From the IMG/VR virus record IMGVR_UViG_3300034683_000192, positions 1-64,000 of that record: a DNA stretch of 64,000 bases, one strand, 5' to 3'. Under the pieces are notes generated by a model, which saw only the letters and a list, made by a program, of their open reading frames with translations, was not told the origin of the DNA and did not search any database. The DNA comes from a virus. A program made the translations under genes and the position numbers. Shown here piece by piece: positions 1 through 64,000 of the stretch. Within the stretch, counting starts at the first letter, position 1, and the number at the start of each line of letters is the position of its first letter.

Positions 1-1540
1 TCTGGGTGAGTGTGGCTCACTTCACCATAAGACTCCACATAAAGCCAGCTCGGATGATACTTATGCTCCGGACTGGTCATGTGGTTGGTATTCTTCGACT
101 TCTTCCCACCACCAGTATTCGAGGCGCTATGCGTAGCACGCATTTTTCTGCCACCGACCGTGATGAGCCAGTTGTCGTGATACCGTGCAGGGTTGATTGC
201 AACGACCGCACCGTTCGATCCCATTTGAGTGAATGATCTCGGAGGAATCTTAAACAGCGCTTCGATATCCTGCACACGAGTACGTCTGCTCTTCTTATTG
301 CTATTCGTGTAACTGTAGATTTTGGTGAACAGCTTACGAACCACATTACCGAAGATCAGATCGAGCACATTGGCTCTCTTGTGAAACAAGTTCGATGGAG
401 TATGGTTCACTACGTAGGTGTCCATGTTCATGAATACGTAATCCATGAGATCCATCACGTCATCGCACTTGATCCCCTCTTCCGCAAGTTTGTGTCGCGT
501 ATGGGGATCGATGTAAGTCTTGAGGCTTTCTTGATGTTGCTCCGTGTATCCACACGCAAGCGATTCATTTCCGTACGATATCCCGTAAATTGCTCGACCA
601 AGAATGACTTTCCAAACGACGAAATCGTCAGCACTCTTTAGTCTCGGGATAAGATCGGCATTATCCGTATACATGGTATTCGGACAACGCACGAAATATT
701 GCATGACGTAATGGAGAGATGCTATCACTCTGGACGACAGACGTGACTGATTCTCCACTGTAGTTTCTAGGAGCGACCCGTGCACTTTCATGTACAGACC
801 AGGCGAGTTCCCTTCGCGCTTTCTGATCATGAAGTACTCGTGTTCAATATCTTCTTTGTTCCACGCATCCACAAAGTCGACAGCACCACGATCGATGCCA
901 TATCGCTCAAGTGTTGCGTCTAGTCCATACTGCGCTAGAGGATAGAGCAGCAGCGCAGGACGGATATCTTCTGGTGTGTAGTTGTGTTTGTGCATATGTG
1001 CATGCACTTGGATGATTTGATCAGAGAATCTTTTCCCAGTACAACTGAGAAATTGATGACGAATGCTTCGACAGAACCGCAAATGTGCTCGCAGAACTTT
1101 GATACCCAGTCCGTTGTCTTTTTCGATGTGGTAGAACACCCGGTCAGTCAGAGCAAACTGGATGTAATACTTCGAGCCATTGATGATGATGGCGTTGTCT
1201 TTGAGATACGGAAGATAGAGTAGGATCTTGAACGGGTTTCCGTTGTAATCAAACTCAAATTCCACAGGCATGAGTTCCGAAACTGCTATGTCCACAGTAG
1301 GAGCTTGCCGTGGTTTCGTGATGGCGACTTCGAGTCGCTCTTCCGGGGAAAGAATCCTGCTTCGTCGAAATTTTACCTGACCACCAAAGAGTCTGGTGGC
1401 TTCGACATACGCCATCTCCATGAACTTGATGCAGCCTGCAACCTGGTTCTGGCGATATTGTTTCAGCAGAAACTCATTCGGTGGAGGCAACGCATTTGCG
1501 CATGCATCCAATACGTCATCTTCCGGAGTTCTCTCAAGCA
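1..1540 (-). CDS. RNA polymerase beta N-terminal-like protein, partial (3' end outside window)
   Basis: One uninterrupted minus-strand frame runs from an ATG at 1540, behind GGAGACGAA, to the window edge. At least 513 residues are visible and no stop is reached. Residues 115-128 (DNAIIINGSKYYIQ) resemble the GTFIINGTERVIVSQ element of bacterial RNA polymerase beta. The order of basic, Asn-Pro and Gly/Thr-rich segments near residues 420-510 parallels that in the larger beta-like protein at 60707-64000. phiKZ-type phages are known to encode beta in separate N- and C-terminal genes. I infer the N-terminal part of beta of a second (non-virion) polymerase. The match is short, so an unrelated protein is possible. 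The next gene upstream ends 10 bases away. Confidence 0.5.
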
Positions 1541-1550
1541 TTTCGTCTCC

Positions 1551-2705
1551 CTACCACCAACTAAACAAAGAAGAGATTCCATCTACGATGGCACCTCCTA
1601 TGGACTTCGCTGCAGATACAAGATACTTTCCTGCCGCAACGACGGCCACTCCGATACCTACGGCTACAGCCACTCCACCCAATGTAGGAGAAGATGAAAC
1701 TGCACTTACTGCTGCTGAGGCCTTAGCCGCATAGGCCATGATTCCGAACATCGCTGGAAGGATGACTGCCATCGCTTTTACTGAAGTACTCATAGCTGCT
1801 ACATCTGAAGACGCCGCGGCTACTCGTTCCTTCTCCAGCTTAATGTTTTCTGTATCTCTCTTAACCAGTTCTGATCGTCTAGCATTTTCACGCTGACGTT
1901 CATTTTCTTCAGATTGAATCTGCGCATTGACTTGAGTCTGCAAAGCTGCATGTACTGCCTGCAAAGAATTCAGTTGATACTTAAGTTCATCTATCTCAAC
2001 TTTCTGTCTCGAGATGATGTTCTTGTATTCTTCTGTTTTCTGTTCACAGAATTTTTCCATGGTTGCTTTACTGACCATCTTGTCATTATCGACTTTCGTC
2101 GAAAGAAGATGTGCAGAAATTTCGTTCCTATTCGATGAGATTACGATAGTCTTACCCTGATACTCGACGGTCTGCTTTGCCGTCGCGACTTCATTCGTGT
2201 CGAGGGTGATTACGTCGTATTCGCCGTACTCGTTGAGGATGCGAATATCACACGAGCAAGGACGAGAAGTATCGTTACTAACAATACCCATGAACATACA
2301 GTCACCGTAGGAGAAGAAGAGTTTATTCATTCGTCCGTACGGGTCATTGAAGACGCACATAATGGGGGCGGTGTTAAGTGCATCTATCTCAGCGGCTACG
2401 CATTCGCGCAACCGCTGTTCGAGTGATTGTCTGGTATGCGGATGATTGGTTCTTGCAAATTCTTCTTTTGTGGAGAAAAGAAGCGATACTGCTGGGATGA
2501 ACCATCCCGGGGAGCGATCGAGTTGACTTTCTGTGATTTCGATTTCATAGACCTCAAAGGTCTTATCAGCAACTTCATGACCAAGAGCATCGAACTTTCG
2601 TTCGGTACCATGATACGCACGCAGTTGCACAACGAGAACGCTTCTTCCACTACGACCGACGCAACGAGGTTTGATTACCTCGACGCTTCCAGTCGCTGCA
2701 GACAT
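1551..2705 (-). CDS. Coiled-coil protein with hydrophobic C-terminus, function unknown
   Basis: About 384 residues. I chose ATG 2705 because AAGGA lies seven bases upstream. An in-frame ATG at 2741 has its AGGAG touching the start codon and overlaps the small gene at 2728-2868. Residues 1-210 look globular. About 215-300 is a charged, Gln/Glu/Arg-rich coiled coil. The last 80 residues are Ala/Val/Gly-rich with two likely membrane segments, and the protein ends in SSLFSWW. It lies between an early-type promoter with its small gene and the beta-like gene. A membrane-anchored or self-assembling protein is plausible, but I recognise no family. Confidence 0.8.
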   Translation of the reverse strand: MSAATGSVEVIKPRCVGRSGRSVLVVQLRAYHGTERKFDALGHEVADKTFEVYEIEITESQLDRSPGWFIPAVSLLFSTKEEFARTNHPHTRQSLEQRLRECVAAEIDALNTAPIMCVFNDPYGRMNKLFFSYGDCMFMGIVSNDTSRPCSCDIRILNEYGEYDVITLDTNEVATAKQTVEYQGKTIVISSNRNEISAHLLSTKVDNDKMVSKATMEKFCEQKTEEYKNIISRQKVEIDELKYQLNSLQAVHAALQTQVNAQIQSEENERQRENARRSELVKRDTENIKLEKERVAAASSDVAAMSTSVKAMAVILPAMFGIMAYAAKASAAVSAVSSSPTLGGVAVAVGIGVAVVAAGKYLVSAAKSIGGAIVDGISSLFSWW

Positions 2706-2727
2706 ATAGATATCCTTGGTCGTATAA

Positions 2728-2868
2728 TTAAATACGGCCATCTCCTGAAATAGGGATGCATTCCTGTTCTTGTACAGCGGAGAATGTTGCTGAGTTTTCT
2801 TCGGAATTGCACTTACGGGGTGGCGATGCATACTCCATCCTACGTGCTCTGCCAATGGCTATCGGCAT
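2728..2868 (-). CDS. Small 46-residue hypothetical protein
   Basis: ATG at 2868 follows a very strong ribosome site (AAAGGAGAAACGT) and gives a 46-residue protein starting MPIAIGRARRMEYASPP, basic at the N-terminus, with two cysteines and no recognisable domain. It is the first frame after the TATATTAC promoter motif at 2975-2982. Its stop lies 22 bases before the chosen start of the 384-residue gene, so the two are probably co-transcribed. The ribosome site and position are the main evidence. Confidence 0.55.
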   Translation of the reverse strand: MPIAIGRARRMEYASPPRKCNSEENSATFSAVQEQECIPISGDGRI

Positions 2869-2974
2869 ACGTTTCTCCTTTGTGGTGACTATTGACCGCC
2901 AAATGAGGTTAATGAAGCTTCGGGTATAATGACGCTTAAATCCCAATAGCAAATCCGTAAGGCTTATCTGAAAT

Positions 2975-2982
2975 GTAATATA
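2975..2982 (-). promoter_or_regulatory. Early-type promoter motif TATATTAC
   Basis: Minus strand reads TATATATTACATTTCAG, 107 bases upstream of the small gene at 2868 and just after the terminator at 2996-3027. It is identical to the core seen at six other intergenic sites here. The assignment rests on that recurrence and on recalled phiKZ-group early promoters. Confidence 0.6.
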
Positions 2983-2995
2983 TACTTAAAGCTAA

Positions 2996-3027
2996 GATGG
3001 AAGGATGGGTTTCCCCATCCCTCCATC
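2996..3027 (-). terminator. Hairpin terminator after 3039-4397
   Basis: Arms GATGGAAGGATGGG and CCCATCCCTCCATC pair around a TTTC loop with one mismatch, just downstream of the stop of the 452-residue gene. Confidence 0.65.
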
Positions 3028-3038
3028 TGAATTTTCCA

Positions 3039-4397
3039 TTATCCAAAAAGACTCAAGAGCTTGACACCGATGTTCGAAGTATCCGAGCCTATTGAGTCAT
3101 CTGCAAATTTTTTGTTATTCGCAGATATTGCACTAATGTGTCTGGCATCGTAAGTATCATCCGGACCGTATTCATCCTGGAACAGACTCTTACGGGTCAT
3201 TCCATTGTTGCTAAGATAAGTGTCGAACTCATCTCCATCGTTATCGTAATCCATATTTGCAGCAGTAGTTCTTCCGAGATATCTCGGATTGTACGTACCG
3301 TTCCTTCCAGTCATACGCTGAGTTGCGTTTACTGTATATGGATCTCCTCGATATGCGCCAAGCTTTGATCCTGTATATGCGATATTACCAGATCGTTGAT
3401 CGTAGTATTTATCACAGTTAGCTATTTGATCAAGAAGCTTTGCGCATCCAGATTCAGATGCGGATCTCAACAAAAGATCATACGCATCTTTGCTTGCACC
3501 AAATTCACTATAGTTTCCATCGACATTTGAACAGAGAGCTCGTGCATCCCTGTACAAACCATCGATGGTCTTGAAATCTGCATCTTTACCGGAGAACCCC
3601 TTAATGGGTCTTCCATCTGATCCGACTGCTTCAGGATAGTATTCACCCATCCCAAGAAGATCGGATACACCTTTTCCGACGTTATAAACCGCACTGGCTT
3701 TGCCAGTAACCATCTGAGTACGTACAGCTAACTGACCAGAAGTTCTACCTACTATACCACCCACAGTCGAACGAACGTTCGGTGGAAGCATATCTAGGTT
3801 ATCTTGAGTCAGTTGATTCATTTTTTGCGGACTCGACAAAGTCGAGACAGTATCAATTGTTTTTGTCCCGAGACTTTTTGCTCCAGACAAAAGAGTACCA
3901 TCTTCACTTTTGAGACCATCTTCAGCAGGACCTATATAGGTCCCATTCATCTTCTGAACATCTCCAAACCAATTGTACGTACTATCCTTGGTAGGAGATT
4001 CTTCTCCAGTGACACTCTTAAGCTTAGCCATTTCCGCACTGGAAAAGGCTTTTACATCAATGGATTTCTCCACTGCTGCTAACTCAGGGTTGTCAATGGA
4101 TTTTTGATCTGTAGATGTGACAAATGAAACTTGGGGTTTAAATGCAGCAAACTTCTGTTGACCAGTTACCCCTTGTTGTGTCGTCGTGTACGATGCATCA
4201 GCTCCTGCAGATTTTGCAGAGACTTCGGACGCAGTACCGCCCAGAGTTTGATCTTTTGCACTCGATCCAGTAAATTCCTGTGAAGTACTTCCGAGTTTAT
4301 TCCCTATATCCAGTGGTGAATTATTCAGCAGGTCTGTCGGAGAAGTCTTACTTCTCATTGACGTGGTAATTTGCTGAAGCAGACTATCAAGACCCAT
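3039..4397 (-). CDS. Ser/Thr/Gly-rich virion-like protein, function unknown
   Basis: 452 residues. The first 120 are low-complexity and rich in Ser, Thr, Gly and Gln (GSTSQEFTGSSAKDQTLGG). The middle contains a Gly-rich stretch near 220-260. The C-terminal third is rich in Asp, Asn, Tyr and Arg and ends VKLLSLFG. There is no signal peptide. The ATG at 4397 directly abuts the stop of the upstream 224-residue gene, so translation is probably coupled. Composition suggests a structural protein, but I recognise no family and the role is open. Confidence 0.8.
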   Translation of the reverse strand: MGLDSLLQQITTSMRSKTSPTDLLNNSPLDIGNKLGSTSQEFTGSSAKDQTLGGTASEVSAKSAGADASYTTTQQGVTGQQKFAAFKPQVSFVTSTDQKSIDNPELAAVEKSIDVKAFSSAEMAKLKSVTGEESPTKDSTYNWFGDVQKMNGTYIGPAEDGLKSEDGTLLSGAKSLGTKTIDTVSTLSSPQKMNQLTQDNLDMLPPNVRSTVGGIVGRTSGQLAVRTQMVTGKASAVYNVGKGVSDLLGMGEYYPEAVGSDGRPIKGFSGKDADFKTIDGLYRDARALCSNVDGNYSEFGASKDAYDLLLRSASESGCAKLLDQIANCDKYYDQRSGNIAYTGSKLGAYRGDPYTVNATQRMTGRNGTYNPRYLGRTTAANMDYDNDGDEFDTYLSNNGMTRKSLFQDEYGPDDTYDARHISAISANNKKFADDSIGSDTSNIGVKLLSLFG

Positions 4398-5072
4398 TTA
4401 GAGTCCCTCCACCAGATTGTTATCGAGGAACATGCATCTCAAGATAACACCCATCACTACAGCACTACGGGGTACTGATGACGGATCAAGAGAACCGAGA
4501 ATAGCTTCTCCGTTGTCTTCGAGTTGCTGTTTGAATGACGCAAAACTGTGCACGTCACCACCACGAACTTTCACGAATTCCAGAAGTGTCTTATCGAGGC
4601 CACGTGCACCGAGAAGTTGTGTCTCGACAAATGAAATCGATGATGCCTGGTCAGGTTTCGTAACTTGGCCAGTGAGCGCATCAATCTTCTTGTCACTTTC
4701 TGCGACAGAAAGTTTGTGCATGAGAAATTGTCTAGCACGACGTACAGGAAGTCGTAATACGAGATATTCGTGTCTCGTCATGTATGGTTTTCCTGTAGAT
4801 TCATCGACCATACGAAGTCGTTCGAATAGTTTGAGCTTGAGATGATCTGCAGCCGCAAGAAGATCTTTGTTCTTAAGGAATACCTTGAGATTTGGTGCAT
4901 ATATGACAAGCTTCACTTTCTTTGCTTTAAGCTGTTTCATGTACGCATCAAATTGCGCATCACTCATGTCAGAAAAAAATTTTTCGTATCGCTTATTGTT
5001 GAATCCGCTAGGATCCATAAGCTTGATAGTTTTCAAGATATGGTCTGTAGCAAGTGTACGTGCTTTGTTCAT
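4398..5072 (-). CDS. Possible RNA polymerase beta C-terminal segment
   Basis: 224 residues. Residues 88-170 (from TGKPYMTRHEYLVLRL through DKKIDALTGQVTK to VETQLLGARGLDKTLLEFV) follow the layout of the beta C-terminus. There, a TGEPF element, a YMLKLHH helix, DKIHARSTGP and QQPLGG precede the E-W-ALEA helix. The beta-like protein at 60707-64000 ends just before this block would occur, which fits a split subunit. The catalytic His-Lys contacts are not clearly conserved, so this is an inference from motif order. An unrelated structural protein is the alternative. The gene precedes and abuts the 452-residue gene. Confidence 0.45.
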   Translation of the reverse strand: MNKARTLATDHILKTIKLMDPSGFNNKRYEKFFSDMSDAQFDAYMKQLKAKKVKLVIYAPNLKVFLKNKDLLAAADHLKLKLFERLRMVDESTGKPYMTRHEYLVLRLPVRRARQFLMHKLSVAESDKKIDALTGQVTKPDQASSISFVETQLLGARGLDKTLLEFVKVRGGDVHSFASFKQQLEDNGEAILGSLDPSSVPRSAVVMGVILRCMFLDNNLVEGL

Positions 5073-5112
5073 GTAGAATCTCCCTCATAGTTGAGTCATA
5101 GAATCTAACATA

Positions 5113-5138
5113 CCTAGGGGAGCCGATGCTCCCCTAGG
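5113..5138 (-). terminator. Hairpin terminator after topoisomerase A-like gene
   Basis: Perfect 11-base arms CCTAGGGGAGC and GCTCCCCTAGG with a CGAT loop, 14 bases past the stop at 5152. Confidence 0.75.
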
Positions 5139-5151
5139 CGTATGTGTTCAA

Positions 5152-7359
5152 CTAAAGAACAATGGCAGTCCCGAGATCGTAGTCTCTCGACATCTTGCGT
5201 CCGAGCTTTATCACGACATTTGTTTTATCACCGATAACTTTGGAAATGTTTTCGATGACGACAAACTTGTAACTTCCGGTCGACCATTTAGGAAGATTCA
5301 GAAGCCACTGCGTTTTTGCTCGAAGAGGTACTATTCCGAGAAACTCAGTTCTCTCCATGAGCGACATTGGGATCTTTTTGGTATCTGCATTGATGAGACT
5401 CACGTTGAGTGAGGTTTCATCGAGCTTGTTCATGTGAAACAGAACGCAATCCCCAATTTGTGCAGGGATAACGTACGACAAATCGGATCTTGTACCACGT
5501 TTACCGGATCCTCTACGCTGAACAAGATCACGATAAGTCATTCGGTCTACTGTACCATCCGAGAAGATACCAGTGAACTTATCCCCAACGATCATTCCTA
5601 CACCATCTTTGGGAAGAACAATTTCATTGGCAATGCTGGCATTTTCGTCAGTTATGCACACAGTAAACACTTTCGAGTTCACCGGAAGTTCGAGAACTCT
5701 TTCTCCTCGAAAGATTCTAGGAAGAACAGTATCACGTGTCTTGCTTACACTACCATTCGCCACATACGTCCGAGGATGCAGCTTGTCTGGATCAAGATAC
5801 ATGTGAACCTGAGAATCAGGAAAATTCTTCAGAATGGTTTTGCATTCGTCGATAGATTCGAACTGATGAATGTCCTTTTCCTTGATACACACGTACCCCA
5901 TGTAAGGGTCGATTCTGGTTCTCCTTGGTCTACGGTACTTCTTTCTGAAGTATTCGATATCCCGGAAAATGACAGATTCGGTATCCTGGTGAGAATTCTT
6001 CAACTGAACTGCTTTGAGTTCCGCAGCTTCAATTTCATCCTGAATCGCTGCACGTGTTTGTACGTTACCGGCAATGATCGGAGTATTGGCGAGAATTTTT
6101 GATTGCATCTGGGACAAATCGAATGTATCCATGAGAGTAGAGATAATTCCCTCATATCCAAGAGAACGATCTCTGACAATTCGCTGTACTTCTTCCCACC
6201 TGTCCGCGACAAGAAGTTTTGTTCTACGTTCGATGATTTGTTGTGTCAGAGCAATTTGGTCATACCGGATACCGGAAATGACAGATTCTCTTCTGATCTT
6301 GTACCAGAGATCGATCAGTCTTTGTGGTGACAGCATTGCAAGACCACCATTTCTTGCGACGAACATGGGACGTTCACGCATCACTTTGGTGAGTTCCAAT
6401 TCTCTGGCAAGCCGATACGCCACATCGAAAATGTCTGCGGTACGTTTGATCGTGATGCTAAGCGCACCTTCTGTATCAGTACTACTCAAGTTCTCGTATC
6501 CTGTTACGAGATCATAGAGCCAACTCTTCTTGTCTTTGAGCATGCTGATCAGTCGATCAGTTACTCTCGGGAATGGTCGACAAAATGGAGATGTACGAAT
6601 GACCATAGTGGTAGGGGTAAGATCATACCTTCCTTCCACAGTCATCGGGGGAGAATGCTTACCTTTCCGATATTCCGCTACCACCTGTTCAGCATCTCGA
6701 ATGGTATTCATGATGGGGAAATCTGGAAGTAGCAGCTGTGCGTATTTTTCGATCTCGAATGGTTTTCCTTGGGATTTGGCATCAAGAAACTTCTCGACTA
6801 AGATGCACACATTTTCGAGGTTTCTGGGAAATGATTCAGTTTTGAAACCAGTTCCGAGTGTATGCGAATAAAGAATGAGAGACATCGGCAATCTCGGAAT
6901 GAGATGTACCGGTTCAATACCCATGAAGTTTTCAGTTTCTCGCACAGGAATCGTCTTGAGGTTGACTCCTTCGAAATATACATCTTTGGCAAATGCACCA
7001 AGTTTCACCTTAAGGTATCTCGGAGCACCTGCATCATCAGAGTCGTAGCTACCAGCATTTCCATGCCCATCAAGAAGAGCCATCCCGATGGAATAGTCCT
7101 GCATGGAACGAATGCATGCATCAGTGATGCTCTTATCGCCGACTGGATGATTTTCGAGTACTTTACCATAGAACTGGCTAAGTACCGTATATGTGAGCTG
7201 ATCTCTGGCGGCCCACAAGATTCGACGATACCCTGCTTTGAGTCCATCGATGTATGACGCGACTTTGTCTGCGGCAACTGCGATACCGAAATCAGTCATG
7301 GTTTCAATGATGATGTTTTCGGCGGTATAGTCTTTGCTTTGAAAATCCAAGTCAGACAT
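5152..7359 (-). CDS. Type II DNA topoisomerase subunit A (GyrA/ParC-like)
   Basis: 735 residues, close to ParC length. It is the DNA-cleaving subunit of a type II topoisomerase and works with the ATPase subunit at 8807-11329. Visible motifs are DGLKAGYRRIL (38-48), HPVGDKSITDA (71-81), GNAGSYDSDDAGAPRYLKV (100-118) and the catalytic pair Arg114-Tyr115. There is no clear six-bladed gyrase pinwheel with a GyrA box, so relaxation or decatenation fits better than supercoiling. The ATG at 7359 follows GGAGGAAGAGA. It probably manages topology of the very large phage genome during replication. Family assignment is secure. Gyrase versus topo IV type is not. Confidence 0.93.
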   Translation of the reverse strand: MSDLDFQSKDYTAENIIIETMTDFGIAVAADKVASYIDGLKAGYRRILWAARDQLTYTVLSQFYGKVLENHPVGDKSITDACIRSMQDYSIGMALLDGHGNAGSYDSDDAGAPRYLKVKLGAFAKDVYFEGVNLKTIPVRETENFMGIEPVHLIPRLPMSLILYSHTLGTGFKTESFPRNLENVCILVEKFLDAKSQGKPFEIEKYAQLLLPDFPIMNTIRDAEQVVAEYRKGKHSPPMTVEGRYDLTPTTMVIRTSPFCRPFPRVTDRLISMLKDKKSWLYDLVTGYENLSSTDTEGALSITIKRTADIFDVAYRLARELELTKVMRERPMFVARNGGLAMLSPQRLIDLWYKIRRESVISGIRYDQIALTQQIIERRTKLLVADRWEEVQRIVRDRSLGYEGIISTLMDTFDLSQMQSKILANTPIIAGNVQTRAAIQDEIEAAELKAVQLKNSHQDTESVIFRDIEYFRKKYRRPRRTRIDPYMGYVCIKEKDIHQFESIDECKTILKNFPDSQVHMYLDPDKLHPRTYVANGSVSKTRDTVLPRIFRGERVLELPVNSKVFTVCITDENASIANEIVLPKDGVGMIVGDKFTGIFSDGTVDRMTYRDLVQRRGSGKRGTRSDLSYVIPAQIGDCVLFHMNKLDETSLNVSLINADTKKIPMSLMERTEFLGIVPLRAKTQWLLNLPKWSTGSYKFVVIENISKVIGDKTNVVIKLGRKMSRDYDLGTAIVL

Positions 7360-7468
7360 TCTCTTCCTCCAGTGTCGAAGAGCTAAATTTCATTCGGTAT
7401 AACATACTTGCTATATATACTAGAAAACACCAATTCTGTGGATGGTTCCAGCACATATAACAAGTAAG

Positions 7469-7492
7469 GATTCCTCCTTGTGGAGGAACCCT
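7469..7492 (-). terminator. Hairpin closing the structured non-coding stretch
   Basis: GGATTCCTCC and GGAGGAACCC pair around TTGT. The one non-Watson-Crick pair is G-U only on the minus strand, pointing to a minus-strand transcript. Confidence 0.5.
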
Positions 7493-8184
7493 CACGACTT
7501 CGAAAAAAGAATGCAGCATAAAGGTTCAGGTTGGAGAGGCATCGCTCTTTCGAGTCGAGAGGCCTCTCCTTACCTGTCTACCTTTTGGTCCCACACCTGG
7601 CACTTCTCGGTATTGTTTCTTCGTCAATTAATTCTTCCGGTTGAGCAAAAGATTGTCGCCAATAAAGCAACAATCCCATTTCCGAGCCTTTCCGGAAATC
7701 GACAAAGATCAAGGAACCTCCATGTCAATCAGCTGTGGTTTAGACCGGAAAAGTTCGACAGAACTTCTCCCTACTGCGAACCTTGTGGCGATGCTCGACA
7801 TCTGCTCCCTATGTTGTTGATTAGACGGATGGTAAGGCCGCCGGTTTGTGGGAGTATAACCACTACAGTCCGTTGATATGTTGGCTCGGGTATCCGGGCA
7901 AATACCCGAGCCGAATTCGAGTCATGTAGCGCTCTGCGGATGAGCTTGACTCGAGTGTGGACAAAAGATGCGGAGACCTCTAAGCCAGGATCACCGTGGT
8001 GCTGCCGAGGGGAGAGGCTGCTAGGAGGTCCTATGTCGCTTGTACCTGAGATCTCCGCATTACATAAGGGATGCGTATTAGTTATTACACACCACACATG
8101 TTTAGATTTGGTGGGATTCCTCAAAGAAGAATCAGTCCAACTGTCTGGACCTAATGGTTTTACCACCATCAACCAAAATGGAAT
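7493..8184. ncRNA. Candidate large structured non-coding RNA region
   Basis: About 0.7 kb with no convincing reading frame: the frames at 7442-7876 plus and 7771-8172 minus have no protein-like composition. It is dense in paired elements. An outer 9-base stem joins 7968-7976 to 8052-8060. A 13-pair hairpin lies at 7881-7914, a 10-pair stem joins 7915-7924 to 7947-7956, and an 8-pair stem joins 7533-7540 to 7562-7569. Smaller hairpins lie at 7678-7699 and 7751-7766. It sits between the genes at 8185-8745 and 5152-7359. G-U pairs favour the plus strand in some stems and the minus strand in others, so the transcribed strand is unresolved. No tRNA fold was found. Confidence 0.4.
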
Positions 8185-8745
8185 TTATTGACTGATACGA
8201 GAATCCTCACTCTCCACAATGAAGGGGCGAATGTTTGGATCCTCGATAGTATCTGCATCATCGTGATCGATGAATTTGATTGCGTCGCTGTACTTGTAGG
8301 TGGTTTCTTCACCTGTCTCAGGATCTCGCAAAGTGAATGCAATATCCGTGATATGGAAATTGAGAGCTGCAATTACCTGCTCGAATGCAGATATCGTAAC
8401 TTTCGTTTTTCTGATGGTCTTCAGATTGTTGTGCATAGGAGTACTCACTGCACGAGGATGCCAGCCTTGTTTTGCGTAATATCGATTGTATCGCTCTTTG
8501 AGCTCTTCTTCCGTGATACCCTTATCAACGAAGATCATTCTGATCAATTTCGCGATAGGATTGATTACTGTAGCGATGTCTTCTGGATAGAAGATCGGTT
8601 TTCCTGTCGCTACTTTCGTAATTGGAGCATTTACCTTATTTTCGAACTTATTGGCAGACGCAGCAAACATGGCTGCAAATCTAGCTCTGTCCGAAAGTTT
8701 CGGAGTAGCCTCTTCGTGAACCAAATCTTGATCCGTGGTTTCCAT
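8185..8745 (-). CDS. Hypothetical protein, 186 residues
   Basis: ATG at 8745 follows AGAGGTAATCG. The protein is soluble and mixed in charge, with a conserved-looking stretch KGITEEELKERYNRYYAKQGWHP near 95-115 and an acidic C-terminus rich in Asp and Glu. There are no membrane segments or metal motifs. It lies just downstream of the topoisomerase ATPase subunit, but the hairpin at 8769-8795 separates them, and no terminator follows before the structured region. I recognise no family. Confidence 0.75.
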   Translation of the reverse strand: METTDQDLVHEEATPKLSDRARFAAMFAASANKFENKVNAPITKVATGKPIFYPEDIATVINPIAKLIRMIFVDKGITEEELKERYNRYYAKQGWHPRAVSTPMHNNLKTIRKTKVTISAFEQVIAALNFHITDIAFTLRDPETGEETTYKYSDAIKFIDHDDADTIEDPNIRPFIVESEDSRISQ

Positions 8746-8768
8746 CGATTACCTCTGACAGGTAATGA

Positions 8769-8795
8769 GCCTGGAGAATCCCGAAATCCTCCAGG
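8769..8795 (-). terminator. Hairpin terminator after topoisomerase B-like gene
   Basis: GCCTGGAGAAT pairs with ATCCTCCAGGC (one mismatch) 12 bases past the stop at 8807. Confidence 0.6.
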
Positions 8796-8806
8796 CCCAG
8801 GGTACA

Positions 8807-11329
8807 TTACGATTCCAGTAGGCCAAGTTCTTCAAGGATCATCTTGCGAGTGGTTGAGTCGTCGCCAAGCATATCTATGATCTTGTCGGCGTCGCCAAGA
8901 CTCGTGATCCGGTGAAGCTGTCTCGTGGTCGGATCAGTGCAGGTAAGTTCAAGTACCTCTTTGGTCATACCACCGAGCCCCTTGTTACGGGAAGTCAGCA
9001 GTCGCTTATTGAGATTCTCGAATATCTGATAGAGCTGCACAATTGTCAGTTTGGTAGACTTCATGCTATCTGTCATTTTGGTCGTAGCACGAATCTCCAG
9101 ATCCTTCCACCGCAGATTGAACAGGATAGGCATAAGCTCTTCGTAAAGAGCATCGACGACTCCTTCCAGAGAGAATGAGATGTCCTTAGGACCATCGGAA
9201 AGAGTCAGGATGTTCAGACGTTCGTCGTAGCGCGTACCACGACCAAATACGTCAGAGAGCGTATACTTATCCACCCGGCCAGGCTGGATGAATTTTGTCA
9301 GATAGGTAAGCTTCTCAAGAATGATCTCCGGAATACCTAGGCGACGAGAGAGTTCATCGTAGATTTCTCCGATGGATACGACGATTTGGCAAAACTCGTA
9401 GAAATGCTCATCGTCGAGAACTGACGCCGACTTGATAATCTCAGAAAGTTTCGATTCTTTGGAGACCCCGATGGAGATGCTGAGTACTGGAGAGTACAAG
9501 CACTTGATACGGAAGCTCGTAAGTTCCCGCTTGGATCGGATGAACAGCTTTCGCTTATCGCGATCATCGAAAGTCACTTCGTACAATGGAGGGTTCGCGA
9601 TGTATACCATCCCTGTCGTAATGATGAGTGGATTGATCTGGTAAAGTGCACCAATGTGCAATGCCCGGATATGTCCACCATCAATATCGGCATCCTGACA
9701 CAGGATAATTTTCCCATATCTTGCCGTGGACAAATCAGTCTGTCCAGGCCGAATGCCGATGATTTCGATGAGTTCTTTGTACGCAGGAAAGCTATTGATT
9801 CTGGTCAAAGGATCTCTTCGCCCGGCAGACGTCTTTGTAACGTTGATCGGTACACCCTTGATCATGAACACAGCCTGAAATGCAGCATCTCTTGCCATAC
9901 GCAAGTGGTCGGCAGACACACCTTCGACGATGAAGAGTTCTGCGTCTGCACGATTTGACGTACTGCATTCGTAGAACTTTTCGATGTTGATCGATTGTCT
10001 ACGCTGGTCTTTCTTGGAGATGGGCTTGTTGAAGTACTCACAATACTTACCAACGATGTCGTCGGCCAGATGATTGTACAGTTCAAGCCACATGGTTTCT
10101 CCGGAGAATTCGAATGCTTTTTCAAGCATCGCGATATACCGGCGTTCGAATGCCGCTTGCTTGAATCCGTCTTTGGCAAGACCAGTGAACCTGATGTTAC
10201 CATATTTGACGGATAGCGCAGCACAGAGAGGAATGCGATAGATGTCAACGAAGAACTTCTTGTGGTCAGGATCTTCGATGTATCCTGCAAGCTTCATCTT
10301 GAGTGCTGTGAGAAGACCCACGATGTGAGATGACGTCATGTCACGCATCGGAATGTTGTTCACGATGGAGGTAACGTGAGTCCCACGATAGATCTTGGGA
10401 AGGTACAGATTGATGTCGAAACTGAGCTGGACCTTCTCTTCCCATGTTTCTCCTCTGGCAGGATCAGAGAGAGTCATCGTTTCGTATTCGAGTTCTGGGA
10501 ATGGACCACTTGAGATGTGTTTGAATTCCCAGATAAACGAAGTATCGGTGACTTCCCACATTTCACGCAGGTTAGCCATGACAGTATCATTGTCCTCACC
10601 ATCAGCAAGAACGATAGCTTTGTCACGATACTCCGTATCGATGAACTTAAGCGCCTCATGCGCGTTCATTGTCCAGAAGTAATCCGGAATGCTTTCATAT
10701 ACCGCACGGCAGACGATGTGCGTGTTTTGGCTGAACATCCCAATGAGCAAAGCTCGCTTTACGAGTTGTTCATAGTGAACTTCAGTGAATGTATCGACAT
10801 CAGTGAAGAACTTTTCTCTCGGACACATCGCGACCATGGTACCCGTCATGTCGTCGGGATAATCATCGATGGACGAGGATATGAGATCCCCACGATGGAA
10901 GACAAGATGCCCGATCTTGTTTTCACGCTTTGTGATGACTTTGAAATTTTCAGAGAGAACCATGGCAACTTTGCCACCGATACCATTCAGACCACCCGAA
11001 GTCTGATACGCATTCTTGGTGTATTTGCCAGAGGTCTTGAGGCTGGTAAATGATTGTTCGAGTTTCCCGAGAGGTACTCCTCGACCATTGTCACTGATGA
11101 TGACCTGCCACGTGTTCTTGCGCTTGTCAAGAAACAGCAGAATGTCAATGGAACCACCTGGACGGATTTCAGTTTCGTCGATGGAGTTGTCGAAAATTTC
11201 ATTGACACAGTGCATCTGACCTTCATGGTCAATCGTCCGGATATGGTTCTCCGGACGAAGCAGAATCCAGTCTTTGTCTGACAGATTCTGAATGTCGTCG
11301 TCACCGTAACTCAATTCGATTTCGCTCAC
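8807..11329 (-). CDS. Type II DNA topoisomerase subunit B (GyrB/ParE-like ATPase)
   Basis: 840 residues. The GHKL ATPase motifs are intact: EIFDNSIDE (44-52, catalytic Glu44 and Asn48), DNGRGVPLG (80-88) and the ATP lid SGGLNGIGGK (111-120). The TOPRIM metal site in the second half has LFIVEG, then RYGKIILCQDADIDGGHIR (DxDxDG), and later YIANPPLY. So this is an active-looking partner of the subunit at 5152-7359. Start is GTG at 11329 behind GGAGGTTACT. A TATATTAC motif lies 74 bases upstream, so it may be expressed early. The product length matches GyrB rather than ParE, but the pair is too divergent to call. Confidence 0.94.
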   Translation of the reverse strand: MSEIELSYGDDDIQNLSDKDWILLRPENHIRTIDHEGQMHCVNEIFDNSIDETEIRPGGSIDILLFLDKRKNTWQVIISDNGRGVPLGKLEQSFTSLKTSGKYTKNAYQTSGGLNGIGGKVAMVLSENFKVITKRENKIGHLVFHRGDLISSSIDDYPDDMTGTMVAMCPREKFFTDVDTFTEVHYEQLVKRALLIGMFSQNTHIVCRAVYESIPDYFWTMNAHEALKFIDTEYRDKAIVLADGEDNDTVMANLREMWEVTDTSFIWEFKHISSGPFPELEYETMTLSDPARGETWEEKVQLSFDINLYLPKIYRGTHVTSIVNNIPMRDMTSSHIVGLLTALKMKLAGYIEDPDHKKFFVDIYRIPLCAALSVKYGNIRFTGLAKDGFKQAAFERRYIAMLEKAFEFSGETMWLELYNHLADDIVGKYCEYFNKPISKKDQRRQSINIEKFYECSTSNRADAELFIVEGVSADHLRMARDAAFQAVFMIKGVPINVTKTSAGRRDPLTRINSFPAYKELIEIIGIRPGQTDLSTARYGKIILCQDADIDGGHIRALHIGALYQINPLIITTGMVYIANPPLYEVTFDDRDKRKLFIRSKRELTSFRIKCLYSPVLSISIGVSKESKLSEIIKSASVLDDEHFYEFCQIVVSIGEIYDELSRRLGIPEIILEKLTYLTKFIQPGRVDKYTLSDVFGRGTRYDERLNILTLSDGPKDISFSLEGVVDALYEELMPILFNLRWKDLEIRATTKMTDSMKSTKLTIVQLYQIFENLNKRLLTSRNKGLGGMTKEVLELTCTDPTTRQLHRITSLGDADKIIDMLGDDSTTRKMILEELGLLES

Positions 11330-11402
11330 AGTAACCTCCGCATGCGATTTGTATACGATATGCTACCGATGTTCAAGATAACATCGATTCAAGTCCAAAT
11401 TT

Positions 11403-11410
11403 GTAATATA
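11403..11410 (-). promoter_or_regulatory. Early-type promoter motif TATATTAC
   Basis: Minus strand reads TATATATTACAAATTTGG in the divergent gap between the topoisomerase B gene (minus) and the gene at 11468 (plus). Orientation matches the other copies, which all face minus-strand genes. Confidence 0.6.
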
Positions 11411-11467
11411 TACGTGTCTTCTTTTTCATCATATGCGAATACACTTATTTCGTGGGAGTTTGTCATC

Positions 11468-11977
11468 ATGGAAGAAAAGATATTGGAACCTCAGCACCAC
11501 TCTACTCCGACTATCGACATCGTCGATATTGATCCAGAAAATATCAAGCCGGTAGAGAAATATCTCGATCATGCAGACATCGTAGCAAACGATGTCTCGA
11601 CTCGTCGTCATAAACTCATGGAGAAGATTGAATCTGCGGTTGATTCAATCACGTTCGATTTCAATACCGATTCTCCGCGAGATGTCGAAAAGAAACTTGC
11701 GGCAGTAAAGATGTATACCGATATTCTCGAATCACGAGAAAAGACTGCAGAACGTAGAGTCAATCAGCGACTCAAGGTGAAGCAGGCCGATTCCACCGAG
11801 AACCTCGGTAAGGTCGTCGTCGAACTTCTCAAGACTATCGATCCTCGAAAGCAGTTTCAGGGTGCTGATGGTCCTAAGGATATTCCTGCCGAGGATCTCA
11901 AAGAACTCGAATCACTGGCAGCGTCTATTGAAGTTTCTGATACAGTCTTGCGTACAGATGCGTTCGATTTGACGTAA
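11468..11977 (+). CDS. Hypothetical acidic helical protein, possible small-terminase-like
   Basis: 169 residues from ATG 11468. An upstream in-frame start exists, but its extension is not protein-like. The N-terminus is rich in Asp, Ile and Pro. The middle is helical and charged (STRRHKLMEKIESAV, then TDSPRDVEKKLAAVKM), and the C-terminus is acidic. The middle resembles T4 gp16 in spirit: a helix pair around an SPR motif. That is weak, and a large terminase is not next to it. It is the only plus-strand gene before 17020, and is followed by a 150-base structured tail and a bidirectional terminator. Confidence 0.75.
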   Translation: MEEKILEPQHHSTPTIDIVDIDPENIKPVEKYLDHADIVANDVSTRRHKLMEKIESAVDSITFDFNTDSPRDVEKKLAAVKMYTDILESREKTAERRVNQRLKVKQADSTENLGKVVVELLKTIDPRKQFQGADGPKDIPAEDLKELESLAASIEVSDTVLRTDAFDLT

Positions 11978-12131
11978 GACTATTGTCGGAAAATACGGGT
12001 ATATCCTAATTGTATAGACGAAGTGTCTCGCTCATAGCCCACAAGCTGGTACTCCCCTGCAACCCAGCACCCGCGAATGAGCACTGGCCCGAACCAGTGG
12101 CACGCCGTTGTGGTTTCCATCATCCCAGTAT
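11978..12131 (+). ncRNA. Structured 3' tail or small RNA candidate
   Basis: No frame. Paired elements are GCTCAT 12030-12035 with ATGAGC 12077-12082, GCTGG 12045-12049 with CCAGC 12064-12068, and a hairpin CACTGG/CCAGTG at 12082-12099. CCACAA 12039-12044 can also pair with TTGTGG 12108-12113, which would cross the outer stem as a pseudoknot. The stretch lies between the 11468-11977 gene and the terminator at 12132-12163. Confidence 0.3.
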
Positions 12132-12163
12132 CCTAGAGGAGACCCAGCTGGGTCTCCTCTAGG
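12132..12163. terminator. Bidirectional palindromic terminator
   Basis: Perfect palindrome with 16-base arms, CCTAGAGGAGACCCAG and its complement, between the convergent genes ending at 11977 and 12197. Confidence 0.75.
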
Positions 12164-12196
12164 GTATTCGTTATGCTGCGTATTGTAATTGAACGA

Positions 12197-12844
12197 TTAC
12201 TTGCGCATCCGTGCCTGAATGAACCGCACGAAATGATCGCCACCGAGAACCTTCTTGCAGTACTCGTAGTCGATCTTCGGCTTGCGATCAGACAGCAGTT
12301 CGTAAACGAGCATGTACGCGACACTGATTCGATCACGAACCGATCTGCTGAACTGATTCACTCCGATGAGTACCGTATCGAGCGTGGGACGTGAAGCACC
12401 CATGTCGGCGATGAACGTAAGGAATCGTTCGAGTACTTCCGTACGATCCTGCTGATCAACTGCGTACCTGATGATGCGATGCAGCGATGCGCGAACTTCG
12501 GAGATATCCGTCAGAGCCTTCGTCTTACGGAGTTCTTCGTAGTTTTCAATCATGCCGATGATCATCTTTTCCGAACTCGTGACAGTCTTGGCTTGAGCAG
12601 CTTCCGGCTTGACCACACCAGGTTTTGGCGTTTCCGTTTTCTGCGTGGTGGGAGTCTCGATCTTTTTCGGTTCTGCAGCAGGAGTTTCTTCGGCCACAGG
12701 TACAGGAGTTTCCGCGACAGCTTCCTTGACTTCGGGAGTAGCTTCGACAGGCGTTTCTGTGGCAGTCTGTTCAGCTGCTTTGCTTTCCACGATTTTCGCG
12801 AGTTCAGCAGGAGATACAGTCTGGGCAGGCGTCTTGTTGGACAT
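12197..12844 (-). CDS. Hypothetical protein with Pro/Ala/Thr/Glu-rich N-terminal half
   Basis: 215 residues. Residues 1-90 are low-complexity (repeats such as AETPVPVAEETPAAEP), typical of a flexible tail or linker. Residues 95-215 form a compact helical domain with many Arg and Leu residues ending FIQARMRK. Its codons are more GC-rich than those of neighbours, as in other genes here likely to be highly expressed. ATG 12844 follows GAGAGGTATCTCAAC. It lies directly downstream of the beta-prime-like gene. Function unknown. Confidence 0.8.
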   Translation of the reverse strand: MSNKTPAQTVSPAELAKIVESKAAEQTATETPVEATPEVKEAVAETPVPVAEETPAAEPKKIETPTTQKTETPKPGVVKPEAAQAKTVTSSEKMIIGMIENYEELRKTKALTDISEVRASLHRIIRYAVDQQDRTEVLERFLTFIADMGASRPTLDTVLIGVNQFSRSVRDRISVAYMLVYELLSDRKPKIDYEYCKKVLGGDHFVRFIQARMRK

Positions 12845-12892
12845 GTTGAGATACCTCTCCGGTAAAGTTTCTGGTCTATAGCATCAATAAAA

Positions 12893-14296
12893 CTAGACGA
12901 GGTACTCGTCCAGATTCTCCACGACAAAACTCGACATCTTTGTTCCATGCATGGCTTTCATGGACATGAGCAAAAATGCCGAACCAAGTTCCAGTGCCAA
13001 GGACCCGATGCTATCCATGTCCAAGGTACGGAAAGATTCTCCACCACAAGTATAACAGAATCCGCCTGTGGTCTGGCAATACATGAAACTACGCATCTTC
13101 CATGTGTTACCAATAAATTTCGTCTGGTTTGCTGGTGTAATGGTCTCGAGTTTCGTAGGTCCTACAAAGACATTTCGTCCGTAGAAAGCGCTCACATTCT
13201 GTTGTGTGATTGCGACCATGAGTCCACGAGATGTATTACAATCTTCTTCAGTGATTCTGAGGTTCTGAAGAAGACGCATAAGCTTTTTGGTCTGAACACC
13301 ACCCTCTGCAGTTTCAATCCCTCGGTTATACGAACCCTTACGGATATCATTGCAGAATGTTGGTATTGCACTTTTTTCCCATCCATCGATAAGTGCACCT
13401 TCGATGAATGAATAATCTCCTTGATTTTGTTTAAACTCTTCCATGAGACCTACTGCAAGATATTGTCTCTTTCGGTGGACATTGAATTTCTTGCTGGCTG
13501 ATCCATAGAACCCCATCGCTGGATCGCCTTTCAGATAGTTCTTATCGTGTTTGATAAGCTCATCTTCGATTTCTGCACAAATAACTGGATTATCCAGATT
13601 ATCGGCATACTTTTTGAGAAGCTCAGCTTTCACTTTACCGATGTCCGGTGGAGGAGTAAGCGCTTTCTTAGAAAATACCGGAACATACAGTTCAGTCATC
13701 GATCCAAGAAAGAATGCTTGATTGAGATAAGTCCCAATCTGTTCGGCAGTGATTTCACCACCCAAAGCTTTCTGTCCGATAACTGCTTCTACTTTTTTTG
13801 CATCAAAGATCCCATTGATGTACGGAACTTTGTTTCCAAAGATAGATGCAAGTACTACGTAATTGAGAAGATACCGACCAATGGTAGTTTCTTCTTCACC
13901 GACGTAGTTCTCGATCATTCCGGACTTTAGTTTAAACTCTGCGTATATGTCAAGTGGAACTTCATCTGCTTTTCTTCCAAGACGAATGAATCGAACTTCT
14001 GCTTTCTTTTCTTCTTCAGAATACAGAATAGGTTCTATTGCGTATTGTTCATTTTTGATGTCTATGACAATATACGATCCTCGGCAGTGAGTGTACATGT
14101 CGTCAGTGATTTCTGCGAATCCGTGATAACCGAAACTCGTTTCACCGAGCGATGGTACGATTTTCAAGAACTCTTCTGCAATATCTGAGCTGTTTCTGTC
14201 AGTGATTGTGAAAAGATCCAAAAGAGTCGCACGTTTCGTAAGACCTGCTCTTCTGTCTTCCGAAGTGAACCACGATATGGCGTGATCGCTATACAT
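12893..14296 (-). CDS. RNA polymerase beta-prime C-terminal-like subunit
   Basis: 467 residues. The segment IEGALIDGWEKSAIPTF, then RKGSYNRGIETAEGGVQT and ITEEDCNTSRG, follows the beta-prime trigger-loop region (GL...E.F, RKG..DTA...G, DC.T..G). CQTTGGFCYTCGG (407-419) matches the C-x-x-x-G-x-C-x-x-C element. SIGSLALELGSAF...MKAMHGTKMSS matches the switch region GxxAAQSIGEPGTQLTxxxFH. The catalytic NADFDGD motif is absent, so the N-terminal half of beta-prime must be another gene, as in phiKZ. It overlaps the end of the 388-residue gene upstream by 8 bases. Virion versus non-virion enzyme cannot be decided here. Confidence 0.82.
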   Translation of the reverse strand: MYSDHAISWFTSEDRRAGLTKRATLLDLFTITDRNSSDIAEEFLKIVPSLGETSFGYHGFAEITDDMYTHCRGSYIVIDIKNEQYAIEPILYSEEEKKAEVRFIRLGRKADEVPLDIYAEFKLKSGMIENYVGEEETTIGRYLLNYVVLASIFGNKVPYINGIFDAKKVEAVIGQKALGGEITAEQIGTYLNQAFFLGSMTELYVPVFSKKALTPPPDIGKVKAELLKKYADNLDNPVICAEIEDELIKHDKNYLKGDPAMGFYGSASKKFNVHRKRQYLAVGLMEEFKQNQGDYSFIEGALIDGWEKSAIPTFCNDIRKGSYNRGIETAEGGVQTKKLMRLLQNLRITEEDCNTSRGLMVAITQQNVSAFYGRNVFVGPTKLETITPANQTKFIGNTWKMRSFMYCQTTGGFCYTCGGESFRTLDMDSIGSLALELGSAFLLMSMKAMHGTKMSSFVVENLDEYLV

Positions 14297-15455
14297 CAGT
14301 TACTCCCGTGGGAATAGAAAATATTTTTGTGTGCTCATATTCTTCGTACGCACGAATGAGTGCTCTACCGTATGTCGGTACGGCAAAATAGAATTCTTCA
14401 CTCAATCTATCCCGTATCCACAAAAGAAATGAGATTTGTTCTGGCGAAAATACAGGTTCTTGCTCAGCACCTTCGAAGTGTTTCGGAAAATATGAATTGA
14501 GTAAATCGCTCACTTCGTTGTAGTAGAATTCTTTCGAAGAAGTACCTGGCTCCACCATGTGACAAATCAGTTCGACACAATTCTCGAGAGTGGGACGTTG
14601 TCCTCTCGAAAGATAGTATTCGATGTGGTGGGTAGTATTTGATTTGTGTTCGAGTATGATCGCATCCTGTTTCTTCTTCATTTCTGGATGCAACTCATTG
14701 GGATTCGTCATCACTGCCCATACAAGTTCATTGACGTGGGCACCAGTGATCTTATCGATGTCGTACATCTTGATCGCATGTTCAAGTATGTCGAGTCTCA
14801 GCTTAGTAGGATCATGTTCTACTGCAGCTGGATCTGCAAGGAAGTTTTTTTGCTTTGCGATATTGATGATAGTCTCAACTGCATGTTTAAAAAACACTCG
14901 ACCCCAATTGATCTTTTCCAAATATTCTTTTCTGACTGCAGCTGAGTCTTCGGTGAGTGTAGCTTTTGGTACAGAGAGAGCAATGATCGCCTGTACATGT
15001 CTTGACAACATGACGTTACTCGTCATGAAGTTCTCGACGCGTATTGCGGTCTCAACGTCTTCTACTCTGTTAGGAAAATTACGAGAGTAACTTTCCAGAA
15101 GTTCATGGAAGAAAGTATCTTCGTCTCCTTCAAAGATCATGTCGAGCTCATCAATCCATTCACGTTTTACAGTGATAGAATTTTTGAGATTGTCCTTATC
15201 GAAGATCTTTCGGATAGCGACGAGTGCATCTGCGTGATAGAAAGATGAAAGAAGTTCATCGTCGTCAATAGTAGGAAAGATACCGAGTTCTCTAAGTTCC
15301 TTCAGAATAACTCGATAACAGTCCACTAGAATGGCTATTTCTGCTTGTCTATCCATCTCAGGATAGTTCCCGAGGTATACTCCACTCGCTATGTAGTGAT
15401 CCACCCCATCAGATACTGATCTGAGGGTATTGAGTTTCTCGTTGATATCCAGCAT
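14289..15455 (-). CDS. Hypothetical protein co-transcribed with RNA polymerase beta-prime piece
   Basis: 388 residues from ATG 15455, chosen for AAGGAGATTCCC upstream. The frame continues upstream to an ATG at 15503 without a ribosome site. Soluble, helical and acidic, with no recognisable catalytic motif. The 8-base overlap with the beta-prime-like gene suggests a shared complex. In phiKZ a fifth non-virion polymerase subunit (gp68) is encoded near the beta-prime C-terminal gene, so that role is a reasonable guess from position only. Confidence 0.78.
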   Translation of the reverse strand: MLDINEKLNTLRSVSDGVDHYIASGVYLGNYPEMDRQAEIAILVDCYRVILKELRELGIFPTIDDDELLSSFYHADALVAIRKIFDKDNLKNSITVKREWIDELDMIFEGDEDTFFHELLESYSRNFPNRVEDVETAIRVENFMTSNVMLSRHVQAIIALSVPKATLTEDSAAVRKEYLEKINWGRVFFKHAVETIINIAKQKNFLADPAAVEHDPTKLRLDILEHAIKMYDIDKITGAHVNELVWAVMTNPNELHPEMKKKQDAIILEHKSNTTHHIEYYLSRGQRPTLENCVELICHMVEPGTSSKEFYYNEVSDLLNSYFPKHFEGAEQEPVFSPEQISFLLWIRDRLSEEFYFAVPTYGRALIRAYEEYEHTKIFSIPTGVTDV

Positions 15456-15710
15456 GGGAATCTCCTTAATCAGGATTGTAATGCATACTATTCGCAATCT
15501 CATTTAAAACTATCAATATACTGGAGATTTTAGTATATTCTTGTAAAAAAATATATGTACTATAATTACATGTGAAACATTTCTTCTCTTTTGAGAAGGG
15601 AGGCAGACGAAGTCTGCATATCTGTGAGACACTTCCTTATTTTGTATTAGAAGTAATGTTGATAACATCCTTATTTTGACTTTAGATAAGAAGATAAGAA
15701 TAACGATCAA

Positions 15711-15736
15711 AGGAGATTCCCATTAGGGAATCTCCT
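15711..15736. terminator. Perfect hairpin in gene-free stretch
   Basis: AGGAGATTCCC and GGGAATCTCCT with an ATTA loop (11 pairs). Confidence 0.5.
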
Positions 15737-15778
15737 ATTAAAAGTAAAAAGAAAAATCTTTGCGAAATTGAGTTTTAT

Positions 15779-15810
15779 GGGAGGGATCTCCCTTGGTAGA
15801 GATCCCTCCC
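15779..15810. terminator. Perfect hairpin in gene-free stretch
   Basis: GGGAGGGATCTC and GAGATCCCTCCC with an eight-base loop (12 pairs). Confidence 0.5.
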
Positions 15811-15848
15811 TTTCTGGGTGCTACGCGATGGCAATTGCCAGTTTAAAC

Positions 15849-15892
15849 GATTTACATGGAGACCCCCGATTAAAGAAGTCTCCCTGTAAATC
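15849..15892 (-). terminator. Terminator overlapping stop of 15891-16340
   Basis: GATTTACATGGAGAC pairs with GTCTCCCTGTAAATC (one mismatch). The distal arm overlaps the stop codon. Confidence 0.55.
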
Positions 15893-16340
15893 ATTTTGAG
15901 CTATCTTTCTTTCGTATGTAACTGGTCAACTCGTTGAGCTCTGGATGATGCTCATCTCTGAGTATCCAAAGCAATCTTGGGAGAGGGCATGCCAACTGAA
16001 CGAAGGCCGAAAATACCGGACTCGCGATCAGTTTATTCAGGGGTCGTGTATTTTCAGTAGACTTCTTAAACCAGTAGATCGTACTCGATATAGTAGCCAC
16101 GATCATTCGGTCATCCTCGTCGTACGAAAAATATCTGACCTGATTTTCTGGAATACGTTCTCCAGAGATGGTGTCATTCGCGTCTTTATGTAATTCGACC
16201 ACGAATGCAGTCACCTGTTCCGAAGATTGGTTTGTCACTGGATCGAATATCGACTCAGTCACAATGCTCAATACGTGGTCATCGCCCGCTTCTACCCACT
16301 TGATTGGCGAGTCTTCAGGGAATGATTTGGTATAGTCCAT
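15891..16340 (-). CDS. Hypothetical early protein, 149 residues
   Basis: ATG 16340 (MDYTKSFPEDSPIKWVEAG), preceded by AAGGAAACAAATTCC, is preferred over an upstream in-frame start inside the previous gene's end. An acidic N-terminus is followed by beta-strand-like segments and a hydrophobic patch (SAFVQLACPLPRLLWIL). It is probably co-transcribed with 16358-16753 from the TATATTAC promoter at 16803. No family recognised. Confidence 0.75.
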   Translation of the reverse strand: MDYTKSFPEDSPIKWVEAGDDHVLSIVTESIFDPVTNQSSEQVTAFVVELHKDANDTISGERIPENQVRYFSYDEDDRMIVATISSTIYWFKKSTENTRPLNKLIASPVFSAFVQLACPLPRLLWILRDEHHPELNELTSYIRKKDSSK

Positions 16341-16357
16341 GGAATTTGTTTCCTTTT

Positions 16358-16753
16358 CTATTGGATTGCGTGAGCATCGCACTTGACGGTGGCGTGGCCA
16401 GGTGTACGCTTATGATCAGGAACGCACGCCATTTCGATGTCTTCCCAGTTGGCGAACTTCACCACGCGAACAGCAGCAGTTCCCTTGAACAGGGCTTTGA
16501 TGAGCGCCATCTCACCACCGAGGACGTAGCCGTTCGGGTCGATGAGGATCTTCCCGCGCAGATCTTCGCTCATGACGGTACGCATGAACTTTGCCGCGGT
16601 ATTGACCGTCAGGGCTTCGGTGATGATCTTGTTGAAATTCTTATTGAAGACACGAACAGGGACACGTTTCGAAACGATCCCACTTGCGATCTTGTGAAGC
16701 CGGTACATGGAGTAGGGCTGACCATCGGACGCGATGATGACGGACTTGGACAT
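16358..16753 (-). CDS. Hypothetical early protein, 131 residues
   Basis: A basic soluble protein starting MSKSVIIASDGQPYSMYRLHK. It has several Lys/Arg and Val residues, two cysteines and a His-rich end. GC-rich codons suggest strong expression. The TATATTAC motif lies 50 bases upstream, making this a likely early gene, possibly a host-takeover factor. That is inference from position and size only. Confidence 0.78.
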   Translation of the reverse strand: MSKSVIIASDGQPYSMYRLHKIASGIVSKRVPVRVFNKNFNKIITEALTVNTAAKFMRTVMSEDLRGKILIDPNGYVLGGEMALIKALFKGTAAVRVVKFANWEDIEMACVPDHKRTPGHATVKCDAHAIQ

Positions 16754-16802
16754 GGTAGGCTCCTTATGAAGTTGTGTGGATTAAACAGTTGATCTTACTT
16801 CG

Positions 16803-16810
16803 GTAATATA
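16803..16810 (-). promoter_or_regulatory. Early-type promoter motif TATATTAC
   Basis: Minus strand reads CATATATTACCGAAG, 50 bases before the ATG at 16753. Confidence 0.65.
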
Positions 16811-17019
16811 TGTTTGAATATAATTACATTAACACGACTTTTAGTCGTGATGATTTTATGCAAAAAAGGATGTGTTTCCTTTTGAGCTATGTCATATCCA
16901 AACTTACAACAACGGAGGTTGATATGAAACGTCTCGTTCTCGTGTAACCAGAGTGAAGTTAGGTAATTTCGATTCTTGACTTTCACTCGCAGCGGCTAAG
17001 GTTTGGAGGAAATTGAATC
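16811..17019 (+). promoter_or_regulatory. thyX leader with hairpin and seven-codon reading frame
   Basis: A perfect CACGACT-TTT-AGTCGTG hairpin lies near 16834-16850. A GGAGG site precedes the tiny frame ATG-AAA-CGT-CTC-GTT-CTC-GTG-TAA at 16924-16947 (MKRLVLV). thyX starts 72 bases later. It could be a leader peptide or the relic of a longer gene. Confidence 0.3.
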
Positions 17020-17853
17020 ATGCATAAAGGGCAACTAAAAGTCACCTTGGTTGACGAAATCGTCGACTTACCTGCGGTGGCAATTGCCAGGCTTAACCTA
17101 CTGAAGGTTTACCTAGGCTATCGGACGTGTTACTCAAAAGACACTGATCCATTGAAGATGGTAGGATGTGGTGAACGGCACATTGAGCTTGTTGGACATA
17201 CCCCGACAGAAGTCGAAGCAGTTCACATGTCCGTATCGAAAATGGAGAAGCTGATAGCCGATTGTGTAGCCTCCGGTCATGAGGCAGAACTCGAGCATGG
17301 GACACTCACATTTCACGTGAGTGGTGTATCGAGGGCACTGACTCATCAGCAGGTTCGTCATCGTCTAGCGTCGTATGGCCAACAAAGCCAACGATACGTA
17401 AAGATGGACGACCTCGAGGTCATCATTCCTCCATCTATCGAGAATCATGAAAATCCGGAAGTACTTTCGCGCTTTACCAATCTCATCAATCAAATCGAAG
17501 ACTACTATTCATTCGCGATATCGCAGGGTATCAAACCCGAAGATGCTCGCTATGTTACTCCGCAAGCAGCAACGTCAGCGATCACTATTTCCATGAATTT
17601 CCGGTCGCTTCGCAATCTATTTTCACTTCGCTGCTGTAACAGGGCGCAATGGGAAATACGAAATCTTGCTTCGCAGATGCTTGACATCTGCCAGCATCAC
17701 TATCCCGTGATTTTTGCCGATTCTGGTGCCAAGTGCATCCATCTCGGTAAATGTCCTGAAGGCAAGCACATGTGCGCGCACCCCCAGTTCCTGGAACTCA
17801 GACGTGCGTTGACTGCCAAGGAGCCCGTGACCGAAGATGGTCACGTAAATTAA
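17020..17853 (+). CDS. thyX: Flavin-dependent thymidylate synthase ThyX
   Basis: 277 residues. ThyX makes dTMP from dUMP with methylene-tetrahydrofolate and FADH2, supplying thymidine for phage DNA. The signature RHRxxSxxxxSxR is complete: Arg113-His114-Arg115, Ser118, Ser123, Arg125, in QVRHRLASYGQQSQRYVK. The downstream FRSLRNLFSLRCCNRAQWEI segment matches the second conserved region with the folate- and substrate-contacting Arg residues. ATG 17020 follows GGAGGAAATTGAATC. A hairpin terminator at 17894-17929 follows. The enzyme appears intact. Confidence 0.95.
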   Translation: MHKGQLKVTLVDEIVDLPAVAIARLNLLKVYLGYRTCYSKDTDPLKMVGCGERHIELVGHTPTEVEAVHMSVSKMEKLIADCVASGHEAELEHGTLTFHVSGVSRALTHQQVRHRLASYGQQSQRYVKMDDLEVIIPPSIENHENPEVLSRFTNLINQIEDYYSFAISQGIKPEDARYVTPQAATSAITISMNFRSLRNLFSLRCCNRAQWEIRNLASQMLDICQHHYPVIFADSGAKCIHLGKCPEGKHMCAHPQFLELRRALTAKEPVTEDGHVN

Positions 17854-17893
17854 GGTCTGTGGCAAATAGAGCAAGTGAAGCTCGTTTTGCATA

Positions 17894-17929
17894 GGGAAGA
17901 GATGTCCCTTTCGGGGACATCTCTCCCCC
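17894..17929 (+). terminator. Hairpin terminator after thyX
   Basis: AGAGATGTCCC and GGGACATCTCT pair around a TTTCG loop 40 bases past the stop. Confidence 0.7.
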
Positions 17930-18027
17930 CAGACCTTAAACCCAATCTTATGCAATCAGATGTTCTATAGTAACTAGGTCATGGACGTTTGTTGTTCGTG
18001 TGCCGAAAATATTTAAGGCGGAAACCA

Positions 18028-18912
18028 ATGACCACTGAAGTGAAGCCCATCAATGGTATCATGGGTTGTGCCATCGATACCACAGAACAGTGGAATCTCC
18101 ATGGCGATCTTGTCCTGAAAGTAGGGCAACTCGGACTCGAAATAGAGACTCCCCAGGGAATGTCACTCGATGACTTCCTTGCAGCATCTACTCCATCACT
18201 GTATCCTGTTTACATGAAAATCGGTGATGGTCGACATGAGTGGGATGAACTTCCGTACTATCTTGATCAATCAGTACCGATGTCGAGTACTACTGTAAGT
18301 GGACTTATCAAGACGTCTACTCAAGAGCTCGTCGAAGCTGGTACGGACGGTACTACTGCAGTTACTCCTAGTCTTCTTCAGTATGCTAAAGTGGCCGAAG
18401 CTGCAGACCTGTCCACAGGACATGTACTCGCAGGAAAAACTACGGCGGAGGCGGTGCGGAGTGCGATAGAAGCACCAAGTCCGAACGTAGGGAAGCACAG
18501 TTCAGTACAGATAACACACGCCACGGGGCAGCCCCTAGCAAACAATGTAGCAGCCACAGTACTTACGACCTCAACGGCTACTGGCCCTCTTAACGTTTCG
18601 CATTTGAGCGGACAAGCATGCTGGCGCATTCAGGAGTCCGGCGTATACAGATTAGAGCTAGAACTCCCTGTTTTCCCCAGCGCACCAACTGACGCCGTAC
18701 TGTCTGTCTCACGTGTGCGGTATGGGGAGGAAGTGGAACTATACTACAGCATCGATGGCATGCCTGTTGGCTCTGCGTGGGTATCGCTAAAGACAACCAG
18801 TGTGTACGAGTTCAATGCCGGAGACGATGTGGTTTTTAAGGTGCGGCTAATTAATGCGACAGGGATTATCCACAGCGCTTATGGTCGGGCCACAATAACA
18901 AGGCTGCGCTAG
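18028..18912 (+). CDS. Tail fibre protein with swapped C-terminal tip
   Basis: 294 residues from ATG 18028. Residues 1-75 (INGIMGCAIDTTEQWN, then IGDGRHEWDELPY) match the Mtd-N-like attachment domain of fibres and are similar to the start of 19836-20522. About 80-135 is a linker. Residues 150-294 form a beta-rich domain (ESGVYRLELELP, VYEFNAGDDVVFKVRL) that resembles a C1q/TNF-type jelly roll, a plausible receptor-binding tip. Base composition turns GC-rich from about 18440, inside the gene, and stays so to about 19490. That points to acquisition of the tip from another phage. The receptor is unknown. Confidence 0.75.
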   Translation: MTTEVKPINGIMGCAIDTTEQWNLHGDLVLKVGQLGLEIETPQGMSLDDFLAASTPSLYPVYMKIGDGRHEWDELPYYLDQSVPMSSTTVSGLIKTSTQELVEAGTDGTTAVTPSLLQYAKVAEAADLSTGHVLAGKTTAEAVRSAIEAPSPNVGKHSSVQITHATGQPLANNVAATVLTTSTATGPLNVSHLSGQACWRIQESGVYRLELELPVFPSAPTDAVLSVSRVRYGEEVELYYSIDGMPVGSAWVSLKTTSVYEFNAGDDVVFKVRLINATGIIHSAYGRATITRLR

Positions 18913-18924
18913 GAGGAGAACGAA

Positions 18925-19281
18925 ATGAAAAATGCAAGAATACACGAGGCTCTTTGCCTTCTTTTTCCTGCTGCCGACCCTCGCACCGCGTGGAATCTGG
19001 AACAGGGGCCACGCACCAACTTCGAGATTGCCATCACCCAGTGGAACCTTCCAGATCCGCAGCCTACGCAGTCGCAACTGGATGCTGCATACCTCCAGCT
19101 TACCAAGGCTGACCGCTGCGCCGCGATCCAGCGCGAACTCGACGCCATAGACCTGCAATCGGTGCGGCCCGTGCGGGCGAAGCTCGCTGGCACGGCGACG
19201 GCAGAGGACGAGACGCGGCTGGCGTCACTTGAGGCGCAGGCACAGACGCTGCGCGCCGAACTTGCGGGGCTGCCGCAATGA
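18925..19281 (+). CDS. Small tail-fibre-associated protein, GC-rich
   Basis: 118 residues behind AGGAGGAGAACGAA. The stretch FEIAITQWNLPDPQPTQSQL resembles the W-x-x-P-x-x-P-Q-P-T element found in small proteins encoded next to tail fibres (XkdW/tail-assembly-like). The rest is helical and Ala/Arg/Glu-rich. The codons are far more GC-rich than the phage average. Its last bases overlap the next start (ATGA). It is probably part of the same imported cassette as the fibre tip. Confidence 0.7.
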   Translation: MKNARIHEALCLLFPAADPRTAWNLEQGPRTNFEIAITQWNLPDPQPTQSQLDAAYLQLTKADRCAAIQRELDAIDLQSVRPVRAKLAGTATAEDETRLASLEAQAQTLRAELAGLPQ

Positions 19282-19586
19282 CCGCCACGCTAACACCCAC
19301 TGCCTACACCCTGCGCTGTGGCCCCCACCACGCGAGCTACGGCGACCCGTACACCATCGCAGCGCATGTGCAGCGCATCGGCAAGGACAGGGCACACGTC
19401 AGCGGGGCGTCCACCGTGCAGTCGGCGGCGTCCATGTCCGCATGGCTGGCGAAGCGCTGCGCTGCCTGTTTGGCATTGTCATGGCCTAAGCAAGAGGATG
19501 AAGCAGTCGCGTACTCGAACGATAACACAGCCACCTATCCCGATGCTTACGTCGATTGCTATTCGAAGAGGAATCACTCTTGGTGA
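19278..19586 (+). CDS. Chimeric small ORF at edge of GC-rich cassette
   Basis: 102 residues starting MTATLTPTAYTLRCGPHHAS, by four-base overlap with the upstream gene. The first 70 residues lie in GC-rich DNA. After about 19490 the composition drops to the phage average and the frame continues as YSNDNTATYPDAYVDCYSK. The junction suggests the original 3' end was lost on recombination. It may still be translated, but its function is unknown. Confidence 0.45.
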   Translation: MTATLTPTAYTLRCGPHHASYGDPYTIAAHVQRIGKDRAHVSGASTVQSAASMSAWLAKRCAACLALSWPKQEDEAVAYSNDNTATYPDAYVDCYSKRNHSW

Positions 19587-19746
19587 GTTAGTATCGAGAG
19601 TTTTGGAGAACGTGCGACTTAGTACGATAATAACCGGAGACATACTCGGACAACAACAGAATTTCGAGGATCAGTTAAGGATAGCCACGACGATCGAAGA
19701 AATCGAACAGATTGATGTGGTTTATGTGTATCCGGATGTCGTATAG
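19543..19746 (+). pseudogene. Remnant of a displaced gene (67 residues)
   Basis: A frame offset from the chimeric ORF reads ITLGELVSRVLENVRLST, then GQQQNFEDQLRIATTIEEIE, and ends VYVYPDVV. It is protein-like and has native composition. ATG 19543 has no ribosome site, so this looks like the 3' remainder of the resident fibre-associated gene that the GC-rich cassette replaced. Confidence 0.4.
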
Positions 19747-19835
19747 AAAAGCATAATTCTATGCTAGCAAGTGACTCAGTTAGGTGTTCTAATTTGAGTG
19801 CACTGCAATACACCAGTACGAAAGGAGTTTCTCAA

Positions 19836-20522
19836 ATGCCGATGAATCCCGATGTGAAAATCGTCAATGCCGCTGTCGGTATGGCCACCGACACCACTGC
19901 TGGCTGGGCTGCATCCGATCCGGTGCTGCTGAACGGTATGCAGGGTATCGATACCACGACCGGCATCATCAAGGTCGGTGATGGCGTTCTGAAGTGGTCG
20001 GAACTGCCCGCGAAGATCGATGCCGTCCTGACCCAGGCCCAGAAGGCCCTGCTGGATGCCGCCGGCGCTGCTGACGGTGTGGCCCTGCTGGATGGTACCG
20101 GCAAGCTGCCCATGTCCGCTCTGCCCAGCGGTGTCGTGTCCGGCGCCATCAAGTACGTGGCCGACATCGCCGCCCGTGATGCTCTGGTCGGCGATCAGCG
20201 CAATGGTCTGATCTTCGTGCTGAACGCCACCGGAGATACCTCGGTTGCCGCTGGTTCTGCTCAGTACACCTGGAACGGCGAAGGCTGGGACAAGGTCGCT
20301 GAAGAAGAATCGATGGACATCGACTTCACCACCATGCTGGCTCCGTACCACAAGGTGTCGGATACCGTGGACGTGCTGGTCGATGGTACCACCAAGGTCG
20401 TCATGACCGCTCAGGAACGCGCCGACCTGGCCGACCTGAAGACTGACGCGATCCGTTTCTCGGATACCCTGTGGATCCAGGGTCCCTCCGCGTCGGAACT
20501 CGCTGGCTACACCGTGGTGTAA
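19836..20522 (+). CDS. Abundant Mtd-N-like fibre or decoration protein
   Basis: 228 residues from ATG 19836 behind AAAGGAG. Residues 10-70 (VNAAVGMATDTTAGWAASDP, then GIIKVGDGVLKWSELP) repeat the attachment-domain pattern of the fibre at 18028. The middle has the peptide-linker motif LLDGTGKLPMSALPSG common in phage fibres. The C-terminus is a short beta-rich domain ending ELAGYTVV. Codons are strongly optimised and GC-rich, like the 44414-45496 gene, which suggests a highly abundant virion protein. A strong terminator follows. Confidence 0.75.
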   Translation: MPMNPDVKIVNAAVGMATDTTAGWAASDPVLLNGMQGIDTTTGIIKVGDGVLKWSELPAKIDAVLTQAQKALLDAAGAADGVALLDGTGKLPMSALPSGVVSGAIKYVADIAARDALVGDQRNGLIFVLNATGDTSVAAGSAQYTWNGEGWDKVAEEESMDIDFTTMLAPYHKVSDTVDVLVDGTTKVVMTAQERADLADLKTDAIRFSDTLWIQGPSASELAGYTVV

Positions 20523-20554
20523 TTCCAGCGATACCGTCTACGTTCGAACGAAGC

Positions 20555-20587
20555 GAGCAGAGGTCCTTCGGGGCCTCTGCTCCTTTT
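20555..20587 (+). terminator. Rho-independent terminator
   Basis: GAGCAGAGGTCC and GGGCCTCTGCTC around a TTCG loop, followed by CTTTT: the most classical terminator in the window. Confidence 0.85.
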
Positions 20588-20625
20588 AATGTTATGCAAT
20601 TTATTCCAAAAATAAGGAGTGTTCC

Positions 20626-21054
20626 ATGAGTTTTTTCATAAGCAGCCCTGGTACGTCAGCACGATTCTTTGATGGAGCTCCTGATACGAATGGATTGTCC
20701 ATTCTTGATCCAGGTGCAAAAGAAGTTACCAAGATCGACCTTCAGGTTTCAAACACCACCACTGGTGCGATATCTATTCAGGGTATTGCCAAAGGTGTGT
20801 GTGAGATCAATATCTACTATTCGAATTGGGCAGACCCGATCAGTGATGACCACGATTTCGCTAACTGCAACCCATACGGAATCGAAAAGGGTAAGAACAT
20901 TCTGGCATTCAAAGCTGGAGAAGCCTTCGTTCCTACTCCTAACGAAAAATTTCATAAAGTGATTTCTGTTCCTATCTGCAGATATGTCTGGATCGAAGTC
21001 GTCAATACTGATGCAGGTAAGAACCCGATCGTCATTCACGCGCTCTTCGTGTAG
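20626..21054 (+). CDS. Beta-rich virion protein, probably fibre-associated
   Basis: 142 residues behind AAGGAGTGTTCC. It is predicted beta-rich and Gly/Thr/Asp-rich, with strand pairs such as KIDLQVSNTTTGAISIQGI and a C-terminus VWIEVVNTDAGKNPIVIHALFV. There is no signal or membrane segment. It lies between a fibre and a fibre-like gene and overlaps neither. A fibre tip, adhesin or hinge piece is likely by context. The fold is not identified. Confidence 0.65.
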   Translation: MSFFISSPGTSARFFDGAPDTNGLSILDPGAKEVTKIDLQVSNTTTGAISIQGIAKGVCEINIYYSNWADPISDDHDFANCNPYGIEKGKNILAFKAGEAFVPTPNEKFHKVISVPICRYVWIEVVNTDAGKNPIVIHALFV

Positions 21055-21066
21055 GAGGAAATAGTC

Positions 21067-21732
21067 ATGACTTGGGTCCTCACGAACTGGGCTTCGGATG
21101 GTGGAGGAATAGGTGATGGATCGAGTGGTGGTGGGGAAATGCGTGTACATGGAAGTGACATGCATGATGCTACTGTTCCAAAGATCATACATCCCAATCT
21201 TCTCTACAACTCAACCGGTATGATGAATCTTGGTGGATGGATAAACACCACCAAAGTCATCAACTACCGAGATGAATTCATCATCGATGATTTTTCCTAT
21301 TTCCTTCTGACTGGGAACACTGAAGGGTCCGGATTCTCATGTCAATCACTTCCTCTGAAGGAAGGAGTTGTACATACGTTCAGCGGAACTTTCGTATCGG
21401 AGGATATTCTCAGAATCTCCATGTTTTTCCAAGATCAAACTGGAGTCAACGATTTCTCAAAAACTATCGGTTCTGTAATACTTTTTGAACAAAATTTCCC
21501 AAACGGAACCGCACGTGTAGAGGCATCCTTCACACCCCCAGTTGGGACGTACGCAGGATATCTTTGCATCGAATATCTGGCAACAGATGAAGCACATACT
21601 GCTACTCTGTCTCGGATGAAAATCGAAGAGAGCGCTACTGCTACCGACTGGGTACCATGTCTGACTGATCCTTATCAGAACAACATCGTGATTCAGCCGC
21701 TCAATGCAGCAGCTCTATTGAAAGGAATCTAA
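21067..21732 (+). CDS. Carbohydrate-binding-like tail fibre domain protein
   Basis: 221 residues behind AGGAGGAAATAGTC. After a Gly/Ser-rich linker (1-40), residues 43-190 follow the pattern of fibre carbohydrate-binding modules: NLLYNSTG...GGW at the start, and LSRMKIEESATATDWVPCLTDP near the end, comparable to the common K-x-E-x-G-x-x-A-T-x-W-x-P motif. It is likely a receptor-contacting virion protein. The C-terminal AAALLKGI tail may attach it. Its stop is two bases before the peptidase gene. Confidence 0.65.
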   Translation: MTWVLTNWASDGGGIGDGSSGGGEMRVHGSDMHDATVPKIIHPNLLYNSTGMMNLGGWINTTKVINYRDEFIIDDFSYFLLTGNTEGSGFSCQSLPLKEGVVHTFSGTFVSEDILRISMFFQDQTGVNDFSKTIGSVILFEQNFPNGTARVEASFTPPVGTYAGYLCIEYLATDEAHTATLSRMKIEESATATDWVPCLTDPYQNNIVIQPLNAAALLKGI

Positions 21733-21734
21733 TC

Positions 21735-22223
21735 ATGTATATCCCGAAGTATTTCAAACTCTATGAGTTGGTAGGGCCGGAATTCTACGCTTTGGTAACA
21801 AAGCAAAAGCTTGAGCAGAAAGCTTTTGGGATTTTCGATACCTATCTTCTCATTACTGCAGATCTCTTGCGTGAAAGATATGGTACCGCCACCATCAACA
21901 ACTGGTTCAATGGTGGTAGTCTTAAAGAACGCGGTCTCAGAGAAATGAATACTGGTACTGGAGCAGTATTGAGTGCGCATAAGTTCGCACGTGCATTTGA
22001 CATGAACTTCAAAAATGCGACAGCAGAAGAAGTTCGTGAAGATATGCGAAAAGGTGGATGTTTCAAACCAGGATTCAGATTCGATCCCACTAAGGGATTT
22101 GAATGTTTCAAGAATATTCACCGAGTGGAATCCACCATGGATGGCAAACCAATTTCGTGGTTTCATATGGACAGATTCAATCACTACAACGAAGACGGAT
22201 CGATCGTGCAGCTGCATGTATAG
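21735..22223 (+). CDS. M15-family peptidase, probable endolysin
   Basis: 162 residues behind AAAGGAATCTAATC. The zinc site of D-Ala-D-Ala-type M15 peptidases is visible: SAHKFARAFD (His82, Asp89) and SWFHMD (Trp142, His144). Such enzymes cut peptidoglycan cross-links. There is no signal peptide, so release would need a holin, and a holin-like gene follows. A tail-associated hydrolase is possible because fibre genes precede it. Confidence 0.75.
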   Translation: MYIPKYFKLYELVGPEFYALVTKQKLEQKAFGIFDTYLLITADLLRERYGTATINNWFNGGSLKERGLREMNTGTGAVLSAHKFARAFDMNFKNATAEEVREDMRKGGCFKPGFRFDPTKGFECFKNIHRVESTMDGKPISWFHMDRFNHYNEDGSIVQLHV

Positions 22224-22230
22224 CCTGGAT

Positions 22231-22254
22231 GGTGTCTACCCGAAAGGGTAGCAC
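22231..22254 (+). terminator. Hairpin after peptidase gene
   Basis: GGTGTCTACCC and GGGTAGCACC pair around GAAA with one bulge. Confidence 0.5.
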
Positions 22255-22323
22255 CTCCAAAAAAGTTATTATAAATGAAAAATAGTATGTCTACGAGTAG
22301 TAAATTCACACTACGAGGTCAAC

Positions 22324-22941
22324 ATGGATCCAATAATTACCCCATTAGTGGGAATTTTGGCTGCAAAAGGATTCGGGTTTTTGAAAGATCTCATCGTTGG
22401 AGCTACCGATGAAGGGATATCGAAAACCAAAGAATTCATCGAAACGAAGACTGGTATTCCTCTTGTTGATGGGGCCGGTCAATCCACAGTAGAGACTCTT
22501 ACGGACGAACAACTCAAGAAGATCGCAGAAACAATTGAAGATAATCATCTTGAACTCGAACAGCTTCTTGTTCGAAAGATGGAGATTATTGCTGGGGATG
22601 CATCAGATGCACGTGATATGCAACGAGATGCATTGACAACCGCAAAAGAAGTAACGAAGACAGGGAACGCGTACGCTATTCGTCAAGCGTGGTTTTCTGC
22701 CAACTTCATTTACTTTTACGCACTGATCATCACTCTTCTCAGTTATGTATTTGAATCATTAGTTTTGTTTGTCGAATTTCCGGCAGACAAGAGTCAATAC
22801 CTCAACCAAATAATCAGTACCAACAGCAACGTAAAGCTGATCTTGGTAGGGTTTTTCTTCGGTGGTGCAGTTACTACCGCAGTGAATGCATATACACAGA
22901 AACGCAGAGCGTCAGATTCTCGAGATGATCAGACTAACTGA
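22324..22941 (+). CDS. Holin-like membrane protein (3TM-holin type)
   Basis: 205 residues. An amphipathic N-terminal half (GFLKDLIVGATDEGISKTKEF, then DASDARDMQRDALTTAKE) is followed by two strong membrane helices near 121-148 and 169-190 and a basic tail. The order (helical head, ARDMQ element, C-terminal hydrophobic pair) resembles the 3TM holin family of phages and gene-transfer agents. It lies directly after the M15 peptidase. Role in timed membrane permeabilisation is inferred from that pairing. Confidence 0.6.
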   Translation: MDPIITPLVGILAAKGFGFLKDLIVGATDEGISKTKEFIETKTGIPLVDGAGQSTVETLTDEQLKKIAETIEDNHLELEQLLVRKMEIIAGDASDARDMQRDALTTAKEVTKTGNAYAIRQAWFSANFIYFYALIITLLSYVFESLVLFVEFPADKSQYLNQIISTNSNVKLILVGFFFGGAVTTAVNAYTQKRRASDSRDDQTN

Positions 22942-23008
22942 TTCGGGGGGTAAACACCCATTATCTACCCGACCATGGTAGATAGACGCAATGTGCGGAG
23001 GTCCTACC

Positions 23009-23278
23009 ATGACCATGCCAACAATCCCACACGAATTGTCCGTTGAGAATCTTACACGTGTTCGCGCTATACTGGCAAACTGTATTCGTTCCGCGGAACA
23101 TCAGTTGCAATCAGTCATAGCGTTGAATACAACCTATGTCGGAATCACTGCTGCGGCAGACACACTAGCAGCCGAGATAGGACACGAGTGTAAGTATATC
23201 TTTGCGTGGACATCCGAAGTGACGGAGTCGCCTCCAGAAGAAGTTGAAAAAACGACTATCTGGTGCAAAGGGAGGTAG
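23009..23278 (+). CDS. Small hypothetical protein in lysis region
   Basis: 89 residues. I chose ATG 23009 because GGAGGTCCTACC precedes it. An in-frame ATG at 22991 lacks a site. Helical, with no signal peptide or membrane segment, and two cysteines near the C-terminus. A 7-pair hairpin near 22964-22984 separates it from the holin-like gene. An accessory lysis role is only a guess from position. Confidence 0.6.
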   Translation: MTMPTIPHELSVENLTRVRAILANCIRSAEHQLQSVIALNTTYVGITAAADTLAAEIGHECKYIFAWTSEVTESPPEEVEKTTIWCKGR

Positions 23279-23335
23279 CTATGTTACTCTATTTCGTGTT
23301 GTACCCTTCCTGCACAACACAACAAGGTTTAGGTT

Positions 23336-23917
23336 ATGTCAGATAGAGCAACCGACGCAAATTCACTAGTGATTGGAATCGCTCGGGATTGTGCGATCTT
23401 GAGAGAACTCCAGACACGATCGGAAGCAGAACTCAAAGAACTGTCACAAAAATCCACTGCGATGAGTGCTAGCATTTCGTCTTTGCAGGACAAATTTCGT
23501 GCATATACGAATGCAGTGCGGGACATCCAGAAGTTTGCAAAAGCATTGAGTGGTAAAGTCGATACAATCGTCATGGACGTCACGGAACTTAAGTTCAAGG
23601 TGAAAGACATCGATGATGATCGTGAAGATTGTCCTGTGAAATTTTCTGCGATCACTGATCGACTTACCGCCATCACACTCACACTCAGTTCGGTCGAGAC
23701 GGCATTCACTCAATTGAAAGAACGTATGGATGCAGCCGAGAAGCTTCACACCGTAATCCAGGAAGAACTGGATAAGGTGAAAGCTAGGAATACTGCAGTC
23801 AAAGCAATAATTGCATTCACCAAATCGTCGTGGGTGGTTTTGGGTGCCCTGATCACTGCGGCAATCAGTATCTGGCAGCTGTATGTCAATTACGTGCGAC
23901 CACTGCTCCCCAAATAA
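23336..23917 (+). CDS. Coiled-coil protein with C-terminal membrane anchor
   Basis: 193 residues. Residues 10-150 are long amphipathic helices and coiled coil (ELKELSQKSTAMSASISSL, then LTLSSVETAFTQLKERMDAA). One membrane helix near 166-185 (WVVLGALITAAISIWQLYV) is followed by a short tail RPLLPK. A spanin-like or holin-associated role would fit after the peptidase and holin-like genes, but the anchor is C-terminal, unlike typical i-spanins. A terminator follows immediately. Confidence 0.65.
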   Translation: MSDRATDANSLVIGIARDCAILRELQTRSEAELKELSQKSTAMSASISSLQDKFRAYTNAVRDIQKFAKALSGKVDTIVMDVTELKFKVKDIDDDREDCPVKFSAITDRLTAITLTLSSVETAFTQLKERMDAAEKLHTVIQEELDKVKARNTAVKAIIAFTKSSWVVLGALITAAISIWQLYVNYVRPLLPK

Positions 23918-23919
23918 CG

Positions 23920-23950
23920 CGTAGGGGTATCCCGAAAGGGGTCCCCTACG
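23920..23950 (+). terminator. Hairpin terminator ending the lysis region
   Basis: CGTAGGGG...CCC-GAAA-GGGG...CCCCTACG, two bases past the stop codon at 23917. Confidence 0.7.
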
Positions 23951-24055
23951 CCTATATGTATTTTCGTCATTTTGTCAGACTTATTGTAATCAAAAATGAT
24001 GCTTAGTGATATTACGTGATGCTCAGTGATACCCTGTGATACTGGAGGAACATTC

Positions 24056-24496
24056 GTGAAGAAAAAGAATCCTACTACCCTCTATACTGATGGAAGTTGT
24101 TATCCTGATGGAAGAGGTGGATATGCTGCTATTTCTCCAGATGGTCACGTGGTATGCGGTAATGCCGAAAATACTACCAATAACCAAATGGAGATTACCG
24201 CTGTAGCTAGAGGTCTAGCAAGTCTCGATCCTGGGCAGCACGTGGTGATTCATTCAGATAGTCAGTATGTGGTAAAAGCATTTACCGATGGATGGATGAA
24301 AAACTGGCAAAAGCGAGGCTGGAAATCTTCTTCTGGTGCACCTGTCAAAAATAGAGAACATTGGGAAGATCTCAACCAAGAAATCTCCAGACATAAGTCT
24401 GTGGAGTTCAAATGGGTGAAAGGACATAATGGAACAACCGGAAATGAAGCTGCGGATGACTTAGCAGAATGTGCTGTTCAGCAGCTTAAGAAATAG
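24056..24496 (+). CDS. rnhA: Ribonuclease HI
   Basis: 146 residues. GTG 24056 is preferred because GGAGGAACATTC precedes it. A GTG at 24026 in frame has no site. The active-site residues are present: Asp12 (LYTDGSCYP), Glu46 (NNQMEITA), Asp68 (IHSDSQYV), the His-containing loop KGHNGTTGNEAADDLA with its final Asp, and the basic WMKNWQKRGWKSSSG handle. It removes RNA from RNA-DNA hybrids, such as primers, in phage replication. One near-match to TATATTAC (GATATTAC, 24007-24014) lies upstream. Confidence 0.96.
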   Translation: MKKKNPTTLYTDGSCYPDGRGGYAAISPDGHVVCGNAENTTNNQMEITAVARGLASLDPGQHVVIHSDSQYVVKAFTDGWMKNWQKRGWKSSSGAPVKNREHWEDLNQEISRHKSVEFKWVKGHNGTTGNEAADDLAECAVQQLKK

Positions 24497-24514
24497 ATCG
24501 ATACGAATGAAGAT

Positions 24515-24544
24515 CTAGATGGAGGCCATCAGGCCTCCATCTAG
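24515..24544. terminator. Bidirectional hairpin between rnhA and convergent gene
   Basis: Perfect 13-base arms CTAGATGGAGGCC and GGCCTCCATCTAG with ATCA loop, between stops at 24496 and 24561. Confidence 0.8.
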
Positions 24545-24560
24545 AGTTTATGTCTGCATG

Positions 24561-24787
24561 TTACCCAATGAGGATATAGATCTTTCCATCGATATCCCGA
24601 ATTTTTTGTTCTCTTCCTTCTATCCAATCGATCGGCGGTTCAACGATCGTTGTTTGAAGAAGGCTTTCCCAACGAGAAGAATTGTTGTTGTTTTTGGGAT
24701 CTTTTGGTGCAACTATTCTTCGACAGAGATGACCAGAGACAGATCCGTCAGGCCACCGATTCCATCCAGTTAAGCCATACTCGAATC
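24561..24787 (-). pseudogene. Out-of-frame 3' part of the 24788-25027 gene
   Basis: Protein-like frame reading YGLTGWNRWPDGSVSGHL, then VEPPIDWIEGREQKIRDID, ending at a stop next to the shared terminator. It has no start codon of its own and lies in the -1 frame relative to the upstream 79-residue ORF. No slippery heptamer was found near the junction, so a frameshift mutation (or sequencing error) that split one gene of about 155 residues is the simplest reading. Confidence 0.45.
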
Positions 24788-25027
24788 TTACTGAGGATGG
24801 CCGGGTATCTCGTCTGTCGGGACTATTGCGAACATGAACCCCGTGGGGAATCTCACGCATTCGTATTCTCCTACATATTTGGTTTCTAGGTAACGAGTTT
24901 GCACTCGAGTCTCGAGAGGAATCCAATCCACCTTTTCGACTGGTCGTACACAGAGTTGCCCGGAAAGTGTACAACTTAAGCGATCGACATTCACATCGAA
25001 TACTCCGAATGCTGGGCGAAAATCCAT
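24788..25027 (-). CDS. Small hypothetical protein, probably frameshifted
   Basis: 79 residues from ATG 25027 behind AAGGATTTTACTC. It begins MDFRPAFGVFDVNVDRLSC. Beta-rich, no membrane segments. The end (PTDEIPGHPQ) runs into a stop exactly where a protein-like frame continues in the -1 register to 24561. The two pieces together would make about 155 residues. No family recognised. Confidence 0.55.
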   Translation of the reverse strand: MDFRPAFGVFDVNVDRLSCTLSGQLCVRPVEKVDWIPLETRVQTRYLETKYVGEYECVRFPTGFMFAIVPTDEIPGHPQ

Positions 25028-25058
25028 GAGTAAAATCCTTGATTTGTAGTGAGATGAA

Positions 25059-25077
25059 GGGGACCCATAGGATCCCC
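25059..25077 (-). terminator. Hairpin after DNA polymerase gene
   Basis: GGGGACCC and GGATCCCC pair around ATA. The variant pair is G-U only on the minus strand, matching the gene ending at 25087. Confidence 0.5.
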
Positions 25078-25086
25078 AATCATCGT

Positions 25087-27228
25087 CTAGCCTGGAACCA
25101 CTAGCTCTGAATAGTAATCAGATACCAATGGACATTTCTTTGCGTTACCAAGATTCAGACCAATAGATTTAAGAGCAAGCTGAGTTGGCTGCAAGTTCTT
25201 AAACACGATCGGACGCATCTTGATTATGGGAATAATTTCTTCTGGAACAGTCGTCAAACTGTTTGCGAGGGGGATTCTCCCGATCTTCTTTTTCTTTGGT
25301 AATGCATCCATGTATTTCACGAGCTTATCGTGAATGGATGGATTTTTCATGTTAAGCCAATTGAGATATTGAGGATCACGAAATGCTTTCTCATTGATGG
25401 GAATGATAGGAACCTTCGTGGGAATGTTAATGTCGCCATACTTCTCAGCAAATACAGCTTGCCAGAGTTCGTAGTTTACATAGACTGACGATTCTGGTTT
25501 CTTGTACTCTTCTTTAGCACGAATTGCTATGTTCGGGAAATATGTGAATTCACCACTTTTCAGTGATTTGAAAATCGCTTGTTCGTAATCGAATGTATCG
25601 ATGATAAAATCAGTGAGTCTTATCTCACAATTTTCCATCATATCTTTTTGAATGTTCGCAATGATCTTTTTTGTAAAGTCGTGGGTGATTTTTGGAAGGT
25701 TGGATGACATGAATGCCACACCCTTGATGTCTGTCTCAGGGGTAGGCAATACGTTACCTTCCTGAATCGTAATGTTCCCTGCGTAATGTTTACCTATACC
25801 TGTTTTGATGAGAACAGGATAGAAATATTCGTTCTTCATCTCAATCATTTCAATGTTATCTCCAGTTGCGCCACGAGAGATAGACATATGTCTGATGAGC
25901 GATGCTATTGATTTGGTCAGCAGGTACACAATCAGTGCATTGCTGTTATACGTATCCTGACAAAATGAATACTTACCACCAAGATACCACGTAACTAGAT
26001 GTTTGGTGGTAAAAATGACTGAGTCAGTGTCAGAGATACCCACACACTTTCTGATGATATTTCGTTGTGAGTGGATATGACTGATGAATGTTCCGTTATG
26101 TAGAAACGTGGTGAGTAAGTCATCAATGAGCTCGAGCTTCTGCTGCATTTTCTGACCAGTGACCACGAGTAATTTTGCAAGCTGTTCGTTGGAGTCTCCG
26201 ACCTTTTTGATTTGTACACCATTGAGCATATCGGAGTGAACAGTTGCCATTACCTGCAGTAGGTCGCCATCGATCTTTCTGATGCTACCTGGATCAGCAT
26301 ACCTGATTTCTTCTTCTGTAACTTCTTTGTGAGTATTAAAGAAGTCATTCATCCACATTTTCCAGAATTCAGTATTCGTGGTAAATAGATTGTAAAGATT
26401 TCGTGAATAATAGATAAATGTTACTTCATGCTGTGGCATACCTTCGAGTATTTCAGTGAGTACTCGAAGATTCTTTTCGTGACTTGAAGTATACTGATTC
26501 AAGCTAGCACAAAGACATTCTGCTACTTCACCTGCGAATGGATTCGCTAGACTGTACTTACTAGTCAGGTGATTCATGTAGTCTTTCGATGGTGCAAATT
26601 TCTTTGTCGTGATAATGTAATTTATCGCATGTTCGCGATTAGGGAAGTAGAAATTTGAAGTAAGAAATCTCTCAGTATATGCATACGCCATGATAACGCC
26701 ATGGCGAGCCATTGATGTGACACCATTGAACGACTCAAGATCGTACATGGCATTCTTGTCATTTCCATTACTACCGATAATGGAGTTGACAAGAATCTTA
26801 CAAAGAGATTGTTTGTAGTCTTCAAGTGCCTTTTCTTGATTTCTACCTTCTGCAGCATATTGAAGCATCTGCTTCTTTGCTTTATCTCGGTTGTTGCGCA
26901 ACATATCGATAAACTGTTTATCGAATGCGACTTGTTCATCAGTGGACTTATAGATAGTTCCACCAGGGGTGATGATACGACGACTGTTTTCTTTGATGTG
27001 GGATAGAAGATCAACCTCTATGAGTTCAGAATTTCCTGGAGATGGGTGATGGATGATTTTGGCTCGTGGTCGTACGAGTTTATCTCGCATGACTCGTTTA
27101 ACGAAATCTTCCAGATCTCTTTCCGACTTTTCTGGGTAAATAGTCTTCAGATATGCAATCTGACTATCGAGATATGATCCAAGAATACTCGGACGTTCCA
27201 CACCATAGCTCATATACAGGAACCTCAT
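25087..27228 (-). CDS. Family B DNA polymerase, C-terminal (palm/fingers/thumb) part
   Basis: 713 residues. Motif B is visible as KILVNSIIGSNG (144-155), preceded by GGTIYKSTDEQVAFDKQFI and the basic RDKAKKQM stretch. Motif C is SDTDS (about residue 400) with its catalytic Asp pair. Motif A (DxxSLYPS), which should precede motif B, is not in the first 90 residues, nor are the 3'-5' exonuclease motifs. The enzyme must therefore be completed by another gene, as in other jumbo phages with split polymerases. It is the replicative polymerase candidate. It lies divergent from the operon starting at 27307. Confidence 0.8.
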   Translation of the reverse strand: MRFLYMSYGVERPSILGSYLDSQIAYLKTIYPEKSERDLEDFVKRVMRDKLVRPRAKIIHHPSPGNSELIEVDLLSHIKENSRRIITPGGTIYKSTDEQVAFDKQFIDMLRNNRDKAKKQMLQYAAEGRNQEKALEDYKQSLCKILVNSIIGSNGNDKNAMYDLESFNGVTSMARHGVIMAYAYTERFLTSNFYFPNREHAINYIITTKKFAPSKDYMNHLTSKYSLANPFAGEVAECLCASLNQYTSSHEKNLRVLTEILEGMPQHEVTFIYYSRNLYNLFTTNTEFWKMWMNDFFNTHKEVTEEEIRYADPGSIRKIDGDLLQVMATVHSDMLNGVQIKKVGDSNEQLAKLLVVTGQKMQQKLELIDDLLTTFLHNGTFISHIHSQRNIIRKCVGISDTDSVIFTTKHLVTWYLGGKYSFCQDTYNSNALIVYLLTKSIASLIRHMSISRGATGDNIEMIEMKNEYFYPVLIKTGIGKHYAGNITIQEGNVLPTPETDIKGVAFMSSNLPKITHDFTKKIIANIQKDMMENCEIRLTDFIIDTFDYEQAIFKSLKSGEFTYFPNIAIRAKEEYKKPESSVYVNYELWQAVFAEKYGDINIPTKVPIIPINEKAFRDPQYLNWLNMKNPSIHDKLVKYMDALPKKKKIGRIPLANSLTTVPEEIIPIIKMRPIVFKNLQPTQLALKSIGLNLGNAKKCPLVSDYYSELVVPG

Positions 27229-27306
27229 TTTATGAGATTTTTAAACATCAACACCAGTCTATGACATGGTGATGCGATGTCAACATTAACGCATAGAGGT
27301 GACCGA

Positions 27307-27873
27307 ATGTTCAGACAACTGATGAAGCTGTCTGCAGATCCTTCGATTTCAAAGGACGCTGCAGCGATGCGTAAGGATCTTCCCATTCCTGCCGAACTCA
27401 ATATTCGTGCAGCGATGTGTGCAAGCATTCTGGTCGAATACGCAAGAAATCTTCTTGATGACGGAAAGTCTCCGTCTGATGTTCGTACGGAAATCATGAC
27501 GCTCGGTGATACGTTCAAGGATACGAACTACGTCCCGACATCTTTCGGTGATGTTCTTGGAGAACAAATGACCAAGATGTTCTCTGAGCGTGATTCTTTC
27601 CAGGATCGAGTATTCCGTCGATTCAGTGGAGTTGATCGCGCAAAATCTGGAATTTCAAAGTTTGCCGATAAATCTATCGGTAAAGCCATGGAGAAGTTCG
27701 GTCTTCAAGTTGCCGAAGAATGTATCGCGAATACTCTGCGCGAAGAAAGTGCCGATGCTCGTGGTGCGAAGTATCTCGTTGCGACCTATTCTGACTACTT
27801 CCACGAAGCAGTTCAGAAGATGAAGAACTCTGGAATTCTTCCTGAAGATTTTGTCAGAAAAGTTACCCTGTAA
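27307..27873 (+). CDS. Hypothetical protein, 188 residues
   Basis: ATG 27307 is preferred because AGAGGTGA precedes it. An in-frame ATG at 27277 lacks a site. Helical and soluble. It begins MFRQLMKLSADPSISKDAAAMRKD and continues with mixed-charge helices and no recognisable motif. It opens the plus-strand operon that runs to 34873, but a hairpin at 27883-27912 may end part of its transcript. Function unknown. Confidence 0.78.
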   Translation: MFRQLMKLSADPSISKDAAAMRKDLPIPAELNIRAAMCASILVEYARNLLDDGKSPSDVRTEIMTLGDTFKDTNYVPTSFGDVLGEQMTKMFSERDSFQDRVFRRFSGVDRAKSGISKFADKSIGKAMEKFGLQVAEECIANTLREESADARGAKYLVATYSDYFHEAVQKMKNSGILPEDFVRKVTL

Positions 27874-27882
27874 AGGGTCAAA

Positions 27883-27912
27883 AGTACACGCTGGGAATTC
27901 CCAGCGTGTACT
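27883..27912 (+). terminator. Perfect palindromic hairpin
   Basis: AGTACACGCTGGG and CCCAGCGTGTACT with an AATT loop (13 pairs), ten bases past the stop. No T-run follows, so it may be a processing or attenuation site. Confidence 0.6.
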
Positions 27913-27977
27913 AATGTACTATGTATCGGTATTTCATGTTGGGATGATGAAATTCACACTCGTTAAAGGAGTTATCT

Positions 27978-28670
27978 ATGTCTTCTCCGCAAAAAAAGAT
28001 CAAGTACAAGAAGTCTCGCGAAAAGAAAGTCAAGGATCGCAAGCTCAATCGCATGAAGCGTGACCTCAAAAATATTCGAATCGTGGAAGAAAAGCTGGGT
28101 ATGGATCTTGATGGTTCGATTAAGCTCGTCGATGATCTCGCGAAGAGCTATGAATCTCTCAAGGCACACATGCTTGTTCTTGGTCGGAAGTGCATTCCCA
28201 ATTACGGGACTGTTCCTTCTACTGATGATCTGAAGAAACTCACCGATAATCAGCGCTTACTGGTCAATGAAGTGTATTCTACCATCAGGGTCAGTGAAGA
28301 ACTCGATCAGATTCTTCCCAAAATGAAGAATCTTCTGTCGATGGCCAATAAGGTCAAGAACAATCCGATGATGATGCAGCAGATTCTCAGTGGGAGCGTT
28401 GCAGAGAATCTGTACAGACTCAGCGATCTCATGATGGAATATGGCCACACCTTCGAGCGTATGGCGCAAATCGTGCGTGTTGAACTTTCGGAGATGGCTG
28501 CTTCTGGTGATGAAGATGCAAAGAGTATCCTTCTTCTTCGTGAGGAAATGGAAGCCAATCGCACCGTTACTCCTGAAGAACCAGCCGAGCATGAATTTGT
28601 CGAAGGTCTGCTTTCGTCCGAAGCTGCTGAAGTGATTCTTGCTGAGACAGGTAATGGCGAATCCGCCTAA
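27978..28670 (+). CDS. Helical protein with basic N-terminus
   Basis: 230 residues behind AAAGGAGTTATCT. Residues 1-30 are extremely basic (SSPQKKIKYKKSREKKVKDRK) and could bind nucleic acid or a partner. The rest is helical with a Met-rich stretch (NNPMMMQQILSG) and an acidic C-terminus. It overlaps the next gene by 17 bases and shares the operon with the frameshifted protein and chaperonin, so a structural or assembly role is possible. Confidence 0.78.
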   Translation: MSSPQKKIKYKKSREKKVKDRKLNRMKRDLKNIRIVEEKLGMDLDGSIKLVDDLAKSYESLKAHMLVLGRKCIPNYGTVPSTDDLKKLTDNQRLLVNEVYSTIRVSEELDQILPKMKNLLSMANKVKNNPMMMQQILSGSVAENLYRLSDLMMEYGHTFERMAQIVRVELSEMAASGDEDAKSILLLREEMEANRTVTPEEPAEHEFVEGLLSSEAAEVILAETGNGESA

Positions 28671-29616
28671 GAAAAAGTCACCAAAACCTGCAGACTTCGT
28701 CAAGACATTGAAGGTGTATTTCTCTTCGCTCACTGCACGTGGGGCGCAGTATTTGTATCTCAATGTCGCCGAAGATCCGAATACGATGGTTATCAGTAAC
28801 GGGGACTATGAACTTCTGACGTCATATGTTCCCGTTACTCTTTCCATTCACGCTGTGCGTTTTAAGGATTCTGAATTCTATCAGAAGTTCCTCGATTTCC
28901 TCGGGTTATCGACGAGCGATCCTTACGTAATTCGGATGCCGCAATTTCTGAAGGCTCTGCGGGAAAACGACTTCACTGATCTTAAAGTATCTTACGATAC
29001 ATCACGTAAGATGCGATTGGTTCTTAAAGATACAATTGTCCTTGCAGATAAAGAAAGCGATGACGACGATGACGACGAGGAAGAAGAGGAAGTCGTCGAT
29101 CTCGAAGAAAATCCATTTGCAGATACATCAAAAATAGAAGTTATCACATTCGATTCACTTGATGTATGTGGTCAGCCAATGAATGATCACCATGCGTTAG
29201 TGATTCTTGAGAATACAGTAGATCGTATCGTGAAACTCGGAGAGAATTTCGGTGATACTGAAATACCTCACGTAACGAAGATACTTGAACGAGACGAAGT
29301 GAACTACTTTACTTCGAACTATTTTCGAGTCCACATAAATTTGACTGAATTTAAGGATGGGGTAGGAAATCCCTACTATTCCGAAGAAATAGCAAAAGAT
29401 CTTTATGTGGTTCTAGTTGACGGTATGGATGTACCGTCGATGAAAGAATTCGCAAAGAGAAGGTCAGGTCAAATTTGTCTGCATTTGTGGGTCAAGGATG
29501 GAGGAACTATCCAACATATGGCGTCCTACCATGACGAAGAGCTCTCTATTTTCTCGATGCGTCCATTCACTGAAGTCTTGCCTATCCGTACAAAGACTTC
29601 AGAAGCAGGAGACTAA
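28654..29616 (+). CDS. Hypothetical protein with acidic insert
   Basis: 320 residues. ATG 28654 is used (MANPPKKKSPKPADF), inside the end of the upstream gene. Two mixed alpha/beta halves flank a pure acidic run of Asp/Glu near 129-150. No membrane segment or metal motif. Stop TAA is one base from the start of the next gene, so translation is probably coupled. Two similar-sized halves would suit a clamp-like or adaptor fold, but I see no specific motif for that. Confidence 0.75.
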   Translation: MANPPKKKSPKPADFVKTLKVYFSSLTARGAQYLYLNVAEDPNTMVISNGDYELLTSYVPVTLSIHAVRFKDSEFYQKFLDFLGLSTSDPYVIRMPQFLKALRENDFTDLKVSYDTSRKMRLVLKDTIVLADKESDDDDDDEEEEEVVDLEENPFADTSKIEVITFDSLDVCGQPMNDHHALVILENTVDRIVKLGENFGDTEIPHVTKILERDEVNYFTSNYFRVHINLTEFKDGVGNPYYSEEIAKDLYVVLVDGMDVPSMKEFAKRRSGQICLHLWVKDGGTIQHMASYHDEELSIFSMRPFTEVLPIRTKTSEAGD

Positions 29617-29617
29617 C

Positions 29618-32074
29618 ATGTCAACGACTACCCTGCTAAATACAAGATCTACAGTAAAAATCGAAAGCGAACAAACTGTACGGCAACCTCTGCTTTCCGT
29701 AGAGATTGAAGAGATATCCCCGAAAGAGTTAAGACGTAGGCTCATGAATGTAGCAGTCGTAGAGACCGCTGCAGTTCCTATTGATGCTGAAGTCGTACTT
29801 ACGACAAAAGATACGCCACCAACAATTCCAGATTACTCCGTATTGTTCGAAGAACCAGCAAATCTTTCTGTTTCCATGGAGGAAAGTTCAATGCCTGTCG
29901 AAAATAACGACACCCCCATCGATCTGTCGCAGGATGTCGAAATTCAGCCTGTCGATCCTCTCGATATCAAATACGGTCTTGGGGATATCACATACACTCC
30001 CGAAGATGATCATGAATCTTCAGTTTCAAGTGATAAAGAACCGATCGATCCTGAACTGAAACCAGGTATGGAATCGACTGATCAAGTATCTGACATGGTA
30101 GAAACGAAAGTTTCGACATCTGAAGGTTCTGAACAGAAGTCTATTGTGGAACTCATGCGTGAGCGTGGATTCACGGTAGATGAGGTAGTTCCTCCCCTCA
30201 CCCCAGAAGAGACCGCATTCGTCAATGAAGGAGCCACTACTCTGGTAACTGATATGGCGGAAAATCTTGGACTTGTTCCATCAGAGAAGCCTCGCGAACC
30301 TGGTACGGATGTTTACAAGATTCTCAGTGAACGAAATCCTGAAGATACTCCGAGTACGCCTACTCCGGCACAAGTGGAATACGTCGATGACGTTTTGGAA
30401 CATGGTGCACAACTCGAAGCGACTGCGTACACCGACACCGATTCTGCAGAGGAACTCTTCGCAGAAGTTCTGCGTGATACGGAACAAGAAGAAACTTCGT
30501 CTTCGGTGGTACTCGAAGAAATAGATGACATCATGTCGGAAGTTCCATCTTCTACTCCAGTGTCCACGGATGTCGTCATGGCAGTATCTGAACAAGATCA
30601 GTCTGTATCTTCCGAGAGTACCGAAGATTCGGTAAATACTGAAAGCATCGAGACCATCGATCTCGAAAATGCTACACTCGACGAAGTGCGTGAACTGTAC
30701 GAAAAAGAAGCTGACGCAGTGATTCCTACCTGGGGTACTGTTTCCACCAGAGAAGACTATGCAACAATTCCTCTGCATACGTCTCTTGTCGATTCTCAGC
30801 TTCGGGCGATTGCACCTGACTCGGATCTTGATTCCGAGCATCGTGCGCAAATCAAGAAAGATGCACTCGACAATCCCAATTCTTTCGCACACACTCTTCT
30901 TCGTGGGACGACTCACTATTCGAAAAATAATTCGACTGATGAGGCTATCGAAGCTTTCGAAGGACTCAGTCCGAAAATTGGCCCGGCAATCAAAATCGGG
31001 GATAAGCGATACTTCGACGAAGTCACCGACGAGAAAGCATTCAAACAGACTGAAGCATCCAAGAACGTTTCTGGTAAAGCTGCACTGCATCTTGCCATGG
31101 CGCTCGTCAGTGGTATTCGCAAGACCCGTCTCTACAACAGCGGGATCAGTGTGACTTTCCGTCCTCCGAAGAAGTCTGAACTCTACGAATACGTGATGAA
31201 GAGTAGAACCAATCAGGCCGAATTCGGTCGAATTTTTGGTGAGCTCAGCTATCTGCCGTCCAACGTCGAAGTTGTACAAGCTGCTATGGACCTTATCCAG
31301 CAGTGCGCAGTGAGCTCGAATCTGAAGGATTGGAATGTACCTGGTACTCTGGCAAAGCATATTTCCTATCTCGATCTTCCGACATGTCTCTGGAGTCTGC
31401 TGACTCTCATGTATCCTGCAGGTATTCCTGCTACCATGCTCTGCAACAAAGAAAATTGCGGACATGCCGATGAGACCATGGTAGATCCTGCGAAACTGCG
31501 GTGCAACGACTACAGTCGTATTTCTGCCGAAGGTGTGAAGTATACTTGCTCCAAGGAAGTTCGCACTCCGGAAGATCTTGAGCATTACCATAAGGAAATC
31601 CTCAAGGACTGCGAAAATCTGACGCTCGGTGCTGGATTCTTCGTCGATGTGCATGTGCCTTCTATCGCAAGATACATCGAAGTCGGTCTGGCTTACGTGG
31701 CAGATCTTGCTGCGGTCATGTCGATGAAAGACCTTCTCGACGTCAATCGAATGGTCAAGAACAAGTACTATCGTATCTTCGTTCCGTTCATCGAGAAAGT
31801 ATCTTACAAACACGAGTCGTCAGGTAAGTGGGTGAATTTCGTTGACCCCACAATCATTCCTGACGTCCTCGATACGCTCGAACTCAAGGATGATGGAGTT
31901 GGTCTTCGTAAGACCATGCACAAGTACATTCTCGAGAAGAAGATCTCGCATTTCGGTTACAGTTACTCAGCTTGTCCGAAGTGTGGGGTTACTCCTGAAG
32001 TGTCGGTCAATGGGATCATTCCGATCGACATGCTTCTCAGTTTTTTTACCCATTCGATGGTGTACATCGCCTAG
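29618..32074 (+). CDS. Large assembly protein, zero-frame product (818 residues)
   Basis: ATG 29618 follows AGAAGCAGGAGACTAAC. Residues 1-380 are acidic and low-complexity (Glu, Ser, Thr, Val), probably disordered. Residues 400-818 are globular with two likely zinc-binding pairs: CNKENCGH...RCNDY...TC near 600-640, and CPKCG at 786-790. A Cys-pair domain followed by a conserved short C-terminus recalls T4 gp26/gp51-type baseplate-hub assembly proteins, but that is only a resemblance. The last 10 codons follow a T7 slippery run, where a -1 shift gives a longer product. A 510-residue antisense frame here is a shadow. Confidence 0.8.
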   Translation: MSTTTLLNTRSTVKIESEQTVRQPLLSVEIEEISPKELRRRLMNVAVVETAAVPIDAEVVLTTKDTPPTIPDYSVLFEEPANLSVSMEESSMPVENNDTPIDLSQDVEIQPVDPLDIKYGLGDITYTPEDDHESSVSSDKEPIDPELKPGMESTDQVSDMVETKVSTSEGSEQKSIVELMRERGFTVDEVVPPLTPEETAFVNEGATTLVTDMAENLGLVPSEKPREPGTDVYKILSERNPEDTPSTPTPAQVEYVDDVLEHGAQLEATAYTDTDSAEELFAEVLRDTEQEETSSSVVLEEIDDIMSEVPSSTPVSTDVVMAVSEQDQSVSSESTEDSVNTESIETIDLENATLDEVRELYEKEADAVIPTWGTVSTREDYATIPLHTSLVDSQLRAIAPDSDLDSEHRAQIKKDALDNPNSFAHTLLRGTTHYSKNNSTDEAIEAFEGLSPKIGPAIKIGDKRYFDEVTDEKAFKQTEASKNVSGKAALHLAMALVSGIRKTRLYNSGISVTFRPPKKSELYEYVMKSRTNQAEFGRIFGELSYLPSNVEVVQAAMDLIQQCAVSSNLKDWNVPGTLAKHISYLDLPTCLWSLLTLMYPAGIPATMLCNKENCGHADETMVDPAKLRCNDYSRISAEGVKYTCSKEVRTPEDLEHYHKEILKDCENLTLGAGFFVDVHVPSIARYIEVGLAYVADLAAVMSMKDLLDVNRMVKNKYYRIFVPFIEKVSYKHESSGKWVNFVDPTIIPDVLDTLELKDDGVGLRKTMHKYILEKKISHFGYSYSACPKCGVTPEVSVNGIIPIDMLLSFFTHSMVYIA

Positions 32075-32082
32075 CACCGTCG
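32041..32082 (+). promoter_or_regulatory. Probable programmed -1 ribosomal frameshift site
   Basis: T-TTT-TTT heptamer at 32041-32047 in the correct register for a -1 slip. A 7-base spacer (ACCCATT) follows. Then comes an 8-pair stem, CGATGGTG 32055-32062 with CACCGTCG 32075-32082 (one G-U), with a 12-base loop. Downstream, the -1 frame is open and protein-like to 32526, while the zero frame stops at 32074. Confidence 0.75.
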
Positions 32083-32526
32083 GGAAAAGATATCTGGTCG
32101 AGTTTTACGGATCCGTCGGATGATTGCATTGCAGAATACTGTAATAGCTACAACGATTGGATTCGTTCATTAGCCGTGGCTAGTGATTCTAGAGTCAAGG
32201 AATTCTCGACCAGAATCTTCAATGAGTCGTATCTCCAAACTCGGTACAAAACTTTGTATGTTCCTGACATCAAAAAACCTACAGGGTTTTTGTTCTCAGG
32301 TACGGACAGTCAGTCCGTGGAAAAGAAAACATACATCGACGAGGTTCTGGACTTCATGCTTACGTCCAATGTTCATGAGTCTCTCGGAATCACTTTCCTT
32401 GAACTCATGAACATGGATGTGGGTATTTACGACAAGATCAAGAAGGCGATAATCGATCATCGACCAAAAGAGAGCGATCAAGCTCTTCAGCTCAAAAAAG
32501 AACTGGAGAAAGGATTTAAGAAATGA
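32047..32526 (+). CDS. -1 frame extension giving a 969-residue fusion
   Basis: After slippage the frame reads YPFDGVHRLAPSGKDIWSSF and continues for 159 residues to a TGA that overlaps the chaperonin start (ATGA). The only standalone start would be GTG 32176, which has no ribosome site and would discard about 45 protein-like codons. The fusion would be made at a fixed ratio to the 818-residue product, as tail-assembly chaperones such as lambda gpG-GT are. A one-base deletion in the T-run is the alternative. Confidence 0.7.
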   Translation, partial: YPFDGVHRLAPSGKDIWSSFTDPSDDCIAEYCNSYNDWIRSLAVASDSRVKEFSTRIFNESYLQTRYKTLYVPDIKKPTGFLFSGTDSQSVEKKTYIDEVLDFMLTSNVHESLGITFLELMNMDVGIYDKIKKAIIDHRPKESDQALQLKKELEKGFKK

Positions 32527-34469
32527 GTCAGGAACGTATCAATCTGCGAGCTCATCACGACGTCACGAACCTCGCGAAAACTGCAGAACTCGACAAGGTC
32601 ATGACGGAGACCTTGTACATGTTCATCGATCAGCTCAAACTCATCTGCGGTCCCTTCTCGAGGAATGCTCTGGTTCTTCAGCAGGAACATGGGATTCCCT
32701 CGAACCAGCTGAGTACTGCGAATGACAACAGGTACTTCATGCGTGATGGTGCGCACATCATCAGTGCGACTGAATGTGTGAGTCCTGTACAGCAATACCT
32801 CAAGTCGCTCATCCACTATGTGGGTACTCGAGTTGACAAGTCGTGCAAAGACGGAACGACTACGTCAATGATTGCGACATGCTCCGCAATCATTCAGGCG
32901 ATTGCTCTGAAAAAAGCACTTCGTTCCACTCCGCTGTTCAAGATCGAAAAAGCGACTGCGGAAGTCTGCGATGAACTCGCCGAAAGAATGAAGAAACACG
33001 TCATCACTGTCGAAGACGTCATGTCGAGTACCGGGTGCTCTCACAAACAAGCTCTCGGTGCACTGACTTTCATTCACGTGTACACTGCGACTGGTGGTGA
33101 CGTCGATGTTGCTACTGCAGTATCGGAATATTTCTCCACTCTTCCTGCCGCAGTGTGGGGAGAATCCATCCCGTGGAGATCATCGACAGTAGAGACCAAT
33201 GAATTTCGGTGCAAACCAGTTCGTCTGGAATACGAACTTGAAATCGATGCAATGAACATCACGATACAGCACAACAATCACGATTACCGTAAGTTCTACA
33301 AATCGGACAATGCGGACGTGCTCGTGATGTATCAAGGTCTCAATGATGCATCGATCGCAACTGAAGATCTTTTCCAGTATATCACCAGTCGGGTTGATTC
33401 TGGAAATCTGACTCCGCTCATCATCATGGTTCCTGCACTTGACAACCACTATTCGTCAGGGTGCATTGAACGACTCAACGCAATCTCCGAACAATACAAG
33501 ACGCAAATTCTCGTCGTGACGTACTCGGTACTGAACAACCGATTCAATTCTCCGTGGGCTGCTCTTGCAATCACTGGGAAAGCGAACGTTCCGCTCTACG
33601 ACGAGAAAGAAGACATCGAAAAATGTGTCATCAAGGGCGTAGAAGTACTCATATCCTACAAATACATCAAGTTCAACAACTTGGTACCGAAGGATGATCG
33701 TGTACCTGATGAGGATCTCACGCATCCAGGTATTTTGTATCCTGACGATTATCCTCATTTCACCGATACGTACAATCGTATTTTGCGTGAACGAGAACTC
33801 GTGAAAGATGCACACCGAGAAGTAGTGGAAGAACGTGAAGAAGTCGAGAAGGCTTTTGCGAATCTTTCTGCGAAACGCGGCATGGCTCTCTACCTTGGTG
33901 GACGTACGCACGATCAGAAAGCTCTTCTGGCAGTAATTGAAGATGCTGCTGGATCAGCTCAAGCTGTAGCCACAAGTGGTGTGATCACTAACGCAATTTC
34001 TCGTGTGGTTAGGGAATGCAGAATCGCAAGAACTGACCCGTCCACGAAACATAAGTCAGAGTTGCATCTACTCATCTGGGAACTCCTTGAACGTACATTC
34101 GCGATGGTGGAAGGCACTCTCGTCGGAACGATGTCCGTACAAGAACACCACGATGAGTGGAAAACGTATAATGAGCTGATGGACTCGGCATATTCGGACA
34201 AATTCACGTATGTCGACCTGGTCAATCTTATGAACCAGGGATCCATGGAACTTCGGTCGTCTGTCGGCGCATTTTCTGGGATCATTGATCCGAGAAAAGA
34301 AATTCGGGAACAGGTTCTTTCCGAATGGGAAACTCAAGGATATCCTCCCACTCAAGCAGCCAGAATGACGAGTGAACTTCTTGGTCGTATCTCTGAAGTC
34401 GCCATGCGTGCAGGGATGGTCGAGATGTTTATCGTACCTGGTGGTGCGTGGGTGTCTGACAAGGAGTAA
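32523..34469 (+). CDS. GroEL-like chaperonin (phage-encoded)
   Basis: 648 residues, about 100 longer than GroEL. The N-terminus matches GroEL order: CGPFSRNALVLQ (like LGPKGRNVVLD), then DGAHII (like DGVSVA), then the ATP-site DGTTTSMIATCSAII at 110-124 with the catalytic-type Asp110. The C-terminal LGGRTHDQKALLAVIEDAAGSAQAVATSGVI follows GroEL GAATE...RVEDALHATRAAVEEGVV, with the hydrolytic Asp kept. The apical domain is divergent and the GGM tail is missing. Known phage homologues include gp146 of phage EL, which works without GroES. It starts by ATGA overlap with the frameshifted gene. Likely client: a phage virion protein. Confidence 0.88.
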   Translation: MSQERINLRAHHDVTNLAKTAELDKVMTETLYMFIDQLKLICGPFSRNALVLQQEHGIPSNQLSTANDNRYFMRDGAHIISATECVSPVQQYLKSLIHYVGTRVDKSCKDGTTTSMIATCSAIIQAIALKKALRSTPLFKIEKATAEVCDELAERMKKHVITVEDVMSSTGCSHKQALGALTFIHVYTATGGDVDVATAVSEYFSTLPAAVWGESIPWRSSTVETNEFRCKPVRLEYELEIDAMNITIQHNNHDYRKFYKSDNADVLVMYQGLNDASIATEDLFQYITSRVDSGNLTPLIIMVPALDNHYSSGCIERLNAISEQYKTQILVVTYSVLNNRFNSPWAALAITGKANVPLYDEKEDIEKCVIKGVEVLISYKYIKFNNLVPKDDRVPDEDLTHPGILYPDDYPHFTDTYNRILRERELVKDAHREVVEEREEVEKAFANLSAKRGMALYLGGRTHDQKALLAVIEDAAGSAQAVATSGVITNAISRVVRECRIARTDPSTKHKSELHLLIWELLERTFAMVEGTLVGTMSVQEHHDEWKTYNELMDSAYSDKFTYVDLVNLMNQGSMELRSSVGAFSGIIDPRKEIREQVLSEWETQGYPPTQAARMTSELLGRISEVAMRAGMVEMFIVPGGAWVSDKE

Positions 34470-34471
34470 CA

Positions 34472-34873
34472 ATGATCGTCAGTGTCGATGACATCAAGGT
34501 AGGCGACACGATATCCTACCAGACAAAGAACCCGCACGATGCTGTAACTTACCAAGGTAAAGTGACTGGTATCTGCGCATGGGGAGTAGTACAGAATTTG
34601 CAGGGAGACCTCATTCCGTACTATCAATCCATCAAGAACGAGTACAGAGATATGGCTCCGATCGAGGAGCTTGAGTTCTTCGTACTCAGTGTCTTTCAAA
34701 ATAACCGAACTTCTACCAGAGTGGTAGCGAAGGAATGGATAATTCCCTCGAGTCTCATCAAGCTCGAGCTCGCGAATTATCTCGATTTCCGGATCTACGA
34801 TCGTACATCCGATGAAGCTCAGGAGATTCTCAATCTTCTGAAGTCTCACGGATACCAAACAGTCAAACTCTAG
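34472..34873 (+). CDS. Small beta-rich hypothetical protein after the chaperonin
   Basis: 133 residues behind AAGGAGTAAC, two bases past the chaperonin stop. N-terminal residues (VSVDDIKVGDTISYQTKNPH, then YQGKVTGICAWGVVQ) look like a small beta-barrel. The C-terminal half is helical. Size, barrel-like start and position could suit a GroES-like partner, but the mobile-loop pattern is not visible. I treat it as unknown. After it lies a tiny frame MNTMKR at 34888-34908, then a terminator. Confidence 0.72.
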   Translation: MIVSVDDIKVGDTISYQTKNPHDAVTYQGKVTGICAWGVVQNLQGDLIPYYQSIKNEYRDMAPIEELEFFVLSVFQNNRTSTRVVAKEWIIPSSLIKLELANYLDFRIYDRTSDEAQEILNLLKSHGYQTVKL

Positions 34874-34911
34874 AGAAGGATAAAAAAATGAACACCATGA
34901 AGAGGTAGCCA

Positions 34912-34943
34912 CGAGGAGGATCCCTTTGCGGGGATCCTCCTCG
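34912..34943 (+). terminator. Hairpin terminator ending the 27307-34873 operon
   Basis: Perfect 13-base arms CGAGGAGGATCCC and GGGATCCTCCTCG around TTTGCG. Confidence 0.75.
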
Positions 34944-34953
34944 TATTTCGTCA

Positions 34954-35178
34954 CTATTTTTGGAATTTGGTGTCTTGATTTTTGACGATTTTGCACGCAA
35001 GGTCGAGCTCTATGTCCATCGACTCCTTCAGTGCTATGAGCCTTTCCGTAATCTGCGAGAATTGTGTGGTATCCGGAGTCGGCGACTGAGAAATTTTTTC
35101 AGCGAGATGTACAAGCTGACCGAATTCGTCCAATCGCCGACGAACATTCTGTACATTGTGCACGAGTCCAGCTATCAT
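34954..35178 (-). CDS. Small helical hypothetical protein
   Basis: 74 residues beginning MIAGLVHNVQNVRRRLDEFGQ and made almost entirely of amphipathic helix with regular Leu/Ile spacing, so probably a dimeric coiled coil. It begins 11 bases after the upstream gene's stop. No family recognised. Confidence 0.65.
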   Translation of the reverse strand: MIAGLVHNVQNVRRRLDEFGQLVHLAEKISQSPTPDTTQFSQITERLIALKESMDIELDLACKIVKNQDTKFQK

Positions 35179-35188
35179 TCAGATCCTC

Positions 35189-35599
35189 CTATTTTTGGTA
35201 GGTATCCTCGGGCCGTTTGGCGTTCACCGGGCGACGTATCGTTTCATCGTAGTCTTCGCTGTATGCCTTCGGCGAAAACTCGTAGATCATGCCGAACCGA
35301 TTTACCTTATCGTCGGCAGCCAGAACCTCGTGGTTGTCACAGCCGTAGCCCATGAGGCCACCTTTGCTGTTCCCTACGAAATGCGCGAACGGACACGGAT
35401 GTTTGACATCCTTCCATTGCTCATGATCCTGACGCTCGACGAAATGGAAACACCACCCACCTTCAGTCTCTCCCCTGTGATGGTCGGGGGTGTATTTGTG
35501 TTTGCATATATCCGGAATTTGAACTGCTCCTTTTTCGGACGAAAACTGCGAAAGTCTACGACTATGCCTGATCAATAGCCTCTTGAAGAATGATGTCAA
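35189..35599 (-). CDS. Cys/His-containing hypothetical protein
   Basis: 136 residues. No ATG or GTG is available. TTG 35599, behind GGAGTGATTCGAC and overlapping the upstream gene by 38 bases, is the best start. The centre is rich in His, Cys, Trp and Gly (HKYTPDHHRGETEGGWCFHF, then CPFAHFVGNSKGGLMGYGCD), which suggests metal binding. The overlap implies coupled translation with 35562-35867. Function unknown. The start is uncertain. Confidence 0.6.
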   Translation of the reverse strand: MTSFFKRLLIRHSRRLSQFSSEKGAVQIPDICKHKYTPDHHRGETEGGWCFHFVERQDHEQWKDVKHPCPFAHFVGNSKGGLMGYGCDNHEVLAADDKVNRFGMIYEFSPKAYSEDYDETIRRPVNAKRPEDTYQK

Positions 35600-35867
35600 G
35601 TCGAATCACTCCGGTAAAAGATGGATCATTGGTCGCGATCTGATGGAGCTTGTAGTAGTAATGGTCCCGCAACTTCTCGAATGCCTCAGCAGGGTACCAG
35701 TTTCGTACCGGTTCACCGACCTTCATGATCGCGATGATTTCGTGGGACTCTTCGTCGAACTCCATTCGGCTGAATTCAACCGATTCGATTGCGAAGGTTT
35801 TCGCGATGTCGATCGCGTGAAGATCCACAACCTCATCACACCTGGGAATTATGACAAAGTAACTCAT
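35562..35867 (-). CDS. Small hypothetical protein, 101 residues
   Basis: ATG 35867 follows AAAAGGAATACCCG. A compact alpha/beta protein, beginning MSYFVIIPRCDEVVDLHAID, with no membrane segment or motif. It lies between a terminator (35882-35911) and the Cys/His protein, so it heads a short minus-strand transcript. Not recognised. Confidence 0.7.
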   Translation of the reverse strand: MSYFVIIPRCDEVVDLHAIDIAKTFAIESVEFSRMEFDEESHEIIAIMKVGEPVRNWYPAEAFEKLRDHYYYKLHQIATNDPSFTGVIRLDIILQEAIDQA

Positions 35868-35881
35868 CGGGTATTCCTTTT

Positions 35882-35911
35882 GAGGAGAGGATCCAATTGG
35901 ATCCTCTCCTC
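35882..35911 (-). terminator. Hairpin terminator after 35922-36884
   Basis: Perfect arms GAGGAGAGGATCC and GGATCCTCTCCTC with AATT loop. Confidence 0.75.
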
Positions 35912-35921
35912 GGTAGTGGTG

Positions 35922-36884
35922 TTAGAACGTGATGTGCTTGCCGCAGTTCTTGCATTCGCCGGCAGTACGATCGATATCGTCATCGTACAGTTCGCCGGTC
36001 AGCCCCCAGTTCCCGTCACCGAGAGGTTCGACGGAAACCGGGTTCTTGGTCAGGAAGACCACGTTGATTGACTTGCAGTTGGGGCAGCAGACATCATGCG
36101 TATCCGAATCCGGATCAGGATCCGGAAGATTAGAGATGTCGTGGACGGTCAATCCATCGAACATGGTGGATGCTGCCGCGTATTCCTGGTCGGAGGGTTC
36201 TTCGCCATCTTCTTCGAGCTTCTGCTTCAGCAGGTCGCCGAGATTGAAGCCAGCAGGAACATCCGCAGACTTTTCTTGCGGTTCTTCCTGCTGGGTTTTC
36301 TTGCGGTCGACTTCTTCTTGCATTCGCTGGACGAGGTGTTCCGCCGTGGTTTCGGTATTGTTGAATTGCTCAGGGTACGCTTGTTCGAAAGCTTTGAAGA
36401 TTTCCCCGAGACTCCGGATCTCCCCGCGTCTGGCGTTTCTTCCCAGCTCTTCGCGGGAAATGGTTTCGCCGTTGGCCATGCGAAACCGATCATTCAGCGT
36501 GAACCCGGGAGATATCAGGGATTCGAGACCACTGAGTTTCGACGAAATGTCGCGCAGAGGCTGCGCGATGAAGTCGTCGCCGTAGCGCTTGATCAGCGCT
36601 TCGAAATTGACCACCACTTCGTCGACCGTGCGGAGCAGTTCCGCGAGAACATGCTCGACAATGAAGCCGCGTTTGTCACGGCTCTTGTCATTGTTGGCGT
36701 GATCTTCGAGTGCGTCGCTGATCTTGTCGATCAACGTGGTGATGTTGACGATCAGCGTGTTGTGGTTCGCTGCCGCCGCGACGACGTGCCGCAGATCTTC
36801 ATGCATCTTACCGGTTTCCACCCGAAGCTGTTCGTTTTCACGTTCCAGCCGGTCGAGCCGGTTTTGGAGGATTTCCATATCCAT
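35922..36884 (-). CDS. Coiled-coil protein with C-terminal zinc ribbon
   Basis: 320 residues. Residues 1-40 form a coiled coil (LQNRLDRLERENEQLRVE). The middle is helical and charged. About 190-230 is an acidic, Gln-rich linker. The C-terminus has a zinc-ribbon pattern, CCPNC near 270 and CKNC at 311-314. Codons are GC-rich, suggesting strong expression. Zinc ribbons in phages often occur in transcription or nucleic-acid proteins, but no specific family is evident. Confidence 0.75.
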   Translation of the reverse strand: MDMEILQNRLDRLERENEQLRVETGKMHEDLRHVVAAAANHNTLIVNITTLIDKISDALEDHANNDKSRDKRGFIVEHVLAELLRTVDEVVVNFEALIKRYGDDFIAQPLRDISSKLSGLESLISPGFTLNDRFRMANGETISREELGRNARRGEIRSLGEIFKAFEQAYPEQFNNTETTAEHLVQRMQEEVDRKKTQQEEPQEKSADVPAGFNLGDLLKQKLEEDGEEPSDQEYAAASTMFDGLTVHDISNLPDPDPDSDTHDVCCPNCKSINVVFLTKNPVSVEPLGDGNWGLTGELYDDDIDRTAGECKNCGKHITF

Positions 36885-36897
36885 TTGAAGTTCCCCT

Positions 36898-37356
36898 TCA
36901 GTTTTGGTATTTGGTCATGGTGGGATTTTCGACGAACCAGATCCTGGAGCCATCATCATCGGAGTACAGAGCAACTCTGACGACGTAGGATTCCCTGATG
37001 AACTGCACGATGGCTTCCGCTTCACGGTCAGATGGGAGCTCACACACCATTTCAGTGTGCGGCTTTCCTTCAAACGGATATTCGGTCAGCGGGAATGCCA
37101 TTTCCTTACCACTACCTACAGTAATGACGACGGTATGCGTCTCAGCAGGTGCATGGTAGGGACGTTTCACGTACAGATGAAGAAGGGAGAATTGCGATCC
37201 ATCCTCCCTCGTCTGCACATGGATGTCAAGTTCGGCGTCCCCGCCGTGTTTGCTTGACAGCTGAAGTTTGTAGCCTTCCGCAGAAGGTTCCTGCGCCATG
37301 CAGGGAATACCAAGTGCCACCACCATAAGACTGGTCAGAATGAAGCGGATGAACAT
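36898..37356 (-). CDS. Exported (periplasmic) small protein
   Basis: 152 residues from ATG 37356 behind AGAGGAATTCATC. The frame's upstream ATG lacks a site. A clear signal peptide, FIRFILTSLMVVALGIPCMA, ends near residue 21. The mature part is beta-rich (GYKLQLSSKHGGDAELDIHV) and has no membrane segment. Cys19 is not in a proper lipobox. Phage-encoded exported proteins of this kind often alter the envelope, for example in superinfection exclusion. That is inference. It pairs with 37454-37804. Confidence 0.7.
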   Translation of the reverse strand: MFIRFILTSLMVVALGIPCMAQEPSAEGYKLQLSSKHGGDAELDIHVQTREDGSQFSLLHLYVKRPYHAPAETHTVVITVGSGKEMAFPLTEYPFEGKPHTEMVCELPSDREAEAIVQFIRESYVVRVALYSDDDGSRIWFVENPTMTKYQN

Positions 37357-37453
37357 GATGAATTCCTCTTGTAGATGGGGCTGACGGCGTAGGGTATCCA
37401 CCCTAGAAGAAAATGATGATCCAGCCGTGCATAACGCGCCTCCGCACGTTTAC

Positions 37454-37804
37454 CTAATCTTCTCGAAGTAGATTCCTGAATCTTTCCTCGAAAAGCTTAG
37501 AAGGAATGAAGAACACGACCCACCCATCTTTGTAGGGATCGTTCGTCGTGTAGAAGATATACTTCTTCCCATCGGGGAAGTTGTACGAAACCTCGGCAGG
37601 AAGAGATACATCTTTGAGATGCACTCTCACTACTTGATCCATCTCAACCCATCCGACATTACCAGATTCCGACATGTAGACTAGCGGAATGGATTGGTGG
37701 TAGCGTGATGGATCTTCATCCGCAGCCACTAGGTCAGGATTGAGATGGAAATGAATCATGATGGCGATGAGGAAGATCAGGAGATCCTTAAAACACTTAA
37801 TCAT
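37454..37804 (-). CDS. Second exported small protein under an early-type promoter
   Basis: 116 residues. An N-terminal signal (DLLIFLIAIMIHFHLNPDLV) ends in AA-DEDP, so cleavage near residue 28 is expected. The mature part is beta-rich and ends in a charged helix. The TATATTAC motif lies only 17 bases before the ATG, with the ribosome site GAGGAACC between them. It is therefore likely one of the first proteins made, delivered to the periplasm. Function unknown. Confidence 0.7.
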   Translation of the reverse strand: MIKCFKDLLIFLIAIMIHFHLNPDLVAADEDPSRYHQSIPLVYMSESGNVGWVEMDQVVRVHLKDVSLPAEVSYNFPDGKKYIFYTTNDPYKDGWVVFFIPSKLFEERFRNLLRED

Positions 37805-37820
37805 TTTGGTTCCTCGATTT

Positions 37821-37828
37821 GTAATATA
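37821..37828 (-). promoter_or_regulatory. Early-type promoter motif TATATTAC
   Basis: Minus strand reads CATATATTACAAATCGAGG, directly before the ribosome site of 37454-37804, so the leader must be very short. Confidence 0.65.
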
Positions 37829-37859
37829 TGGTTAATGAATTTATGATCGACATTTTTTG

Positions 37860-37887
37860 AAGAGGCGTCCCTTTCGGGAGCCTCTTC
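37860..37887 (-). terminator. Hairpin terminator after 37891-38649
   Basis: GAAGAGGCGTCCC and GGGAGCCTCTTC around TTTC with one bulged base. Confidence 0.65.
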
Positions 37888-37890
37888 GCA

Positions 37891-38649
37891 TTATACCGGA
37901 TTCACAGGAACACCAGTATTGTAGTACAGTGCAACTTTCTCTGAAATCTCTCTGGTTTTCTTCTGGAGTTCGTGACGAATGATTTCACCCCGTTTTTCCA
38001 GCGTATCTTCGTGATGACTGAGGTCAACTTCATTGAGTGTGTACTCTTTCCCAGGACCAGCACATTTCACTACAAAGTGGTGAAAAAGTTCAGGATGCTG
38101 AAGCGCACTCAGAGGATTGATCCAGTAATAAAGAAATGGATATTTCCTCATCTTCATGTGATCTGGACGAGTGAGCATGTGAATATCGACTGCTCCCACA
38201 TACTCGACAGGTACTGGTCCAGCATATCCTACTTCACCAGTAAGAAGCTGATCAAATACTTTTGTGAATGAACGAACTTTATCGAGTTCGTATGCTACAA
38301 CTTTCGATGGATCGAGACTTGACACTTTCGCACGATAAACGTGGAACCGAAAAGTACGAGGTTCGATCCTTGCGTTGTTGAGATGGATCATACTGTCATC
38401 ACCGGAGTAAGAGAAGTTTCTGATCCATCCAGGGAGAAACATCGCTTGAACACAGCAGTGAACACCATCACCAAAACACACACGATTGTTTTCTTTCTTT
38501 CCACCACGTTCAGAATTCTGATTGGTACGTGGTTTAAGAACATCTATTCCTTTTGTAGGAGACAGATGGTAAATATATTCGACAGTATCTACCGCTGTTT
38601 TTACTGTACCATCTTTTTCGAGAGTGAATCTCTCAAGAGCTTTGAACAT
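37891..38649 (-). CDS. Hypothetical protein with possible ADP-ribosyltransferase-like start
   Basis: 252 residues. The segment VEYIYHLSPTKGIDVLKPRT, then RVCFGDGVHCCVQAMF (residues 23-70), resembles the Tyr-His-x-Ser/Thr...Ile-x-x-Leu-x-Pro opening of small phage and toxin proteins with an ADP-ribosyltransferase or RES-like fold. The later catalytic Glu motif is not evident, so the resemblance is weak. The remainder has several His and Tyr residues. It is co-directional with and 9 bases after the acetyltransferase gene, suggesting both modify host targets early. Confidence 0.65.
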   Translation of the reverse strand: MFKALERFTLEKDGTVKTAVDTVEYIYHLSPTKGIDVLKPRTNQNSERGGKKENNRVCFGDGVHCCVQAMFLPGWIRNFSYSGDDSMIHLNNARIEPRTFRFHVYRAKVSSLDPSKVVAYELDKVRSFTKVFDQLLTGEVGYAGPVPVEYVGAVDIHMLTRPDHMKMRKYPFLYYWINPLSALQHPELFHHFVVKCAGPGKEYTLNEVDLSHHEDTLEKRGEIIRHELQKKTREISEKVALYYNTGVPVNPV

Positions 38650-38658
38650 TGTCCACCC

Positions 38659-39153
38659 CTAAAGTTTCTTTGCCATAGTAGAACTGACAGTAACGAATCT
38701 GGCTTTTTTGTATAGCATTTTCGCTGCAATGTTCTTTTCGAGTACTCCCAATAAAAGATAGTCAAATCTCTCTTTTTTGGCATATCTCTCGATTTCCGAA
38801 AGAAAGAGTTTTCCGTATCCTTTCTTTCGATGAATTTTTCTGATGAAAAATTCACTTAGCCACACAACAGATTCGGTATAGGTTTTAACAGGAAAACACA
38901 CGGCATAACCGACTGGTTCTTCGTCGGCCATTGCCAAAAAGAATGTTTTGATTTTGCGGGTGTTATCTAGATAGTTCTTTATTGCTTCAGGTGTCCAATT
39001 GTTGAGTTCAGATTCTTCTTTAGGTCCAGGATTGTTGAGACGAGTAACGGCTTCGCCGAATTCGATACTCCACTGTAGATAGTTTCTATAGAGGATGTTC
39101 CAGTACTTGGTATGCTTATGATCTTCAAGTTTGATGACTGTGAGTGTTGACAT
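38659..39153 (-). CDS. GNAT-family N-acetyltransferase
   Basis: 164 residues. The acetyl-CoA pyrophosphate-binding motif A is RKKGYGKLFLSEIE (Arg109, Gly112, Gly114), preceded by the strand VVWLSEFFIRKIH. Motif B follows as LEKNIAAKMLYKKARFV. Such enzymes move an acetyl group to amines on proteins or small molecules. The target is unknown. A TATATTAC motif 36 bases upstream suggests early expression and hence a host-directed role. Confidence 0.85.
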   Translation of the reverse strand: MSTLTVIKLEDHKHTKYWNILYRNYLQWSIEFGEAVTRLNNPGPKEESELNNWTPEAIKNYLDNTRKIKTFFLAMADEEPVGYAVCFPVKTYTESVVWLSEFFIRKIHRKKGYGKLFLSEIERYAKKERFDYLLLGVLEKNIAAKMLYKKARFVTVSSTMAKKL

Positions 39154-39188
39154 GGAAGATCCTTGGTTAAATTGGTTACATTACATAA

Positions 39189-39196
39189 GTAATATA
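39189..39196 (-). promoter_or_regulatory. Early-type promoter motif TATATTAC
   Basis: Minus strand reads AAGATATATTACTTATG, 36 bases upstream of the acetyltransferase ATG. Confidence 0.65.
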
Positions 39197-39322
39197 TCTT
39201 TGACATAACGATCAGAACAGTACAATATACTCATTATGTAGATAAACTATACTGAAGTTAAGTAGTGATATTGGTTTGTCGTGTAGAGGTCATCACGACT
39301 ATATATTTGTACACTAATCTAT

Positions 39323-39351
39323 AGGAGGTGGGCCGGTAAGCCCTACCTCCT
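39323..39351 (-). terminator. Hairpin terminator after 39356-40930
   Basis: AGGAGGTGGGC and GCCCTACCTCCT pair with one bulge, four bases past the gene end. Confidence 0.6.
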
Positions 39352-39355
39352 TTTG

Positions 39356-40930
39356 TTACGCTATTGCGCGGTGACGCAGTTTCGCTGAGAGTGCGTAGAG
39401 ATCGTTATTGATGAGAGCTTCCACGAGTTTCTGTTGTTTCTCGTAGTCTGCTGACAATCTACCTGTGAGCAGCATAGCCAGTACCGTGGTGGGATTAGCG
39501 TACTGCACGAGATAGTCGTATATCGTCCGTCTGATTCTATCACCATACGAACCTTTTGCTTTCTCGAGTTCTTTTTCGAGCTTAGCATAGTCCGCAAGAT
39601 AATGATTCAGTACGTCAGTATTTTTGAGTTCATTCTTGAACATTACGTTGGCGTTTTGAATGAGTCTTTGGATTCTGTTGTATTGCTCTTCGTAATCTAC
39701 GGGAGCAAGAGCAAATCCTCCGAGCCACGCATAGACACCGACGCAAAATTCGAGATAGAGTGTGAACATAGTCGACTTACGAAGTCGAGTACTTTCGATC
39801 ACTCCAGTTGTAACTGAGATAATTCCGAATGCTTTTTCGAGCTTATTCAGAACAGATGAGAGATGTCCACCAGCACCATGTCTGGAAACAAACTCATCTG
39901 CCAATCTCTCCTGCATATACAGGTTATGATGCGTTTTCATCTGATCGCTGGATTTGCCAGATGAATCAGACATGAGTGTAAATTCCGTGGCTAGTCCATT
40001 TGCCAAAAATCCAATGTGGTACACAATCGCAACATTGAGTATTACCGACAGTACAATTGTCAGGATTGTTTCGATCACGTGACCAATCAGAGAAGCAACA
40101 GCACTTCCATATGAATCGAGATCGATACTCGACAAATGTTCTACTGTCTGTACCGCTTGAGTTATTACATTCACCATCTCTTTACTGATAGCGCCTTTCT
40201 TCGCCATTTCGTTAAGGTATGGTGCACCTGACTTATTGAATTCAGCCACAATCACCTTAGGATCGAGACTCTTGACAACGTCAGGGATATGTGTGGTGAG
40301 TCGTTCAGTTACGGCAAACCAATCTCCACTTCGCTCCACCATCGTTAAGAGATGTCCGATTTCGTGGAGATAGATTGCCGCTAATTCTTGTGCAGTAGGT
40401 TCTTCACAGATCTTCTCTGGAATGAACTCGTGGAGAAGAAATGCGAACATGGGATCCATGTACAATGCGCAAGAGATCGGACGATTGTTGCTCTTTCCGA
40501 AAGTACTCTTCGAAAGTTTTCCAGTTGAGATGTTGAGGAGGTTATGAAGCTCCATCATTTCCTTCAAAGATTCGTTGGGAGTCTTTGGAGGAGTTCTCTG
40601 TCCTGTCTGCATTGTCACGATAGTCTCAGCGTTACGATAATTGTCGAGAGACAGATTAATCGCAAAGAGACCAGTGATGCGACGAGTACCTGTCATTACC
40701 ACTTTGGTAACATCGATGTTCGTTTCTTTTTTGATTACTGCGACGAACTTTGGAAGAGTAGTCGTTTGTACATACTTGTACATTGCTACGATCAGTGAGT
40801 TTCTTCCAGTATCACCTTTTGCTCTGAGTCCGTCACGGTAATCTATTGCATCCTGAAATACCGTAGCCAGAGCTTTCAAAAGAGATGACTCAGATTGAAA
40901 GTGAATCGCTTCGAGTGCACGCAGGAACAT
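39356..40930 (-). CDS. Zinc-metallopeptidase-like internal virion protein
   Basis: 524 residues. The zinc site His189-Glu-Ile-Gly-His193 (LHEIGHLLTMV) and the later ERLADEFVSRHG (Glu341...Asp345) reproduce the HExxH plus ExxxD layout of M48 peptidases. One or two membrane helices lie between them (about 283-310), again M48-like. The N-terminus RALEAIHF contains an Ala-Leu-Glu processing-type motif as in the neighbouring internal head proteins. It is the last gene of their operon, next to 40933. A virion-carried protease acting in the cell envelope or head is likely. The substrate is unknown. Confidence 0.75.
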   Translation of the reverse strand: MFLRALEAIHFQSESSLLKALATVFQDAIDYRDGLRAKGDTGRNSLIVAMYKYVQTTTLPKFVAVIKKETNIDVTKVVMTGTRRITGLFAINLSLDNYRNAETIVTMQTGQRTPPKTPNESLKEMMELHNLLNISTGKLSKSTFGKSNNRPISCALYMDPMFAFLLHEFIPEKICEEPTAQELAAIYLHEIGHLLTMVERSGDWFAVTERLTTHIPDVVKSLDPKVIVAEFNKSGAPYLNEMAKKGAISKEMVNVITQAVQTVEHLSSIDLDSYGSAVASLIGHVIETILTIVLSVILNVAIVYHIGFLANGLATEFTLMSDSSGKSSDQMKTHHNLYMQERLADEFVSRHGAGGHLSSVLNKLEKAFGIISVTTGVIESTRLRKSTMFTLYLEFCVGVYAWLGGFALAPVDYEEQYNRIQRLIQNANVMFKNELKNTDVLNHYLADYAKLEKELEKAKGSYGDRIRRTIYDYLVQYANPTTVLAMLLTGRLSADYEKQQKLVEALINNDLYALSAKLRHRAIA

Positions 40931-40932
40931 GA

Positions 40933-41982
40933 CTATGCTCCTTTACCGGATTCGGATTTAGCGTGGCGAAGCGCTTTAACTCCAATTTCCGTGATTCTCT
41001 TTCTTCTGAAGTTGACAGTAGTGTTGATTTGACGAAGACCAGCAAATATAGCAAGAACCATTGCGATCTGGTCCTGGATATCTGTGATATTCGTGACCAC
41101 TATTTCCTTATTGATACTTCCATCACGAAGAAGTTCCTGTTCGGATCTCTTAAGATCCTTTTGGTATTCTCCGAGATTGTCGACGAGTTTCTTCAGGTCT
41201 CTGTATCTTCCCCACATGGCAGCATCATACATCCTGTTGATGTCACCAATATCATCGAGAGAATGAAACTGAAGTGCATCCAACGTAGTTTCTTCATTCT
41301 TTTGAAACGGAGAAGCATACGCCGAAGAAGTCTTTTTGATTGTGATTCCGAGTATGGAAAGATCAGTAGTTACTGCACTGGTCATCCATGGATTCTCGGA
41401 AGTCTGGTGTGTGGTCAGTTCACGGATTCTTCGCTTGATCTCCGAATGAGCTTGTGTCAACAGAAGTTTCGTGGATCTATCATACGCATCAATGATGGCA
41501 CGAAATTCCGTACGAGTACACATCTGAGAGATGAGTTGACTTCTGAAGAACGCAGTGGCTTCTTTCTTCTGATCAGATGAGCTTTTCCGGAAAAGCTCAT
41601 TGAAGTCTTCGTAACATGCCTCTGCATTATCTCGAATTCTCCGATCGATATGGAAAATCTTCACGAAGATATTCGTAATCGTCGAAACGATCTTTCCGAT
41701 GAGATTGTACACAGAAGAAAAGAGTCTCTTGATGAAACTCGTGATCATCTGCGTGACTTCGGTAGATTCTATCCCGTACCCTTCAGTCAGGATATCGTGC
41801 AATTCCTCAGTACCATGAGAAATAGCGTGTGTACCGAATCTGTAGTACTGATGGACTGTATTCATTTTTCGGAGCATGATGAGTTCGTCGTCGAGAGATC
41901 CGAGCATCTCACAGACACCATCTCCTGCATCTAGAAATGATGCACCAGGATCTTTCAGCAGCTGAACGAAAGTGCTGTTCAT
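40933..41982 (-). CDS. Internal head-like protein A
   Basis: 349 residues. A leader of about 72 residues ends in Gly-Ile-Glu|Ser (70-73), with Gly-Thr-Glu at 57-59. After it come amphipathic helices EVTQMITSFIKRLFSSVYNL and a basic helical body. The leader, processing motif and hydrophobic helix parallel the adjoining genes to 45496. In phiKZ, inner-body proteins are cut after [S/A/G]-x-E by the head protease. I infer an ejected or inner-body protein. The gene lies three bases upstream of the peptidase gene. Confidence 0.75.
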   Translation of the reverse strand: MNSTFVQLLKDPGASFLDAGDGVCEMLGSLDDELIMLRKMNTVHQYYRFGTHAISHGTEELHDILTEGYGIESTEVTQMITSFIKRLFSSVYNLIGKIVSTITNIFVKIFHIDRRIRDNAEACYEDFNELFRKSSSDQKKEATAFFRSQLISQMCTRTEFRAIIDAYDRSTKLLLTQAHSEIKRRIRELTTHQTSENPWMTSAVTTDLSILGITIKKTSSAYASPFQKNEETTLDALQFHSLDDIGDINRMYDAAMWGRYRDLKKLVDNLGEYQKDLKRSEQELLRDGSINKEIVVTNITDIQDQIAMVLAIFAGLRQINTTVNFRRKRITEIGVKALRHAKSESGKGA

Positions 41983-41988
41983 GATCGA

Positions 41989-43128
41989 TTACACTCCGAG
42001 TTTCACGGCGGTTGTCAGAATCTTGTGGTACGCGATGATTTCGTCTACAGCTACTGCAAGTTTTGTCTGCAGTACCATATACGAACTGATGTTCGATACC
42101 ATTACGGTAAGCTGTCGAACTTGTTCGTATATGTGATCTCCTGATTGGAGATTCTCCATAAACTTGGGATTTTTGCGAAGCTGTGTGAGCTTGATTTCGC
42201 ACATCTTCTGAATCCCAGAAAGAGCATCGAGTCTGGATGCTGTGTCATTCGCCAGTTTTTCCAGAGGAATGACATACTCATTACAGATTGTCGTCAATGC
42301 CTCAGGACTGTACCCAAGATTCTCAAGTGTTGCCTTATTGGTAACACTGAGTTTGTCTTTGAAAGTACTTCCAAATACCACGCCATGCAAAGCCTTTTCA
42401 GGATCTGGATCGTGTTGATTGATATTCGGAAACTTAAGTCCAATTGCTTCTGCTGCTTCCAAGAATATCGGATCTTTGAATGCAGTAGATGCGTCAATCT
42501 TTGATGATGTGACTTGCTGTGTAGGTCTATCCAACTGAGTCAGGATAGCCTGCGCAGTAGCTTGTACAGTGTCAATATTCGTGAACTTATTGACGTTCTT
42601 GCAGAGATACATCGTGTTCTTTGCAAAAGTGTCATAGAAGGAAAAATCACATGCGGGTTCTATTTCGATCACACTGAATTTCTTTCTGAGTTCAGGAGAC
42701 TTCGAAATAGTCTGTTCCATAAGACGAATGTTTCCTTGAGTAACTTGGCTGTTCAGTTTGGTTCGATCATAGAGACGACCAAAGAACTCAGTCAATTTCT
42801 TCAGGAGTTCGGAAATGAATACAGTCACAGCAGAAAGTGTATTACTGATAACCTGGATAAATCCGCCAATGGACTCGAGTCCAAGTTCAGGATCTGGATC
42901 AGTACTGTGAACAGCAGCGATCATCGCAAGCTTCACAGGGTCTGTCGTGGGTTCCGAAAGATACTTGTATTTCTCCATCGTCTTAAGACTGATGGAAAGA
43001 TTGCAAAGTCCGGTAACGTATACTCCATGCAGATGTGCACGAGCTCTTTCGAGTACGAGTTGGGACGCTACATCTTCAGGAGGAAGATTGTCTCCACCCG
43101 GACAAATCGTGAAAGTGGATATCGGCAT
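41989..43128 (-). CDS. Internal head-like protein B
   Basis: 379 residues from ATG 43128, chosen for AAGGAGTTTGATC. The frame opens 30 bases earlier without a site. The processing-type motif Gly-Leu-Glu|Ser is at 83-86, followed by amphipathic GGFIQVISNTLSAVTVFISE. ENLGYSPEALTTICNEYV near 270 carries the Gly-Tyr helix motif shared with proteins C, E and F. It is probably a virion protein cut during head maturation. No enzymatic motif. Confidence 0.78.
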   Translation of the reverse strand: MPISTFTICPGGDNLPPEDVASQLVLERARAHLHGVYVTGLCNLSISLKTMEKYKYLSEPTTDPVKLAMIAAVHSTDPDPELGLESIGGFIQVISNTLSAVTVFISELLKKLTEFFGRLYDRTKLNSQVTQGNIRLMEQTISKSPELRKKFSVIEIEPACDFSFYDTFAKNTMYLCKNVNKFTNIDTVQATAQAILTQLDRPTQQVTSSKIDASTAFKDPIFLEAAEAIGLKFPNINQHDPDPEKALHGVVFGSTFKDKLSVTNKATLENLGYSPEALTTICNEYVIPLEKLANDTASRLDALSGIQKMCEIKLTQLRKNPKFMENLQSGDHIYEQVRQLTVMVSNISSYMVLQTKLAVAVDEIIAYHKILTTAVKLGV

Positions 43129-43193
43129 GATCAAACTCCTTATCAGGGGTAAAAGCATATCATTGGTAGTACATAAATTTTACACATATACCG

Positions 43194-43222
43194 AGATGAG
43201 GAGCCATTTAGGCTCCTCATCT
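43194..43222 (-). terminator. Hairpin terminator after 43239-44297
   Basis: Perfect arms AGATGAGGAGCC and GGCTCCTCATCT with ATTTA loop. Confidence 0.75.
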
Positions 43223-43238
43223 TCAAATGGAATTTTCA

Positions 43239-44297
43239 TTATTTCGTGGGTTGGAGTTTCAGAGCTTCGTAAACGCACTTTACGATATCTGCGATTTTGT
43301 AGGAATAAGCGAGTATCGCAGTTGAGAGTTTGTGGAACAGTCCTACAAGCTGGGAAACTTCTTTCGGAAGATTCTCAAGAACTTCCTGGTACTGTTCTTT
43401 CTGTGCGTCATCGTCTTTGAATTTCTGTTTGAGTTTGGTGATGTCATTTGTCACTTTGTCAAGTGACCTCGTCATCTTCTCCATCTGTCCTTTGAAAGGA
43501 GCGATATGCTTTTCCATGATTCGGAGAAGATCGAGAATCTCCGTATAGTCGTATCCGAGTTCACCAATAGTAGATGACGTCTTGGTGTTGGTGAATACAG
43601 ATTCGAAGATTGGGAGATCTTCCTCAAAGGAAATTCCAATGACCTTAAGGTCATCAGTATACTTCTCTCCAAGGATAGATGCATAGTCGAGCTTCATTTC
43701 GACTTTGGTATTTCCGCCATCGAGAATTTCGCTGACTTGACGATCGAGTTTCGATACGTCGAATTTCAGCAGCTTCTGCATGGTCGAGTCGATCATGTTG
43801 AGGACATGTTCGACATCTCTTCTCGCAGGTACTGTTTCCGAAATTTTGATCTTGTCAAGATCTCCTCGATGTTTATCGAAGAGAGGACGAAGTTTTCTGA
43901 GATTACCTTCGTTGGTGGCGCGTACATTCTTGGTGAGACCAAAGGTCTTTCTGATGAAATCCCAAAGACCCATGGTGAGTCGTTTGAAGAAATTATAAAT
44001 CATCGTAAAGATGTCACTTACAATTCCTTCTACTGCTCCGAGAACTTCATCATACTTGTACTGTGGATTTTCATCCATATACAGATGAAATTCTCTGTCG
44101 TTCTTCAGAAATCTTTCGATTCCTGGGGAGACCGTCCGATCCTTCTTGAGTACCATCAGAACTTCAGCATACTGAGCTCCAATGTCGGACAAGTCTATGC
44201 CCATGGAACATGTATTTGACAGCGATACCGTACTGTCGACGACGTCTTCAATACTTGCGGTATCGAATACGCTGTCCAGAGCGATAGCTTGAACCAT
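43239..44297 (-). CDS. Internal head-like protein C
   Basis: 352 residues. The processing-type motif Ala-Val-Glu|Gly is at 88-91, followed by IVSDIFTMIYNFFKRLTMG, an amphipathic helix pattern shared with A, B and D. The Gly-Tyr motif ELGYDYTEILDLLRIMEK occurs near 250. The C-terminal half is charged coiled coil. It has its own terminator, and the upstream gene is terminated at 44339-44368, so it is probably transcribed separately. Confidence 0.78.
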   Translation of the reverse strand: MVQAIALDSVFDTASIEDVVDSTVSLSNTCSMGIDLSDIGAQYAEVLMVLKKDRTVSPGIERFLKNDREFHLYMDENPQYKYDEVLGAVEGIVSDIFTMIYNFFKRLTMGLWDFIRKTFGLTKNVRATNEGNLRKLRPLFDKHRGDLDKIKISETVPARRDVEHVLNMIDSTMQKLLKFDVSKLDRQVSEILDGGNTKVEMKLDYASILGEKYTDDLKVIGISFEEDLPIFESVFTNTKTSSTIGELGYDYTEILDLLRIMEKHIAPFKGQMEKMTRSLDKVTNDITKLKQKFKDDDAQKEQYQEVLENLPKEVSQLVGLFHKLSTAILAYSYKIADIVKCVYEALKLQPTK

Positions 44298-44338
44298 GAT
44301 CGATCCTCCAACAAAAAATAGTTAATAAGCATATAGTG

Positions 44339-44368
44339 ACCGGGGAAGGGTCGAAACCCTCCCCCGGT
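44339..44368 (-). terminator. Hairpin terminator after 44414-45496
   Basis: ACCGGGGAAGGG and CCCTCCCCCGGT around TCGAA with one mismatch. Confidence 0.7.
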
Positions 44369-44413
44369 TGTTCATGCTAGGCTTTTTGCGACTAGAGGTC
44401 GCAGGAACGAGTC

Positions 44414-45496
44414 CTAGGCCTTGCAGGCGCGCAGAGCGGCGCAGGCGGAGATGTACGCGCGGGGCACGAGCGAACCACGCGAAGCCACCTTGGTGGCCAC
44501 CTTGGACAGTTCGGAACCGGCCTTGCGCAGACGATCGATGGCCTTCTTGTCGTCATCGTTCTTGGCTTCGCCGGACTTTTCCAGGGCGGAAGCGCGCTTG
44601 ATGCCCATGTCGCACAGGTTCTTGAACGACTTCACCGAGCTGGGGTATTCGGCAAGACCGCCGACGATCAGCTGCGCGGTCTTGAAACCATCGCCCTTGG
44701 CGAAAGCCAGATCCCATTCGGAATCCTTCAGGGTCATGCTGTCGGTAGCCAGGGGCTTTTCCACGGTGGTGATCGAATCACCATCACGCTTCAGACCCAG
44801 GGGTTCGATCTTGTCGGAACCCAGGAGCGAAGCCACGTAGCCGTCGGTACCTTCGGCCTTGCCAGCGTCAGCACTCTTCACCGCGTCGATACCGGTAGAG
44901 ACTGCACCGGCAAACGAGATGAACTGACCCTTCTTCAGCAGGCTGAACTTCTTGTCGCTGGCCTTCTTGTCGTCGATCGAGTTCACTTCAGACAGGCTTT
45001 CCTTCGCGCGTTTGATGGCGGAAGCGAAGGAGGTGAACATGTTCCGGACCTTGGCAGCCAGAGCCACGATCTTTTCCCAGAGGCTCTTGAAGAACTTCTT
45101 CACGGCTTCCCAACCCTTGCGGATCGAGTCGCTGATGGCTTCCATGGCCATCTGGGCTTCGTTGTGGTTGCGGCCAGTGGCGTCCAGGCTTTCGACGGCG
45201 GGAATGGGGCGACCGGAGAAACGGGCCAGGGCATCACCACGGTTGATGATGGCGAGCACACCAGGCTGCAGACCGTGGTCCTTCAGCACCGTGTACATGT
45301 GTTCCAGAGCTTCGATGTCGTCGGCAGCGGAATCGGCTGCATCGGCATCGGCCACGACGGAAGCGGCTTCTTCAACGATCGAAGAAGCTTCTTCGGTACG
45401 ATCGGCGACCTGAATGTCCACGTCGATGGTGGTTTCGTCGGCGGTCGATTCGGCATCGTCCATGCGGGCGTTCAGCCCTTCAAGACCTCTCATCAT
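44414..45496 (-). CDS. Abundant internal head-like protein D
   Basis: 360 residues. An acidic Ala/Glu/Asp-rich leader carries two processing-type sites, Ala-Val-Glu|Ser (100-103) and Ala-Met-Glu|Ala (117-120). The helix ISDSIRKGWEAVKKFFKSLW follows, then a Lys/Ala-rich body. Its DNA is markedly GC-rich with optimised codons compared with neighbours A-C. That suggests it is the most abundant of the group. An acidic removable leader with a basic mature part would suit a protein packed with DNA. Confidence 0.8.
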   Translation of the reverse strand: MMRGLEGLNARMDDAESTADETTIDVDIQVADRTEEASSIVEEAASVVADADAADSAADDIEALEHMYTVLKDHGLQPGVLAIINRGDALARFSGRPIPAVESLDATGRNHNEAQMAMEAISDSIRKGWEAVKKFFKSLWEKIVALAAKVRNMFTSFASAIKRAKESLSEVNSIDDKKASDKKFSLLKKGQFISFAGAVSTGIDAVKSADAGKAEGTDGYVASLLGSDKIEPLGLKRDGDSITTVEKPLATDSMTLKDSEWDLAFAKGDGFKTAQLIVGGLAEYPSSVKSFKNLCDMGIKRASALEKSGEAKNDDDKKAIDRLRKAGSELSKVATKVASRGSLVPRAYISACAALRACKA

Positions 45497-45602
45497 TGTC
45501 TAAACTCCGGAGTTAGAAGTTATTGTCTGACAGACACATAATACTACCATAAACGATTTTCTCCACGATGGATACTTATCGTTCACCGATATATTGAAAG
45601 TC

Positions 45603-46472
45603 CTAGAGGTTCCAACTTGTCTGCATGAGCAGCAATGTCAGATAGCGATCAACGTCACCATCGATCTGCATAGGACGTTCAACCGATTGGGGAAGAAGCT
45701 TGAATCTGGGGTCGAATACAAAAACCCCTTCAGGTGTACGAACAGGGAATCGCTCAAGCATAGGACGCAGCTTCTTCACGTAGTCCTGCTGCATGACGAT
45801 ATCGCATTGCCTCCAGTATGGGCGATCACCCTTAGCGAAGAGGCTGTATAGTATCGTCAGAACAAAGCTTGCCTGAGTTCTTGCGATTTTGGATGTGCGA
45901 GTAAACAGATCTTCATCATCTCTGATGGGACGTGTGAACTCTCTCAAGTATGAGATGAACTTGTCGTGTAATTCCTGATAGATGAATCTGTCAGGACGAA
46001 CATCGACTTCGGGATCTTTCAACTCAATGTGTCTGAGTGACAACACCGCAGCTTCGAATTCGTGACCGATTTCGTAACCTTTGAAATTGCCGTCGAGCCC
46101 ACTGATGATGTTGCACACATCCATAGGCAAGCCGAACGATCTCTGTGACGGTACGTTAAATTCCATGAAGGCTCTCGCAAAGTCAGCAATGACCATCATT
46201 GCGTTGAATGCGATATCCTTACGGATTTCTTTTCCGTACATGGTAACGTATTTACCCCAGGATGTTCTCGGGACACTCGTCACTTCGTTGTGGTAAACTT
46301 GAGCATGTGCGTATGCATGTTCTTCTGAGATGAAGTCAGTATTGATTTCACGCAGAAGACGAAGACCATACATCACGAATGCTTGGTCGTCAGGGCTTCC
46401 TTTGATGGCAGAGATCCCCGCTTGATAGCGGATATCCATCATCGATTTTCCATTGGTGCTCAGCAATTCCAT
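45603..46472 (-). CDS. Hypothetical virion protein, 289 residues
   Basis: ATG 46472 behind AAAAGGAATAGCC, two bases past the upstream stop. Soluble, helical and mixed charge, with no processing-type leader, membrane segment or catalytic motif. It begins MELLSTNGKSMMDIRYQAG. By position between head-like and tail-like genes it is probably structural or an assembly factor. Confidence 0.72.
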   Translation of the reverse strand: MELLSTNGKSMMDIRYQAGISAIKGSPDDQAFVMYGLRLLREINTDFISEEHAYAHAQVYHNEVTSVPRTSWGKYVTMYGKEIRKDIAFNAMMVIADFARAFMEFNVPSQRSFGLPMDVCNIISGLDGNFKGYEIGHEFEAAVLSLRHIELKDPEVDVRPDRFIYQELHDKFISYLREFTRPIRDDEDLFTRTSKIARTQASFVLTILYSLFAKGDRPYWRQCDIVMQQDYVKKLRPMLERFPVRTPEGVFVFDPRFKLLPQSVERPMQIDGDVDRYLTLLLMQTSWNL

Positions 46473-46474
46473 GG

Positions 46475-47458
46475 CTATTCCTTTTCGTACGCGGCGATCT
46501 TACGATCGACATCGGTGATAGCCTTGTCGTAAGCGTCGATAATCTTCATCAGCTTCTGGTATTCAGGGCTGTTCGGATCGACTCCACTTGCGTTCATGCG
46601 AAGAAGAGTGACGCTGGTTTCGAGCCATTCTTTGAAGTCTTTGTTCTTGATGTATCTGGAATGCATCCAGTCGTCCCAGAGAGACAGAATGCCAGTCAGG
46701 AAGTTAAACCCGATGACACCCTGTTCGAGGTAGTGTGATGCAGTACCAGTCAAAGACGATGGAGAAAAGAAGTCAAGGAAGGATCGATTGTTCGCATAAA
46801 GCAGAAGATCTTGATTCTTTTGCTTAAGCGCAGCGACATCCTTCAGGAAAGAATAGTTTCGATCCTTGTTGACTGCATTGTTCAGGATCTTCGCGTATTC
46901 GTCCATATGCTTCTTCATGAAGTCAGCGCGATATCCGATTACGGTGGAATCCTGCTTGACACAAGTCTTCAGGAAATGATCCCACACGCACTGAGTGTAC
47001 TTGATGTACAGATCAGTTTCACGCAAGATCCCAAGCAGCATCACGTTGGAGATGCTGCAATCGAACATGTTGATAGCTTCGCCAGGTACGAGCTTGTCGA
47101 TACCTTTTCGAACTTCGCTCAGGATCTTGAGAAGAGTGATGCCAGCAAGCTTCGTTGCTCCAAACATCTGATCTCGTTCAGCGACGAGTGCTCCCTTCGT
47201 CAGGAGCTTACCGATATTTGGGATGATGTACCCGACATCGTTCTTGTTCGACTTATCGAACTGATGCTGATAGTACTTATCGTAAAATCCATGCATTGCA
47301 GTCTTGTCAAACGCACTGATGGTTTTCACGATGTTGTCGACATCACTGATTTGCGAAGCGACGATCTGGTTGATCTGGTCCTTTGTCAACGCCTTCATCT
47401 TGATCTTGGACTTGAGCAGATCGAGAATCGACGTTTCGAGCGCTTTGTAGATGTTCAT
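46475..47458 (-). CDS. Hypothetical virion protein, 327 residues
   Basis: ATG 47458 behind AAGGAGCAGATCA. It starts MNIYKALETSILDLLKSKIK, where Ala-Leu-Glu at 6-8 resembles the processing motif but is followed by Thr and lies very near the start, so I do not claim cleavage. The rest is helical. Part of the tightly packed minus operon 45603-48567. Not recognised. Confidence 0.72.
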   Translation of the reverse strand: MNIYKALETSILDLLKSKIKMKALTKDQINQIVASQISDVDNIVKTISAFDKTAMHGFYDKYYQHQFDKSNKNDVGYIIPNIGKLLTKGALVAERDQMFGATKLAGITLLKILSEVRKGIDKLVPGEAINMFDCSISNVMLLGILRETDLYIKYTQCVWDHFLKTCVKQDSTVIGYRADFMKKHMDEYAKILNNAVNKDRNYSFLKDVAALKQKNQDLLLYANNRSFLDFFSPSSLTGTASHYLEQGVIGFNFLTGILSLWDDWMHSRYIKNKDFKEWLETSVTLLRMNASGVDPNSPEYQKLMKIIDAYDKAITDVDRKIAAYEKE

Positions 47459-47469
47459 TGATCTGCTCC

Positions 47470-48567
47470 TTAAAACTTCGGCGCTGTGGACTGATAGTAA
47501 GCCTGCATGATCGACTTCAGATCATACCGTTCATTTTTCGCCTGGGACTTCAGCTGATCGAACTTGTATTCGCCGTGCTTGTCAGAACCGTGAATATAAA
47601 CTTCCACGACCTCGTACGACGCGTCGATGACGGCTACCATCATCGAGAAAGTGCGGGAGAAGTACTTGTTGCGATCTCCCGGCTTCTTGAAATTGCAGCC
47701 GTTCTTATGGCACCACTCGTCGAATTCCCGCTTCTGGTAGATATGCACCGCATTGGCGATGTTCTGCTTTTCAGGATAGAACCCGACGAGCTTCAGCAGG
47801 AAGTTGAACAAGCCATTTCTCTGCTCGTTCATCATGGTATCGAGCATACCAGTCTTGTCGTCCTTACGAGCTCTGTTGCGCTTCTTCAGAAGATCAAGCT
47901 CGAAGAAGAAATCCTGAATGAATCGGATTTCACCGACAGAGGCCTGGAACCAACGCTTGAACATGGACGGCTTAAAGTTGACGGAGAAGAATGCCTCGGC
48001 AACATTGTCAGGAATGAACATCGGCATGAGCTGCACGAATACGTTCACTGACAACTGATTCTTCGGATTTCCGTCGATGTTGAACTTGATTTCGATGATC
48101 TTTCCGCTCGGCAGATTCACCTTGTCAGGAATCTCGATAGCACGAGCTCCGCCTTGTTGTCCCTCGATCTTGTCACCGATGATGACGTTCATCTTGCCAC
48201 CATTCCAGTTCTCCATACCTTTGATAAGGTCAGCGGAATCCTGGAACTGAAGCATTTCTGTGGCGATGATATCGAGAGCCTGTTTCACGGTACGAGATGA
48301 ATCGACCATGGTGTTAAGCTGCATCGCAGTCAAAATCCAGCCGATGTACATGTTTTGCATGGTCAGAAGCAGATCACCAAGGATCTGTTCATCAGCACAT
48401 TCACGCTGGATGTAGACACGGGAGGCCACCATCGAACGCTTTATGTGTTGGGGAAGACTTTTGGAAATCCTGTCCTCACCCGTCCGGATAAGATCGATGA
48501 GGTTCTTGAAGCTAAGATCCCCATTCTTGTCACGGAGATCGATGTCGAATCCGATGAGACTTGCCAT
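47470..48567 (-). CDS. Hypothetical virion or tail protein, 365 residues
   Basis: ATG 48567 (MASLIGFDIDLRDKNGDL) is chosen for GGAGGCCTCCACAA. An in-frame start at 48618 has no site. Helical N-terminus, a beta-rich middle (VNLPSGKIIEIKFNIDGN) and a basic C-terminal half. It heads the minus operon and is divergent from the baseplate genes at 48662, so late expression with them is likely. Confidence 0.75.
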   Translation of the reverse strand: MASLIGFDIDLRDKNGDLSFKNLIDLIRTGEDRISKSLPQHIKRSMVASRVYIQRECADEQILGDLLLTMQNMYIGWILTAMQLNTMVDSSRTVKQALDIIATEMLQFQDSADLIKGMENWNGGKMNVIIGDKIEGQQGGARAIEIPDKVNLPSGKIIEIKFNIDGNPKNQLSVNVFVQLMPMFIPDNVAEAFFSVNFKPSMFKRWFQASVGEIRFIQDFFFELDLLKKRNRARKDDKTGMLDTMMNEQRNGLFNFLLKLVGFYPEKQNIANAVHIYQKREFDEWCHKNGCNFKKPGDRNKYFSRTFSMMVAVIDASYEVVEVYIHGSDKHGEYKFDQLKSQAKNERYDLKSIMQAYYQSTAPKF

Positions 48568-48661
48568 TTGTGGAGGCCTCCAGAAAAAGAATTTTGCCGA
48601 GAATAGGTGGTCGACCATACTATGATTTTTTACAAATCCTCAGATTTGAGAGGTATTTCCA

Positions 48662-49885
48662 ATGGCCGATTCTACAAAAGCCAATTATGCCGATCAGGAA
48701 GATGCTCTTCGTCGGCAACTTGAAGCTACCATAGAAGCAGAACTCAAACTTTTCTTCGAATCGGTGCTGGAACACTCATATAAGTATTCCGCAGCCGGTT
48801 CCCACTTTGCACAATTTCATAAGGCTCTTGCCCGTATAGATAGATTTGGTAACAGAACAATAACCCAGAATCACGAGTATTCTGGTTTGGTGTTTTTTAC
48901 AAGACCGACTATCAATTTTACAGAAGCAAACTTGAGACAGCACCGAATTCTCAACATGCTGGAGACACTTGATCCCCAGTCGACTCAATTCATGATTCGT
49001 ATGCTGCTCGATAGCGATTTGTCACAAACTCCATATTTTCAAGATCTTGTCGGGAGATCTCCTCTTATCGATGGGAATTCTCCTTTCATTACTCCTCTTT
49101 CAAACTGCTGTGATACACTCGGTGGTGCACCAAACCTTACCATGGAGACGTATACCACTGAAGGTGGTTTGTTCTCTGAAGCACAGTCAATGCCAGTTGG
49201 ATCGGATAGAAGCGCAAAACCTATCGATCTGTCACTAGCATTTACTGATATTCAGGGTGGTATTTGTCATGCCATTTTGATGTACTGGTTTTTGTACATG
49301 GATCTTCTCCAGCGTGGGGAAGTTGTTCAGTACACTAGAGATTTTGAACAACGTCGTATGGGATGGACGTCATCCATTTATCGATTCATGCTCGATCCGA
49401 CGAGACAGTACATTACCAAGTGGTGTAAGTTTACAGGATGCTTTCCTACAAGTATCCCATCTGCATCAGTACTTGACTACAACTCGGCAGAAGGATTTGT
49501 AGAAGCAGCAAAAAAGATTAACGTAACGTTTAAATGCAACCATGTTGGATATCCTCAGGATCCAGTTATCTTGAAGGAGTTCAACATGCTTGTCAAGAAA
49601 TTCTGCGGGAGCATCGATACCTCAGCTTATGTGAGACTTACGACAAATCCAGAACACAACTACGTTGGGTTGCCGTACATCACGACTACACAATACGGCC
49701 CGAGATTGGATTTCTATGCTCCTAAGTACGAACTCGAAGATACTGTGATTCAGGACCTCGAACAAGCTTCTGAGAATATCGCACAAAAGAAGCTTGAATA
49801 CGAAGCACGAATCAAAGCACTTCGTGCACAGTACTCAAATCAGCAGAATCAGACTTCTTCTGACCCTAACATTGTCTACGTTTAA
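48662..49885 (+). CDS. Baseplate or tail protein, 407 residues
   Basis: ATG 48662 behind AGAGGTATTTCCA. A mixed helical and beta protein: a helical start, a middle with GDLVVQYTR-like strands and a coiled-coil end (QDLEQASENIAQKKLEYEAR). Followed 11 bases later by the 960-residue gp6-like gene, so probably a partner in the same wedge or neck complex. No family recognised by sequence alone. Confidence 0.72.
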   Translation: MADSTKANYADQEDALRRQLEATIEAELKLFFESVLEHSYKYSAAGSHFAQFHKALARIDRFGNRTITQNHEYSGLVFFTRPTINFTEANLRQHRILNMLETLDPQSTQFMIRMLLDSDLSQTPYFQDLVGRSPLIDGNSPFITPLSNCCDTLGGAPNLTMETYTTEGGLFSEAQSMPVGSDRSAKPIDLSLAFTDIQGGICHAILMYWFLYMDLLQRGEVVQYTRDFEQRRMGWTSSIYRFMLDPTRQYITKWCKFTGCFPTSIPSASVLDYNSAEGFVEAAKKINVTFKCNHVGYPQDPVILKEFNMLVKKFCGSIDTSAYVRLTTNPEHNYVGLPYITTTQYGPRLDFYAPKYELEDTVIQDLEQASENIAQKKLEYEARIKALRAQYSNQQNQTSSDPNIVYV

Positions 49886-49896
49886 GGAGACGATAC

Positions 49897-52779
49897 ATGT
49901 CATTGGCTGACACGAACACTCCTCTCAATATTCTCAAGAATCCGATCAATGTACAGAAACTCGTTGTTGACGACGTTCTCGATCGGTGGCAAGGTAAGCT
50001 TACCATGGTTGATCCAAACAACGTGGCAATGCACCTTATCGAAATGGCATCTACTCTTACTGCAAATTTCTCTGCTTCCGCAGAACGAGCACTTGCTGCT
50101 GGGAATAGCCTTCGAGCTCAGACGTCGGAAGATCTGGCAAAGCACATGTCAGACTACGATTACGTGGGAATGTATTCCACCCCATCGACGACGCAACTTC
50201 TTCTTACTCTCTCGAAGAATCATCTCATCACTTACGGTAAAGATTTCAATGACGTCTACAAAAAGATCGTTATCCCTAAGGACACGATCTTTGTTGTGGG
50301 TGATACGGCATTTGGAATCTACTATCCAATCGAGATAAGAATCAATAAGTCCACAGGTGCTGTTCTTGTGGTTCACGATACAGAAGAAACCAATCCTCTT
50401 CTGGAGCTCAATCAGAACATCGTGAACTTCACCGAACAGACTTTTCTCAATACGAAATTTCTTGGTATCAAGATTCCTGTCTATCAGTTCGTCCGTCAGG
50501 TACTGACTGAAGATACGATCCCTGGCCGAGGATTTGCAAAACAGTATTCTTACATTGACAAGTTCTACGCAGTCAGAATTTTTACGATTCTTAATGACAA
50601 GAAAGTAGAACTGTCACAGTCATTTGCGGTCGATACCTATGACCCAACCAAACCGACAGCGAGACTCATGGTTTATCCTGAGCAGAATAAGTTTACAGTC
50701 AACATTCCTCAAGTCTATTTCTCCAATGGACAAATAGGAAGTAAAATCATTATCGAGCTCTTCGTCACGAAAGGAGAGATCGATATGGATATCAGTACAA
50801 TCCCTCCTGAAAGTATCCGCTGTCAGTTCAATACATCGGTCGTAAATGACCCGTATTCAAAGGTACTGGACACTCACCCAGATGCTACCCTCGCTGTGGC
50901 TACGAGTCGTATCTCTGGTGGTTCTGATGGACTTACATTTGAAGAGAGACGGCAGCGGGTAGTCAATAGCGCATTCTACGCTACATCTCTTACTACCCCC
51001 ATGGATCTTCAGGCATTCTTTGAAGATTCAGGATTCCGTGCAGTTAAGTACAAGGATGATCTCACCAATCTTATCTACTTCGTATATCGTGCGCTTGAAG
51101 ACGATACGAATACGATTGTTCCTGCTACCACAGGACAGATCAAGTTGGTGGAATCTACTCCAACTACTGTATCCAGCATTAAGAAATATCTCGATGGATT
51201 GATCACGATCCTTCCGACCACGCTCTATCGATATTCGTCCAGCGATCAAGCATGTGCTCCTGTGACTGATACCGATATGACTCTTCTTGCACAAATGACC
51301 AAAAAAGAATTGGTCAGTGAATTCAACTCGACGGAGTACATGAGATCGCCATTTCACATTCGTCTCATTCAAGACGGACGATACTCGAAAGCGAGTTCGT
51401 ATAACTTGATGAATCCGTATGTGGAAGATATCGTATTTGAAAAAGAAAACTCGAATATTCTCGCGCAGATGGTTACTGGTGCTGCCACCATTCATCATCA
51501 GAATAATGGTTCTGGTGGGTATCGTGTACAGTTTCTGGTAAACAAATCGCAGGACCTTCTTCAAATTCCTGAAGATCAATTGTACGTGTACCTCTATACT
51601 GAATCCTCGGATGGAATGCTCGTTGGACTCAGACTCAACTATATCGGAATGCTTGGTGAGGCATACCTCTACGATGGAGTGATCGAAACAGATTACTACA
51701 TCTCAAGAGATCACCTGATCAATGCAACATCCCTTACTGACGGTGTAACTGAATGGGAACATCTCATCAGTCTTAAGGGTAAGTTCCATCTGGTATTCAT
51801 GGTCAACAAAGACTATTTCTCTGGAGTGTATACGGAACCATCCATGTATACTGGTGTTCCGCAGAAACTCCAGTCGAAGTATGCTGTCATGATTCGTCAG
51901 TCGTGTACGATCGAACTTGGTCACGCACTTGACGATGTAGTCTATAACGACACAGAACTTTCGTGGACTGGTAAAGACTATGCCAGATGGTTGGAGAATG
52001 TCTACATGACGTATCCGACTGATGTGTATCAGACAGACGAGAATGGAATTCCTGTTCTTGTTCCTGATGCAGAAGGTGTACCTCAACTGGTCAAACTGCA
52101 CGATGCTGGAGATGTCATTTACGATGACTATAACCAGCCAAGAATTCTCTACGCTGAAGGATCCGTCAGATACGATCAGGAAGGAAAACCTATCATCATC
52201 TCGGATCGAGTAAAGCAGTACTACATCAATGCACTCATGGTTGATGCAAGGCTGTATCTTAGTGAACATCCCACACAAAAGACGTACCGAGAAAAGCTGA
52301 CCAAAGTACTTGAGTCTTACTTTACTACGGTACGAACTGCAATCGATAAACTTCTCGAACGTGACTTCATGTATTTCCGACCACTCAGGACGATGGGTAA
52401 TGCCAAGTTCTATATCGGTGATGGCGCTGTGATTAACATGGCGCTCAACATGAAGTTCAAGTTCAAGTGTCACGTAGCTGGATCTATTGTTGCAGATACA
52501 GCAATGCAACAAGTGATCAAAGAAGCGATCATTGCTATCGTTGAACCTCTCATCAAGGTATCGCCGATATCTTTGACCGACATTGCAAATCAGGTTAAAG
52601 CAAAAATCGATTCGATCGAATCGATAGATGTTCTCGGGATCAACGATACCGTGGATCTTCAGACCATCTCGATCGATGACAATAGCGTACAGCCGTCGAT
52701 TTCGCAGGAACTCTATCTGACTGAGTCAGGTACTCTTGCGGTACAAAAGGCTGTCGATATTGAGTTCGTTTCGATTTAG
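49897..52779 (+). CDS. Baseplate wedge protein, T4 gp6-like / baseplate-J-like
   Basis: 960 residues. The centre (GGSDGLTFEERRQRVVNSAF, then TPMDLQAFFEDSGFRAVKYK near 335-385) fits the baseplate-J pattern: Gly-Gly-x-Asp, a Glu-Glu-Arg-x-Arg helix and T-x-x-D-x-x. Before it lies a wedge-like N-terminus, after it repeated beta domains and a C-terminal helical bundle. The length exceeds T4 gp6 (660). It would form the contractile-tail baseplate ring. A terminator follows. Confidence 0.65.
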   Translation: MSLADTNTPLNILKNPINVQKLVVDDVLDRWQGKLTMVDPNNVAMHLIEMASTLTANFSASAERALAAGNSLRAQTSEDLAKHMSDYDYVGMYSTPSTTQLLLTLSKNHLITYGKDFNDVYKKIVIPKDTIFVVGDTAFGIYYPIEIRINKSTGAVLVVHDTEETNPLLELNQNIVNFTEQTFLNTKFLGIKIPVYQFVRQVLTEDTIPGRGFAKQYSYIDKFYAVRIFTILNDKKVELSQSFAVDTYDPTKPTARLMVYPEQNKFTVNIPQVYFSNGQIGSKIIIELFVTKGEIDMDISTIPPESIRCQFNTSVVNDPYSKVLDTHPDATLAVATSRISGGSDGLTFEERRQRVVNSAFYATSLTTPMDLQAFFEDSGFRAVKYKDDLTNLIYFVYRALEDDTNTIVPATTGQIKLVESTPTTVSSIKKYLDGLITILPTTLYRYSSSDQACAPVTDTDMTLLAQMTKKELVSEFNSTEYMRSPFHIRLIQDGRYSKASSYNLMNPYVEDIVFEKENSNILAQMVTGAATIHHQNNGSGGYRVQFLVNKSQDLLQIPEDQLYVYLYTESSDGMLVGLRLNYIGMLGEAYLYDGVIETDYYISRDHLINATSLTDGVTEWEHLISLKGKFHLVFMVNKDYFSGVYTEPSMYTGVPQKLQSKYAVMIRQSCTIELGHALDDVVYNDTELSWTGKDYARWLENVYMTYPTDVYQTDENGIPVLVPDAEGVPQLVKLHDAGDVIYDDYNQPRILYAEGSVRYDQEGKPIIISDRVKQYYINALMVDARLYLSEHPTQKTYREKLTKVLESYFTTVRTAIDKLLERDFMYFRPLRTMGNAKFYIGDGAVINMALNMKFKFKCHVAGSIVADTAMQQVIKEAIIAIVEPLIKVSPISLTDIANQVKAKIDSIESIDVLGINDTVDLQTISIDDNSVQPSISQELYLTESGTLAVQKAVDIEFVSI

Positions 52780-52807
52780 ACAAAAAGAAATCGTACAGTG
52801 AAGATAG

Positions 52808-52839
52808 CTGGATGGGCCCCTTTGCGGGGGCCCATCCAG
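52808..52839. terminator. Bidirectional hairpin terminator
   Basis: CTGGATGGGCCCC and GGGGCCCATCCAG around TTTGCG, between convergent genes ending at 52779 and 52840. Confidence 0.75.
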
Positions 52840-53139
52840 TCAATTGTATCCTATATCCCTTGGGTGGATAGTCAGACACAATTCGATCTTGAGATCGAAA
52901 ATCCGATCAAGGATCTTCTTATCTTCAGTGAGAGTTGTCGTAATCCCATTTGCCTCGAGCATCAGAATTTCCCGTTCATCGGGATTATCTGGATTGATCT
53001 TGGCAATGGATACACAAGGATCATCTCCTTTGAAGAAGATGAGTCTACCTTCGAGGACGATGTCGTCCTCGATTTGGTGTAGATGACATTCTGCGAAGAC
53101 GCCATCAAAGAATCGTTCTTTTCTGATGTAAGTCGTCAT
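52840..53139 (-). CDS. Small protein, paralogue of 53136-53486
   Basis: 99 residues. FFDGVFAECHLHQIEDDIVL, then EGRLIFFKGDDPCVSI, aligns with YEVVVRQMSAVDDTVLECRIVF, then PYGNDQSVQCN, of the gene before it, including the DDxVLE and GxDxxV spacing. The starts and stops overlap by four bases. A tandem duplication, probably of a small early protein. Fold and function unknown. Confidence 0.7.
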   Translation of the reverse strand: MTTYIRKERFFDGVFAECHLHQIEDDIVLEGRLIFFKGDDPCVSIAKINPDNPDEREILMLEANGITTTLTEDKKILDRIFDLKIELCLTIHPRDIGYN

Positions 53140-53486
53140 ACATGTACCTCGTCACACGCATGGGATTCCTCCCGATGCGTGGTAGTAATGATGTTCTTGA
53201 AGTACAGGATCAGCTTCTTTGTCTTTGTATGAAAGTGTTCGATCCTGTCGATCAGGTCGACGTCCTTCGTATAGAAGGACATTCGCTCGTTGTACTGCGA
53301 CTTCTCAGCTACAACACGTCGAGCGATTGCTGACATTAACTCAGTGTACGTAACGTTGCACTGAACACTTTGATCATTCCCGTAAGGGAACACGATACGG
53401 CACTCGAGTACCGTATCATCCACTGCAGACATCTGTCGAACGACCACCTCGTAGAGGTCATTCTTGATGAATTCGTATTTGAACAT
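53136..53486 (-). CDS. Small protein, paralogue of 52840-53139
   Basis: 116 residues behind AAAGGAGGTCATCGAA. It shares the DDTVLECRIVFPYGNDQSV core with its neighbour and has a longer basic C-terminus containing several His. A near-match promoter motif (TACATTAC) lies 41 bases upstream. The duplicated pair with early-type promoter suggests host-directed factors. Inference only. Confidence 0.72.
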   Translation of the reverse strand: MFKYEFIKNDLYEVVVRQMSAVDDTVLECRIVFPYGNDQSVQCNVTYTELMSAIARRVVAEKSQYNERMSFYTKDVDLIDRIEHFHTKTKKLILYFKNIITTTHREESHACDEVHV

Positions 53487-53526
53487 TTCGATGACCTCCT
53501 TTCAATTGGTCGTTATGTTCAAATAC

Positions 53527-53536
53527 GTAATGTATA
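53527..53536 (-). promoter_or_regulatory. Variant early-type promoter motif TATACATTAC
   Basis: One mismatch from TATATTAC in the core (TACATTAC), 41 bases before the ATG at 53486. Confidence 0.35.
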
Positions 53537-53562
53537 CTCCATTTAGAACGAATAACATAAAT

Positions 53563-53592
53563 CTAGATGGGTACCCGAAGGTACCCATCTAG
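53563..53592 (-). terminator. Hairpin terminator after 53604-55166
   Basis: Perfect 13-base arms CTAGATGGGTACC and GGTACCCATCTAG with CGAA loop. Confidence 0.8.
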
Positions 53593-53603
53593 TGTGTGGT
53601 AAC

Positions 53604-55166
53604 TTATTTGCAGCGAACGAGAAACACCTGCGAGAGGTAGTTCGAGAGAAGGTCGGACATGACCGTAGCGTGTACGGTATTGAAGACATTCTCACCTGCA
53701 GCTTCGGTCGAAGACAACTTGGAAATCACTTCTGCTCCCATACGGTAGTAGATAGTGGATACCAAGGAATTCTTCCAGAAGGTGCCCAGATAGAACGAGT
53801 AGATCGCATCTTCCACGTTGCTTTGATCGTTCCTTGCAAGGGACTCCACAGCACGTTTGATTTGATCCACTGCGTGTCTCTGGAACACAGTACGATCCAT
53901 CTGATCAGGAATCGATTCCGGAGTTTCCAGAGTTTCTTTCACGAAGTTCTTCAGAACAGATTCGGCTGCTTCACGTGTACATCTCTGTTTGGTGGCAAGC
54001 AGTTGCGTATTGACTTCAGTCATCAGCGTACTGATCTGTTCACGATCCGAAGGAATCGAAATCAGAACTTCCTTGGTAGGAATACCGACAGGACTGATGT
54101 CACCACGTCCGACTCGATGATACAGGATGTCTTGTTCATTCTTGTTGTGATGCAGCCGGATGTAGTTGGTGATATCTGCAAGTGTACCACCCTTCTCTTC
54201 GAATGCTGCGAACTGATCGGCATTGATCATGCTGCATCCGATAATCAGAGAGAGCTTGTGCTTTTCTCTTGCAAGCTCGATGATACATGCAGCCATCAGG
54301 TATGCATCTTCAAGCTTCGTGAGATTGCGATCAATGACTTCTTGTGCATTGTCCATGACATTGAACGAGAAGTTGGCGACGCACTTCTTGAACTTCGGGT
54401 ATGCATCAATATAACCGAGAGCTGCCATGATGGTAGCTTCGTCGACTTTACCTGAACGAATCCCGTTGTTGAACATGTCCCTGGTAAGCATGTGATATGC
54501 TTGAGGATGCAGAAGTGCGGTGATGAACTTTTGTGCATCGGAAAATTCTGGTTGAACTTTCGTGCACTGCTCCTTGAGTTCATCGATGAGTCTGGTGATC
54601 GACTCTTCAGAGATTTCCGGTTCTTCGGTGGTCAGTACTTTGTCCACCAGAAAACGGAAATTGCCGAGATTCACCTGATCGATATTCAGGTTATATTTCT
54701 TCGAGAAAGAACCCAGGTGTTCTCCAAGTTCTTTTGCCATGGGAAGTGCCTTCAGCATCACGTATGAGGGCTGAACCGGCTTCATCTCCCCTTCGAGATT
54801 GTAGAATCCGACGATCTTCGACATCATCGAATCCACGGTAGCGATGACATTTTCGGTGAGAGTGGACACAGTGTCAGCGACAGGGCCACTCAACTTCTCG
54901 AATGCTGTCTGGAATGTATCTGCCATGGCAAGGCCATAATCCTTCAGACGCGAAAGATCGGCTTCACCTTCTGGGGTATTGTTGAAATAGTTTTCAAGTG
55001 CGTCGATGACGAGGTTGTTGAGATCTTCCTCTCCAATGTTCGGAGGAATCGAGAGAGTCAGACGTTCTTCAATACGTCTGGCGATGATGCCCAGATCAGT
55101 GTCCGGACGAAATCTGACGTCTTTGTTGAGCCACGCGTGGGCCTTAAGTTCTTCGAGTGAGTACAT
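53604..55166 (-). CDS. Large helical virion-like protein, 520 residues
   Basis: ATG 55166 behind GGAGTAGATGAACT. Nearly all helix with regular charged heptads. Begins MYSLEELKAHAWLNKDVRF. No clear [S/A/G]-x-E leader of the type in the internal head proteins. It is co-transcribed with the 57-residue gene just upstream and lies divergent from internal-head-like genes E and F. Structural role presumed from context. Confidence 0.75.
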   Translation of the reverse strand: MYSLEELKAHAWLNKDVRFRPDTDLGIIARRIEERLTLSIPPNIGEEDLNNLVIDALENYFNNTPEGEADLSRLKDYGLAMADTFQTAFEKLSGPVADTVSTLTENVIATVDSMMSKIVGFYNLEGEMKPVQPSYVMLKALPMAKELGEHLGSFSKKYNLNIDQVNLGNFRFLVDKVLTTEEPEISEESITRLIDELKEQCTKVQPEFSDAQKFITALLHPQAYHMLTRDMFNNGIRSGKVDEATIMAALGYIDAYPKFKKCVANFSFNVMDNAQEVIDRNLTKLEDAYLMAACIIELAREKHKLSLIIGCSMINADQFAAFEEKGGTLADITNYIRLHHNKNEQDILYHRVGRGDISPVGIPTKEVLISIPSDREQISTLMTEVNTQLLATKQRCTREAAESVLKNFVKETLETPESIPDQMDRTVFQRHAVDQIKRAVESLARNDQSNVEDAIYSFYLGTFWKNSLVSTIYYRMGAEVISKLSSTEAAGENVFNTVHATVMSDLLSNYLSQVFLVRCK

Positions 55167-55173
55167 AGTTCAT

Positions 55174-55347
55174 CTACTCCACGCCAGTGGCATTGCGGTT
55201 GATATCCTCACCAATGATGTTGGTGAGTGTCGCAGGATCGACCTGTCGGTTGGTGGCGGGAGATTCGATGGCAGTCTTCATCACAACGTAAACAAGAGCG
55301 TTGGTGATGATCCCGCCTGCAGTCTGAACGACTTTCTGCTGGGACAT
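55174..55347 (-). CDS. 57-residue hypothetical protein
   Basis: ATG 55347 follows AGAGAGGTAAATC. The product starts MSQQKVVQTAGGIITNALVY, with one short hydrophobic stretch, and ends NRNATGVE. It stops seven bases before the 520-residue gene. Protein-like composition, a good ribosome site and a tight operon position are the evidence. Possibly a membrane-associated minor virion component. Confidence 0.6.
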   Translation of the reverse strand: MSQQKVVQTAGGIITNALVYVVMKTAIESPATNRQVDPATLTNIIGEDINRNATGVE

Positions 55348-55464
55348 GATTTACCTCTCTAATGTGTTGGAGATTCACAACCTCTATAGCATCACGACAT
55401 AATGTATGTAGGTGTTGTAACAATCCTATGTGTCTGTTTATTTTACCGGCAAAAGGAGAACCCC

Positions 55465-56358
55465 ATGGTTGGCTTCAGTGTGAAACTTCTTCAGACAGAC
55501 GGAAGCGAAGATTTCGCTAATCTGTATGAAGAACTGAAGTACGATCTCCAAATAACTTCTGCAGGGACGGAAGGGTTCGGAGATGACGTACTTACGGTAG
55601 CTTCCGCCAGTCTGTCCTACATTTCTGAGAAACTCGGAAAGTTGTCAGTCAAACTGGTACACTCTCTTCGGAATTCCATGGAACTCATTGTTCTGAGGTA
55701 TTCCTCCATCGTGTTTCGGTGGCAAAAAAGAATCAGCGCAAATCTTTCCAAGATCAACAACGATCGTTTCAGTGAAAGAAAGGCATCGATTGTTGACAAA
55801 GAGCAACTCCTTCTTCGTATCTCTGCTGTACAAAAACTTCACCACGTTCTCGATAACGTCGAACTTGTGTGTGAAGCACCAGTGAAATCCAATTCGGTCG
55901 ATTGGCGTACACCAGAATTCATGCAGGCGTATGACGCCATGATGAAGATTGGTTTCGATGCCAACCGATTCGATCTCGTGAAGAAAGCTTCCGCCGTCTA
56001 CGATGAAGCTCGTACTAAAGGTACCCTTGATGCACATGGGTATACTGTATCGGATATCGAGGAACTCATCGAACTGATCAAACCTCTTGCGCATTATGCT
56101 CAATCAAATCAGGCAAAAGCGCTTGCAAAGAGATTTGTCGATTACTCTGACAAGCTCGTGAAGTATGAAACGTCTCTTCGTGAACAAACTGATCTCGATG
56201 ACTTTGAGCGGCAAGAGAGACTCAGTGTACTGAACATTCGGATAGCCAGACTTTGGTGGCTGTCACACTTCATCAAAGCCGCTAACGTTCTGGCAACGGA
56301 TGTCGTTAAAGATGTCCTCACTATCTGCAAGATCGCAGAACAGTGCATCGAAGCTTAA
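55465..56358 (+). CDS. Internal head-like protein E
   Basis: 297 residues from ATG 55465 behind AAAAGGAGAACCCC. The processing-type motif Gly-Thr-Glu|Gly is at 34-37, then a hydrophobic helix (VLTVASASLSYISEKLGKLS). The Gly-Tyr motif AHGYTVSDIEELIELIKPL is near residue 195. Strongly helical. The same layout as B and C links it to the inner-head family across the genome. Co-transcribed with F. Confidence 0.75.
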   Translation: MVGFSVKLLQTDGSEDFANLYEELKYDLQITSAGTEGFGDDVLTVASASLSYISEKLGKLSVKLVHSLRNSMELIVLRYSSIVFRWQKRISANLSKINNDRFSERKASIVDKEQLLLRISAVQKLHHVLDNVELVCEAPVKSNSVDWRTPEFMQAYDAMMKIGFDANRFDLVKKASAVYDEARTKGTLDAHGYTVSDIEELIELIKPLAHYAQSNQAKALAKRFVDYSDKLVKYETSLREQTDLDDFERQERLSVLNIRIARLWWLSHFIKAANVLATDVVKDVLTICKIAEQCIEA

Positions 56359-56379
56359 CTTCACGAAGAGGAAATACAA

Positions 56380-58272
56380 ATGCTCACTTACGACGAACTT
56401 CAGCTCTCCATGCTGGTCGCACGATTCGAAGAAGCGTTGATCAATTCAGAGGAATCGGATCAAACACTGCTCGATGAAATTTCTGCACTTGGTACAGAAA
56501 GTCTCGATGGTGAAACTCTGCCAGCTAAGGTACAGCAATTTGTCGAATCCAAGATTCGTGCCATTCTTGGTACGGAACATGTAGTATCTCAAGCTGCAGC
56601 TATCGCAACGAAGCAAGGAAATCGATTGATTTCCAAAGTAAAGGATTTGTCTGGGATTTCTATCGACAAAGAAAAATTCATGAGCATGTCCGTGACGAAT
56701 GTTATTCCTTACGAATATCTTCGTAGACATCCCCAAATGTTCACAGACATTTCTTTCATGCTCAGAAATATCGGTACTTTGGTTAATGCGCCAATCGAAA
56801 AGAGCGCACCTCTCGGTGCTCCATTGGTGGCATTGATCAAGAAGATTGAATCTGCTGGATATGTGTATCGTAATCCTGGTGTGATCAACTCATATCTGGT
56901 ACACCATTCTGTATTTGATCCAATTCCTGCTGCGGATACCAAAAAGGATAAATACAGTTGGAAAACAGAAACGATCAAGAATCTTGGATATACTCCAGAG
57001 AGAGTTCGGGAACTTGCAAGTACTCTGACGAATAACAATCGTCCTGGGTACTTCCAAACAATATGGACTGCACTCAAAAGTAATTTGTACAGCACGACTA
57101 TTCTCAAGAATCTCATTCTTAAACCCAGTGGCGACGAAGTCAATCGGGTATATGGAATACATGTCCGTACCCATCGAATTGGCGTGATCAAAGCAATCTC
57201 GCTTTATCACCACTATATTCAGGCGGCTTTAGATATTGCCATGATCGATCGGTTGGTTCGATGCATGATAAATTCAATGCAATCTGGTCAGGAACGACTG
57301 TACTTCATGTCTATTGATCCGAACAAATTGCTTCTTGATGCTTCCGTCACGGACAACATCGATGAAGCTATCGAGATCGATGCAGAAGAAACTCCTATCG
57401 TCACTGACGAAATCGCATCATACACTGAAGCAGAATCTGCCGTTGAACAATTCAAGATTGATGCGCAGAAAAAGCTTACCTTCAATTATCCGACTGAAGG
57501 TGTCAAAAATGTGGCGCTCGAATCTCTTCGCATGGATGAGATGCGTACCAACAAAGCCATCGCCAAGAAGATGCTGTCACTGTTCGAGAAGCGAATCAAG
57601 AAGAATGAACATCTCTTGAAGTGTCTCGAAAACACCAGCATTCTCGTTGGTCGCGAACTTCGTAAGGTGAGCACCACTTTGCGTAAGCAAGATCTCGACA
57701 ATATTGTCATGCGGAATATTCCGAAGTACGAAGACATCCATCGTAGGATTGCATTCTACAACGGTATTCGTCAAGACTTCACGACGTCCATCGCAGAACT
57801 GTATCGTCCGGTTCTTCATGAGAAGGATTATGGTAAGGGAATCGAGAACTACACGAACCTTGCGATGATCTCCGGATTCGAGATGTTCGATGCTGAAACA
57901 TACTTCTCTTCAAAGCCAGGCGAAGTATTTGCGTCGAATGACGCCACCTATCGTGGAAGTCTCTCAGATGCTGGTTACACAGTGGCTGAAGTCCTGAGAC
58001 TCGCGAAAGCTGTTGACAGCATGCAAAGAGTTCTGACTTCTCCGCTTCCTGTCATGAATGGAAACATTCCTGTCACGGAATCGATGATCGAAGAAGCTGT
58101 GACTCTTCGCAACGCTGAAGACAAGGTGGACCGCGTAACCGCGTGCAATGTGCGTCGTACGAGATATGGGATGCTCTCGAGGATCAGAAGTGAACTTCTC
58201 CTCGAATCTGTCCTTTCTGATACGTACACCACGTACAGACTGCTGAAGGCGCTCAATAGAGCGAAAAAATAA
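56380..58272 (+). CDS. Internal head-like protein F, with two copies of the Gly-Tyr module
   Basis: 630 residues behind GAAGAGGAAATACAA. The processing-type motif Gly-Thr-Glu|Ser is at 38-41. The Gly-Tyr motif appears twice, as IKNLGYTPERVRELASTL (near 205) and LSDAGYTVAEVLRLAKAV (near 535), which suggests internal duplication and explains the size. The region near 325-350 is acidic. It is the largest of the family in the window. A terminator palindrome follows. Confidence 0.78.
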   Translation: MLTYDELQLSMLVARFEEALINSEESDQTLLDEISALGTESLDGETLPAKVQQFVESKIRAILGTEHVVSQAAAIATKQGNRLISKVKDLSGISIDKEKFMSMSVTNVIPYEYLRRHPQMFTDISFMLRNIGTLVNAPIEKSAPLGAPLVALIKKIESAGYVYRNPGVINSYLVHHSVFDPIPAADTKKDKYSWKTETIKNLGYTPERVRELASTLTNNNRPGYFQTIWTALKSNLYSTTILKNLILKPSGDEVNRVYGIHVRTHRIGVIKAISLYHHYIQAALDIAMIDRLVRCMINSMQSGQERLYFMSIDPNKLLLDASVTDNIDEAIEIDAEETPIVTDEIASYTEAESAVEQFKIDAQKKLTFNYPTEGVKNVALESLRMDEMRTNKAIAKKMLSLFEKRIKKNEHLLKCLENTSILVGRELRKVSTTLRKQDLDNIVMRNIPKYEDIHRRIAFYNGIRQDFTTSIAELYRPVLHEKDYGKGIENYTNLAMISGFEMFDAETYFSSKPGEVFASNDATYRGSLSDAGYTVAEVLRLAKAVDSMQRVLTSPLPVMNGNIPVTESMIEEAVTLRNAEDKVDRVTACNVRRTRYGMLSRIRSELLLESVLSDTYTTYRLLKALNRAKK

Positions 58273-58297
58273 AGTTCGCGTTGCACCGAACCACCCA

Positions 58298-58331
58298 GAT
58301 GAGAGGAGAGCCCTAGGGCTCTCCTCTCATC
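58298..58331. terminator. Bidirectional palindromic terminator
   Basis: Palindrome GATGAGAGGAGAGCCC-TA-GGGCTCTCCTCTCATC, between convergent genes ending at 58272 and 58345. Confidence 0.8.
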
Positions 58332-58344
58332 CAGTAGCGCTGTA

Positions 58345-58965
58345 TCAGAAGTCTCCTTTATCGAACTCGAAAGGATCGTTGTTGTTGGCGTAGTGGTTCA
58401 TGATCTCAAGGACACTAGCCTGCGTCCATCGGATATGGTCATCGACGAACGGCGCGATACCCCCAAGTTTGCGAAACTTGTCCAGTACCTTCCAGGGTTC
58501 CGGATGTTCTGTTTCTCCGGAAAGAATGGTGATGGTACCAGACTCAAGTTCTTCCAGGCAGAAGCTCATCTCGGAATCCAGTATCCATGGACTGTGGAGG
58601 ATCTTGAAGATGAACTTTTCGAGTGGTACACCAGCAAGACACGACGTCGCGTAATCGATGAGTTGCTGGATTCCCGCGACTGATGCTGGAATGGGGATGA
58701 CTTCGATTTTCTTGTTTTTCGTTCCTTCCTTACACCAGACGTGCATGAGTTTGGCGGTCACGTGATCGTCTTTCTGTTCCGCGTCCATACGAATGCGATG
58801 TTCCGCACTCGTATACCAGTTGAATGTGCACCGGTATACGTCATCGTCCTTGATCGCAGCGAGGACACTGGTAGCGGCTTTCGGCGAGAATATGATTCGA
58901 GTCTCCTCGTTGGGATCGAAGTTCTTCGGGTCGAGTTCTTCGTCGGTCAGTTGTCTCAGTTGCAC
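58345..58965 (-). CDS. Hypothetical early protein, 206 residues
   Basis: Start is GTG 58965 behind AGGGGGTAACTC, four bases after the upstream stop. Mixed alpha/beta, acidic, Trp- and His-containing. It begins MQLRQLTDEELDPKNFDPNE. Probably expressed with 58969-59250 from the promoter at 59300. No family recognised. Confidence 0.72.
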   Translation of the reverse strand: MQLRQLTDEELDPKNFDPNEETRIIFSPKAATSVLAAIKDDDVYRCTFNWYTSAEHRIRMDAEQKDDHVTAKLMHVWCKEGTKNKKIEVIPIPASVAGIQQLIDYATSCLAGVPLEKFIFKILHSPWILDSEMSFCLEELESGTITILSGETEHPEPWKVLDKFRKLGGIAPFVDDHIRWTQASVLEIMNHYANNNDPFEFDKGDF

Positions 58966-58968
58966 GAG

Positions 58969-59250
58969 TTACCCCCTGAGTTCGATGTTGAATCTCTCCG
59001 AAAGATCATTGCGGTATTTGTCGACGTCGATGACCTTTCCGGTCGGATCTATTAATGCCCATCTACCACCAATCTGAGCCACATTTCGGAGATCCCGATG
59101 TGTCCATAACCGCTGTATTGTGTATCCGTCATCCGTCTTGTAGATGCTATCCTGATCAATCCCATCCGAAGCCTGTTCGAGTGGTTCCTGATATGCAACG
59201 CGTGCATACTTGAATTTGATCTCTTTGAATGCACTGATTGATAAAGACAT
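58969..59250 (-). CDS. Small early hypothetical protein, 93 residues
   Basis: ATG 59250 (MSLSISAFKEIKFKYARV) is chosen because it follows AAAGAGTAGCAAT and the TATATTAC motif lies 50 bases upstream. The frame's earlier ATG at 59295 lies within the promoter. Basic, beta-rich, no membrane segment. Confidence 0.68.
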   Translation of the reverse strand: MSLSISAFKEIKFKYARVAYQEPLEQASDGIDQDSIYKTDDGYTIQRLWTHRDLRNVAQIGGRWALIDPTGKVIDVDKYRNDLSERFNIELRG

Positions 59251-59299
59251 ATTGCTACTCTTTATTGGGACAATATTTAAATTACTAATCTTCAAAATT

Positions 59300-59307
59300 G
59301 TAATATA
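59300..59307 (-). promoter_or_regulatory. Early-type promoter motif TATATTAC
   Basis: Minus strand reads AGTCTATATTACAATTTTG, 50 bases before the ATG at 59250, in the divergent gap with the gene at 59355. Confidence 0.6.
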
Positions 59308-59354
59308 GACTTATAGCACTGATGAATACCATATTTTAAAATCAGGAGCCCGAT

Positions 59355-60119
59355 ATGTCCCAGATGAAGAGTATTTCGGATCTCGACGAAATCGGCGTTG
59401 AAGGCTTTCGCCCATTCGACAGATTCAAGCTTTGGCTCAATGAGTCAGGAAGCATGATTCAGACGATGCAGAACTCTCTGAAGTTCTTTACTGACCACTA
59501 CACCGAAGCAGAAATATCTAATGCTCTTCGTCCAATAAGATCTCCCAACGTACGCAAGAGTGAAATCATTCGGTACATGGAAAAAATTTCGAACATCATT
59601 TTGATGTACGATAAGATACAGCAGCAGTTGGTCAACGCCAAATGCTATCTCGAAGTATTCAAACACCCAGTATCGAAGGGTATGGATATTCCTGAAATTA
59701 AGGAAACTCAGAAACTGTTCAAGGAAGTCGATTGTTCCGTCTGGATCGACCTTGACAAGAGATTCTATATCGATTGGGACTATTCCAAATTCGAAGATCG
59801 CATCTTTGCAGAAGATGCTTCGCTTTGGATTTCTCAGGACGTCAAAGGTATTCGAGATGTCGAAATACTCATCAATGCATGTCTTAAGGCCAGAGATATT
59901 TCCAATCGAACGAATAAGTCGATTTATTACGGACTGATTGACCGCACCCCGCTCTTCCCCAAAGGAATGACTCCTACCGAACAGCAGATTCTTCTGGCGA
60001 AATCAAATCGTCTGAGATATCTTGCCGTCACCAACATGTTGTACGACGGTGGAACACTTATGATGAAAATGTGGTACATCATTTCTACCTTGTGCATCAG
60101 ACTGAGAAAGAATCTGTAG
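59355..60119 (+). CDS. Internal head-like protein G (short leader)
   Basis: 254 residues. Processing-type motif Gly-Val-Glu|Gly at 14-17, followed by FRPFDRFKLWLNESGSMIQT. Helical, positively charged body ending RLRKNL. The leader is much shorter than in A-F, so membership is less sure. Followed by a terminator. Confidence 0.68.
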   Translation: MSQMKSISDLDEIGVEGFRPFDRFKLWLNESGSMIQTMQNSLKFFTDHYTEAEISNALRPIRSPNVRKSEIIRYMEKISNIILMYDKIQQQLVNAKCYLEVFKHPVSKGMDIPEIKETQKLFKEVDCSVWIDLDKRFYIDWDYSKFEDRIFAEDASLWISQDVKGIRDVEILINACLKARDISNRTNKSIYYGLIDRTPLFPKGMTPTEQQILLAKSNRLRYLAVTNMLYDGGTLMMKMWYIISTLCIRLRKNL

Positions 60120-60130
60120 AATATCGATCA

Positions 60131-60164
60131 ATGAGGACTCTCCCTTTTACAGGAGAGTCCTCAT
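60131..60164. terminator. Bidirectional hairpin terminator
   Basis: ATGAGGACTCTCC and GGAGAGTCCTCAT around an eight-base loop, between convergent genes ending at 60119 and 60169. Confidence 0.7.
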
Positions 60165-60168
60165 AGTT

Positions 60169-60594
60169 CTACACGAGTTTGATCGGTACATTCAAGAATC
60201 TTGCGAGAAGACCAGCCATGGGCATGACTTGGTATGTCCAGAATGCAAGATCTTCATCCGCATCTTCCTTTTTCTGGTAATCGAGAATTCGAGTAATCGC
60301 ATTTTTGTTTCCGGCCATGCGAATGTAAACAGAATGATGTGTCGCGTTTTCTGCTACACTCACTGGACGAACGAGAGGTCCAGCAATCTTAGTGTAGCCA
60401 ATTTCGATGCACGATGGATAAAGAGCACCTTCAGCTGTCGTGGTCATGAAATTGTTTTGATCTCGAATGTGTTCGAGCACCCCCGAAATAACGACAGCGG
60501 AATCTTTTGCATCAATTTCCGACAGTTCGTTGATTTTCTGAAAGTGATGCATGACCATACTCGAGAACTCTTCGATAGAAAGTTGTGGATACAT
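60169..60594 (-). CDS. Small early hypothetical protein, 141 residues
   Basis: ATG 60594 behind GAGGGAAAA, 50 bases after the TATATTAC motif. Alpha/beta, with an acidic start and a hydrophobic C-terminus (TYQVMPMAGLLARFLNVPIKLV). No family recognised. Early expression is inferred from the promoter motif. Confidence 0.72.
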   Translation of the reverse strand: MYPQLSIEEFSSMVMHHFQKINELSEIDAKDSAVVISGVLEHIRDQNNFMTTTAEGALYPSCIEIGYTKIAGPLVRPVSVAENATHHSVYIRMAGNKNAITRILDYQKKEDADEDLAFWTYQVMPMAGLLARFLNVPIKLV

Positions 60595-60643
60595 TTTTCC
60601 CTCGCAGATAGTGAATATTGGTTTAACTAGACGTATCTGATGA

Positions 60644-60651
60644 GTAATATA
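60644..60651 (-). promoter_or_regulatory. Early-type promoter motif TATATTAC
   Basis: Minus strand reads AACATATATTACTCATC, 50 bases before the ATG at 60594. Confidence 0.65.
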
Positions 60652-60669
60652 TGTTTCAATTATCGATCA

Positions 60670-60697
60670 CGAGTAGGACCCAAATGGGTCCTACTCG
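60670..60697 (-). terminator. Hairpin terminator after 60707-64000
   Basis: CGAGTAGGACCC and GGGTCCTACTCG around AAAT (perfect). Confidence 0.75.
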
Positions 60698-60706
60698 GAT
60701 ATTAGT

Positions 60707-63700
60707 CTATTTGTTCTTTTCGTAGATGTCGACTGCTTGCAGTTCGAGCTCTTCGAGTACTCGTTCACTTATCCCAGTGACAATGGGAGAGTTCACGATA
60801 CGGTTGGATATCGATGATCCACTGAACAAAATATCGACAGGGATATTCGATTCAGTAGAGATCTCACCATCTTCAAATACTCGACCTGTAACAGACTTCA
60901 GTGATGAGTCGAGAACGATCTTATCCCCGATTCCACTTGTGAGTCTTTCCTGGATGTAGAATCTGAAAAGAACGGTGTCCTTCTCAAATGTTACACCCTT
61001 AAACTTTGTTCCGACAGGTACAGGTTTCGCTTCAGGATATTCCATATGGTTGGACGTACCCTGAGAAAACTTATACTTCTGCGCGTTTTCTTTCGCAACT
61101 TCCTTTACGAATTTTGCGACTGTGGGGTGTTGTTCTGTGATGTCGATCGAATAGAATGTCTCGATCTTTACAATCGTTCCTGCGTGCTGAGCTTTCGGAG
61201 TTTTCCGGTTAAGCTTTGCGAGATAGTCGAGCGCAGTAGGATCTTCAGAGATCGTGGACATGTCCTGCATTTGTGCATCTTCAAATACCATGAGGTAATC
61301 GTTGACGTCTACTTCATCACCGACACGTTTGTGGTCGTGAATGAATGTAGATGCAGGAATGGATATTTGGCGAATTTCGATTGGTTGGATTTCGAGTTTT
61401 TCTCCGAAGGTACGCGATATTGCGTTACTATCTTCGAATGTTGTACTGCAGTCGATAAGAGCTACAGTAGCGACGAGTCCGTGTTTCCAATCCGCTTGTT
61501 TGGTAATTGGATCAAATTCAAAGTATTCTGGATTGTAGCTCAAAATCTCCCCACGCTTAAAGCTATCCCCCTTCTTGACTGAGAGATTAAGCTTAAGTGT
61601 GGTGACCATATCAGCACACTCTCCATATGTCTCACCGAATTTGATCACATGAACTGTACCATCTTTGTACTGGATCTTACAAAGTCCGAGTGCATCATCG
61701 ACTTCAAGGACTTTGCCATCTTGTTTTGCGGAATACGCGTACTGTGATGACGCTTTATGCGCGATAACTCTCTCGTAACCAGTACGAGTACGCATGCACT
61801 CTGCGTCTTTCGTAGGCAGTTGGTGAGCAAGCTGAATAGAGATAAAGTTTGCACGCTTGGGGTCATCTTGAGTCGCTCCAGGAAGGAGAAGAGCAGGTGT
61901 ACTCAAGATCTGTGCAGGTTGCAATTCATCAATCGGTTTCGGTTGAATGATACCGAAGACGTTTGCTATCGTAGGATCAGGAGGAGCAATCGCAGTGATT
62001 GCCACGCTACCTGAGTCGGGAGTAGCTTCAGATACCGTTCCGACACCATCTTCAGGATACCGCCGATCGTTGACAACGAATGCTTGTGCTGTACGACCAC
62101 CTGCACCAGTATAAGTAAAACTGGATGCAATTTTCATTTCCTGAATAGGATTGATATCCTCAATTCCAATCATCGATTGGTCTTGCAGGATTCGCTGAAG
62201 AACTGCATTAGGATTGATGCTGAACATCGCACCTGAACCTGGACGACGTTTGAAGCTCGCATGTTCTCGCATGATCTCGTTGTAGACGATCATGTTGAAC
62301 CGTTCGTATGACCGAAGTCTATGATTACCCATCGCGGATGCTTCGAGATGCTGCGGTGTCACGAGCATATCTGTTGCACGAATGAGTAGATCTTTGAACG
62401 TCGTAGGTTCTCCCATTTGGATGAGAGTTCCTCTGGTTTTTGCATCGACAAAATACGTGAAGGTATCTTCAATACCCTTCAAATAGTTTGTCTTAAATCC
62501 CTTTGAAGTGAGCAACTCGTAATACACGTTTTTGGTATCGAGATCCTCAAAGAGGTAGTTCTTCGTATCGAACATCGACAGACCGGCAAGGATCAAAGAA
62601 TTTCGCATCGGGTATCTTGGGATAACCAGTGCATAATCTTTGAACCTGATGATGATGTCTGATGGTTTGATATTTTGTCTCTGACGGTAGTTGATGAGTT
62701 GGTAGTTTATCCCGAGATATTCGAGTACATGTCTCAAACCAAACTGGAAGCACAGCAAAAATCCGACAGGGAATTTCTTGTCAAGAATTTTGATGTCAGT
62801 CCATTCGGTCAACCGAGTACTTGGCATACCAAATATCGTCGAGAACATGTCAATGAATGTCGTACGGAAAAGAATCTTCTTGGTAGTTGGGTTCACCAGT
62901 GTGATGAGGTTGTTCGCACTGATAAACATTTTGTACAGTACATTCTCTCTGGTCGTTTCACCAAAAAGAATACCGTGTGATTTTTCCAATTGATTGAGTG
63001 TCTTCTCGTCGAGAGCATTTCCGAGTTGTGCGAAACGATCATTCAGATTGAAGTACATGTGCACAGGACAACTGCGATGATCCTTGAACTTCAACCTGCG
63101 ATAGATCGATGCAATATCTGCATATTCCGAGGAGATTCGATCATTGATCGATATCCCACCAAATTCAATAACGATGCGATCATTTTCTTTGTTCGCATTG
63201 TTGATGAGCTTTTGGAAATATGGAAGAAAGCTATGAGCTTTTGCTTCGTTTTTCTCTACGACAGTTTTGTTGTAGTACGACGCAAGTGAAACTCGTGTCG
63301 GAGAAACTTTACAGATGGGAAGGTTTGTCATCTGCTTTCGCAGTGCACACTTTACGCCATTGACGAGACAGTTGCCATTTTCGTCGACGTGCGGAAGAGT
63401 AAAGTTGATCGTGTGTTTCTTTCCATTGATGTCTTCAAACTTCATCTTGTATTTAACAAGACGATTAAGTGCATCAGACTGCATCGTCTCTTCGATACCA
63501 GTCAGATACATCCCGTGTTTGTTGAGACTGAGTGCAACTGCAGCGAGATCTTTGTGGAAGAATTTCTCCATGTAGATCTTGTCAAAACTTTGGATACTCG
63601 ATGATGCTTGTGAAGGATCAGGAAGTTGATCTTCAAGGAACTCGAGTTTATCCGATGTCAACTTTGGATCGACTGCTTGAGTGATGTGTTCCTCAATGGT

Positions 63701-64000
63701 CTTTCCGTTGAGTACAACTTTCTTCGATGCACTTGCGATATTCTTGAATCTTTCCTTTTGTTTGATGGTGAGTGAACTTTCTCGAAGAGTTTTCTCGATC
63801 TGTTCATCCACTTCGTCGAGGAAAGTTTGACCTTCTTTCGCAACTTCCTCAGGAGTCTCAAATGGTTTCATTTGAGACAATAGTCCTTCAAGCTCACGAA
63901 TCTCTTCATCGAGAGAATCGGTAGAAATATCCTCTCCCTGTGGAGGAATATCGAGTTGAATATCTTGAGTTTTCTGTGACTGTGAAGCAGTCCCCTCGAC
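60707..64000 (-). CDS. RNA polymerase beta-like subunit, partial (5' end outside window)
   Basis: At least 1,097 residues: the frame stays open to the window edge (VEGTASQSQKTQ...), and no convincing start precedes 63880. GNCLVNGVKCALRKQ fits the beta FIINGTERVIVSQ element. DDPKRANFISIQLAHQLPTK and TGYERVIAHKASSQYAYSAK match the ETPE...F region. GDSFKRGEILSYNPEYFEF and IGDKIVLDSSLKSVTGRV, then IPVDILFSGSSISNRI, match the GDK...NPLGVPSRM end. The beta C-terminus beyond that point is missing, so this is a truncated subunit as in the phiKZ virion polymerase (gp178-like). Virion assignment is inferred. Confidence 0.82.
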   Translation of the reverse strand, partial: VEGTASQSQKTQDIQLDIPPQGEDISTDSLDEEIRELEGLLSQMKPFETPEEVAKEGQTFLDEVDEQIEKTLRESSLTIKQKERFKNIASASKKVVLNGKTIEEHITQAVDPKLTSDKLEFLEDQLPDPSQASSSIQSFDKIYMEKFFHKDLAAVALSLNKHGMYLTGIEETMQSDALNRLVKYKMKFEDINGKKHTINFTLPHVDENGNCLVNGVKCALRKQMTNLPICKVSPTRVSLASYYNKTVVEKNEAKAHSFLPYFQKLINNANKENDRIVIEFGGISINDRISSEYADIASIYRRLKFKDHRSCPVHMYFNLNDRFAQLGNALDEKTLNQLEKSHGILFGETTRENVLYKMFISANNLITLVNPTTKKILFRTTFIDMFSTIFGMPSTRLTEWTDIKILDKKFPVGFLLCFQFGLRHVLEYLGINYQLINYRQRQNIKPSDIIIRFKDYALVIPRYPMRNSLILAGLSMFDTKNYLFEDLDTKNVYYELLTSKGFKTNYLKGIEDTFTYFVDAKTRGTLIQMGEPTTFKDLLIRATDMLVTPQHLEASAMGNHRLRSYERFNMIVYNEIMREHASFKRRPGSGAMFSINPNAVLQRILQDQSMIGIEDINPIQEMKIASSFTYTGAGGRTAQAFVVNDRRYPEDGVGTVSEATPDSGSVAITAIAPPDPTIANVFGIIQPKPIDELQPAQILSTPALLLPGATQDDPKRANFISIQLAHQLPTKDAECMRTRTGYERVIAHKASSQYAYSAKQDGKVLEVDDALGLCKIQYKDGTVHVIKFGETYGECADMVTTLKLNLSVKKGDSFKRGEILSYNPEYFEFDPITKQADWKHGLVATVALIDCSTTFEDSNAISRTFGEKLEIQPIEIRQISIPASTFIHDHKRVGDEVDVNDYLMVFEDAQMQDMSTISEDPTALDYLAKLNRKTPKAQHAGTIVKIETFYSIDITEQHPTVAKFVKEVAKENAQKYKFSQGTSNHMEYPEAKPVPVGTKFKGVTFEKDTVLFRFYIQERLTSGIGDKIVLDSSLKSVTGRVFEDGEISTESNIPVDILFSGSSISNRIVNSPIVTGISERVLEELELQAVDIYEKNK

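Follow-up and report, generated by a model that had tools for sequence, protein, structure and literature searches.

A probable inner-body protein cluster with predicted head-protease sites in an uncultured phiKZ-related giant phage

The window analysed here, the first 64 kb (64,000 nucleotides) of a 199,880-base virus record, encodes a virion RNA polymerase beta subunit (phrog_3148) and retains the gene order of phages phiKZ and SPN3US around gp87-gp88-gp89. Homologues of phiKZ gp87 (49897-52779; phrog_3248, E=5e-170) and gp88 (48662-49885; phrog_3196, E=3e-51) occupy the plus strand, alongside a minus-strand homologue of the inner-body protein known as gp89 in phiKZ and gp50 in SPN3US (47470-48618; phrog_3239, E=1e-37; phmmer to gp89, E=2e-16). 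A probable counterpart of phiKZ gp90 and SPN3US gp51 lies in the same slot as those genes (46475-47458, minus strand) and ranks first among 196 genes when scored with a gp90 profile (E=0.002). The gene at 45603-46472 was considered as a gp91 counterpart and rejected, having no match with the gp91 profile. Beyond the gp89 homologue, two genes away, stand four adjacent minus-strand genes (40933-41982, 41989-43158, 43239-44297 and 44414-45496) in the slot of phiKZ gp90-gp97 and SPN3US gp51-gp54. The counterpart cluster of phiKZ encodes five of its six abundant inner-body proteins (PMC13282480). At the nucleotide level, the cluster shows no similarity to known phages. Elsewhere in the window, the plus-strand gene 32523-34469 weakly matches a phage GroEL-like chaperonin family (phrog_5725, E=4e-7).

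On the evidence of its sequence, the gene at 44414-45496 is a phiKZ internal head (inner-body) protein of the family that includes phiKZ gp93, gp95 and gp162 and SPN3US gp53 and gp54. Its match to Pfam PF12699 reaches 57.3 bits against a curated cut-off of 27 (E=2e-15), the PHROG annotation is likewise internal head protein, and the gene sits in a cluster of the gp89-gp97 type adjoining the gp87, gp88 and gp89 homologues. Three cleavage sites are predicted in its product. The maturation site, AME119↓A (45140-45148), is an [SAG]-x-E motif before an amphipathic helix; it corresponds to AME↓G in the relatives L014 and L015, which also belong to PF12699, and aligns with the sLE↓glke column in the profile of known members. 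An extra propeptide site, AVE102↓S (45191-45199), corresponds to ALE↓S and AME↓S in the relatives. An N-terminal site, GLE6↓G (45479-45487), is GLE↓A in both relatives and is the counterpart of SLE-13 in phiKZ gp93, where an N-terminal cut has been reported (PMC5694885). All three proteins thus share the series GLE↓G/A, AxE↓S and AME↓A/G at an overall identity of only 25-28%. With the PF12699 proteins of phiKZ (gp93, gp94, gp95, gp162 and gp163) and SPN3US (gp53 and gp54), the protein has in common an acidic propeptide, an [SG]LE site near the N-terminus, a maturation site that precedes an amphipathic helix, and its place in the genome. It differs from them in being very diverged, with 25-28% identity to the nearest relatives found, and the record holds one PF12699 gene above the cut-off, whereas phiKZ holds five. 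Codon usage deviates more in this gene than in any other tested, with the capsid protein next; the bias resembles that of the capsid protein, as expected for an abundant protein, and is also high in the gp89 and gp90 counterparts. Structure prediction gave mean pLDDT values of 50 for this protein and 45 for that of 40933-41982, too low for a fold search, and matches to solved structures were weak and at chance level.

Immediately beyond the cluster, the minus-strand gene 39356-40930 is a homologue of SPN3US gp45 and phiKZ gp84. It matches phrog_2767 (E=1e-21), to which SPN3US gp45 also belongs (E=1e-167), a profile comparison matches it to gp84 and gp45, and it carries the M48-like zinc-peptidase signature HEIGH...ERLADEF, that is, HExxH with the downstream AD motif of this family. 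Like gp45 and gp84, it combines HExxH...AD(D/E)F with an N-terminal junction of the form [A/G]xE↓[AS]xxF. It differs from SPN3US gp45 in having a leader of 7 rather than 20 residues, and it lies on the inner-body side of gp87-89, whereas gp45 and gp84 lie on the gp84-86 side. A scan of viral contigs with this single protein returned no relatives. The predicted site, ALE7↓A (40910-40918), aligns with the proven gp45 cut ASE-20↓SIGFQ (PMC10052503, Table 2), and E7 and A8 are invariant in five homologues; the junction reads ALE↓AIHFQ in the window and AME↓AMDFQ, AME↓AMDFK and GQE↓AINFQ in relatives. A second proven SPN3US cut, ATE-130↓YYT of the capsid protein (PMC10052503, Table 2), aligns with GKE↓AFG in the major capsid protein of this phage, encoded outside the window at 189329-191641 of the record. 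At that column, [SAG]-x-E is present in all six sequences, including three relatives and phiKZ. The first-pass annotation had assigned the cluster a head-protease specificity like that of phiKZ. These two sites, homologous to sites proven in SPN3US, support that assignment and point to a protease that would cut after [A/G]-x-E here. A cut site was also sought in the gp50/gp89 homologue 47470-48618; the alignment gave no confident solution, and the position is ambiguous.

HE(I/V)GH and the downstream ADxF are conserved in 39356-40930, L014:1009-2751, L016:2564-4105, L018:2376-3911, SPN3US gp45 and phiKZ gp84. The M48-like signature thus occurs in a gp45-type head protein, a protein given only as of unknown function in the phage literature examined; PF01435 falls below its cut-off in SPN3US gp45 (E=0.003).

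The other three cluster genes are probably processed head proteins and protease substrates, as judged from their sequences, but they are not proven members of that family. Each carries a predicted site before an amphipathic stretch: GIE72↓S (41767-41775) in 40933-41982, followed by the set's best amphipathic window; GLE95↓S (42874-42882) in 41989-43158; and AVE90↓G (44028-44036) in 43239-44297, directly before that stretch. The likely start of 41989-43158 is 43128, which has a good ribosome-binding site (AAGGAG) in front of it, and counted from there the site is GLE85. None of the three has a PF12699 match at the curated cut-off of the Pfam scan. On a broad profile built from 24 other PF12699-type proteins, without the four cluster genes, the adjacent genes take the first four places among 196, with 40933, 41989 and 43239 at ranks 2-4. 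The similarity of 40933 and 41989, though weak, withstands both the shuffled and the reversed control: 40933 scores 13.0 against 3.7 for its reversed sequence, with 0 of 2000 shuffles reaching its score, and 41989 scores 9.9 against 1.2, with 0 of 2000 local shuffles. Gene 43239 is a weak match that also surpasses all shuffles (0/2000), but its reversed sequence scores higher, and its similarity to PF12699 may be one of composition only. No relative is detectable for three of the cluster genes, and a single-protein scan of viral contigs with 41989-43158 found none.

All of the [G/A]-x-E sites that the first-pass annotation listed in seven genes are present in the sequence: those of the four adjacent genes, and GTE57↓G, GTE40↓S and GVE16↓G in the second trio (55402-56358, 56380-58272 and 59355-60119). 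Presence of a loose [SAG]xE in a leader is uninformative, for it occurs within the first 125 residues of 108 of the 144 other genes of the phage, and the strict [AG]xE[SGA] occurs in 13 of them. A position test is more discriminating. In each gene, the most amphipathic 36-residue window was located, and a strict [A/G]-x-E↓[S/G/A] was sought at its start. All four first-cluster genes pass and five of the seven listed genes do so, against one of the 144 others; with the loose motif, 16 of the 144 pass. For the four adjacent genes, whose slot was set independently by synteny, the binomial probability is about 2e-9 (strict) or 1.5e-4 (loose), whereas values for all seven would be optimistic because that set was chosen by eye. 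In the five passing genes, net charge runs from -4 to -18 in the leader and from +1 to +8 over the 46 residues that follow the site. Against this reading, the same-slot genes L016:1512 and L018:1284 have an amphipathic stretch with no site nearby, and L018:4239 and G006:946 fail the window or the motif criterion.

The strongest alternative is that the substrates comprise only 44414-45496, 39356-40930, 47470-48618 and the capsid protein, the sites in 40933, 41989, 43239, 55402, 56380 and 59355 being chance occurrences of a short motif in unrelated, low-copy proteins. The abundance of the loose motif in other leaders favours this view, as do the missing homologues of 41989 and the lack of convincing family matches for the other listed genes, the ordinary codon usage of 40933, 41989 and 43239, and the fact that about 80% of SPN3US head proteins are uncleaved (PMC10052503). 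Chance is nevertheless an unlikely explanation, given that the strict site stands exactly before the best amphipathic window in four of four adjacent genes and that these genes lead the ranking of a profile built without them. It is much less probable that [A/G]-x-E is no protease site at all and instead marks where the ensuing long helix starts. The cluster sites do precede a predicted helix, and low-confidence structure models place helices there, but the motif is missing from the genome's other strongly amphipathic helices (one exception in 144), and the homologous positions in SPN3US gp45 and its capsid protein are proven cut sites (PMC10052503).

The second trio fares unevenly. On the plus strand, 55402-56358 lies on the gp84-86 side of gp87, with a likely start at 55465 from which its site is GTE36; GTE↓G (55564-55572) precedes the best amphipathic window, and the gene encodes a possible processed head protein, for which no homologue was found. 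Neither 56380-58272 nor 59355-60119, also on the plus strand, passes the position test, so that the amphipathic helices described by the first-pass annotation after each site hold for the four adjacent genes and 55402-56358, and the arrangement is unsupported in these two. With the PF12699 family profile, 55402, 56380 and 59355 score 3.7, -0.3 and -2.3 bits, outside the family. The idea of one phiKZ inner-body family spanning seven genes is accordingly narrowed: the reading is supported by PF12699 for 44414-45496 and by synteny for the cluster, and 44414-45496 is the only demonstrable member. As a whole the prediction is sound: of the seven genes, one is a firm family member, four others are probable or possible substrates, and two lack support.

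The first-pass annotation also implied a head protease elsewhere in the genome and proposed a search for a gp175-like enzyme. That search found none in the 199,880 bases with Pfam S77, phiKZ gp175, phrog_3014 or an eight-member profile. The expected enzyme, the prohead protease of phiKZ (gp175) and SPN3US (gp245) (MEROPS S80, phrog_3014), is present in the near relatives G003, G005 and G006, with phrog_3014 matches of E near 1e-28 in each of the first two and 6e-74 in the third, and conserved residues aligned. In contrast to phiKZ and SPN3US, no protease of this type is found in the record, from which the corresponding block is missing. The protease-bearing block, at 38.8-79.9 kb of G003 and 126.3-168.7 kb of G005, has no homologue of any kind in the record, and in both relatives its flanks are homologues of 193609-194334 and 4398-5072, near the two contig ends. 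The final open frame of the record runs past the contig end, and the relatives measure 235 kb (G003) and 238 kb (G005). The best reading of the record is an incomplete genome, about 240 kb in full, with a gap of about 41 kb between its ends (about 1-4400 and 194400-199880). In both near relatives, this missing stretch holds the head protease and many large genes. Because the block that houses the protease in relatives is missing here, absence from the record refutes nothing, and the gap is the gene's most likely location; missing sequence in a contig can look like the absence of an essential enzyme. That the phage has no gp175-type protease, its head proteins remaining unprocessed or being cut by another enzyme such as the HEIGH metallopeptidase-like 39356-40930, would suit the empty search and the HExxH protein within the cluster, but it is the least probable of the alternatives, as the contig ends lack the entire protease neighbourhood, the near relatives have both proteins, and the gp45 homologue is itself a protease substrate in SPN3US (PMC10052503).

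We therefore favour, with a probability of roughly 0.8, an inner-body or ejection-protein cluster of a phiKZ-related giant phage, with precursors cut by a gp175/gp245-type protease from the missing part of the genome. Precursors would enter the prohead with acidic N-terminal propeptides, and the head protease would cut after the Glu of [A/G]-x-E. Removal of the leader would leave the mature proteins with an exposed cationic amphipathic helix at their new N-terminus, and they would be packed with the DNA and probably injected. Entry, leader removal, packing and injection are drawn from phiKZ and SPN3US; we infer cleavage in this phage, injection, and the status of 40933, 41989, 43239 and 55402 as substrates. 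The same layout occurs in SPN3US gp47, where a transmembrane segment follows the cut, and the authors of that work proposed a role at the host membrane (PMC5694885). This likeness may suggest, as a proposal only, that the cut exposes a membrane-active end. The common layout of acidic leader, cut site and cationic amphipathic helix makes it testable that the leader hides such an end until head maturation.

The three neighbours resemble SPN3US gp47 and phiKZ gp86 (vertex-binding protein, PF25617) in having a leader, an [SA]xE site and a hydrophobic or amphipathic stretch, and in evolving fast. They differ in lacking a sequence match and occupying another slot. A gene in the gp47/gp86 slot of G006 (L036:946-2175) is weakly similar to PF12699 (E=5e-4), as is phiKZ gp86 (E=0.002), which suggests a common origin for the inner-body family and gp86/gp47. 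A bolder proposal, which we regard as tentative and on balance doubtful, is that 40933, 41989 and 43239 are rapidly diverging, low-copy ejection proteins, each with a cationic amphipathic helix that is masked by the acidic propeptide, is armed as a new N-terminus by the head protease and inserts into the host membrane at injection, in a phiKZ-related lineage with the inner-body and protease system and no detectable chimallin.

Chimallin, the nuclear shell protein (phrog_4795), has no match in the incomplete record, G003 or G005, whereas G006 and phiKZ are positive. By this marker, the phage does not group with the Chimalliviridae (nucleus-forming phages), as far as its incomplete record goes. 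The lineage thus lacks detectable chimallin despite a phiKZ-type polymerase, capsid and inner-body genes; G005 encodes a PhuZ-like tubulin (E=3e-11). With chimallin undetected in these three genomes, the early-infection vesicle described for phiKZ (PMC13282480) cannot simply be extended here. The kind of system is already known, and the lineage is new. The analysis extends [A/G]-x-E head processing of giant phages to an uncultured group distant from phiKZ and SPN3US, and for uncharacterised neighbouring genes it proposes particular cut sites.

A strong hairpin after 44414-45496 was considered as a special feature and rejected, since many genes of the phage end likewise. These very stable hairpins of 13-18 bp without a long T run, such as that at 44315-44380 (minus strand), are probably the terminator or mRNA-end style of the phage.
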